The notes under the pieces were generated by a model. That model was given only the letters and a program-made list of their open reading frames with translations, had not been told where the DNA came from and did not search any database. The position numbers and the translations under genes are program-made. Below are positions 1-25,896 of a stretch of 25,896 nucleotides of DNA, one piece after another (the stretch's first letter is position 1; each line of letters opens with the position of its first letter). This DNA is from a virus, in IMG/VR virus record IMGVR_UViG_3300017748_000118, positions 1 through 25,896 of that record. One strand, given 5' to 3'.

Positions 1-396
1 ATTTGTATTTACGCTATATGCGTGTGATGCTAAATAATTTCCAACTCTTGTTCCACTTGAGTTTGAAAAGAATATATTAGTAGCACCTCCTGCAAAACCA
101 CCAGTGTTTGCTACAGAAATAGTAGATAAGATGCTAGAGTTTGTTGCTACTGTATCACCAGAAGCAAGCGTTGTTGGAAGTGCAACTGTTGTTATTGTAT
201 TATATGAGCCATTTTCACCTAAAGAACCGCCACCTGATGAAGCACTCTTTGTTATTGTACCACCAGAGTTGCTTGTAGATGTAGAAGGCACTTCACTGCC
301 ACCCCTGTACAAATCGCTCATTGATATTGCACCAGATATACCAAATTCAGTTCGCATATCATCCATGCTTATTGCACCACTACTTTGAAGAGTCAT
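1..396 (-). CDS. Phage tail protein, 5' part only (runs off window)
   Basis: This frame is open from an ATG at 396 to the left edge of the window, so only the first 132 residues are visible. It opens MTLQSSGAISMDDMRTEFG, a start typical of small phage tail or fiber proteins (remembered resemblance: thr/leu-gln-ser-ser-gly-ala-ile-ser). The rest is Gly/Ser/Thr rich, with beta-structured low-complexity text as in fiber shafts. It overlaps the end of the S74 fiber gene by 17 bases, which supports translational coupling within the tail operon. I see no clear Shine-Dalgarno site. The function is probably a virion or fiber component; the C-terminal domain that would define it lies outside the window. 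Confidence 0.75.
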   Translation of the reverse strand, partial: MTLQSSGAISMDDMRTEFGISGAISMSDLYRGGSEVPSTSTSNSGGTITKSASSGGGSLGENGSYNTITTVALPTTLASGDTVATNSSILSTISVANTGGFAGGATNIFFSNSSGTRVGNYLASHAYSVNTN

Positions 397-1123
397 AACA
401 ATCACAACTTTGTTTTAATATTTCTACTTCTTTTTTTAGATCTTTAATTGCTTCAATAAGAACGCCAACTAAATTTCCATAAGCAACTGATTTATATTCA
501 CCATCCTCTACAACTTCTGGTATTACTTTTTCTACTTCCTGCGCAATAACTCCCATGCCTTTTTCTGCACTTTTTGTATAAGTAACACCTCTTAAATTCA
601 TTACTTTATCTAAAGCATTTTCTATTGTTTCTACGTCTGTTTTTAATCTTTCATCTGAAAAAGCTGTAATATTACCAGAAGCAGTTATGGTTGTAGAAGC
701 AGTTATTGCACCAGTAACAGCAAGAGTAGATCCATTATAAGTTAAATTAGCTTCAGCTTCTAATGTATCAGCAGTGCCACTGCCTGTTATAATTCTATTA
801 TCAGCATTATTGTTAATAGTTGTTAAAGTAACTGTTCCAAAAGATAATGCGCCAGATCCATCTGTTTTTATAAATTGATTAGGACTGCCATCAGACGTTG
901 GATAAGTTAAACCGCCAATTGTTGCATTCGTTATTGTTGCACCTGTCATAACTGGTGATGTTAAGGTGCTTGCTCCAGTATCCATATTTTTTAACAATGC
1001 ACCTAACGCCCTAAGAGCATTATTAATATTTGATGGCGCAGTACCTTCACCTATATCAACACCATTGATATCTGTATTAGATCCTGCGGTAGCTGAAAAA
1101 CCTGCTATTGTTGAAATTGTCAT
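380..1123 (-). CDS. Tail fiber with C-terminal S74 intramolecular chaperone
   Basis: 247 residues. The first ~155 are Thr/Ala/Asn/Ser-rich beta-type repeats typical of a trimeric fiber. From residue 156 to the end the protein matches the endosialidase-type (peptidase S74) intramolecular chaperone: SDERLKTDVETIENALDKV, then GVIAQEVEKVIPEVV, then SVAYGNLVGVLIEAIKDL followed by a coiled coil. In this family the C-terminal domain guides trimer folding and cleaves itself off at the serine before the Asp in the SDERLK region; Ser156-Asp157 is the expected site. A good Shine-Dalgarno (AAGGAG, 8 bases from the ATG) fixes the start. Likely a receptor-binding or side fiber; the shaft is short and carries no recognisable enzyme domain. 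Confidence 0.88.
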   Translation of the reverse strand: MTISTIAGFSATAGSNTDINGVDIGEGTAPSNINNALRALGALLKNMDTGASTLTSPVMTGATITNATIGGLTYPTSDGSPNQFIKTDGSGALSFGTVTLTTINNNADNRIITGSGTADTLEAEANLTYNGSTLAVTGAITASTTITASGNITAFSDERLKTDVETIENALDKVMNLRGVTYTKSAEKGMGVIAQEVEKVIPEVVEDGEYKSVAYGNLVGVLIEAIKDLKKEVEILKQSCDCYDSSK

Positions 1124-1134
1124 TTATTTGCTCC

Positions 1135-1310
1135 TTAATATATTTGCAACATATTTTTATTTTTGGGTGGGTGTTGTAAAGGCGTATCAACAAATGTATC
1201 TAGCAAACCCCCATAACCTCTTTCAATTGGGTAATCTATCAATCCTCTATTAATTTGTTCAAAAGGATATTTAGTTTTTTTAAATGGACTTTCTACAGTT
1301 GTTAATCTTG
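1135..1310 (-). pseudogene. Displaced C-terminal end of the zincin-like ejection protein (apparent frameshift)
   Basis: After the stop of the 585-residue gene, a second frame stays open for about 58 codons. It starts PRLTTVESPFKKTKYPFEQ and contains GYGGLLDTFVDTPLQ, ending in a TAA at 1137-1135 that abuts the Shine-Dalgarno of the fiber gene. It has no start codon or ribosome site of its own. Reading one extra base at the CC pair (1310-1311 on the opposite strand GG) would join it directly to the upstream protein: ...ARMGND-PRLTT.... The space is otherwise a gap in an operon where genes nearly always touch, so I read it as the true C-terminus displaced by a one-base deletion or a sequencing error. 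No slippery heptamer is seen. Confidence 0.7.
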
Positions 1311-3059
1311 GTCATTCCCCATTCTTGCAGTAATTGCTCTTGCTTCAACTTCACCTAAAGAATCTTTGTAAATATCAAAAAGCAACCCTTTCGCTCCTGC
1401 TTTGTCGTAAATATCAACTTTGTTTAACAGGTCACCTGCTTTTTTATCTTTTTTTATAGCTTCGTTAAAATTTTGATATCCTACAATTTTAGGGTTTGCT
1501 TTTCTTTCTAGTTTTTTTATTTGGGATTGAATTTGCTTTCTATCTTTATAATTTGATAAAGTTTGTTCAACATTTTTTGGTCTGTATAAATCAGGAATTT
1601 TACCATATTTTTCTTCAAATTCTAAGTTGTATTTTTTAAGATTTTGATCATGGATGTATTGGAACGCTTTGTTCATCCATTTATCTCTTTCAACACTTTT
1701 TCGTTTAGGAAATTTTCCTAATTTGTTAATAATTTCGCTACCATATTCGTACCAATCAGATTGATTAAACAACAATCTTGGTTGCAGACCATAATCTCTT
1801 GTTGCAAGGTCTTTAAGTTTTGCAAGATAATCAGCTTGATATAAAGGTGTTAGTTGTTTTTTAATTTGTTTATAATCTAAATAATCATCTGTATTATTGG
1901 ACTGAATATCACTTAAAAAACTTTTGTGTTTTTTTAACGTATGTTTTATTGCATTAACACTTGTATTTGTTCCACTAGCAAATCCTTCTTTATCTTGAAT
2001 CCAGTGTTGAATTTCATGTAGTAAAGTCTTTTTAATTTCATTTTTATTAACGGCATATTTTTCATCTGTTGATGCTTTTACAATTTCTTGACCTTTTTCG
2101 TTTTTACCCATTTTATAATAAAAGTAAGGTGTATTTATAGAAATAGTTTTTCTTGAAGGGTCATACATTCCTTTATGACTAGCATTAACATCATTGTAAA
2201 AATCTACTTTTATATCTTTTGCATCTGGGTAGGCTTTATAAAGTTCATCATGTTTTAAAATATTTTTTAAAGGCTGTTGTGCAATTTTATAATTAATATC
2301 ATCAGCAAGAATAGTAGTTTCAAAAGCCATATCTTTAACTGTTTTTAAATTAAGCACAGATTTTTCATCAGGAATTTCAAACCTAATTTTTTCATCTGGG
2401 AGTTGAAATAACCCAACCCCATATTTTTCATTTGTTTTATCAAAAAATTCTTTTTGATTTGTATAACCTCGCCAATCTTTACTTTCTTCTAATAAACCTT
2501 GCACTTCTTTTTGTTTTTCCAACATATCTTTTGTTAATGAAAGTCTTAAATTATCCGATTTATCCATTAGTAGTTTTATTTCGCTAGATGGTTTTGCAAT
2601 TTGATTTAAAGGCTTATCAACGTCAGACCATATTTTATAATCATCAATAATTTGTTGCTCAGTTTTTATTAAATCATCTACTTTGTCTAAATTTTTTAAA
2701 TTAGGCGGATAAGTTTTTGCTCTACTGCCTGCGAACATCCCAATTGAATTTTTTGGCGTTCCTAACAAACCAGAACCTGTATAAGCTGTTCCGCCTGCTA
2801 AAAGTCCTAAATTATTTATTTCATCAATTGCCTGCGAACTTAGTTTGCCATCAACTGGAACAAACTTATTGCTAACTGGTCTATTTTGATTAAAAATAAA
2901 ATTTGTTAATGGAATAGTACCTTCATCAATAGTGCCACCTGCCATTTTTCCAGATTCAAGCAAACCGCCACCTAAATCTCCTAATCTAGATAACATATTA
3001 GGCAATGCTAAACTAAGGAAGCCTAAAGACGATGAATAAGGCATATTTTGTTGCGCCAT
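1302..3059 (-). CDS. Internal virion/ejection protein with zincin-like HEIQH motif
   Basis: 585 residues as read, probably about 641 if the frameshift at ~1310 is corrected. The N-terminus is hydrophobic and Gly-rich. The central part is Lys/Asp-rich helical sequence. KKTLLHEIQHWIQDKEGFASG contains a zinc metallopeptidase HExxH core (H348, E349, H352) with a Glu downstream that could be the third ligand. Near the C-terminus is GEVEARAITARM, a motif I recall from large phage polyvalent/ejection proteins. It is the last gene of the cluster of four internal proteins (1302-6692), the place where podoviruses encode DNA-ejection proteins delivered into the host. A peptidase that trims peptidoglycan or host proteins during entry is inferred, not shown. 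Confidence 0.75.
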   Translation of the reverse strand: MAQQNMPYSSSLGFLSLALPNMLSRLGDLGGGLLESGKMAGGTIDEGTIPLTNFIFNQNRPVSNKFVPVDGKLSSQAIDEINNLGLLAGGTAYTGSGLLGTPKNSIGMFAGSRAKTYPPNLKNLDKVDDLIKTEQQIIDDYKIWSDVDKPLNQIAKPSSEIKLLMDKSDNLRLSLTKDMLEKQKEVQGLLEESKDWRGYTNQKEFFDKTNEKYGVGLFQLPDEKIRFEIPDEKSVLNLKTVKDMAFETTILADDINYKIAQQPLKNILKHDELYKAYPDAKDIKVDFYNDVNASHKGMYDPSRKTISINTPYFYYKMGKNEKGQEIVKASTDEKYAVNKNEIKKTLLHEIQHWIQDKEGFASGTNTSVNAIKHTLKKHKSFLSDIQSNNTDDYLDYKQIKKQLTPLYQADYLAKLKDLATRDYGLQPRLLFNQSDWYEYGSEIINKLGKFPKRKSVERDKWMNKAFQYIHDQNLKKYNLEFEEKYGKIPDLYRPKNVEQTLSNYKDRKQIQSQIKKLERKANPKIVGYQNFNEAIKKDKKAGDLLNKVDIYDKAGAKGLLFDIYKDSLGEVEARAITARMGNDQD

Positions 3060-3067
3060 ATTAAATC

Positions 3068-4777
3068 CTAATTATTCTGTTGTTCTATTGCTGATAAAGG
3101 TAATTGAACTAAACCTTTTCTGATCATATTTCCTAATTGTGGTATTTGATTTGCAAATTTGTTAATGCCTGCCATACCGCCTTTTGTGTAAGCCAAAGAA
3201 GGTATTGCGCTTAAAAGCATTAAAGGTAAACTTCCAGTTGTTACACCAGTTCCACCAGTTAACATTCCTGCTGTTAATAATCTTTCAGCCGTACCAGAAT
3301 TAGGTACTTTTGAGCCTAGCACTCTTTTGCCTGCACCTGCTATATCACTAAATGGCATTTCAGCCATTGAAGATACTTTCTTGCCTTTAGACAGGTCTGC
3401 ACCTTGTACTGCACTTACTAATTGGTTAGGAGTAAAAAAATCATTTTGGTTTTGACTTTTTACAGTTTTTTCTAAAATCTTATACATAGAATATGATTGA
3501 TCAGTTGCTGTTAATTTAGCACCAACTTCTGGATCTACTTGTTTAATAACATTTTTAATTTCTTGTTGAACTTCTTTAAGCGTACTAGCAATTAATGCAT
3601 CATCTGGACTTGAACTTTTATTATATTTAATTATTCTTTTACCTAAATTGCTGTATGCCCTTTTTAAATTTTCGCCTGTAAGCTGTCCTGTTTCATTATA
3701 TTTTAATAAAAATTTATTTATTTCATTTTCAGCTTTATCAAATAATGGATCATCAATTTTAGCACCAATAGAATTTAACAATATTTCATCTACATTGTTT
3801 GTAAGGATTTGAGTGGCATTTGCATCTAATGTAACGCCCTCTAATACATCATCATATTGTTTAGAAATCTTGTTTGCTACAATCTTTAATGCATCACCGC
3901 CCATTTGCGTAGCATCATCTAATTTTTGCCCAATAGGTGTTAATGCATCATTAAAAGCAATTTTATTAAATGTTTCAAATTGCCTTGACCTTGCACCTCT
4001 TGGAAGGCTTCCAATTAAAGGTATACTTTCAAATGCATTCTCAAAAAATGTTCCTGCTTTACCTGTCAATTGCCCTAAAGTTAAATCCATACCCTTACCT
4101 TTAAGCAACCCTAAGTCTGATATTCTTTGTGTAATATTTCCAAAAGCACTTGGACTTAATGCGTTTATAACTTTATTACCAACTGCGCCTAAAGGTGCGC
4201 CAAAAATTGCACCGCCTAAAGCACCTTCACCCCTGTCTTGCAAATTGCCATCAGCCACTCCTGATCCATATATTGCGCCCTGAGTTGCACCAGTTACTGC
4301 ACCTCTTTGCGCTGTTCCTGCACCGCCCATTATTTTGCTAATTAATGGAGCAAGTCTTGCTGTTGTAGCTGAAGTACCTGCTAATCCGCTTGTACCGCCT
4401 GTAAATGGAGATGCTAACAAACTTCCCATAAATGGTAGCATTGCACCACCCACTTCAGTACCTAAAGATGTTTTAGGAAATTTATCCTGAAAGCCACCAA
4501 TTTGCTCTCTTTCACTTTCAAGAATTTTATTATAATCACCGCCTAACAATGCTCCTGCTCCTGCAACAAGTTCATCACCATAACCAAAAGTTAAACCTTG
4601 CCCTGCGGATCTAGCTACATTTGTAGGTGTAAGATTTCCTATTTTTTGATTTTTTTGCTGAAACTCCTCAACAGTAAAACCTTGTAATCTAATAAATTTG
4701 TCAATAGCTGATCTAGGCGCACCACCATCAATTAATTTTAAAACATCTTTCCTTGTTTCTAAAAAAGATCTAGCCAT
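3068..4777 (-). CDS. Internal virion/DNA ejection protein
   Basis: 569 residues. The N-terminal ~50 residues look like a small helical domain (LIDGGAPRSAIDKFIRLQGF). Then comes the motif ARSAGQGLTFGYGDELVAGAGALLGG and long Ala/Gly-rich hydrophobic helices (residues ~60-200), a central Asn/Lys-rich helical region, and a hydrophobic Gly-rich C-terminal part. The glycine-zipper-like amphipathic sequence is typical of podovirus internal proteins that form a membrane channel for genome ejection. The start ATG overlaps the stop of the upstream gene by one base (TAATG), so the two are translationally coupled. I do not recognise an enzymatic motif. Confidence 0.72.
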   Translation of the reverse strand: MARSFLETRKDVLKLIDGGAPRSAIDKFIRLQGFTVEEFQQKNQKIGNLTPTNVARSAGQGLTFGYGDELVAGAGALLGGDYNKILESEREQIGGFQDKFPKTSLGTEVGGAMLPFMGSLLASPFTGGTSGLAGTSATTARLAPLISKIMGGAGTAQRGAVTGATQGAIYGSGVADGNLQDRGEGALGGAIFGAPLGAVGNKVINALSPSAFGNITQRISDLGLLKGKGMDLTLGQLTGKAGTFFENAFESIPLIGSLPRGARSRQFETFNKIAFNDALTPIGQKLDDATQMGGDALKIVANKISKQYDDVLEGVTLDANATQILTNNVDEILLNSIGAKIDDPLFDKAENEINKFLLKYNETGQLTGENLKRAYSNLGKRIIKYNKSSSPDDALIASTLKEVQQEIKNVIKQVDPEVGAKLTATDQSYSMYKILEKTVKSQNQNDFFTPNQLVSAVQGADLSKGKKVSSMAEMPFSDIAGAGKRVLGSKVPNSGTAERLLTAGMLTGGTGVTTGSLPLMLLSAIPSLAYTKGGMAGINKFANQIPQLGNMIRKGLVQLPLSAIEQQNN

Positions 4778-5856
4778 TACTTATCCTCTTTATCTAATAT
4801 TGTTGAAATTATTTGATCATCACTCATTTCAGAAAGATCAGTTAGATTTTGATTTGTAGTTGTTGCGCCTGTAATTAAATTTGTAACCACAACTTCTGGG
4901 CGTAAATTATTTGCTTCAGCAATTTGCCTGTAAGTCATTTCTCTTTGTTTGTGCGTAGCTAATTCAGTTCTATACAATTCTTCAGATTGCCTTAAAAAAT
5001 CTGCTCTTTGCGGAGCAGTCATTCTTTGACCATCTTTTGCTTTATTGTAAATACCAGTTATAACATCACCCCAACCTTTAGCATTTTCAACATTAGCAAA
5101 TTCGCCTTCTCTAACTGTAGAAGTTGGATCTAATACTTTCATAAAAGCAAAGATCATTGCCATATCACCAGAAGCTGTGCCGTTAGCACTTGATCTAATT
5201 TTATTTATTGAAGAATTAATTTTAATAAATTCTTTACTGGCTTGCATAAATTCTTTTCTTAAACTTGCTTCCTGACTAATTTGTGTTTTGGAAATTCCTG
5301 CATCAGCATCTACACCGCCAATAGGCACTACTGTACCATCAGGTAAAACTTCAAAAAATTGATCACCTGCCTGCCTAATATCTTTTTCATATGCGCCAGT
5401 ATAATCTTGCATAGCTTCACCAATATTACCTATTGTTGCGCCAATTCCTCTGTTTGTAACTCCAACTTGAGGTCTTGATAATTGTGCCAGTTTTGAAGCA
5501 AATTTTAAATTAGCCATTCTTTGCTGTTGATTTTGTGGATCTACAAAAGACATAGCACCACCTAATAAACCGCTTCCAATACCTTTTAATCTATCGCCCA
5601 TAGTCATAGGCGGTGCTTCATAAAATGGTTTTGATACAGGCGTTGGAATGTTACTAAATTTTGGTTTTTGCAATGGATTTGGAGCAAAATCTAATTGATT
5701 TAGCAAAGTTGGATCAAACATCCCATCACTTAATGAAGAAGAAGATGGCTTTGGTTGTGGCGTATTTACGTTTGATTTAGGTTGGCTATTTTCCCCAGAA
5801 TTTAAAAAAGGCAATATTTTAATAAGTTCTGCAAGGTTATCTAACATATTTGACAT
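4777..5856 (-). CDS. Internal virion/ejection protein, conserved podovirus family
   Basis: 359 residues. The first ~90 residues are Pro/Ser/Asn rich and probably disordered. A hydrophobic Gly-rich segment follows (MGDRLKGIGSGLLGGAMSF). The C-terminal half carries the signature GDMAMIFAFMKVLDPTSTVREGEFA followed by MTAPQRADFLRQSEELYR, which I recognise as a recurrent motif in podovirus internal virion proteins. It sits between two other internal proteins and is tightly coupled to both (a TAATA gap upstream, a TAATG overlap downstream). Its exact role in the ejection apparatus is not known to me. Confidence 0.75.
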   Translation of the reverse strand: MSNMLDNLAELIKILPFLNSGENSQPKSNVNTPQPKPSSSSLSDGMFDPTLLNQLDFAPNPLQKPKFSNIPTPVSKPFYEAPPMTMGDRLKGIGSGLLGGAMSFVDPQNQQQRMANLKFASKLAQLSRPQVGVTNRGIGATIGNIGEAMQDYTGAYEKDIRQAGDQFFEVLPDGTVVPIGGVDADAGISKTQISQEASLRKEFMQASKEFIKINSSINKIRSSANGTASGDMAMIFAFMKVLDPTSTVREGEFANVENAKGWGDVITGIYNKAKDGQRMTAPQRADFLRQSEELYRTELATHKQREMTYRQIAEANNLRPEVVVTNLITGATTTNQNLTDLSEMSDDQIISTILDKEDK

Positions 5857-5858
5857 TA

Positions 5859-6692
5859 TTACACCCCAAAATCAAATGGATTTAAAAAATTAAATGGATT
5901 GCCAGAACCAATATTTGCTAACATTAATAAAGTTGCCAACGCCTGACCGCCACCATCACTGCTTACTGGCTGTACAACTTCACTTCCAAAAGTGCCTTTA
6001 TTAATTAAATCTGCATACTCATTTAGAAATGCAAATGGATTAGATTGTTCTGCGCTGTAACGTCTTACTGCATCATTAATATCAGCCTGATCATAGGCTT
6101 CACGCTCTTTACCAACTCCTGCTAGTACATTGTAATCTTGATATGGAATTGCTGATAATGCATCTGCCTGATTTAATAATCCATTTTGTATTGCCCTCTC
6201 ATTCGCATAATTTCTATAAGCAATATCCTGCCCTGTATCCGCCATGCTATCAGTTAAAGTATCTTCTGCCCTGTTTCTTGCCTGCGCATATAAACCAGAA
6301 CCTAATCTACCAGATCCTGCAAACTGGCTATCAATAGATGGCGCAACTGAAGTATTAAAATTTTCAATCATAGGGTTTGTAGCATTTGCAATCGCACCTT
6401 GAAGATATTGATTGTCACCTGACAAAAAATCCCCTTTTAAAGTAGACGTAGCCAAGTCAGTTAATGGCTTTGTCATTGGATTGCCTGCCATTGCGATATC
6501 TCTAATGCCAGATAAAGCTGTTTGCGTTTCTGGTGATGCGCCTGCGACAGTAGAACTTGGATAATAAGCTGACTGCCCCTGATTATAAATATTACCTGCC
6601 TGCCCTAATATGCTTTCTAAATATGGCTTTGCATATGCAGGGGGTTGCGTAATAGTTGTTTGCGATGTTGGATTGCTTCCGCCTAAACTCAT
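5859..6692 (-). CDS. Internal virion protein / ejection-associated structural protein
   Basis: 277 residues. It starts MSLGGSNPTSQTTITQPPAYAKPYL, then has Gln/Asn/Tyr-rich sequence, the short motif FAGSGRLGSGLYAQARNRAED, a helical region rich in Ala and Tyr/Asn/Glu (YRNYANERAIQNGLLNQADAL), and a hydrophobic C-terminal end. This arrangement is common in marine podovirus genomes directly upstream of the large ejection proteins. The Shine-Dalgarno (AAGGAG, 10 bases upstream) is embedded in the last codons of the preceding gene. No enzyme motif is visible. A role in the internal core or DNA transfer complex is inferred from position. Confidence 0.68.
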   Translation of the reverse strand: MSLGGSNPTSQTTITQPPAYAKPYLESILGQAGNIYNQGQSAYYPSSTVAGASPETQTALSGIRDIAMAGNPMTKPLTDLATSTLKGDFLSGDNQYLQGAIANATNPMIENFNTSVAPSIDSQFAGSGRLGSGLYAQARNRAEDTLTDSMADTGQDIAYRNYANERAIQNGLLNQADALSAIPYQDYNVLAGVGKEREAYDQADINDAVRRYSAEQSNPFAFLNEYADLINKGTFGSEVVQPVSSDGGGQALATLLMLANIGSGNPFNFLNPFDFGV

Positions 6693-6696
6693 GATT

Positions 6697-7077
6697 TTAT
6701 AACTCCTTTGTCAGCACTACGGCTTCTTTTTTGTGATCTTGAAACACTTTTTCCCATCCTTTTCTTCCTAATATTTCGATTTTTTTACAGCCTTTACGTT
6801 TTGCCCATATCTGTATTTTTGGATAAATATCTAACAATTCATCCATCTTGCCACCTGCCAACCAAATCCTGCATGATTTGTATTTTGGGTATCTGACAAT
6901 TTCTAAAATTCCTGCACTGTCTTTAAGAGCCACTAAAAAAGCGTGTCCGCTTACTAGCATTCCAAAAATATCTAAAAGAGAATGTGTCTTATGAATGTCA
7001 ATTGCAGGTCTTAAAAATTCCGCGCATCTTAAATATTCAACACCTAATTTAAGAGGGTCTTTTTTACTGACAATCAT
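6697..7077 (-). CDS. GNAT-like small phage protein
   Basis: 126 residues. The pattern RIWLAGGKMDELLDIYPKIQIWAKRKGCKKIEILGRKGWEKVF is a familiar C-terminal signature of small podovirus proteins located between tail and ejection genes, often described as GNAT-fold (acetyltransferase-like). The central beta-strand pattern (AFLVALKDSAGILEIVRYP) and the final strand-helix unit fit a truncated GNAT fold. I cannot identify a clear acetyl-CoA pyrophosphate loop, so catalysis is doubtful. Its ATG overlaps the stop of the 55-residue gene upstream (ATGA), showing operon coupling. Confidence 0.62.
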   Translation of the reverse strand: MIVSKKDPLKLGVEYLRCAEFLRPAIDIHKTHSLLDIFGMLVSGHAFLVALKDSAGILEIVRYPKYKSCRIWLAGGKMDELLDIYPKIQIWAKRKGCKKIEILGRKGWEKVFQDHKKEAVVLTKEL

Positions 7078-7241
7078 GTGTAATTTAAAATTCTATTTTT
7101 CTTTTTCTTTTTTGCAGTTAATTTAGCTTTTTCAAATTGCGCATCAGTCGGTGCATTTTTGTTATTTTTATTTAACATTTTTTCACCAGATCCTTGTTTT
7201 ATTCTTTGTCTTTTTGCATGAATATTTCGATACAATGACAT
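7074..7241 (-). CDS. Small basic virion-operon protein (55 aa)
   Basis: A 55-residue Lys-rich protein, MSLYRNIHAKRQRIKQGSGE..., ending in a lysine run (LTAKKKKKNRILNYT). The N-terminal phrase SLYxNIHxKRxRIxxGSGEKM recurs, as I recall, in very small proteins of marine podovirus structural operons, but I know no function. The start is supported by GGAG eight bases upstream. The ATG overlaps the preceding stop by one base (TAATG), and its own stop overlaps the next start (ATGA). The perfect fit between two coupled neighbours is strong evidence that it is real although it is short. DNA or RNA contact is only a guess from its charge. Confidence 0.8.
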   Translation of the reverse strand: MSLYRNIHAKRQRIKQGSGEKMLNKNNKNAPTDAQFEKAKLTAKKKKKNRILNYT

Positions 7242-7396
7242 TATACTCCTACCCTTCTTATAGCTATTTTGTGTGATTCACCGAATGTTTTTCCTGCTCG
7301 CATTAGCCTTTTCATTTCCGCCATATGCTTATTAGTGTGATGTACTTTGTGTCGTGCAAGTGCTTGCTCTTGCCTAGCAGTCAATTTTTTTTTCAT
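7241..7396 (-). CDS. Small basic His/Lys-rich virion-operon protein (51 aa)
   Basis: 51 residues: MKKKLTARQEQALARHKVHH..., then TNKHMAEMKRLMRAGKTFGE and SHKIAIRRVGV. The pattern LTxxQExALxRHxxHHTxKHMxxMxxLMxxGxTFxEAHKxA is a small conserved family that I associate with marine podoviruses. It is strongly basic and predicted all-helical. It starts two bases downstream of the 106-residue gene and overlaps the next small gene by one base (TAATG). No function is known to me; its placement among tail genes suggests a virion or assembly role. Confidence 0.8.
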   Translation of the reverse strand: MKKKLTARQEQALARHKVHHTNKHMAEMKRLMRAGKTFGESHKIAIRRVGV

Positions 7397-7398
7397 GG

Positions 7399-7719
7399 TT
7401 ATCCTAAAATTATATATGAGAAAAGTCTGGTATTAGAATTGTTAGCATGGGTTATAGTAAAAGTTTGTTTTGCCTGAGATGATACAAACATAGTACCGCC
7501 ATATAATTCTGTAGCTGAAGCAGAACTTTTTGGCATAAAAATAATAACACTGTCAGCACTTGCTCTTAAATCAGATACTACTGTACTGGTTGCGCTGTTT
7601 GTTAAAGTTATTGAACCAGTAGCGTTGATTTTTCCTTCTACTAGATTGTTTACTACTTCACTAATTTGTCTGGCAGTACCGCCCATAAAAGGCAACTTCC
7701 TAAAATTAAAATTTGCCAT
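7399..7719 (-). CDS. Small conserved tail-associated beta-structured protein
   Basis: 106 residues. An N-terminal helical segment (MGGTARQISEVVNNLVEGK) leads into beta-strands: GSITLTNSATSTVVSDLRA, SVIIFMPKSSASATELYGG, then KQTFTITHANNSNTRLFSYIILG. The C-terminal strand pattern (SVIxxMPxxxxAxxEL...FTITHANN...F) recurs in phage tail fiber and tail-completion proteins, where it forms a small beta-sandwich. The ATG overlaps the preceding stop by one base (TAATG). It is probably a tail component near the nozzle protein; the precise role is unknown. Confidence 0.68.
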   Translation of the reverse strand: MANFNFRKLPFMGGTARQISEVVNNLVEGKINATGSITLTNSATSTVVSDLRASADSVIIFMPKSSASATELYGGTMFVSSQAKQTFTITHANNSNTRLFSYIILG

Positions 7720-9176
7720 TAACGCATTCCTAATGCATTTACTTCAAAATCTAATCCCTGTAATTCATTCCAACTGCCTGTAATATTTATTTTTGCCCTG
7801 TGATATTTTCCTCTAGATCTTATAGGTGCAAAGCCTACAGAATTAACACTGGAAGCAGTTGTAAAACTTACACTGTCTTGCGTATTATCTCTAGATGCAA
7901 CGCTTACTGTAGGTGTTCCGCCACTATGAATAGGAAATACTTTATTAACCATTGTGTGCTTACCTTTCGACAATTCCTGTTCTGCCGATATAATTTCACC
8001 TGCTAAAGTTGCACCGCCAAAAGTCTGTATCTTTTTATCTTTTACCGCGCCAAAGAAATATGAACCGCCTTTATAAACTGCGCTATCTAATGACGATGGA
8101 AGCGCATCAATACTGGATGAAATGTTATCTAACTGTTCTAATGTGTAGCCTGTAGAAAAAAGCGGTACTAATAAATCACAAGCTACTTCCAAGTAAGACC
8201 ATTTATCAACAGCATAATTATAAACCAATATTTTATCTGGCGTACTGGTTGTAGAATCATTGCTTGTAAAAGACCATAAAACTATCTGGTTTTGCGGATC
8301 TGAAGCGCAGGTTAAATCTTCTTTATAAGCCACATTAAATTGCTCATAAAACCATCTATTAACTCTTTCTGCGCCAATATTTTTAGAGCCATTACCATCA
8401 AACATATAAAAGCCATCATCTGATAAATAAAACACATTATTTCCAATGGCTGTTACAGAACCATCTACTGCACAACCTCTTTGAGTTTCAACAGCATCAA
8501 ATTGCCAGACTAATGGTGAACCAACAAAAGTACATCTAAATATTCCACGCTCACAAAGTATTGTTCCATATTCACCGCCTACAATACCCTGCACTTTTCC
8601 ATAGCCGTAAAGATCTTGAAAATCAGATAATGTTGTAGCAGATACTGCCCAAGAAGTATCATTACCTAAACCAGACCATCTAACCCTGTTTGATACATTC
8701 CCATCAACGCCATCATTCGTATTGCCTACCATGACAAAATCCCTGATAGTCGCAATGTATTTTGCTTTTGGAGCATCTGCTGATAAATCAGAATAAAGTC
8801 CAGAAGCGTTAGAAGTTATTTTTTGAATATTATCATTATAATTTGTAGCAATTACTCTTTCACCAAATTGCGTAAATCGCCATTTATTTCCTGTGCCAGT
8901 TGAATATCCACCAGATTTAGATATATCTGTTAATGAACTATCAGCAGAATTAAACTTATAAATTTTGCCACTATCTCCTGCATAAATAGCTGTATTATCA
9001 TCAAAATCTTTTGAAGCGTATGCACCTAATATTTTATTAGTTGCTACACCAGAGTAAGGTGAAAGACCATTAAAAGATCTATAACCATCAGCGGAAGGAA
9101 TGCAATTTTTTGCCTGTATAACGCCTTTGTTTGCTGTTTCTGGTTGATCTGGCAACCATTGACCAAAACTTATCAT
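7719..9176 (-). CDS. Tail nozzle/hub-like beta-propeller protein
   Basis: 485 residues from ATG 9176, which overlaps the upstream stop (ATGA); the longer reading from 9188 lacks support. The start MISFGQWLPDQPETANKGVI and following IPSADGYRSFNGLSPYSG are typical of podovirus tail tube/nozzle proteins (T7 gp12, P22 gp10 functional analogs), which begin with a short proline-rich arm and continue as a beta-propeller. Blade-like repeats are visible: AIYAGDSGKIYKFN, NKWRFTQFGERVIATNYND, NNVFYLSDDGFYMFDGNG, DKILVYNYAVDKWSYLE. The C-terminal 100 residues form another beta domain. It would form the distal end of the short tail, through which DNA leaves. Confidence 0.75.
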   Translation of the reverse strand: MISFGQWLPDQPETANKGVIQAKNCIPSADGYRSFNGLSPYSGVATNKILGAYASKDFDDNTAIYAGDSGKIYKFNSADSSLTDISKSGGYSTGTGNKWRFTQFGERVIATNYNDNIQKITSNASGLYSDLSADAPKAKYIATIRDFVMVGNTNDGVDGNVSNRVRWSGLGNDTSWAVSATTLSDFQDLYGYGKVQGIVGGEYGTILCERGIFRCTFVGSPLVWQFDAVETQRGCAVDGSVTAIGNNVFYLSDDGFYMFDGNGSKNIGAERVNRWFYEQFNVAYKEDLTCASDPQNQIVLWSFTSNDSTTSTPDKILVYNYAVDKWSYLEVACDLLVPLFSTGYTLEQLDNISSSIDALPSSLDSAVYKGGSYFFGAVKDKKIQTFGGATLAGEIISAEQELSKGKHTMVNKVFPIHSGGTPTVSVASRDNTQDSVSFTTASSVNSVGFAPIRSRGKYHRAKINITGSWNELQGLDFEVNALGMR

Positions 9177-9877
9177 TGCACACCCCAATTTTCATTATTT
9201 TGCGCCTGATTATTCCATGATGGATTAGCAGGGTTGTTATTTGTCCAACTAACTGAATTGTCAGTTGTATTTGTCCAAGTGACAGCGTTATCTGTGCTGT
9301 CTGTCCATGTAACATTTGTGTCAGTTACATCTATCCATTTTTCACCTAAAACTTCAGATACAGATGTGCAAATAGCATTGCCATTAAGTGAAGCTGAACC
9401 TAAAGTAATTATAGGTGATAAAGATGTAGCTGTTGCAGTTCCATTTGCTGTTAAAAGAACTCTAATTTCAATTTGATTAAGACTTGTACTTGCATCGCCT
9501 GTAATAGATGTACTTGCATTTAAAACTTTTAAAGCATTATTTGATGTACTTGCATCTCCAGTGACACTTCCAACACCAGTAAAGATACCAAATGCATTAT
9601 TTGTTGTACTTGCATCACCTGTAATAGATGCAGTCGCATTTCTTATTCTAACAAAACCATCAGCAATAGTTGCGCTTGCGCTTACAGATGCACCGCCAAA
9701 TAAAACCCTGATTGCTTCACAGCTTGTACTTGCATCGCCTGATATTGATGCACTTGTAATTAATACCTTTAAAGCATTATTAGTAACACTGGCATCACCT
9801 GATAAACTTGCACTAGCCGTTATTTGAACAAAGCCAGTTGCAATTGGCTTTTCACCTAAACTAAATACAGAAAGCAT
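9173..9877 (-). CDS. Repetitive beta-rich virion protein
   Basis: 234 residues made of internal repeats. The N-terminal ~160 residues contain about seven imperfect copies of a ~24-residue unit with core (A/S)SITGDASTSNNALKVL, a pattern typical of beta-solenoid fibers or receptor-interacting virion proteins. Residues ~185-215 hold a second, shorter repeat (VTWTDSTDNAVTWTNTTDNS), a Trp/Thr/Asn-rich ~10-mer that resembles beta-strand stacks of fiber tips. It is coupled to the nozzle gene by ATGA. The product could be an adaptor or fiber on the tail; I do not recognise a named family. The repeats at DNA level make copy-number change by recombination plausible. Confidence 0.65.
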   Translation of the reverse strand: MLSVFSLGEKPIATGFVQITASASLSGDASVTNNALKVLITSASISGDASTSCEAIRVLFGGASVSASATIADGFVRIRNATASITGDASTTNNAFGIFTGVGSVTGDASTSNNALKVLNASTSITGDASTSLNQIEIRVLLTANGTATATSLSPIITLGSASLNGNAICTSVSEVLGEKWIDVTDTNVTWTDSTDNAVTWTNTTDNSVSWTNNNPANPSWNNQAQNNENWGVQ

Positions 9878-9879
9878 TT

Positions 9880-10185
9880 TTAACTCGGCTTAGTTGGAAA
9901 TGTCACATTATCTAAATCTTCAGCTTTTGTAATATCTCTTAAATCTTGCCTATACTTTCTCCAAGCAGTCGCATCGCCACCATTGTCAACGAGAGTGTTT
10001 ATTTTATGGTCAGCTTCTAATAAGAGTGGCTCTCTTTGCATTCTAATTAAATCTAGTTTTTGTTGTTTTTCTAATTCTGGAAGTGCATCATTATGCTCTT
10101 TGGTTTTTTTATTTTCTTCAGCTTCTTCTTCATCAGTTAAACTAACTTCTTGTACACCATTTATTCCTATAACTGCTTTTTTCAT
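9880..10185 (-). CDS. Tail assembly chaperone-like protein
   Basis: 101 residues, acidic in the middle (EEEAEENKKTKEHND), followed by LIRMQREPLLLEADHKINTLVDNGGDATAWRKYRQDLRDI and a Pro-ending tail (VTFPTKPS). The pattern RxPLLxEADxxxN...WRxYRQxLRDIT...PxKP is a hallmark of phage tail-fiber assembly chaperones (the gp38/DUF4376/XkdW type), which lie immediately downstream of the fiber gene, as here after the 694-residue fiber. Short 3-4 base gaps to both neighbours. Role: folding or attachment of the fiber. Confidence 0.7.
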   Translation of the reverse strand: MKKAVIGINGVQEVSLTDEEEAEENKKTKEHNDALPELEKQQKLDLIRMQREPLLLEADHKINTLVDNGGDATAWRKYRQDLRDITKAEDLDNVTFPTKPS

Positions 10186-10188
10186 AAT

Positions 10189-12273
10189 TTAAACAACCCC
10201 AAAAACTCTGTAATCTGCACTGGCAATATTTCCTGAACTTAGATAAAAAGTAAAATAATTAAGAGGAACATCTCTAGCATCGCTCCAATACAACATACCC
10301 TGAAATTGAGTAAGAGATTGCCACATTGGGTAACCACCAAAGTTCATACCTTCAGCAAGTAAAAGTTTGTAACAAGTTGTGCTACTTGCATTTGGTAACA
10401 TAATATTGAAAAATGCATTCTCACCATTTGCATTGCCAAATTTATTATAGGTATTAGCATTTAAAACTATCTGAGTATTACTTGAACTAGTTGTTGCAGT
10501 CATACCTGAGTTATAGGTAGCATTATAATACCCACCAACCCAGTCACCTCTGTAGCGATAATTACTTACAGTAGTTGGTGAGTTATTAATTCCAAACTTA
10601 ATATAACCTGAGGTATTATCAGTAGCTGACTTCAAATTTCTTAATTCTATTCTGTACCCAATAAAATCAGTTGTTATAATTGTATTGTTAAAATCTATTG
10701 ATGCTACATCACTAACACTACCACTAGCGATTAGTAATTCGCCTACAGTACCACTGGCATTAGGTAGTTTGATAGTCCTGTCGGATGTTGGGTCTACAAC
10801 ATCTAAAAATGTTTCATTAAAATCGTTAGTAGCACCTTCAAACATGATAGTTTTTCCAGCTCGTAATTTTAATCCACCGCTATTAATAAATACATCTTCA
10901 CTTCCACTTGCACTTACAGATAAATTTCCAGTTACATTTACGCCATTTGTGTTTATTCTTAACCTTTCATCAGTTCTGCTAAATGAATCGTCTACTGCAC
11001 CAGAAGTTGTAGTTGAAAATGATATAGCAGTTGGATTAGCAGTAGCAGTAAAATCGGCTTCTGCTACGAATTGAATCATTGCACCATATTCATCTGCATC
11101 ACCACCATCTGTATCACCAGTAGCTTTAGCACGAATCGTTCCTAGTGGTTCAGTGGCTTGTACACTAGTGTCACCTTTTTTAGAAAGGTTTAGTGTGCCA
11201 CTCCTTGCACCTGTACCAGATATGTCTATAGAACCCATTGATAATATTGTTTGATAACTTGAAGTGCCAGTGCCATCAAGACCTGCACCTATTTTAAGAT
11301 GAGCAAGACCTGCACTACCTATATTTAAACTACTTTTACCCCCTGCCAGTGAAGTAAAACGAAAATATTCTTCTGTATTTCCAGTGCCAGTTCCATTTCC
11401 ATTAATAACTGGTAAATGTATTCCCATGCTAGTGCTATTATGAGTATTATCAAAATCTTCATTAGCATCCACAGTTAATTTAGCTAACACATTATCTGCT
11501 ACACCATCATCAGATTCTTCTGGTGCTTGAAATTCTAATTCACCTATTGTATCGCCATTGGCTATAGCAGTTTTTTGATTATGTAATTCAACAATAGGGT
11601 GTGAAGTAGTAAAACCTTGTACAGTTAATTTTGGGTTAACAATTACCTGAGTGTTTTTTATTAATAATGGTACAAGATCAGGTGCAGGATCACTTAAAAA
11701 ATTACCCTTAACAATAAATTCAAATTGAGTGTATACACTGTGTCCAAGAATCTCACCTAAATCGTAATTATGTACACTTGTTTTTATTCTAGCTATTTTA
11801 TCATTTACTGGCGCTCCATCAGCTTCGTCTGGTGCTTGAAAATGTATTTCACCTAAAGTGTCACCATCTAAAACAGTAGTGTCAGAAGTTTGTAATGTTA
11901 ATATTGCACCATCAGGAGATTTAATAACGGCATCATTATTTTCATCTTTAAAAATTAATTTATCAGATGGAAGTGTGCAGAAAATATCTTTAGCACTTGT
12001 ATCCGCCCAATTTACAGCTTGGTCAGTTGTCGAATTTGCTACATCTTTAGCTTGCAATATTGTAGTTCTTGCCAAAGTGTCAGGAGATGCATCAGTAAAA
12101 GTGCCTATGCCAATCTCAAAACTTGTTCCATCAGTACAGCAATAATAAGTGGTATTGCCAGTGCCAATTTCTAAAAAACCCTCAAAGCCAGTTGTTGCGC
12201 CACCTAATTGATAGGTAGCAGTTCCGCTTGTACTTGTAGTTTCTCGAACCCTATCTTTTATTATTAAAGCCAT
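10189..12273 (-). CDS. Large tail fiber / tailspike protein
   Basis: 694 residues. The N-terminal ~110 residues, starting MALIIKDRVRETTSTSGTA and running through GFEGFLEIGTGNTTYYCCTDG, EIGIGTFTDASPDTLARTTIL and FCTLPSDKL, match a virion-attachment domain that I recall from fibers of many marine podoviruses. The middle holds repeating modules such as GDTLGEIHFQAPDEADG / GDTIGELEFQAPEESDD / EPLGTIRAKATGDTDGGDA that look like tandem beta-shaft repeats. The C-terminal ~150 residues (from ~SVSDVASIDFNN) form a different, Tyr/Trp/Asn-rich beta domain likely to bind the receptor. No glycoside hydrolase motif is evident. Followed directly by the chaperone-like gene. Confidence 0.82.
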   Translation of the reverse strand: MALIIKDRVRETTSTSGTATYQLGGATTGFEGFLEIGTGNTTYYCCTDGTSFEIGIGTFTDASPDTLARTTILQAKDVANSTTDQAVNWADTSAKDIFCTLPSDKLIFKDENNDAVIKSPDGAILTLQTSDTTVLDGDTLGEIHFQAPDEADGAPVNDKIARIKTSVHNYDLGEILGHSVYTQFEFIVKGNFLSDPAPDLVPLLIKNTQVIVNPKLTVQGFTTSHPIVELHNQKTAIANGDTIGELEFQAPEESDDGVADNVLAKLTVDANEDFDNTHNSTSMGIHLPVINGNGTGTGNTEEYFRFTSLAGGKSSLNIGSAGLAHLKIGAGLDGTGTSSYQTILSMGSIDISGTGARSGTLNLSKKGDTSVQATEPLGTIRAKATGDTDGGDADEYGAMIQFVAEADFTATANPTAISFSTTTSGAVDDSFSRTDERLRINTNGVNVTGNLSVSASGSEDVFINSGGLKLRAGKTIMFEGATNDFNETFLDVVDPTSDRTIKLPNASGTVGELLIASGSVSDVASIDFNNTIITTDFIGYRIELRNLKSATDNTSGYIKFGINNSPTTVSNYRYRGDWVGGYYNATYNSGMTATTSSSNTQIVLNANTYNKFGNANGENAFFNIMLPNASSTTCYKLLLAEGMNFGGYPMWQSLTQFQGMLYWSDARDVPLNYFTFYLSSGNIASADYRVFGVV

Positions 12274-12277
12274 AAAA

Positions 12278-12661
12278 TTATGATTCTGTAACTGTTAAAC
12301 CTGTTGCGCTAATTTTTAATGTGTCTGTGTCTGCTATCGTCTTGCTCGCTGTTAATGCGCCATGATAAAGTAAATTTCCACTTGAAACTGCATCAAAAAT
12401 TCCAAAGTGTGTACAAGTACCAAAAGCACCACCAGAAGCTGTAAATTCGATTGCGCTTGAATTGCTTGTACTGCCACCAGATGCAGAACTAAATGTTGCT
12501 ACCTTTCTTGTGTAACCACTCCCAGATACTTCTGTGCCAGATCCTGCATCAGTCGGATCACTTGTAAATAATCCAACATAAACATTAGATGGCGCACTTG
12601 TTGATGAAGTACCTAAAAAATGATCAAGCACTTTTAATTCTAAATAATTTGATTTTGCCAT
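12278..12661 (-). CDS. Phage head/tail fiber-like or decoration protein
   Basis: 127 residues. MAKSNYLELKVLDHFLGTSS, NVYVGLFTSDPTDAGSGTEV, GYTRKVATF, CTHFGIFDAVSSGNLLYHGAL and ISATGLTV reproduce, in order, the signature of a widespread phage protein family (NYLExxxLDxxxG...LYVGLFTxxPTDxG...Y.R......G..THFGIFDAxxxGNLLxxG). Members are variously called capsid fiber, decoration or tail fiber proteins. The Shine-Dalgarno (GAGGT) lies in the last codons of the upstream gene. It lies between the head-tail adaptor and the large fiber, consistent with a virion surface protein. The exact role is unsettled. Confidence 0.75.
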   Translation of the reverse strand: MAKSNYLELKVLDHFLGTSSTSAPSNVYVGLFTSDPTDAGSGTEVSGSGYTRKVATFSSASGGSTSNSSAIEFTASGGAFGTCTHFGIFDAVSSGNLLYHGALTASKTIADTDTLKISATGLTVTES

Positions 12662-12664
12662 TTT

Positions 12665-13303
12665 TTACCTCAATGTAATTTGTCTTTGATATGAAGAACG
12701 CATTTGCAAACGCCCCTGAGAATAAGTTGAACGCTGTTCATCGTAGCGCACACTTTCTAACGCAGTATTAAATTTTGTGTTGTAAAGTTGAGCGTTAGCC
12801 GTATCCAATAAATAATCATAGGCACTATTTAAAGCACCATATAAATAAATATCAGGACTTCTGATTAACAATGTTGTTGAAGTGTTTGCATCGCTCAAAG
12901 CATCGACATTGCCAATATAAATAATCTCCGCTGTCATTGCAGAATCTGGTTTTGGTCTTATTTTAATTTCCTGCCCAACAATAGAGTATGAAGCAGGCGT
13001 TCCAGAAGCATTAGAAGAATATTCTTGATCAAGCATATCAGGTGATAAATATGTTAGCGTTACAATAGGCGTTTGATTTAATTTTACGCTTCTAATCTGC
13101 CTTAAATCGCTAGGAAGTGATACATACTCATTGCCTGACGTTAGTGATGCTGTAGCACGTTTTTCCTGCTCCCTTGTTTCTAGTTCGCGGTTTATGCGTG
13201 CTTCTGCCAACTCAATAAACTCTGGTATTCTGGTTGTTAAGTCATCTCTTGCCAAAAAATTAGCAACAGCCGTTTTAAGTTCTGAATATGTGTTTATACT
13301 CAT
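12665..13303 (-). CDS. Head-tail adaptor protein (phage adaptor family)
   Basis: 212 residues. The N-terminal helices (YSELKTAVANFLARDDLTTRIPEFIELAEARINRELETREQE) and the following YVSLPSDLRQIRSVKLN, then YLSPDMLDQEY and QEIKIRPKPDSAMTAEIIYI, fit the phage adaptor family found below the portal in SU10- and P22-like podoviruses. It would form the dodecameric ring joining portal to tail nozzle. The C-terminal arm is Arg/Gln rich (SYQRQITLR), as expected for an extended tail inserted between subunits. Its ATG overlaps the upstream stop (ATGA). Confidence 0.8.
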   Translation of the reverse strand: MSINTYSELKTAVANFLARDDLTTRIPEFIELAEARINRELETREQEKRATASLTSGNEYVSLPSDLRQIRSVKLNQTPIVTLTYLSPDMLDQEYSSNASGTPASYSIVGQEIKIRPKPDSAMTAEIIYIGNVDALSDANTSTTLLIRSPDIYLYGALNSAYDYLLDTANAQLYNTKFNTALESVRYDEQRSTYSQGRLQMRSSYQRQITLR

Positions 13304-13626
13304 ACCAATCTTCCGCCACTTGTTCTAAAATATTTATTGTCAGGATCTTGAAGCCATTTTTTCCAATCTCTTGGATTATCTTTAGGATTTCCAAATTTTT
13401 GTAATAATTCAAAATATAATGGCATAGGTATCTCAGCAATTTTTTGCTTATGCTTTTGAGTGTTGCCTATTAATTGATTTGGCTTCCATTCAGCTTCTTC
13501 TCTTTTTGCGCCACTTAATACAGGATCTATATTAACTTCTGTTTGAATGCCTAAACCATCCGCATCATCAGTTAAGTATGTTTTTTTGCCTGTAAGTGGA
13601 TCTGAAGATAATAACTTTTTACCCAT
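13300..13626 (-). CDS. Conserved small protein after major capsid gene
   Basis: 108 residues: GKKLLSSDPLTGKKTYLTDDADG then a C-terminal motif IPMPLYFELLQKFGNPKDNPRDWKKWLQDPDNKYFRTSGGRLV. The C-terminal signature (PMPLYxELxxKFGxPxxNxxxWxxWLxDPDNxxFRTSGGR) is, as I recall, conserved in many podoviruses at exactly this place between capsid and adaptor genes, but without a known function. A head-completion or virion-associated role is inferred from context. A Shine-Dalgarno (AAGGA, 7 bases upstream) supports the start. It lies downstream of a strong hairpin after the capsid gene, so its level may be lower than that of the capsid. Confidence 0.72.
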   Translation of the reverse strand: MGKKLLSSDPLTGKKTYLTDDADGLGIQTEVNIDPVLSGAKREEAEWKPNQLIGNTQKHKQKIAEIPMPLYFELLQKFGNPKDNPRDWKKWLQDPDNKYFRTSGGRLV

Positions 13627-13690
13627 TATAAAATCCTTAAATCTAGTTGGTGGGGGATAAAAATGACACCCCTGTTAAAAATACCCCCCA

Positions 13691-13718
13691 TAAAAGAGGG
13701 CGGATAAACCGCCCCCTT
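13691..13718 (-). terminator. Hairpin terminator after the major capsid gene
   Basis: On the minus strand a 10-bp stem (AAGGGGGCGG / CCGCCCUCUU, one G-U pair) closes a 5-base loop (UUUAU); U-rich bases overlap the 3' arm and continue as UUAU. It begins 12 bases after the capsid stop. The plus strand also forms the stem, followed by TTATTTTTAG, so it may act in both directions. The GC-rich stem stands out from the AT-rich surroundings. The likely role is to stop or partly stop transcription after the highly expressed capsid gene. Confidence 0.75.
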
Positions 13719-13729
13719 ATTTTTAGTAT

Positions 13730-14361
13730 CTACGATGTAGATAGATCAAAAACAGCACCATGTGCTTTAGGTGCTTTGATAATCAAACACCACTCAGAAA
13801 GAATTGCAAATTTAGTCGCATCGCCTGTTGGAGCAATGTCTACAGTTTGCATCATACGATTCGGAAGATGTCCGATTGAGTAATAATCAGAATCAACTAA
13901 GAAAATTTCAGAGTTGTTTGCTGATCTATCAACAACGGCTGATAATTCACCAAAGTCTGTGAGGTATATAGAAGCTGAACCTATAATGCTCATTTCTTTA
14001 GCTGAAGTCATATGCAATTCATTGGATACGACTGAGCCAGAAGAAAGATCACTAAAAGCGACTTTATTACTTGGACTTAGAACAAGCATATCTGGCTTGC
14101 CACCATCATCAAATGCTGACTTCATAGCATTGTCGATAAGTGCTAAAGATAACGCTCTATCATTACCAGATAAAGTAGCTGTATCAGAACCATCACCAGT
14201 AGCAACTGCTGAAGTTGTTCCTGCTGTTGAAAAATCAGCGTTAGTAATCCAAGTGATTAAACTTGCTGTCTTTCTAGGATCTGAAGCAGATCTTGCAGTG
14301 TTAGAATAAAGATACTTATTTATATCTCTACGCTGTTCAAGTCCTTTTATTACTTTCACAT
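13730..14361 (-). CDS. Major capsid protein, exon 2 (C-terminal two thirds)
   Basis: Second exon of an intron-split gene. Joined after the predicted splice (exon 1 ends ...GAA ACT GCG T; exon 2 begins AT GTG AAA), it continues as ETAYVKVIKGLEQRRDINKY in one frame, giving 954 bases, 317 residues plus stop. The sequence SNTARSASDPRKTASLITWI and the terminal domain (LVLSPSNKVAFSDL, SIYLTDFGELSAVVDR, NSEIFLVDSDYYSIGHL, GDATKFAILSEWCLI) match the SU10-like DUF5309 capsid family with the HK97 fold. Alone, the frame could be mistaken for a 209-residue gene starting at a GTG (14359), but that start has no ribosome site and lacks the N-arm of the fold. Confidence 0.9.
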
Positions 14362-14609
14362 CATTTGTATTCGCCTTAGTTCGCTAAACTAAAACCGATC
14401 TTACGATCTGCTATATATTACTATATAGATTAGACTATATCACATCCGCTAATTGCGGATTGGTGCGCTTCCACTAGGCTTCTAGTGTACTCCTTTCGGA
14501 TAGTCGTTGCTCCTTCCTTTTTCAAGGCTTGGATCAGGATTATCCCCAACATCATTTGGTAGGACTTCCCCTGAGTTCACACCATTTATACTGCGCTAGT
14601 GTAAAGTTA
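14362..14609 (-). ncRNA. Group I intron (IA-like, ORF-less, 248 nt) in the major capsid gene
   Basis: A full group I core can be paired by hand on the minus strand. P1: exon ACUGCGU (14616-14610) with guide GCGCAGU (14596-14590), giving the required U-G pair at the 5' splice site. P3: UGGUGUG (14584-14578) with CGCACCA (14467-14461). P4: UCAGG/CCUGA. P5: CC..CCAA/UUGGGG. P6a: CCUU-GAAA-AAGG. P7: GACUAU (14505-14500) with AUAGUC (14438-14433). P7.1 (CC-GAAA-GG) and P7.2 (CACUAG/CUAGUG) lie between P7 and P3', as in IA introns. P8: AUCCGC/GCGGAU. P9: CUAUAUA-GUAA-UAUAUAG, followed by P9.1 and P9.2. Terminal omega-G is 14362. CGACTATCC and GATATAGTCT also occur in the phage T4 td intron. No homing endonuclease is encoded. 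Confidence 0.95.
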
Positions 14610-14931
14610 ACGCAGTTTCTTTATCTCTACCTGCTTTGTCCACCACATCGAGTGTACCAGAAATTGATCCTGCATTAGCAGAAATCTGGCAGTAATTGCC
14701 AAGTCTGGTTGTTGCAGTTGGGTTAACATAACTGTAATCAGCACCTTCATTCTGGTAGTTCGTTGCACTAGCACTTGCTAATTCTTGAACTTGCCATTCA
14801 TGGAATACGCCTTTTACGACTTCCTTTTTTGCATTTGAAAAAAGAGGTGTTTCTGATGGATCAATTTTTGAAATAATATTTGAAAGATCCTCACGCTCAC
14901 CGATAGCGTTTGCGGTCTTGTAAGTTGCCAT
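14610..14931 (-). CDS. Major capsid protein, exon 1 (N-terminal third)
   Basis: First exon, 107 full codons plus one base. The start has a strong Shine-Dalgarno (AAGGAG, 10 bases before the ATG). MATYKTANAIGEREDLSNII, the ETPLFSNAKKE segment, TATTRLGNYCQISA and GTLDVVDKAGRDKE match the N-terminal half of the SU10-like DUF5309 capsid family; VDKAGR is followed in relatives (from memory) by a helix with the spacing E-x2-Y-x7-E-x2-RD. Splicing restores that spacing exactly. Without splicing, translation would run four residues into the intron (TLH after Leu) and stop at a TAG, giving a 111-residue useless fragment. Expression of capsid, the most abundant virion protein, therefore depends on self-splicing. 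Confidence 0.92.
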
Positions 14932-14953
14932 TATAATATCTCCTTATTAATAG

Positions 14954-15994
14954 CTATTGATTTAATAAAAGACTGACTGCATCATCAATCTTTCCAGATT
15001 TAGTAAGTTTTGCTAAAGCATTATCTTTAGCTTTGTTTGCGTAATCATTTTTAGTAGTCGGAGTTCCACTTTTTGCTTTTGTAGGTAAAGGCTTTTTCTT
15101 TTGCTTTTCTACCTTAACTTTCTTCATATTAGCTTGAAGATCATCATAGGCTTTTGCCTTCATCAAGAACCTTATGGCATCAGCAGACCCATTATCATTA
15201 AGATCTTGGATTGCCTTTTCTGTTAAACCCTGTTCAAGCATATAATTTTTAAGACCTGAAACGGCTTGATTCTTAACTACAGGATCTTGCCATGTTGGAA
15301 AGTAATCCATTAGCTTTGAATTTTCATTTTGCAAATGCTGTTGTCTGGCAAGTAACATATCGTATTGTTCCTTTTCAGCTACGGCTTTTCTTTGCTCTTG
15401 AATATGCGCTAATTGCTTTTGACCTTCTTCCCATTTAGTCTTAACCAGATTAAATCTTTTAGGGTCTAACTGTTGTGATAATTCACTCCAGTTTGGCTCT
15501 TGCCTAGCTTGCGTTAGGACTTGTTCCGCTTCTTTTAACGATTCAGAAAGTTTTTGCTGAAGTTCAAGAGTTTGACCTTGTTCTGCTTCAAATGCTCTTT
15601 TCTGTTCTGCAATTTCCTGTGTTTTTCGCGTGTAATCAGACTGACGTAATCCTCTATTTTCCCATTCTTTAGCAATCTGTTCCGCGTTCATCTTTGCTCC
15701 ATCCAACTCTAGGACAAACTCAGATTCGCTTTCTTCTTGCTCTTCCTGTTCAACTTCAGTTTCTTCACCTGATTCGGCTTCCACTTCCTCAGTTTCTTCT
15801 GTCGCTTCTTCTTGAGTTGCTTCAGTTTCTTCTTCAGTTATTTCTGCCTGTGCTTCTTCAGCACCTTCTTCTTCTTTACTTACGTTATCCTCAATAGGCG
15901 TATTTTCATTTAGAAGAACTTCTACTGCATCACTTTGAGTAAGCAATCCAGTTTCATTTCCAGTTCCTTGAAATAAGTCAGGAGTATTGGACAT
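14954..15994 (-). CDS. Scaffolding protein
   Basis: 346 residues with the charge layout of a capsid scaffold. Residues ~40-95 are extremely Glu-rich (many EE/TEE/SEE). A region ELDGAKMNAEQIAKEWENRG and long coiled-coil sequence (Gln/Glu/Lys rich, ~115-235) follow. The last ~50 residues are Lys-rich (KKVKVEKQKKKPLPTKAKSG), a basic end typical of the coat-binding tail of scaffolds. It lies directly upstream of the capsid gene, the conserved place for scaffold in tailed phages. The start has GAGG 9 bases upstream. It should guide procapsid assembly and leave before maturation; no protease motif is seen. Confidence 0.85.
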   Translation of the reverse strand: MSNTPDLFQGTGNETGLLTQSDAVEVLLNENTPIEDNVSKEEEGAEEAQAEITEEETEATQEEATEETEEVEAESGEETEVEQEEQEESESEFVLELDGAKMNAEQIAKEWENRGLRQSDYTRKTQEIAEQKRAFEAEQGQTLELQQKLSESLKEAEQVLTQARQEPNWSELSQQLDPKRFNLVKTKWEEGQKQLAHIQEQRKAVAEKEQYDMLLARQQHLQNENSKLMDYFPTWQDPVVKNQAVSGLKNYMLEQGLTEKAIQDLNDNGSADAIRFLMKAKAYDDLQANMKKVKVEKQKKKPLPTKAKSGTPTTKNDYANKAKDNALAKLTKSGKIDDAVSLLLNQ

Positions 15995-16018
15995 TATAAA
16001 ACCTCATAATAAATTAAA

Positions 16019-16282
16019 TTATTTTCGTATTCCCTGCATAAATCGGTCAGCAACTTTTCCATCGTCTATACAACTCTGGATTTTTAGTTGGACTTCTCTT
16101 ATTGCATTAAGTTGGTAATACGCTTCTTCCCTTCCCTTCGTATCTGAAGGAATGGAATTTCTTATTAAATCCAGTAATTCTTTTTCAATATTTTCAAAAA
16201 TATTTTTAAAAAGTGGATTTTCTTTTAAACTTTTAGCATCAATACCTGTCTGTATATCTTCCCTTGCCTGCCCCTCATGCAT
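16019..16282 (-). CDS. Small helical protein between portal and scaffold, function unknown
   Basis: 87 residues from ATG 16282, starting MHEGQAREDIQTGIDAKSLK. The start overlaps the last codons of the preceding gene (8 bases), a coupling typical of this operon; an in-frame TTG two codons upstream is less likely. It is predicted all-helical and charged (NPLFKNIFENIEKELLDLIRN, YYQLNAIREVQLKIQSCIDD). Proteins of this size and helical pattern are common between portal and scaffold in podoviruses, but I know no assigned function. An assembly cofactor is a reasonable guess only. Confidence 0.65.
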   Translation of the reverse strand: MHEGQAREDIQTGIDAKSLKENPLFKNIFENIEKELLDLIRNSIPSDTKGREEAYYQLNAIREVQLKIQSCIDDGKVADRFMQGIRK

Positions 16283-17012
16283 TGTCAAGCAAGCCTTGTA
16301 ATTGTTTAAATCCTCTTAAATCAATTTCTTCCTTAAAGTCACTTGGTCTAAATGCAACATTCTGCATATAAGCATTGTTAGCATCCTTAAACGCCTGTGA
16401 GTAGCTGTCAGGTGTTTGATTTAGCATATTAGGTCTTATGTAAAGTCCTTCTGGGTTTGGTGATGGCTGTGGTGCTGTGGGCGTTAATATAGGGTTTGGC
16501 ATTGGCGTTGGTTGCTGTCCTGCACCCATCATTGCCATTGCAGTAGCCATTTGCTGATCACCATCATTATCTTTTCCTTCTTCAAAACTGCCAGTAAATT
16601 GATCTACTCCAAATATTGATTTTATTAATTTACTCATTGGACTAATCTCACCCATAGCCTGAGAAAAACCATAAGTAGGTGATTCATTAGCAGGCACTGG
16701 TGACTGATTAAGGTCTAAACTTTGAAACATAGATTTATTATTTCTTATATCTTGGCTTTGGTCTGCCATTCTTTTGGCTGTATTGTAATCTCCACCTGAA
16801 GCATTCCAAAATTTCATAAAATCATTTTCATATTCCGACATATTGCCTAGTGCTTGATCTGCATTAGCCTGCATATTTGCAATGCTTTGATCTGCTTGCG
16901 AATTTGAGGATAAATTGGAATTAATATTATTGGATGGCTCATAACCATATTCACCCTTTAGATCAGAATTAGTAAAAGTTCCATCAGAAAGATTAGTATT
17001 AAAAGTTACCAT
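16275..17012 (-). CDS. Low-complexity protein downstream of portal, function unknown
   Basis: 245 residues, Asn/Gln/Ser/Pro-rich and probably largely disordered. N-terminal SNNINSNLSSNSQADQSIAN, a central helical patch FMKFWNASGGDYNTAKRMAD, a Met/Pro-rich stretch (MATAMAMMGAGQQPTPMPNP), and a more ordered C-terminus (QAFKDANNAYMQNVAFRPSD). Disordered proteins at this position in other podoviruses are usually head-associated. The Shine-Dalgarno AGGTGA lies at the portal stop. I do not recognise the family. Confidence 0.62.
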   Translation of the reverse strand: MVTFNTNLSDGTFTNSDLKGEYGYEPSNNINSNLSSNSQADQSIANMQANADQALGNMSEYENDFMKFWNASGGDYNTAKRMADQSQDIRNNKSMFQSLDLNQSPVPANESPTYGFSQAMGEISPMSKLIKSIFGVDQFTGSFEEGKDNDGDQQMATAMAMMGAGQQPTPMPNPILTPTAPQPSPNPEGLYIRPNMLNQTPDSYSQAFKDANNAYMQNVAFRPSDFKEEIDLRGFKQLQGLLDNA

Positions 17013-17019
17013 AAATCAC

Positions 17020-19050
17020 CTATGCGTTTGGCAGGTTAGTAGATACTTCTCCACCGCCTGCGCTTATCTGTTGCTGTCTAAGAGCAATTTCATTAGCAAT
17101 TTCTTCCCTGCGCAGTTGCAGTTTTTCCCTTGCTATTTCTCGCTCTAACTCTATTTTTAATTTCATTTCTTCACGCTTTAATTCCAGTTCCGCCTGCATC
17201 TTTCTTTCTTCCATTTGCATCTCAGCCTGCTCTTTTTGCATCTGCGCCTGCATTTGAATTTCCATAGGATTAGGTTGTGGCGGTTGTTGACCTTGCGGTT
17301 TAGGTTGCGGTAAAGAAAAGAATTGATCAGTATCTTTGAAGCCGTTCAACTCTGCCATTCTTTTTAAAGTATTTATGTACTGATCAGGTTTAACGACTTC
17401 ATTTTCAACGCCTAATGTCTGCATGATTTGTTTTTGTTCTGCCAGTATGACAGCCAGACCGCGCATCTGTTCATCCTCAGAGCCACGCCCAAGTCCAACT
17501 TCTACCTGTAAATCGAATTCACTATCCCACTCAGTCGGATCTATAGGAACAAAATCATTTCTTAATCTTATGATACGTTTCTGGTTTGAATATTTTGTAA
17601 CAAGGTGAAAGATACCTTTAAACAAATCTTTTACGCCAGTTTCTGCAATTGTTCTGGCATACATCTCAATTTTAGATTGTGCGCTTTTAATAGAATGATT
17701 GACTGCGCTTGCAGTCGTTGATTGTAACGCTTCTGCATCTAAACCCATAGAAGCCTTACTCATGCCTGTTCTTTCTTCTTTTACCTTATCAATTTCTGCC
17801 ATAAGAGGTAAAATCTGATTACCAACCGCAGGAACATTTAAAGGCTGTACTGCACCCATCTGGCGCACCCTGACAACTCCGCCTGCCACATTATCTAATA
17901 AATCATCAAAATTTACAGCACCTTCGACAGCCTGAACTCTGGCATTATTGACTGCATATGTATTGTCTAGATATTGCCTTAAAAGAACAGACTTAATTCT
18001 TTGCAGGTCATGCGTTAAATCATAAATAGATCTGCCTACCATCCTGTGGGGCATCAGTATAGGTGATATGATAGCAAAAGGTATCTGATCACATGGCATG
18101 GTTTTTAAAATATAACTTGCTTCATGTCCGATAGCGCAGACTTTTGTTAATTCTGCAATGCCATCATCATTCAGATCTGTCTTTAAATAAATCTCATAAT
18201 AGTCAACTAACTGCATAGAAGGATCTGAAGAAATTTTTCCAGAACTAGATTCTACATCTTGGAATCTTATCTGCTTTTCATTCTCAGTTTCATCTTCATT
18301 ATGCCCAGAATACTTTTCTATTTCTTCCCTGTCGTATCCCATTGCAACCAAATCTGACACAGACATTTTTGATCTGTGGCAAATAAAATGCGCATCCTCT
18401 AACGATTTCGCCCTCCTGTTAAATAAAAACTCTTCTGGCGGTACGTTATCAACTTTAATTTTTTGCGTACTTTTCTTGCGATTAATTTTAACATCATGCG
18501 TGGATGGCTGATCAATCTCCATACCTTCTGGCGTTTGGATTGTGGCTTCGGTGGCTTGATGTTCGACAATTGTGACATCTGGATTGCTCGTAAGCAGGCT
18601 ATACTCATCATCGGTTAAATCTACATACTCCTCTTCTGTTGTATCCTCTTTTTCATCTACATAAAACTGCACAACGCCCATACGATATAAAAGGCTATCT
18701 TTTAACCAGTTATAAAAAATTCGGAACGCATCATTGTCATTATTAATAATAAAATTAACGTAATCTGTAGCCTGTTTAGCTTTGGGTTCATCTTCTGAAG
18801 TCCTGCCAACGAAACGCACATAATCATCACCGCTTGTAAAAATACGCAATAATGATGGCATAATGCTATCAATTGTGTCAGCTACAACTGTATCAACTAC
18901 ATTAGATTTACCATCTACTTCATTGCCAAATGGCTCACCCAGATAATAATCTGTTGCTTCAATTCTATTGCTTGTAAACTCAGTGTCTGAGTAATTTGTT
19001 GCATCAGTCAATTCATCTGAGATGATAGACTGTAGTTTTTCTTTATCCAT
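17020..19050 (-). CDS. Portal protein (P22-like)
   Basis: 676 residues from ATG 19050, chosen because GAGG lies 7 bases upstream inside the end of the preceding gene; an ATG-like start at 19062 lacks this. The order of motifs fits P22/SU10-type portals: EATDYYLGEPFGNEVDGKSN (N-terminal), DTVVADTIDSIMPSLLRIF, EEFLFNRRAKSLEDAHFICH, YEIYLKTDLNDDGIAELTK, PHRMVGRSIYDLTHDLQRIK with TDQF downstream. The C-terminal ~100 residues are an alternating Glu/Lys/Gln/Met coiled coil, the usual barrel. The protein forms the dodecameric ring at one capsid vertex through which DNA is packaged and ejected. Confidence 0.88.
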   Translation of the reverse strand: MDKEKLQSIISDELTDATNYSDTEFTSNRIEATDYYLGEPFGNEVDGKSNVVDTVVADTIDSIMPSLLRIFTSGDDYVRFVGRTSEDEPKAKQATDYVNFIINNDNDAFRIFYNWLKDSLLYRMGVVQFYVDEKEDTTEEEYVDLTDDEYSLLTSNPDVTIVEHQATEATIQTPEGMEIDQPSTHDVKINRKKSTQKIKVDNVPPEEFLFNRRAKSLEDAHFICHRSKMSVSDLVAMGYDREEIEKYSGHNEDETENEKQIRFQDVESSSGKISSDPSMQLVDYYEIYLKTDLNDDGIAELTKVCAIGHEASYILKTMPCDQIPFAIISPILMPHRMVGRSIYDLTHDLQRIKSVLLRQYLDNTYAVNNARVQAVEGAVNFDDLLDNVAGGVVRVRQMGAVQPLNVPAVGNQILPLMAEIDKVKEERTGMSKASMGLDAEALQSTTASAVNHSIKSAQSKIEMYARTIAETGVKDLFKGIFHLVTKYSNQKRIIRLRNDFVPIDPTEWDSEFDLQVEVGLGRGSEDEQMRGLAVILAEQKQIMQTLGVENEVVKPDQYINTLKRMAELNGFKDTDQFFSLPQPKPQGQQPPQPNPMEIQMQAQMQKEQAEMQMEERKMQAELELKREEMKLKIELEREIAREKLQLRREEIANEIALRQQQISAGGGEVSTNLPNA

Positions 19051-19309
19051 TAAAATCCTCAATGTCTTTAATGTTTACTGATCTTAACATTTCCATCGCT
19101 TCTTCTGGCTCTATGTTTGCTTTTTGTGATGCATTAACAAATGCAATGATTAAACTGTTTGCAATCTCTTCCCAGTTAGCGAATTCGGACACATGAAGTC
19201 CATTCAAATACATAATTACTGCGCTCGCTGATTGCTCTATCTTTTCCTGATCTACTACCTGCACTTCTATATTCATGTGTTTTTTAGGAAATTCTATTAT
19301 TTTACTCAT
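19043..19309 (-). CDS. Small conserved protein preceding portal, function unknown
   Basis: 88 residues. It begins MSKIIEFPKKHMNIEVQVVD, followed by a helical domain (SASAVIMYLNGLHVSEFANW, IANSLIIAFVNASQKANIEP, EEAMEMLRSVNIKDIED). It overlaps the portal start by 8 bases. The ATG at 19309 has no convincing Shine-Dalgarno (the upstream sequence is AT-only). It is the first leftward gene after the opposite-strand cassette, so it may be transcribed from a promoter near 19310-19400 or by read-through from terL. No function recognised. Confidence 0.68.
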   Translation of the reverse strand: MSKIIEFPKKHMNIEVQVVDQEKIEQSASAVIMYLNGLHVSEFANWEEIANSLIIAFVNASQKANIEPEEAMEMLRSVNIKDIEDFNG

Positions 19310-19347
19310 ATTTATGCGTTTTTATTTGTTTTTATTTGTTTTTACTC

Positions 19348-19390
19348 TTGTTTTATGTGTATTTAAATATTATATTAACTATAAGTTAAT
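19348..19390 (+). promoter_or_regulatory. Rightward promoter with operator copy 1
   Basis: TTGTTT (19348-19353), a 17-base spacer and TATATT (19371-19376) form a plausible sigma-70 promoter with a weak -35. Overlapping the -10 and the likely start site is the inverted repeat ATTAACT-ATA-AGTTAAT (19374-19390), with perfect 7-base arms. The repeat recurs at 22601, 25815 and 25871. The gene's AGAGAGGG Shine-Dalgarno follows directly. Likely a repressor-controlled promoter for the two rightward genes. Confidence 0.6.
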
Positions 19391-19406
19391 TAATAGAGAG
19401 GGTATT

Positions 19407-20081
19407 ATGACTGCTTTAGAAACAAACCAAGAATTTCCATTTTTTGTAGATGTAGGTAATCAAGGTAAATTGTATACTTTGCGTGCTGTATGTCCATCAT
19501 CCAGATACTGGTCTGATAGATCTACATTTTCTACTCATGTTGTGTCATTATCTAGTAATTATGACACTGCTATTAAAAAAGCTAAACAATATGCTAATGA
19601 TCATAATGTAGCACTTGAAGTTCCAGAAACTCTTCCAAAAACTTTAATAAAAATTACTCAGCGTTCATCAGAAGAAGTCGCTAAAGAAAAAGCTATTATT
19701 GCGCACCAAAACTTTATGTTGACCGAACTTGCTTCACTTAGAAGAATTAGAAGCAATGTAAAAAATGGCTTTTATAATATCAATAAATTAAAAACAAAAT
19801 ATACATCTAGCCATGTAGGTCAAATTGATGATCGTATCGACTTTGACTGCACTTTAGAATTTACTCACAGCTTTGTATCGTATTATGGTGTTAGCTTTCT
19901 TAACAGCATGAAAGATGCCAACGGCAATGTCATCACCTACTTTGGTAGCCGTTCATTAGGCGAGAAAGGTGACAAAATTACTTTTAGTGCTAAAATCAAA
20001 AAGCATGATGAATACAAAGGCATTAAACAAACTATTATCCAAAGACCAACTAAAATCAAAAACCATACAAGGGAGTGGTAA
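19407..20081 (+). CDS. Opposite-strand accessory gene with OB-like C-terminal module
   Basis: 224 residues from ATG 19407, chosen for AGAGAGGG just upstream; an earlier in-frame start at 19275 would run through the promoter and operator. The N-terminal part (FPFFVDVGNQGKLYTLRAVC) and middle (helical, Lys-rich) are not recognised. The C-terminal ~50 residues have the pattern G-N-V-I-T-Y-F-G-S...GDKITFSAKIKKHDEYKGIK-QTIIQRPTKIK, which I recall as a recurrent module of phage proteins of unknown function and which looks like a small beta-barrel (OB-type). Nucleic-acid binding is a guess. The gene lies antisense between terL and portal, with its own promoter and operator, the layout of a moron or lysogeny gene. 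Confidence 0.78.
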   Translation: MTALETNQEFPFFVDVGNQGKLYTLRAVCPSSRYWSDRSTFSTHVVSLSSNYDTAIKKAKQYANDHNVALEVPETLPKTLIKITQRSSEEVAKEKAIIAHQNFMLTELASLRRIRSNVKNGFYNINKLKTKYTSSHVGQIDDRIDFDCTLEFTHSFVSYYGVSFLNSMKDANGNVITYFGSRSLGEKGDKITFSAKIKKHDEYKGIKQTIIQRPTKIKNHTREW

Positions 20082-20082
20082 A

Positions 20083-20415
20083 ATGAGATTAACAAAAAAC
20101 GAAAAAACAATAATTAGTGTTTGCAGAAGTTTAACAATATCAGCGCATGGCGTTGACATTGACGAAAGTTTAGGCGGTTGGTTTTTCCAAGATATCTGGG
20201 ATGCCTGCACAAACCAATTTAGTGAAGAACAACTCAAAGGCGTAATTGGTAGCTTAGTAAAGAAAAAAATTCTTGAAATAGACTACCCAGATGAACATAG
20301 AGTTTCAGCAGGTTCTGCCACAACCGAATATTACTTTAACAATCTATGTGAATGGTATGATGAAACTTGCAAGAAGATAGATGAAGAATATAAAAAACAA
20401 CTATCTACAGCTTAA
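20083..20415 (+). CDS. Second gene of rightward cassette, winged-helix-like small protein
   Basis: 110 residues from ATG 20083; GGGAG overlaps the last codons of the upstream gene, and only one base separates stop and start, so the two are co-translated. MRLTKNEKTIISVCRSLTIS is followed by FFQDIWDACTNQFSEEQLKG and VIGSLVKKKILEIDYPDEHR, whose helix-helix-wing-like order resembles a winged helix. The C-terminal segment is helical (WYDETCKKIDEEYKKQ). It ends convergently with terL; the stop codons overlap by 4 bases. Function unknown; a regulatory or host-interaction role is possible. Confidence 0.75.
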   Translation: MRLTKNEKTIISVCRSLTISAHGVDIDESLGGWFFQDIWDACTNQFSEEQLKGVIGSLVKKKILEIDYPDEHRVSAGSATTEYYFNNLCEWYDETCKKIDEEYKKQLSTA

Positions 20416-21806
20416 ACAACCCAATTAAGGTCTGGGCGGATACTATTCCGCCTATTCCAACTTCCTAACTTCCCACTTCCAAAAGCACCATGCATAGCAA
20501 AAGTAAGCAGAAAAGCATCCGCGCAATCTGGTGACCTTAAACCGCGCTTTTTTAATTGATCTTTACCTTCGACTTTCAATTTGCCACTAGACAAATATTG
20601 ATACTTCACAGCCGTTAATTCTTTAATCAAAGTTGCATCATCTGGCATTTTGCAATCTTTAGCTTCAAAAAACTCCCTAGCCTTCCACCAGAGTTCATCT
20701 CTTAACCTGCTAAACTTCTGCCCAAGTGCAGGACTTTCAGCAACATTAATTCCTACCGCAGGCAGATCCAGTTCTATTAGTCTATCAACTAATCCTGCAC
20801 CTAAACCAATACTATCAATAAAAATTTGCGATGGCTTCTCAGGATATGGCGTTGCTTCATACTCACTTAATACAATGCCTGCCGTAGACATTAAATCCTT
20901 TCCCTGCCATGTTTTTACCTTTTCCAGTAAATAACCGCCCTGACGCTTCGCCAAAGCCGTTCTATCATCTCCATACCTTGCAGGATCAACGCCCCAAACA
21001 ACAGGCGCATATTCGTCACGCTCAACTTCTCTTTTAACTGCACTTTCAACCAAATCCAATCCAATAAGTGTATCATCGTCAGATGTACTAAATTCACCCA
21101 ATACGCGAATACGAAATACATTTGACTCTTCACCATACTTTTTTGCCATGTCCTGAATAAATTCATCACTGACATAATCTCCATCTCTTGATGAAACTGT
21201 TTGCAAATGCCAACTATCACGCATTGTGTGAAAGCATTCGTAAAAGAAGCCACTAGAGCGTGTAGGATTGCCTGCAAGCACTATCTTCGCGTTAGGAGTA
21301 GACAAACTCCCAGAAGCTGTCTCAAAAATAATATCTGGAATTCCTGAACTTTCATCGCAAACTGCTAACATATTCTGCGAGTGAAATCCTGCTAACGCTT
21401 CTGGATTTTCTCTACGGCTAACCCTGTAAGATAAAAAACTATCTGGACTGCCTTTTAAAGCCACCCTGTCCTGTTTAAACTCTAACTGATCTAGAAAGCC
21501 TTTAGGTAGCTGTTTAGACCATTTCTGTACATCGTTAGCCAATACATCGTGAAGCTGTGATGCGGTGTTTGCAGTGGCTACAATCTTTGCAGGAATGCGT
21601 GTTAATAAAAACCATAAACACAGCCAAGAAAGATATGTAGATTTGCCTACACCATGTCCAGACTTGATCGCAACCTTATTGCTTTTAACAACAGCGGTTA
21701 ATGCTTCTATTTGCCATTTCTGGGGTTCTGCTTTTAATACAGTGCGCACAAATAATACTGGATCATTGTGCAGTTTTTTTAGAATTTTTTTAAAATCATC
21801 TGACAT
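20412..21806 (-). CDS. terL: Terminase large subunit
   Basis: 464 residues. The ATPase domain shows Walker A SGHGVGKST (49-57), a following Q/N-rich motif (NTASQLHDVL) and Walker B MLAVCDE (146-152); the coupling motif LAGNPT (178-183) is present. The nuclease domain has the three acidic positions of the RNase-H-like fold: D274 in WGVDPARYGDD, D331 in IFIDSIGLGAG and D430 in SPDCADAF. The enzyme pumps DNA into the procapsid through the portal and cuts the concatemer. The start (ATG 21806) lacks a clear Shine-Dalgarno; the long untranslated leader with C tracts is unusual. Confidence is high because all catalytic motifs are in place. Confidence 0.95.
   Translation of the reverse strand: MSDDFKKILKKLHNDPVLFVRTVLKAEPQKWQIEALTAVVKSNKVAIKSGHGVGKSTYLSWLCLWFLLTRIPAKIVATANTASQLHDVLANDVQKWSKQLPKGFLDQLEFKQDRVALKGSPDSFLSYRVSRRENPEALAGFHSQNMLAVCDESSGIPDIIFETASGSLSTPNAKIVLAGNPTRSSGFFYECFHTMRDSWHLQTVSSRDGDYVSDEFIQDMAKKYGEESNVFRIRVLGEFSTSDDDTLIGLDLVESAVKREVERDEYAPVVWGVDPARYGDDRTALAKRQGGYLLEKVKTWQGKDLMSTAGIVLSEYEATPYPEKPSQIFIDSIGLGAGLVDRLIELDLPAVGINVAESPALGQKFSRLRDELWWKAREFFEAKDCKMPDDATLIKELTAVKYQYLSSGKLKVEGKDQLKKRGLRSPDCADAFLLTFAMHGAFGSGKLGSWNRRNSIRPDLNWVV
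20434..20452. other. Hairpin in the overlapping 3' ends of terL and rightward cassette
   Basis: GGCGGA (20435-20440), a 6-base loop and TCCGCC (20447-20452) form an inverted repeat just past the rightward cassette stop and within the terL C-terminus. There is no T tract on either strand, so an intrinsic terminator is doubtful. The 9-mer GGGCGGATA at its start also opens the post-capsid terminator (13698-13706). It may attenuate converging transcription. Confidence 0.35.
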
Positions 21807-21835
21807 AGTATGAGGATGGTAATTTTTTTTCCACT

Positions 21836-21864
21836 GGGGGGGCGTGTGTCCGAAAGGGGGGGGG
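21836..21864. repeat. G7 and G9 homopolymer tracts in terS-terL gap
   Basis: In this AT-rich genome the 166-base terS-terL gap contains G7 (21836-21842) and G9 (21856-21864) separated by 13 bases on the plus strand, so the late mRNA leader of terL would hold C9 and C7 runs. Such runs are slippage-prone. They are close to the terminase genes, where packaging signals can lie, but nothing else supports a pac or cos site. Confidence 0.6.
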
Positions 21865-21926
21865 TAAAATTCAGCTATAATAAACTAAATCCCCTATATT
21901 ACGCCATCAATTTATAACAATATCAA

Positions 21927-21983
21927 TTACTTAGGCTTATTAGTTCTGGTCTTTTTCTTTTTCTTCTTATTGCTAGTGTACAT
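21927..21983 (-). CDS. Possible 18-residue Lys-rich peptide or frame-extension of terS
   Basis: An ATG at 21983, in the other frame over the last codons of terS, opens an 18-residue peptide MYTSNKKKKKKTRTNKPK. AGGCAAGA lies upstream. The run of AAG/AAA codons may reflect a real basic C-terminal tail, for example if terS once read through in this frame, since basic C-termini are common in small terminases. It could also be chance in a purine-rich stretch. Evidence is weak. Confidence 0.25.
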   Translation of the reverse strand: MYTSNKKKKKKTRTNKPK

Positions 21984-22437
21984 TCTTGCCTGCTTTCTGT
22001 TCATGCGCGCGTAGTGCGCCCACTTGTGATTTTTCTGCTTCCTGCTCTATTACTTCTTGGACTTCCCTCAACGCATCTACATAACTTGTTTCATGTTTGA
22101 CCTCCATGCGCTGTATATCTCCATACACTTTAGGTGCAAGCTTACTGCTCACCCATTTCAATCCATCAATAGCAACTCTTCCTGCATTAGCATCAAGCGT
22201 TCCATTAACAACCTGATCTATTATCTCACTGATCTTATCAGCATAGACCTGCCCTCTACTTTCCATCGCTAAAGAATAAGCACCTGCAAACTGGGTATTC
22301 TGATTCAACTCTCTTGATACCTGTGACCAACTGCACATATCTTTATCTTTACAAACAGATCTTGCGCTTCTTCCTTCACCTATTCTTTTGAGGAACTCAT
22401 TCTGCATTGCCTGCTGAAATGTTTTTGCTCTTGCCAT
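21973..22437 (-). CDS. terS: Terminase small subunit
   Basis: 154 residues from ATG 22437. Helical N-terminal domain with the family pattern: EFLKRIGEGRSARSVCKDKD, then MCSWSQVSRELNQNTQFAGA, an HTH that recognises the packaging site, YADKISEIIDQVVNG, then RVAIDGLKWVSSKLAPKVYGD, the classical small-terminase signature (DxxKWxxSKLxPKxYGD). It binds the phage genome and hands it to TerL. The start is 11 bases after the T tract of a strong terminator and has no good Shine-Dalgarno (only a weak GGA); an upstream TTG (22443) is less likely. First gene of the late operon. Confidence 0.9.
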   Translation of the reverse strand: MARAKTFQQAMQNEFLKRIGEGRSARSVCKDKDMCSWSQVSRELNQNTQFAGAYSLAMESRGQVYADKISEIIDQVVNGTLDANAGRVAIDGLKWVSSKLAPKVYGDIQRMEVKHETSYVDALREVQEVIEQEAEKSQVGALRAHEQKAGKNVH

Positions 22438-22448
22438 AATCAATCCAT

Positions 22449-22484
22449 AAAAAAAGGAGCAGAGAAAAGTTATAACTCTGCCCC
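22449..22484 (-). terminator. Intrinsic terminator immediately upstream of terS
   Basis: On the minus strand GGGGCAGAG (22484-22476) pairs with CUCUGCUCC (22464-22456) in a 9-bp stem (one G-U) around an 11-base loop, followed at once by U7 (22455-22449). This is a textbook intrinsic terminator placed between the early leftward genes and terS. All late genes lie beyond it, so it must be overridden or bypassed for late expression. Confidence 0.88.
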
Positions 22485-22525
22485 TAAAGTTTATCTTCTA
22501 GGAGGAATAAATATAAAAAATGCCT

Positions 22526-22531
22526 ATTATA
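22526..22531 (-). promoter_or_regulatory. Possible late-promoter -10 upstream of terminator
   Basis: A perfect TATAAT on the minus strand (22531-22526) lies in the gap between the early genes and terS. No good -35 is found 16-18 bases upstream (TATATC there). A transcript would begin near 22519 and reach the terminator after about 70 bases, like lambda's late promoter-terminator leader. Weak evidence on its own. Confidence 0.35.
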
Positions 22532-22593
22532 CTTATCTTAATAATTTAGATATACTACTGCGCGGACTTAGACAAGTAAAAAAAACTTCTATA

Positions 22594-22622
22594 TTGACAT
22601 ATTAACCTATAGTTAATATATA
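22594..22622 (+). promoter_or_regulatory. Strong rightward promoter with operator copy 2 in the spacer
   Basis: TTGACA (22594-22599), a 17-base spacer and TATATA (22617-22622) form a near-consensus sigma-70 promoter. The spacer is almost exactly filled by the inverted repeat ATTAACC-TAT-AGTTAAT (22601-22617), one mismatch from perfect arms. A protein bound there would block RNA polymerase directly. Gene start is at 22655 with AGAGGT upstream. This is the clearest promoter/operator in the window. Confidence 0.82.
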
Positions 22623-22654
22623 TTATTAGTATTTAAATGTTATTAGAGGTTATT

Positions 22655-22849
22655 ATGCTGACAAAAGAAACATCGAAGAAGTTATTATTAAAGCACATAT
22701 CAAAAGCAACTCCTGATCCATTAGACAGATCCATAGGCAGGATATATCATCGCACTGTATTCCAACGCATGAAATGGTGGGAAAGTCTTTTACTGCATTT
22801 CTTTACAAGCTGTATGATATTACTTTGCATCTACCTTCTGCTTGCGTAA
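22655..22849 (+). CDS. Small membrane protein, rightward, operator-controlled
   Basis: 64 residues from ATG 22655, chosen because AGAGGT lies 4 bases upstream; the ATG is preceded by the same leader layout (AGAGG-n-TATTATG) as the 19407 gene. The N-terminal 40 residues are basic (MLTKETSKKLLLKHISKATP, GRIYHRTVFQRMK); the last 24 (WWESLLLHFFTSCMILLCIY and LLLA) form one transmembrane helix, N-in by the positive-inside rule. It overlaps the end of the leftward DUF6456-like gene by 30 bases tail to tail. No family recognised. Position and regulation suggest a lysogeny or host-altering gene, for example superinfection exclusion. Confidence 0.7.
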   Translation: MLTKETSKKLLLKHISKATPDPLDRSIGRIYHRTVFQRMKWWESLLLHFFTSCMILLCIYLLLA

Positions 22850-23341
22850 CTCAGCTACTCTATTAAAAGCATTCTCTAATGCATCTAGGCAAAAGCGTAG
22901 TATATCAATAGCACTGCGCTTTGACCTGCCTACATTCTCTGCCCATTCAGTTGCCATCATATTGTAACAACAAACATTCTCAACAACTTTAAATATTTCT
23001 TTACCCATTTCTCTAGACAATATCTGTAAATCCCTTCTCGCGATTGCAGATCTGTCAGTGCCATTATCATCATGCCCAGAAGGCAGTAAGTCCCATTTCA
23101 TTGTTATGTTCTTCTCCAAGCCTGCTATGCGCCATAAAGTATAAAGCCTAAGACCAACTGCATATTGCTCTTTAGTAATGATACTATTCCTGATGTAATA
23201 ATCCAGAGCAGTACCATCAACAACTATTCTCTTTCTCTTTCCGCCCTTCCCAGTTCTTTCTTCAATAGTGTTATGTTGTGTCCGCTCATAAGTAGGAAGT
23301 ACATCTATGTCAGCCTGTTCCTGCTTCTTCTTCTTAGGCAT
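22820..23341 (-). CDS. DUF6456-like protein, candidate late-gene regulator (Q-like position)
   Basis: 173 residues from ATG 23341 (AGAGGA about 8 bases upstream; the ATG at 23347 is too near it and the longer frame runs into the upstream gene). A Lys-rich N-terminus (MPKKKKQEQ) precedes VDGTALDYYIRNSIITKEQY and a helical core; the C-terminal part EIFKVVENVCCYNMMATEW then VGRSKRSAIDILRFCLDALE resembles alphaproteobacterial DUF6456 domains (V-x-CF...W..RSAKxxLxxALxxL). The last segment looks like a helix-turn-helix. It is the last early gene before the late terminator, the slot of lambda Q or ArpU-type regulators. The antitermination role is inferred from position, not sequence. Confidence 0.62.
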   Translation of the reverse strand: MPKKKKQEQADIDVLPTYERTQHNTIEERTGKGGKRKRIVVDGTALDYYIRNSIITKEQYAVGLRLYTLWRIAGLEKNITMKWDLLPSGHDDNGTDRSAIARRDLQILSREMGKEIFKVVENVCCYNMMATEWAENVGRSKRSAIDILRFCLDALENAFNRVAELRKQKVDAK

Positions 23342-24161
23342 TGTCATATTCCTCTTGAATAATCTTCCCTTCTGCCAACAAACTACGCAATGCAAAATCA
23401 TGGTTGCGTTTTAATCTTCCTCTAAACCATTCATCTGATTCATTCCATTGCTTTAAAATAAAATCATCATCCTGCTTTATAGAAAATGGTATTACCTGTT
23501 CAGCTTGTGGTGGTTCATATGTCCAACCTTCTTGATTAAGCCATGTCAGTACATTCTTAGCGTATCCATCCTTTACAGTCTGGTCTTGCTTATACAATCG
23601 CAAACCCTTCATCAAATCATCAAAAGATACACCGCCTTTTAAAACCTTTTTAAACTTTTCATAAATCTTTGTACCGCCAATCCATGTGCTTCTATTATTA
23701 GATCTTGGATATTCTAATTTAAATTCCTGAAACTCCTTTTCATATTCTTTTTCTTTTTTATATATTTTTTCTTTATATATATAACTTAGGTTATTATTAC
23801 TTATTATGCGACCGCTCTCGCGAACAATGGGAGTATCGGATGTTCGTGTTTGCGGACAATGGGGCTTTTCTGCCAGTTTTGTATCATATACAGTATATTC
23901 AGAACCGCGCTTTAATCCTTTAACAATGTTAGCCTTTCTGGTTACATAACCTGCATCAATCAGCTTCTTTAATATTGTATAAACCTTAGTCTTACCCCAT
24001 CCAAAACGCTTGCCCAGAAACTCAGCCTGTATCTTCCAATTACTAGGCTTGCCAATCAAATAAGTTAACATACCTAAACACTCACAGCTTAGATCTTTAT
24101 CTTCCATAATAGCGTTAGGAATAACAGTGTAATCAGTCGTATGTTTGGAGCGTTTAATCAT
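23334..24161 (-). CDS. O-like replication initiation protein with winged-helix N-terminus
   Basis: 275 residues. The N-terminal ~95 residues are a winged-helix DNA-binding domain of the phage replication/HTH type: HTTDYTVIPNAIMEDKDLSC, CLGMLTYLIGKPSNWKIQAE, LGKRFGWGKTKVYTILKKLI, GYVTRKANIVKGLKRGSEYT. A linker (PHCPQTRTSDTPIVRESGR) is encoded by the iteron-like DNA. The C-terminal half (FKLEYPRSNNRSTWIGGTKI, LRLYKQDQTVKDGYAKNVLT, WLNQEG) resembles the helicase-loader-binding part of phage replication proteins. ATGA overlap with the methyltransferase gene. Likely binds the origin within its own gene and recruits host helicase, as lambda O does. Confidence 0.75.
   Translation of the reverse strand: MIKRSKHTTDYTVIPNAIMEDKDLSCECLGMLTYLIGKPSNWKIQAEFLGKRFGWGKTKVYTILKKLIDAGYVTRKANIVKGLKRGSEYTVYDTKLAEKPHCPQTRTSDTPIVRESGRIISNNNLSYIYKEKIYKKEKEYEKEFQEFKLEYPRSNNRSTWIGGTKIYEKFKKVLKGGVSFDDLMKGLRLYKQDQTVKDGYAKNVLTWLNQEGWTYEPPQAEQVIPFSIKQDDDFILKQWNESDEWFRGRLKRNHDFALRSLLAEGKIIQEEYDNA
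23751..23864. other. Candidate replication origin: AT-rich tract plus iteron-like repeats
   Basis: Within the O-like gene, GCGAACAATGGGA (23820-23832) and GCGGACAATGGGG (23852-23864) are direct repeats 32 bases apart (about three helical turns), with a further inverted TGTTCG/CGGACA pair between them (23841-23856). They border a ~57-base almost pure A/T tract (23751-23807) that could melt easily. Iterons plus an AT-rich element inside the initiator gene is the layout of lambda ori. Only two clear iterons are seen, so this is moderate evidence. Confidence 0.5.
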
Positions 24162-24682
24162 ATCCAGTTAACCTTACTGGTGTAGCTAACATTGTATAAG
24201 TTCCACACAAACCATGCGTAGGCAGTTGTGCCAGTACCTTTTATATCCTGATCACCGCGCCAGATTGTCAATCTTCTGGAAAAGACATAAACATTTGTTG
24301 GCGGATGTTTTACAAATATATTTTCTTTTCTCCAAATACCTTCCAGAAAAGCAAGCCTTAATAAAAACGCAAACTTTCTGGGTTTTAATTCTATTGCTTT
24401 TAAAACAAAATCATTTGCCAATTTAAAAGGTGGGTTTGTAATAATATCGCAATTAGTAAAAGGTAACTCTTTAAATTTTAAAAAATCCTGATTGCTTTCA
24501 CCATAATCATAATCAAATAAATCAGTGTTATATGTTTTATAATTATGTTTCTCTAATACTTTGCTGATTGATCCATCACCACTTGCACACTCCCAAACAA
24601 TAGGCGCAAACATTTCACGCGCTAACAATGCCTGAGTAGCTATTTCTGGTGTTGGGTAATAATCCTGCTTATGCCTGCTCAT
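24158..24682 (-). CDS. Adenine-type DNA methyltransferase (NPPF)
   Basis: 174 residues from ATG 24682, supported by AGAGG upstream; a longer reading to 24721 lacks a ribosome site. YYPTPEIATQALLAREMFAP is the usual start of small phage methyltransferases. VWECASGDGSISKVLEKHNY forms the SAM-binding motif I (CASGDG) and TNCDIITNPPFKLANDFVL contains the catalytic NPPF (83-86) of N6-adenine methylases. LLRLAFLEGIWRKENIF and PPTNVYVFSRRLTIW follow as in relatives. No target recognition domain is large enough to predict the site. Likely protects phage DNA from host restriction or regulates it. Confidence 0.82.
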   Translation of the reverse strand: MSRHKQDYYPTPEIATQALLAREMFAPIVWECASGDGSISKVLEKHNYKTYNTDLFDYDYGESNQDFLKFKELPFTNCDIITNPPFKLANDFVLKAIELKPRKFAFLLRLAFLEGIWRKENIFVKHPPTNVYVFSRRLTIWRGDQDIKGTGTTAYAWFVWNLYNVSYTSKVNWI

Positions 24683-24833
24683 TATCTGCCCTCTCACCGC
24701 TACAGCATTCACTGACCACAACCTTGCAGGTTATGCACTGATAATGTCCATGAACATTAACCACAGTTAAAGCGGTCTTACAAAGCGGACAAAATTCTAA
24801 TTTTTTAACTGTTTCTGTTTCAGAATTTTCCAT
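24669..24833 (-). CDS. Small zinc-ribbon protein (54 aa)
   Basis: 54 residues in a frame that overlaps the end of the nuclease gene by 37 bases and the start of the methyltransferase gene by 14. MENSETETVKKLEFCPLCKT then ALTVVNVHGHYQCITCKVVV contains a zinc ribbon: C15-x2-C18 and C33-x2-C36, with a further CC pair near the end. Without it there would be a 75-base hole in an operon where genes otherwise touch. GAAG lies a few bases before the ATG. Zinc ribbons of this size are common among phage early genes and may bind nucleic acid or a host protein. Function unknown. Confidence 0.75.
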   Translation of the reverse strand: MENSETETVKKLEFCPLCKTALTVVNVHGHYQCITCKVVVSECCSGERADNEQA

Positions 24834-25291
24834 AAATCTTCAATGTTATTTAAAAACTTTTCTTCTAAACCCCATGTTTTTCCATGACCTAAATCGACTT
24901 CTTTAGATTTAAATTTAAAATCAACGCGACTACACCATCCAACAACCTCAATTTGCTTGCCTTTCTGCCTGCAAAAAACAGCAACATCAGATCTAAATTT
25001 ATCTAAATTCCTAAACAAAAGCATTCTGGCATTCTCAAATCCTGTCTTTACATCTATTGAGCAATCACCAAAAAACATATCAACACCATCATCATGCCCA
25101 ATAGCGTTGGCAGTCCAATCTAGATCAAACATCTTAGCGACAGCCATTTCTCCGCGCACTCCAAGCAAATCCAGATCAGATCTGTTAACAACCTTCTGAT
25201 TATTTAAGCCTGCATATCTGGCAAAAGAAGTTCTGGCATTGCCTGCTTGCGCACAAAGACTTTCTTCTGATCTGGATAAATTAACAATCAC
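24797..25291 (-). CDS. PD-(D/E)XK-type nuclease-like protein
   Basis: 164 residues. LLGVRGEMAVAKMF (Glu48 helix), DDGVDMFFGDCSIDVKTGFE (D71 ... D80-V-K82) and a following beta-alpha pattern (MLLFRNLDKFRSDVAVFCRQ, IEVVGWCSRVDF) give the order of the PD-(D/E)XK fold: helix Glu, Asp, then D-x-K. The ATG overlaps the upstream stop (ATGA). Proteins like this in phage early regions are usually annotated as hypothetical or restriction-like nucleases; possible roles are host DNA breakdown or recombination. Catalysis is inferred from the residues only. Confidence 0.7.
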   Translation of the reverse strand: MIVNLSRSEESLCAQAGNARTSFARYAGLNNQKVVNRSDLDLLGVRGEMAVAKMFDLDWTANAIGHDDGVDMFFGDCSIDVKTGFENARMLLFRNLDKFRSDVAVFCRQKGKQIEVVGWCSRVDFKFKSKEVDLGHGKTWGLEEKFLNNIEDLWKILKQKQLKN

Positions 25292-25602
25292 TTTTGATTT
25301 GCTAGTAGTTCAAAAAAATCATCTAAATCAATCAGGATAAGTTCGGACTGCCTGTCAGCTTTAATAACAAGCGCATCGTTATCACCTTTCCACTTGTAAA
25401 GATTTTTAAAACCATCCGCCCTGCATTTTACTTCCATAACCCATTCATCAGCACCTTTTTTAGATGAAACAATTACGTCACCTTTAATGCTACCACCGCC
25501 ACTAAGCGGAATGCGTATTGCGTGTAATCCATGAATATCAGCTTTCTTTCTGATATTATTCTCAGTGCGGTAGCCTTTATCTCTACTGAACTTTCCCATC
25601 AT
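25288..25602 (-). CDS. Holliday-junction-resolvase-like PD-(D/E)XK nuclease
   Basis: 104 residues. The order matches archaeal Hjc-type resolvases: SRDKGYRTENNIRKKADIHG (E14 in the first helix), AIRIPLSGGGSIKGDVIV (G41-D42), and EWVMEVKCRADGF (E57-V-K59). The length fits this small family. In phage genomes such proteins replace RuvC or RusA and resolve branched DNA before packaging. It overlaps the upstream Cro-like gene by 20 bases; ATG 25602 or 25599 could serve as the start. Two nucleases of the same superfamily are adjacent here, with different sequence motifs. Confidence 0.72.
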   Translation of the reverse strand: MMGKFSRDKGYRTENNIRKKADIHGLHAIRIPLSGGGSIKGDVIVSSKKGADEWVMEVKCRADGFKNLYKWKGDNDALVIKADRQSELILIDLDDFFELLANQK

Positions 25603-25795
25603 ACCAATCCACTGCTTGCACTTTGTGATTTGTAAGCCTTTGAATAATTGCTATCTTGTCACCTCTGGGATAACCTAAACCGCTATACCATTTCCAGAAT
25701 GCAACATCAGAAACTACTATTCCTTTTTCAGCCAACATCTCTTTAAAAAAGTCTTTTGTGATCTGTTCTTCTTCTAAATATTCTTTTAATTTCAT
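25583..25795 (-). CDS. Cro-like helix-turn-helix repressor
   Basis: 70 residues. KDFFKEMLAEKGIVVSDVAF followed by WKWYSGLGYPRGDKIAIIQR and LTNHKVQAVDWYDG is the Cro/YdaS-type pattern (HTH with AVxKW...G..Pr...i..i...TnghVtp.D). ATG 25795 has AGAGGT 5 bases upstream. Two operator-like inverted repeats lie just upstream (25815-25831 and 25871-25887), with a -35 pair for divergent promoters between them, so self-regulation is likely. It is the first gene of the leftward early operon, the place of lambda cro. It is the best candidate in this window for the protein that binds the ATTAACT-N3-AGTTAAT sites; a repressor just outside would be the other. Confidence 0.75.
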   Translation of the reverse strand: MKLKEYLEEEQITKDFFKEMLAEKGIVVSDVAFWKWYSGLGYPRGDKIAIIQRLTNHKVQAVDWYDGKVQ

Positions 25796-25814
25796 CGCTA
25801 ACCTCTAATTACGC

Positions 25815-25831
25815 ATAAACTAGAAGTTAAT
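25815..25831. promoter_or_regulatory. Operator copy 4 upstream of the cro-like gene
   Basis: ATAAACT-AGA-AGTTAAT, one arm mismatch to the ATTAACT-N3-AGTTAAT repeat seen at three other places. It lies between the leftward -35 (TTGACA) and the gene, covering the expected -10 (TAGTTT, 25822-25817). Confidence 0.65.
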
Positions 25832-25838
25832 AAATGTG

Positions 25839-25867
25839 TTGTCAAACAATTTTGAATAATATATGCT
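25839..25867. promoter_or_regulatory. Divergent promoter pair at the cro-like gene
   Basis: The leftward -35 TTGACA (25845-25840) overlaps a rightward -35 TTGTCA (25839-25844). Leftward, 17 bases lead to a weak TAGTTT; rightward, 17 bases lead to TATGCT (25862-25867). Each start region is overlapped or followed by an operator copy. The layout resembles a lambdoid immunity region with a rightward repressor gene beyond the window edge. Confidence 0.5.
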
Positions 25868-25870
25868 TCT

Positions 25871-25887
25871 ATTAACTTATAGTTAAA
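25871..25887. promoter_or_regulatory. Operator copy 3 near the right edge
   Basis: ATTAACT-TAT-AGTTAAA, one arm mismatch. Read on the minus strand the core (TTAACTATAAGTTAA) equals the 15-base core of copy 1 at 19375-19389 exactly. It lies just downstream of the rightward -10 (TATGCT), where it would cover the transcript start. Confidence 0.7.
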
Positions 25888-25896
25888 ACAAATAAA

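Follow-up and report, generated by a model that had tools for sequence, protein, structure and literature searches.

Dispersed palindromic operators probably place accessory genes under the CI/Cro-type switch of a putative marine temperate phage

Introduction

How could accessory genes that lie far from the immunity region of a temperate phage come to answer to its repressor? The question is raised here by a partial virus record of 25,896 nt (hereafter the window, meaning the whole stretch of DNA that was analysed), in which a 17-bp inverted repeat recurs at separate places; the remainder of the ~40 kb phage comes from overlapping contigs. We conclude that the repeats are probably the operators of a temperate phage CI/Cro-type switch, and that the accessory units they precede would be early-lytic genes and not lysogeny genes. 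If true, a temperate phage can draw accessory genes into its immunity circuit when they come in together with a copy of its operator or insert downstream of one, and a search for operator copies outside the immunity region offers a simple way to locate early accessory and counter-defence genes.

Results

The repeat is far more frequent than chance and avoids genes

The motif ATTAACT-N3-AGTTAAT occurs in the window once without mismatch (O1, 19374-19390) and three times with a single mismatch (O2, 22601-22617; O3, 25815-25831; O4, 25871-25887), all 17-bp palindromes with the shared core TTAACY-N3-RGTTAA. The best further matches in the window have three mismatches, and their number is that expected by chance. 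For copies with at most one mismatch, the mean count over 1000 dinucleotide shuffles of the window was 0.019 and no shuffle held more than 1, against the 4 observed; the rest of the phage (L005, 1-9468) has 1 against 0.016 expected. A motif-free test, which asks for any perfect 7-N3-7 palindrome with at least four occurrences at one mismatch or fewer, was satisfied in 1 of 200 window shuffles. A fifth, perfect operator (O5) lies outside the window on overlapping contigs, and a weak sixth site with two mismatches (O6) is centred near -39. The four copies listed in an earlier note on this DNA are thus real sites, but that count was too low: there are at least five, plus the weak one.

The same note had placed no copy inside coding sequence, and none with at most one mismatch is found within predicted genes across the window and a linked 17,297-base contig. 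O1 does fall within a mechanically called ORF (19275-20081). We read it as non-coding because the likely start is the ATG at 19407, with GAGGG ahead of it, and because the L014 homologue begins at the equivalent ATG.

Every site lies at a predicted promoter

O1 (ATTAACTATAAGTTAAT, plus strand) is associated with a predicted -35 TTGTTT (19348-19353) and -10 TATATT (19371-19376), and O2 (ATTAACCTATAGTTAAT, plus strand) fills the spacer of a predicted promoter made of TTGACA (22594-22599), N17 and TATATA (22617-22622). On the minus strand, O3 overlaps the predicted -10 of the cro gene (TAGTTT, 25817-25822; -35 TTGACA, 25840-25845). O4, on the plus strand and 56 bp from O3, immediately follows the predicted leader-CI promoter (TTGTCA, 25839-25844; TATGCT, 25862-25867), whose -35 overlaps the cro -35 on the opposite strand. 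Palindromic operators therefore stand at both predicted divergent promoters, as in a CI/Cro-type switch. Relative to the predicted +1, the centres are at about -1 (O1), -20 (O2), -13 (O3) and +6 (O4) and at -23 (O5), positions that rest on weak predicted promoter matches. Each operator overlaps or abuts a sigma-70-like match which is individually weak (p 0.04-0.21), and the six sites combined give p = 0.005, in line with the earlier placement of every site at a promoter. Across ~40 kb, O1, O2, O3/O4 and O5 would thus form a dispersed set of single sites at separate predicted promoters.

A CI-type repressor and a Cro-like protein are encoded beside O3 and O4

An overlapping contig carries the CI-type repressor that is absent from the window (L005, 8412-9059; HTH_3, 5e-8; Peptidase_S24, 3e-9), with a fold resembling lambda CI/LexA. 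This protein, with its N-terminal HTH and C-terminal S24-like domain, is encoded divergently from a small Cro-like HTH gene (25583-25795, minus strand, 70 aa). The Cro-like product matches phrog_35 weakly (E 0.025), and its profile matches P22 C2, Cro and YdaS sequences (E 0.002-0.1). Its AlphaFold2 model (pLDDT 89) resembles YdaS, TP901-1 CI and the P22 C2 N-terminal domains (TM 0.57-0.66), and no Foldseek match to the model had a significant E-value. The phage also encodes an integrase and an excisionase-like HTH protein, and this gene content points to lysogeny in what we infer to be a marine temperate phage of ~40 kb. Searches of GTDB genomes did not find the repressor in 84,980 species genomes, and for TerL returned only relatives 31-35% identical.

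When four CI members of the clade were aligned, SGDDM was found in place of G-x-S-M, Arg at the position of the catalytic Lys, and SGG at the position of the Ala-Gly cleavage site. CI thus has neither the Ser nor the Lys of the S24 catalytic dyad, and induction probably does not proceed through RecA-stimulated self-cleavage.

Operators are conserved while the genes behind them change

O2-O5 are found at orthologous places in L102 (CI 78%, Cro 64%) and in L103/L104 (CI 61%, Cro 58%). Invariant columns make up 39/40 of the operator core versus 258/440 of the flanks (p = 7e-8), and only 5/12 of the 3-base spacer, so that the arm conservation proposed as a check on the earlier reading is indeed seen. 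O3 is kept in L005-L007 and L102-L104, O4 is perfect in L102-L104, and the O3-O4 spacing is the same in all six relatives compared. O2 is present in L099, L102 and L104 with identical TTGACAT and TATAT flanks. In L102, O5 carries a symmetric substitution that preserves the palindrome (ATTAACC...GGTTAAT). Recurring palindromes of their own were not found in distant relatives (C72C1, L024, L033, L035, L041, L066, L081, L085 and others); because these distant family members (CI ~30%) show none, the dispersed regulon appears to be lineage-specific.

The O1 unit is inserted between TerL and an 88-aa gene. Its first gene (acc224, 19407-20081, plus strand, 224 aa) has a C-terminal domain of unknown function common to many phages (PHROG 3628, 2319; E 1e-29): 340 phage records match, mostly through this domain, including records of 170-260 kb. 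The second (20083-20415, plus strand, 110 aa) is of unknown function and is absent from L014, where O1 is kept (TerL 97%) and the accessory gene is only 74% identical. L015 (TerL 79%) lacks O1 and the O1-unit genes alike, which suggests that cassette and operator come together. With its own predicted promoter, its opposite orientation and its absence from L015, the O1 unit has the structure of a moron. The O2 unit is found in every close relative whose contig covers its place; its gene acc64 (22655-22849, plus strand) encodes a basic protein of 64 aa that has a single membrane-like segment at its C-terminus, and is kept in L102 (88%) and L104 (67%). At O5, promoter, operator and ribosome site are near-identical in L005 and L007 and the genes behind are unrelated; the first gene differs again in L102 and L178. 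This locus is a direct example of a single promoter-operator whose first gene differs in each of four lineages. Small, very acidic proteins are among its products (net charge -23 for one of 108 aa, -13 for one of 73 aa). Family searches assigned no function to the accessory proteins.

A single repressor/Cro-type regulon, and its alternatives

These data give good support to one putative repressor/Cro-type regulon that would take in the operons of cro and of the repressor together with accessory units located elsewhere. The earlier note had proposed such a single regulon, and the proposal gains from the missing repressor on the overlapping contig and from the sites kept in relatives. One operator is found at each of the cro/lytic promoter (O3), the divergent leader-CI promoter (O4) and every opposite-strand accessory unit found (O1, O2, O5 outside the window, and the weaker O6). 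In a lysogen, CI dimers on O1, O2, O3 and O5 would shut down both the cro/replication/late operon and the accessory units, and O4 would allow CI autoregulation; the overlapping -35 boxes would make the cro and leader-CI promoters compete for RNA polymerase. Upon loss of CI, or in an infection before CI builds up, all units would fire as an early wave, which Cro, acting on those same predicted sites, would damp later. The accessory units would then be early-lytic genes that came under phage control and probably serve to take over the host or to counter its defences.

The genome is AT-rich (36% GC) and the motif mostly A/T, so the repeats could be chance palindromes, or terminator-like or replication-related repeats with no regulatory meaning. 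Given the excess over shuffled sequence, the arms kept while spacer and flanks differ, and the promoter-side location of every site, this is barely credible. That a host regulator, for instance of the XRE family or a stress regulator, binds the sites in place of CI or Cro is somewhat less remote but still very unlikely. The TTAACT-N3-AGTTAA arms do recur in unrelated phages (L094-L097) and are not unique to this CI/Cro pair; however, in L094 they lie in the phage's own repressor/cro-like intergenic region, the classical place of self-recognition, and in the present phage the CI/Cro divergent promoters are bracketed by two sites whose spacing is fixed in all relatives compared.

A more serious contender keeps the same operators and reverses the timing: the accessory genes would be expressed in the prophage and be shut off by Cro in lytic growth, or activated by CI. 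Morons are often expressed from the prophage, and the accessory units are like them in being independent, lying on the opposite strand within the late operon and having predicted promoters of their own; O6, centred near -39, has an activator-like position at which activation is conceivable. We nevertheless consider this reading unlikely. O1-O5 sit on core promoters, from -23 to +6, where a bound protein would be expected to repress RNA polymerase and not to activate it, so that a lysogen most likely keeps the accessory genes off and early lytic growth most likely turns them on. The domain shared with 170-260 kb phages disfavours a lysogeny role for the 224-aa protein, and the acidic O5 products may resemble a type seen among early anti-host genes. 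The earlier note's reading of the accessory genes as lysogeny-linked is hence not supported, and early-lytic units are the more likely description; a better candidate for a lysogen-expressed gene is the leader gene ahead of CI.

A leader ORF with a proline motif precedes the repressor

Of 31 related repressor genes, 25 have upstream of them a short ORF that encodes an (A/S/G)-Pro-Pro motif (shuffles 0.8, reverse strand 0). The motif is usually W-x5-A-P-P, with W at -8 in 19/24, and its Pro and Ala codons vary, consistent with a motif kept at the peptide level as in an arrest-peptide attenuator. In E. coli, stalling at the APP tripeptide has been reported (PMC4176338). In the WDNPPIAPP clade, a covarying hairpin hides the repressor ribosome-binding site: in a cross-pairing test, cognate arms gave -13.8 kcal/mol versus -7.9 for non-cognate ones (1 of 720 permutations). 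RNAalifold on a MAFFT leader alignment did not detect this hairpin because the arms vary and misalign, hence the use of the cross-pairing test. In this phage's own leader, the APP motif is present and a ribosome-binding-site hairpin was not found.

Could the APP codons be kept merely as the pairing partner of the ribosome-binding site? We reject this as the principal reason: the first Pro is most often encoded by CCG, a codon that weakens the pairing, the Trp at -8 is retained as well, and leaders that lack the hairpin still carry APP. The clade's leader and hairpin suggest an arrest-peptide attenuator. For the repressor family we tentatively propose, at somewhat less than even confidence, a two-level control in which the operator would be combined with a W-x5-A-P-P arrest leader whose stall would open the hidden ribosome-binding site. 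If true, host translation state (e.g. EF-P, amino-acid supply) would gate lysogeny in place of DNA damage, in keeping with family repressors that mostly lack S24 catalytic residues.

Discussion

The leader resembles RAPP/SecM-type attenuators in its upstream short ORF, near-end proline motif and, in one clade, hairpin hiding the ribosome-binding site, but it has the motif W-x5-A-P-P without Arg and precedes a phage repressor gene. The words 'phage' and 'repressor' do not occur in the main text of two arrest-peptide surveys, and no description of leader-peptide control of a phage repressor was found in the open literature searched; if true, the leader result adds another mode of phage-repressor control.

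For the operators, the closest parallels differ in what they share. P1 C1 represses scattered lytic and accessory genes from single 17-bp operators dispersed over the genome, and its c1 operon includes an upstream gene, coi (PMC8546580). The likeness extends to one repressor, dispersed single 17-bp sites and a gene ahead of the repressor in its operon, whereas the P1 operators are asymmetric, number 22 and are served by C1 with Lxc and Coi. Here there are five to six symmetric palindromes, a CI-type HTH_3/S24 repressor and an integrating phage. Lambda, P22 and 434 share the divergent repressor/cro promoters, the intergenic palindromic operators of ~17 bp and the CI-type fold. Here, however, each promoter has one operator where lambda has clustered triplets, extra operators stand at separate accessory units, the S24 catalytic Ser and Lys are missing, and CI is followed, in the same orientation, by recombination genes, xis and int. 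Cluster A mycobacteriophage L5 also has many repressor sites genome-wide (PMC6550527), but its stoperators are asymmetric, mostly off promoters, and block elongation, whereas every site here is at a predicted promoter. The C repressor of Rhizobium phage 16-3 matches a family member (L146) at 28% and has annotated operators at PR and PL; these are 12-14 bp and annotated around the c locus, and c starts right after the Pc -10, with no leader ORF.

Dispersed operators of a probable regulon: a switch and separate islands

The four 17-bp palindromes ATTAACT-N3-AGTTAAT (exact or with one mismatch) described in the earlier note are real and lie exactly where it had placed them: O1 at 19374-19390, O2 at 22601-22617, O3 at 25815-25831 and O4 at 25871-25887. 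These four sites at up to one mismatch in the window compare with 0.019 expected and a maximum of one in 1000 dinucleotide shuffles. None falls inside a gene, as had been claimed, provided that the first accessory gene behind O1 (acc224, 19407-20081) begins at its probable ATG (19407), which is preceded by a GAGGG ribosome site and aligns with the start of the homologue in the relative L014.

The window, a virus record of 25,896 bases, is cut off beside cro (25583-25795, minus strand), and its final 2,024 bases are overlapped at 99.65% by contig L005, which continues with a leader ORF, a 215-aa repressor (CI), YqaJ and ERF recombination genes, an excisionase-like HTH gene and a tyrosine integrase. 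Contig 3300017779_000315 connects this region with the start of the window (bases 1-3538, 99.97%), and from these overlaps the phage measures ~40 kb. When the scan was extended beyond the window, the linked contig yielded only O5 (L005:3692-3708), a perfect copy adjoining a gene that we take, by our own look, to be holin-like, and O6 (L005:1508-1524), which has two mismatches and overlaps the -35 of TTTACT-N17-TATAAT. The genome comprises two main divergent units, one with cro, replication, packaging, structure and lysis and the other with leader, CI, recombination, xis and int. The lytic unit is broken by islands of opposite-strand genes, and a separate operator accompanies every one that was examined. 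These are O1, which lies between TerL and an 88-aa gene, O2, which lies between TerS and DUF6456, and O5; O6 is probably the operator of a further island.

Conservation of the arms between relatives was compared in three contigs with diverged regulators, L102 (CI 78%, Cro 64%), L103 and L104 (both CI 61%, Cro 58%). Wherever the contig extends, O2, O3, O4 and O5 occupy orthologous places, and the O3-O4 distance is 56 bp in all three. Over O2-O5, the core TTAAC...GTTAA is invariant in 39 of 40 columns vs 258 of 440 in the flanks (p = 7e-8); the 3-base spacer is invariant in 5 of 12. In L102, O5 reads ATTAACC-N3-GGTTAAT, a change symmetric in both arms, and the closer relatives L014 and L099 retain O1 and O2. 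Judged from the alignments, this is the behaviour of a protein-binding site.

Operator centres were computed relative to the +1 of the best sigma-70-like promoter matches and lie at -1 (O1), -20 (O2), -13 (O3), +6 (O4) and -23 (O5). O2 occupies the spacer of TTGACA-N17-TATATA, and the -35 boxes of the predicted cro and leader-CI promoters overlap on opposite strands (25839-25845). The promoter matches are only modestly above shuffled flanks (combined p = 0.005); the elements at O2, O3 and O4 are largely retained in relatives. At these predicted promoters, the operator positions are repression geometries. In a lysogen, CI would silence the lytic unit and the islands, O4 would serve autoregulation and Cro, and the islands would fire early in lytic growth. 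The proposal of one repressor/Cro-type switch acting on the early operon and on separate accessory genes is well supported by sequence, with CI, Cro or both as the presumed binder. The accompanying suggestion that the accessory genes are lysogeny-linked is contradicted by the predicted silencing and early-lytic firing of the islands, and is probably wrong in direction. The regulon is reminiscent of the dispersed operators of P1, combined with a CI/Cro switch.

Variable cassettes behind constant operators

L015 (TerL 79%) lacks both O1 and the genes of its unit, and in L014 both O1 and the first gene (74%) are present and the second gene is missing. Between L005 and L007, promoter, operator and ribosome site of O5 are near-identical, and the coding sequence is unrelated from about the start codon onward; two more first genes occur in L102 and L178. 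A hypervariable accessory operon stands behind a constant promoter-operator (L005:2106-3650; L007:1-763; L102:9188-11134; L178:7669-11074): its first gene differs in each of four lineages, and the distal genes, one of which encodes a very acidic 108-aa protein, are shared. Of 340 phage records that match the acc224 protein, many share its C-terminal domain, and large records of 170-260 kb are among them. O5 products include very acidic proteins (net -23 in 108 aa). Early anti-host functions are plausible.

Repressor and leader ORF

CI (L005:8412-9059, minus strand) matches HTH_3 and Peptidase_S24, and its structure model resembles lambda CI and LexA (E 4e-5). The S24-type repressors of this clade lack the catalytic Ser and Lys: in four aligned members Ser is replaced by Asp (SGDDM) and Lys by Arg, with SGG at the cleavage-site position. 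Among more distant relatives, Ser is missing in most and a GDSM-like motif is retained in a few. CI is probably not self-cleaving, and induction must therefore go another way.

The leader, a by-product of the analysis, is the more surprising result. An ORF with an [ASG]-P-P motif precedes CI on the same strand in 25 of 31 non-redundant members of the repressor family (0.8 expected; none on the reverse strand), here at L005:9017-9457 (minus strand) and likewise in L102, L103, L105, L111, L113, L115, L116, L121, L122 and others. In 24 aligned leaders the Ala and Pro codons vary, Trp stands at -8 in 19, and W-x5-A-P-P is frequent. Ribosome stalling at the tripeptide APP has been reported (PMC4176338); the main text of two surveys of RAPP-type arrest peptides makes no mention of phages or repressors. 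Leader ORFs of the WDNPPIAPP clade end no more than a few codons from the motif, and a covarying hairpin extends from near the final Pro codon to the CI ribosome-binding site, which it would hide. Its arms vary among phages yet pair within each, and none of 720 permutations other than the true one is as good. With a ribosome modelled at APP, exposure of the ribosome site rises from 0.36 to 0.52 (mean of 24 leaders, p = 0.008), vs 0.34 at a control position. The leader of the studied phage carries A-P-P, is 146-150 aa long, reaches 43 bases into the CI gene and has no hairpin; alternatively, it may act as a separate protein, e.g. a Coi-like antirepressor ahead of the repressor, as in P1 coi-c1 (PMC8546580). 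In Synechococcus phage MinM1, a 51-aa ORF ending SWQGIFPP* overlaps the start of the S24 repressor.

Other sequence features

Between TerS and TerL (window 21835-21870), two long G runs lie ~13 bases apart in a genome of 36% GC; a similar double run occurs in L014. The gene at 9173-9877 encodes a repetitive protein, with internal direct repeats of 59 bp (86% alike) and 38 bp at 9483-9781. tRNA-3'-end-like sequences between the holin-like gene and the integrase (L005:4150-4294, ATGGCGGAGGGAGGGG, vs L007:1261-1396, ATGGCGGGCGCTCTGCCCT) differ in two integrase lineages (64% identical) and probably represent attP sites, each for a different tRNA gene.

The same arms occur in unrelated viruses. Viral contigs L094-L097, with isolate-style record numbers, carry two copies of TTAACT-N3-AGTTAA inside 76 bp; those of L094 lie in the repressor/cro-like intergenic region, and L096 has an extra copy ~250 bases off. 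In an 8.6-kb viral contig (L179), ATTAACT-N3-AGTTAAT occurs twice without mismatch and once with two mismatches (at 1825, 4906 and 5360); the sites look intergenic and possibly represent another dispersed regulon.

Follow-up and report, generated by a model that had tools for sequence, protein, structure and literature searches.

A DUF6456 protein and a terminator ahead of terS form a candidate GafZ-type, Q-like late switch in an uncultured phage

The window, i.e. the whole stretch of 25,896 b that was analysed, is one IMG/VR virus record and probably comes from an uncultured temperate phage, whose host is likely an alphaproteobacterium, judged from the range of the DUF6456 family. Its late genes run leftward and comprise a terS, a terL and an SU10-type portal gene (PF23899, E 1.7e-211), then others. 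The early operon encodes, in this order, a Cro-like ORF, a RusA/PDDEXK-type resolvase, a 164-aa ORF, a DNA methyltransferase, an O-like replication protein and a DUF6456 protein (Table 1). The same early gene order is present in the related locus L004, and L003 differs by the absence of the methyltransferase; these two loci reach beyond cro, where a divergent HTH-S24-like repressor gene was recognised by eye. Given the order Cro-like, O-like, DUF6456 in the window and its relatives, the DUF6456 gene stands where Q would be in an early operon of lambda type. Indeed, as with the antiterminator genes of Q-type systems, it ends the early operon in the window and in L004. Neither Rfam families nor tRNAs were found in the window. 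Elsewhere, two neighbouring minus-strand ORFs (13730-14931) resemble, by eye, the halves of a single major capsid gene, so that a frameshift, real or sequencing-derived, is possible, and a tail protein (380-1123, minus strand) has a C-terminus resembling what is presumably an S74-type intramolecular chaperone.

Table 1. Position and supporting evidence of the features of the switch region and its surroundings in the window.
Feature	Position	Strand	Evidence
terL	20412..21806	-	phrog_2, E 1.4e-48
terS, first late gene; Sf6-type	21973..22437	-	PF20901, E 5.8e-24; phrog_1482
Intrinsic terminator (gate): hairpin 22485-22455 and U7 22455-22449	22449..22485	-	sequence, leader survey, compensatory changes
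TAAGAT, second -10-like element 6 b past the -10 (where pR' has its sigma-dependent pause element)	22535..22540	-	TATCAT in L003 and TAGAAT in L004, at equal spacing
Candidate late promoter: TTGTCT (22575-22570) as -35, TATCTA (22552-22547) as -10, and between them a 17-b spacer (22569-22553) with a conserved GCGC-type element at the place of ZBE/QBE	22547..22575	-	conserved block in relatives
Divergent promoter of small ORF, TTGACA-N17-TATATA	22594..22622	+	read from sequence
Operator-like palindrome TTAAC-N5-GTTAA, in divergent promoter spacer, 26 b from late -35	22602..22616		exact copy
Small membrane-like ORF, 64-70 aa, between DUF gene and terS	22637..22849	+	kept in L002-L004
DUF6456 (GafZ/GafA-C-like) protein, 173 aa; proposed late antiterminator, Q position, end of early operon	22820..23341	-	PF20057, 46.4 bits (cut-off 26.3), E 5.5e-12; HMM; hhalign; terS linkage
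O-like replication protein; adjoins DUF6456 gene upstream	23334..24161	-	phrog_270, E 1.6e-23
Cro-like small protein, head of early operon	25583..25795	-	position; phrog_35, E 0.025; divergent HTH-S24-like gene in L003 and L004 (by eye)
Operator-like palindrome TTAAC-N5-GTTAA, upstream of cro-like gene	25872..25886		exact copy
Operator-like palindrome TTAAC-N5-GTTAA, before opposite-strand gene starting near 19407	19375..19389		exact copy

A terS scan of the viral_contigs set yielded 49 loci, and a DUF profile scan yielded 120 relatives, of which the best 80 were kept, near-identical contigs still included. Among the DUF-selected loci from these best 80 of 120, terS comes next on the same strand in 42/42 cases with at least 2.5 kb of downstream DNA, in 50/55 with at least 1.5 kb and in 58/72 with at least 500 b; the linkage in relatives on which the sequence-only reading had staked its case is therefore kept. 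The survey of leaders began with 99 loci whose terS start lies no closer than 110 b to the edge; removal of named duplicate contigs and of leaders more than 90% identical left 55, and the DUF gene is also present in 48 of these 55 non-redundant loci. The relatives were assigned to group A (window and L002-L004; DUF identity to the window 83-99%), group C (L019-L022, L076-L086, L094; 46-54%), groups B (L009-L017), D (L026-L035 in part), E (L034, L040, L041, L095-L107) and G (most of L119-L149), all at about 30-40%, and group F (L047, L049-L053; about 25%). The gene of group B was missed by the PF20057 profile search of the genomes and was revealed by tblastn. In groups A, B, C, F and G, most loci carry opposite-strand ORFs between the DUF gene and the terminator, over up to 2-3 kb in group C. 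The small ORF found there in the window overlaps the 3' end of the DUF gene, and those of groups B, C, F and G look unrelated to it, in the manner of a cargo slot. In L040, L034, L095, L102 and L115, the gap from the DUF gene to terS holds an ORF of 418-490 aa with a ParB-like start, judged by eye to be DNA methyltransferase-like.

The sequence-only reading had described the last early gene as DUF6456-like with an HTH-like end, and both points hold: the protein scores well above the PF20057 cut-off (Table 1), and its predicted C-terminus is of HTH type (see below). Of the members of sequence set A3, 14/21 match this family at E<=0.01. According to the available text of PMC9638019 and PMC11150451, DUF6456 corresponds to the C-terminal part of GafA and to its homologous counterpart in GafZ, and it is the annotation given to proteins that match RcGTA GafA (available text of PMC9638019 and PMC9765227; see also PMC9632790). 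GafZ/GafA loci were fetched by means of the published site. L185, L189 and L190 were left out of set A8, the latter two representing a broken gafZ, with stop codons and a frame change, in a single Caulobacter-type genome (G049). An HMM of the phage DUF proteins matches 12 GafZ/GafA ORFs in 14 loci (E 7e-11 to 3e-6), and a profile comparison by hhalign aligns the two families over 113 columns (Prob 94.9, E 4.4e-8). By these profile comparisons, the protein of the window is homologous to the GafZ and GafA of Caulobacter and Rhodobacterales over the DUF6456 domain. It aligns with the C-terminal part of GafA only and, at 173 aa, is devoid of the N-terminal and central omega-binding parts of GafA. 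The family had been taken as one not normally described as an antiterminator, a view that is superseded by the description of Caulobacter GafZ as a processive antiterminator (Tran and Le, 2024; PMC11150451), whose loading site in the GTA promoter falls between the -35 and the -10. Travel with RNA polymerase and Nus factors past terminators is a defining trait of GafZ-type action. In the portions available of the DUF6456 literature found, which concerns GTAs, nothing was encountered that describes a DUF6456 protein encoded next to terS as a late antiterminator of phages.

GafZ/GafA-C proteins work with GafY, either separate or fused, an arrangement not encountered here: tblastn with GafA-N and GafY-type queries gave no match at E<=1 in the window or the phage loci, the control being positive in cellular loci, although a diverged GafY could escape such a search. 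No Q protein family appeared among the Pfam, PHROGs and NCBIfam matches, and a PDB sequence search returned no relevant match. Four phage DUF proteins compared by tblastn with 50,697 named-phage records found no match, and a scan of the genome collection with set A4 returned 59 stretches, none of which was confirmed. With GafA and GafZ queries, the only matches in named phages were RDJL Phi 1/2, by the N-terminal part, and MW462191; the available text of Fogg 2019 (PMC6363796) mentions GafA in RDJL phages. MW462191 was rejected as a phage relative: this record, named 'Bacteriophage sp.' (L191, MW462191.1 69124-83546), resembles a contig of a bacterial chromosome, where gafYZ adjoins a sulfur acceptor gene.

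AlphaFold models of the DUF6456 protein built from 21 and 43 sequences (pLDDT 65.7 and 69.5) are confident over residues of about 43-77 and 94-172. Foldseek returned nothing at E<=0.001; its leading rows include KorA, sigma region 4 and Q21. VIA-align placed Q21 first with both models (6p18, Z 7.6, 110 residues, 5.0 A; 6p1c, Z 7.2, 105 residues, 4.3 A), at a Z range of 6.3-7.6 over both models that lies below the level that shows kinship; sigma region 4 structures reach Z 6.9, mostly over 60-85 residues, and are within 1 Z of Q21, which covers more of the chain. Lambda Q and AlpA were absent among the VIA-align matches listed, which has no bearing on kinship. The models thus give good support to a sigma-R4-like (HTH) C-terminal domain, and kinship with Q21 is a lead; for GafZ, Tran and Le noted no structural likeness to known antiterminators (PMC11150451).

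The DUF6456 protein could also act like GafA and simply activate a promoter by recruiting polymerase, which RcGTA GafA does via omega; the hairpin before terS would then do no more than end early or stray transcripts, or would be leaky. RcGTA GafA activates at a promoter 75-125 b before terS, a spacing similar to that of the window, and its C-terminal part binds DNA there (available text of PMC9638019); moreover, loss of GafZ also lowered, about 4-fold, a Caulobacter reporter without terGTA (PMC11150451). However, the available text of PMC9638019 assigns omega binding to the central region 87-226 of GafA and reports that GafA 221-382 alone did not bind omega, whereas the phage protein matches the C-terminal part only and the searches made found no sequence like GafY or GafA-N. 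In addition, all leftward RNA that enters terS must cross a terminator that selection has retained and that stands ahead of the first late gene even where 2-3 kb of opposite-strand genes part it from the DUF gene. Activation without antitermination is therefore unlikely, and antitermination by the DUF6456 protein is the preferred reading.

The terminator itself consists of the arms AGGGGCAGAG and CTCTGCTCCT on the minus strand, forming 10 pairs, one of them G-U, around an 11-nt loop; the first U of the U7 closes the stem, and 11 bases (22448-22438) separate the U7 from the terS ATG at 22437. The stem with U7 noticed from the letters is thus confirmed, with one pair more than the 9 bp first counted, and a promoter between the U-run and terS, which would have spoken against a gate, is excluded because 11 bases give no room for it. 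A standard terminator scan missed the hairpin because its loop exceeds the limit of 8 set in that scan. A hairpin stands at the same place in L003 (GGGGTAAAG/CTTTACCCC, one terminal pair broken) and in L004 (GGGGTTAGG/CCTAGCCCC), and 2, 3 and 2 two-sided compensatory stem changes separate the window, L003 and L004, the three nearest distinct sequences. These pairs were counted by script on registered stems, MAFFT having put the stems out of register. As judged from these changes, the gate varies in sequence while the hairpin is kept.

In the 55 non-redundant terS leaders, a test for a hairpin with a T-run finds a terminator at -45 to -5 in 29, mostly at -16 to -21, versus 10/152 other plus-strand and 4/112 minus-strand control ORFs, 2/43 terL, 0/11 portal and 0/47 DUF genes, and 53/1100 shuffled leaders. 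The terminator before terS is therefore beyond chance (Fisher 2e-12 for terS leaders against the plus-strand control ORFs), and stricter clustering of the leaders leaves it in 17/35. The other 26 of the 55 leaders have no terminator immediately ahead of terS; where genes are inserted ahead of terS, the hairpin precedes the first late-strand gene (hairpin at -597 and ORF at -580 in L133; -478/-461 in L140; -1253/-1234 in L096). A looser test, which accepts a terminator lying 5-35 b ahead of any forward ORF that begins between the DUF gene and terS, succeeds in 42/48 loci and in 5/48 on the opposite strand; its six misses are L032, L049, L051, L102, L115 and L131. A clear gate is absent from group D members and from L102 and L115. 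The match in the L090 leader falls within coding sequence and is probably false. The script listed 19 distinct 5' arms, including one wrongly chosen hairpin: the match counted for L075 is a different, overlapping hairpin, and the true one was seen in a separate inspection of the gap. The stems of the gate vary among groups and its position is constant.

A hairpin situated 11 b from a start codon could affect the ribosome site, and it might accordingly be an element of the terS 5' UTR acting on RNA stability, translation or processing, with the DUF protein acting elsewhere; in keeping with this, the whole leader folds only moderately better than shuffles (z -1.96). Such a role is very improbable, since a hairpin with an immediate T-run is how intrinsic terminators are built, since the element accompanies the first late gene rather than terS where genes are inserted, and since the window has no Rfam match.

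A conserved TTGNNN-N17-TANNNT block precedes the gate in most groups, namely TTGACT-AAGCGCGCGCAGTAGTT-TATCTA in group A, TTGACA-TAGGGGGATTTTGAATT-TAATGT in group B, TTGTTA-GCCGCGCGGGCTTACTG-TATCTT in group C, TTGCAC-ATAGGGGGGGTTTCTGA-TATGTT in group E and TTGCAC-TTAAGACCTTTGTTTGG-TACAAC in group G. Mean identity within the block is 0.78 (A), 0.66 (C), 0.81 (G) and 0.75 (B), against 0.57, 0.53, 0.54 and 0.52 in the rest of the leader, but conservation in the leader does not peak at the block alone, as 29/201, 34/121, 53/201 and 29/271 comparison windows in the four groups are equally good, and the divergent promoter is among the stretches that are as conserved. Between the -35 and the -10, the spacer holds a conserved GC-rich or G-rich element, a putative binding element. 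It is of GCGC type in the group C phages, as in Caulobacter, and several of these phages share TATCTT-GTGT with the Caulobacter-type loci, nine of which have GCGCCCGCTGGCGC-CG-TATCTT-TGTGT in common. A second -10-like hexamer occurs 5-6 b past the -10 in groups A, C and G, reading TATGAT in several group C and most group G members; it is not beyond shuffles for most single sequences, and group F has no clear one. According to the available text of PMC6606751, phage Q reportedly needs just two elements, a site between the -35 and the -10 and, within the region transcribed first, a sequence resembling a -10.

Scored singly against the consensus, the leaders are mostly no better than shuffles (commonly 14-63 per 100 shuffles reach the promoter score in groups A and G, and 25 to 100 in group B), and L010, L080, L086, L096 and L107 fit the block poorly. 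Since no leader reliably stands out in the consensus scan or in the shuffle scoring, the candidate late promoter is drawn from conservation alone. On this basis, the gate most likely belongs to the leader transcribed from a late promoter of its own at about 22575-22547 and, as in Q-type systems, the terminator would then be placed between the late promoter and the first late gene. That the gate mainly stops RNA of the early operon, or RNA from a promoter at TATAAT (22531-22526), as the sequence-only reading had it, is hardly credible: this hexamer is present and early RNA running past the DUF gene would meet the hairpin, but TATAAT is not conserved in L003 and L004, its -35 position reads TATATC, TTGTCT-N17-TATCTA is better conserved, and, because opposite-strand genes spanning 1-3 kb can intervene between the DUF gene and the promoter in relatives, the stopping of early-operon RNA is at most a side effect. 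The pR'-tR'-Q layout proposed in that reading is nevertheless well supported, both by conservation in relatives and by the known role of GafZ, once the gate is no longer assigned to TATAAT or to the early operon.

The palindrome TTAAC-N5-GTTAA occurs in exactly three exact copies in the window (Table 1), against a mean of 0.09 and a maximum of 1 in shuffles. In L074 and L075, two copies each are present at CI-cro, one of them mismatched, and one mismatched copy at the divergent promoter. Their placement suggests a CI-type operator set that would tie the small opposite-strand genes to induction; in the window, the three copies, each at a promoter, would probably link the early genes with two opposite-strand genes.

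Taken together, these observations make it quite probable that the late genes are governed by a GafZ-type, Q-like switch built on the DUF6456 protein and operating without GafY. In the prophage, a CI-type repressor would hold off the early operon, and upon induction the DUF6456 protein would be made from the last early gene. Polymerase would initiate about 110-140 b ahead of terS, at a promoter of sigma70 type, and pause on the second -10-like element; without the DUF6456 protein, it would stop at the hairpin and U7 just before terS and release a leader RNA of about 90 nt. The protein would bind the element between the -35 and the -10 via its sigma-R4-like C-terminal domain and load onto the paused polymerase, which could then pass the terminator and transcribe the packaging and virion genes. 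As no GafY was found and the -35 is nearer to consensus than that of the Caulobacter GTA, antitermination alone may do the gating in the phage.

Several known systems can be compared with this arrangement. The GafZ/GafYZ system of the Caulobacter crescentus GTA (PMC11150451) combines, as is proposed for the phage, a homologous DUF6456 protein, a late promoter with an element between the -35 and the -10, and a terminator that needs read-through, and its -10 and following bases (TATCTT, GTGT) are common with group C relatives. Unlike it, the phage has its own 173-aa protein in the early operon, no GafY-like sequence that could be found and a near-consensus -35; the terminator stands ahead of the first late gene in the phage and after it in the GTA, and control is apparently by a CI-type repressor in the former and by RogA in the latter. 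RcGTA GafA shares the homologous C-terminal domain, which binds the promoter before terS, whereas the mechanism given for it in the available text of PMC6363796 and PMC9638019 is activation and not antitermination, and the phage protein is without its N-terminal and omega-binding parts. AlpA of Pseudomonas aeruginosa resembles the proposed switch in that it uses a promoter binding element and bypasses a downstream terminator (available text of PMC9371919), but it is a host gene for programmed cell death and gave no match in the sequence searches made.

The lambdoid Q systems (lambda, 21) have in common with the window the order cro ... O ... Q ... late, a short leader with a terminator, a (here putative) site between the -35 and the -10 and a (here candidate) second -10-like element, and Q21 came first in the two structure comparisons. 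In contrast, the protein of the window has no sequence match to a Q family, and opposite-strand genes separate the Q-like gene from the late promoter in the phage. Furthermore, the late genes of the window begin with terS, whereas those of lambda start with the lysis genes.

In summary, the locus places in a phage context, and in many natural versions, a protein family that had so far been known from GTAs, and suggests a route from an ordinary phage Q switch to the late control of GTAs. Tentatively, and with more doubt than confidence, GafZ/GafA may be traced to a large lineage of phage late antiterminators that is still used by uncultured phages, in which the protein alone would gate the late genes at a terminator; the fold, and perhaps the origin, would be common with phage 21 Q, and the GafY and IHF control would have been added later, when a phage was tamed into a GTA. 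The short gates, with their matched proteins and sites, would make the specificity and the mechanism of GafZ-type proteins testable in one reporter, and a functional label can be offered for viral proteins now called unknown (phrog_31762, phrog_21451).
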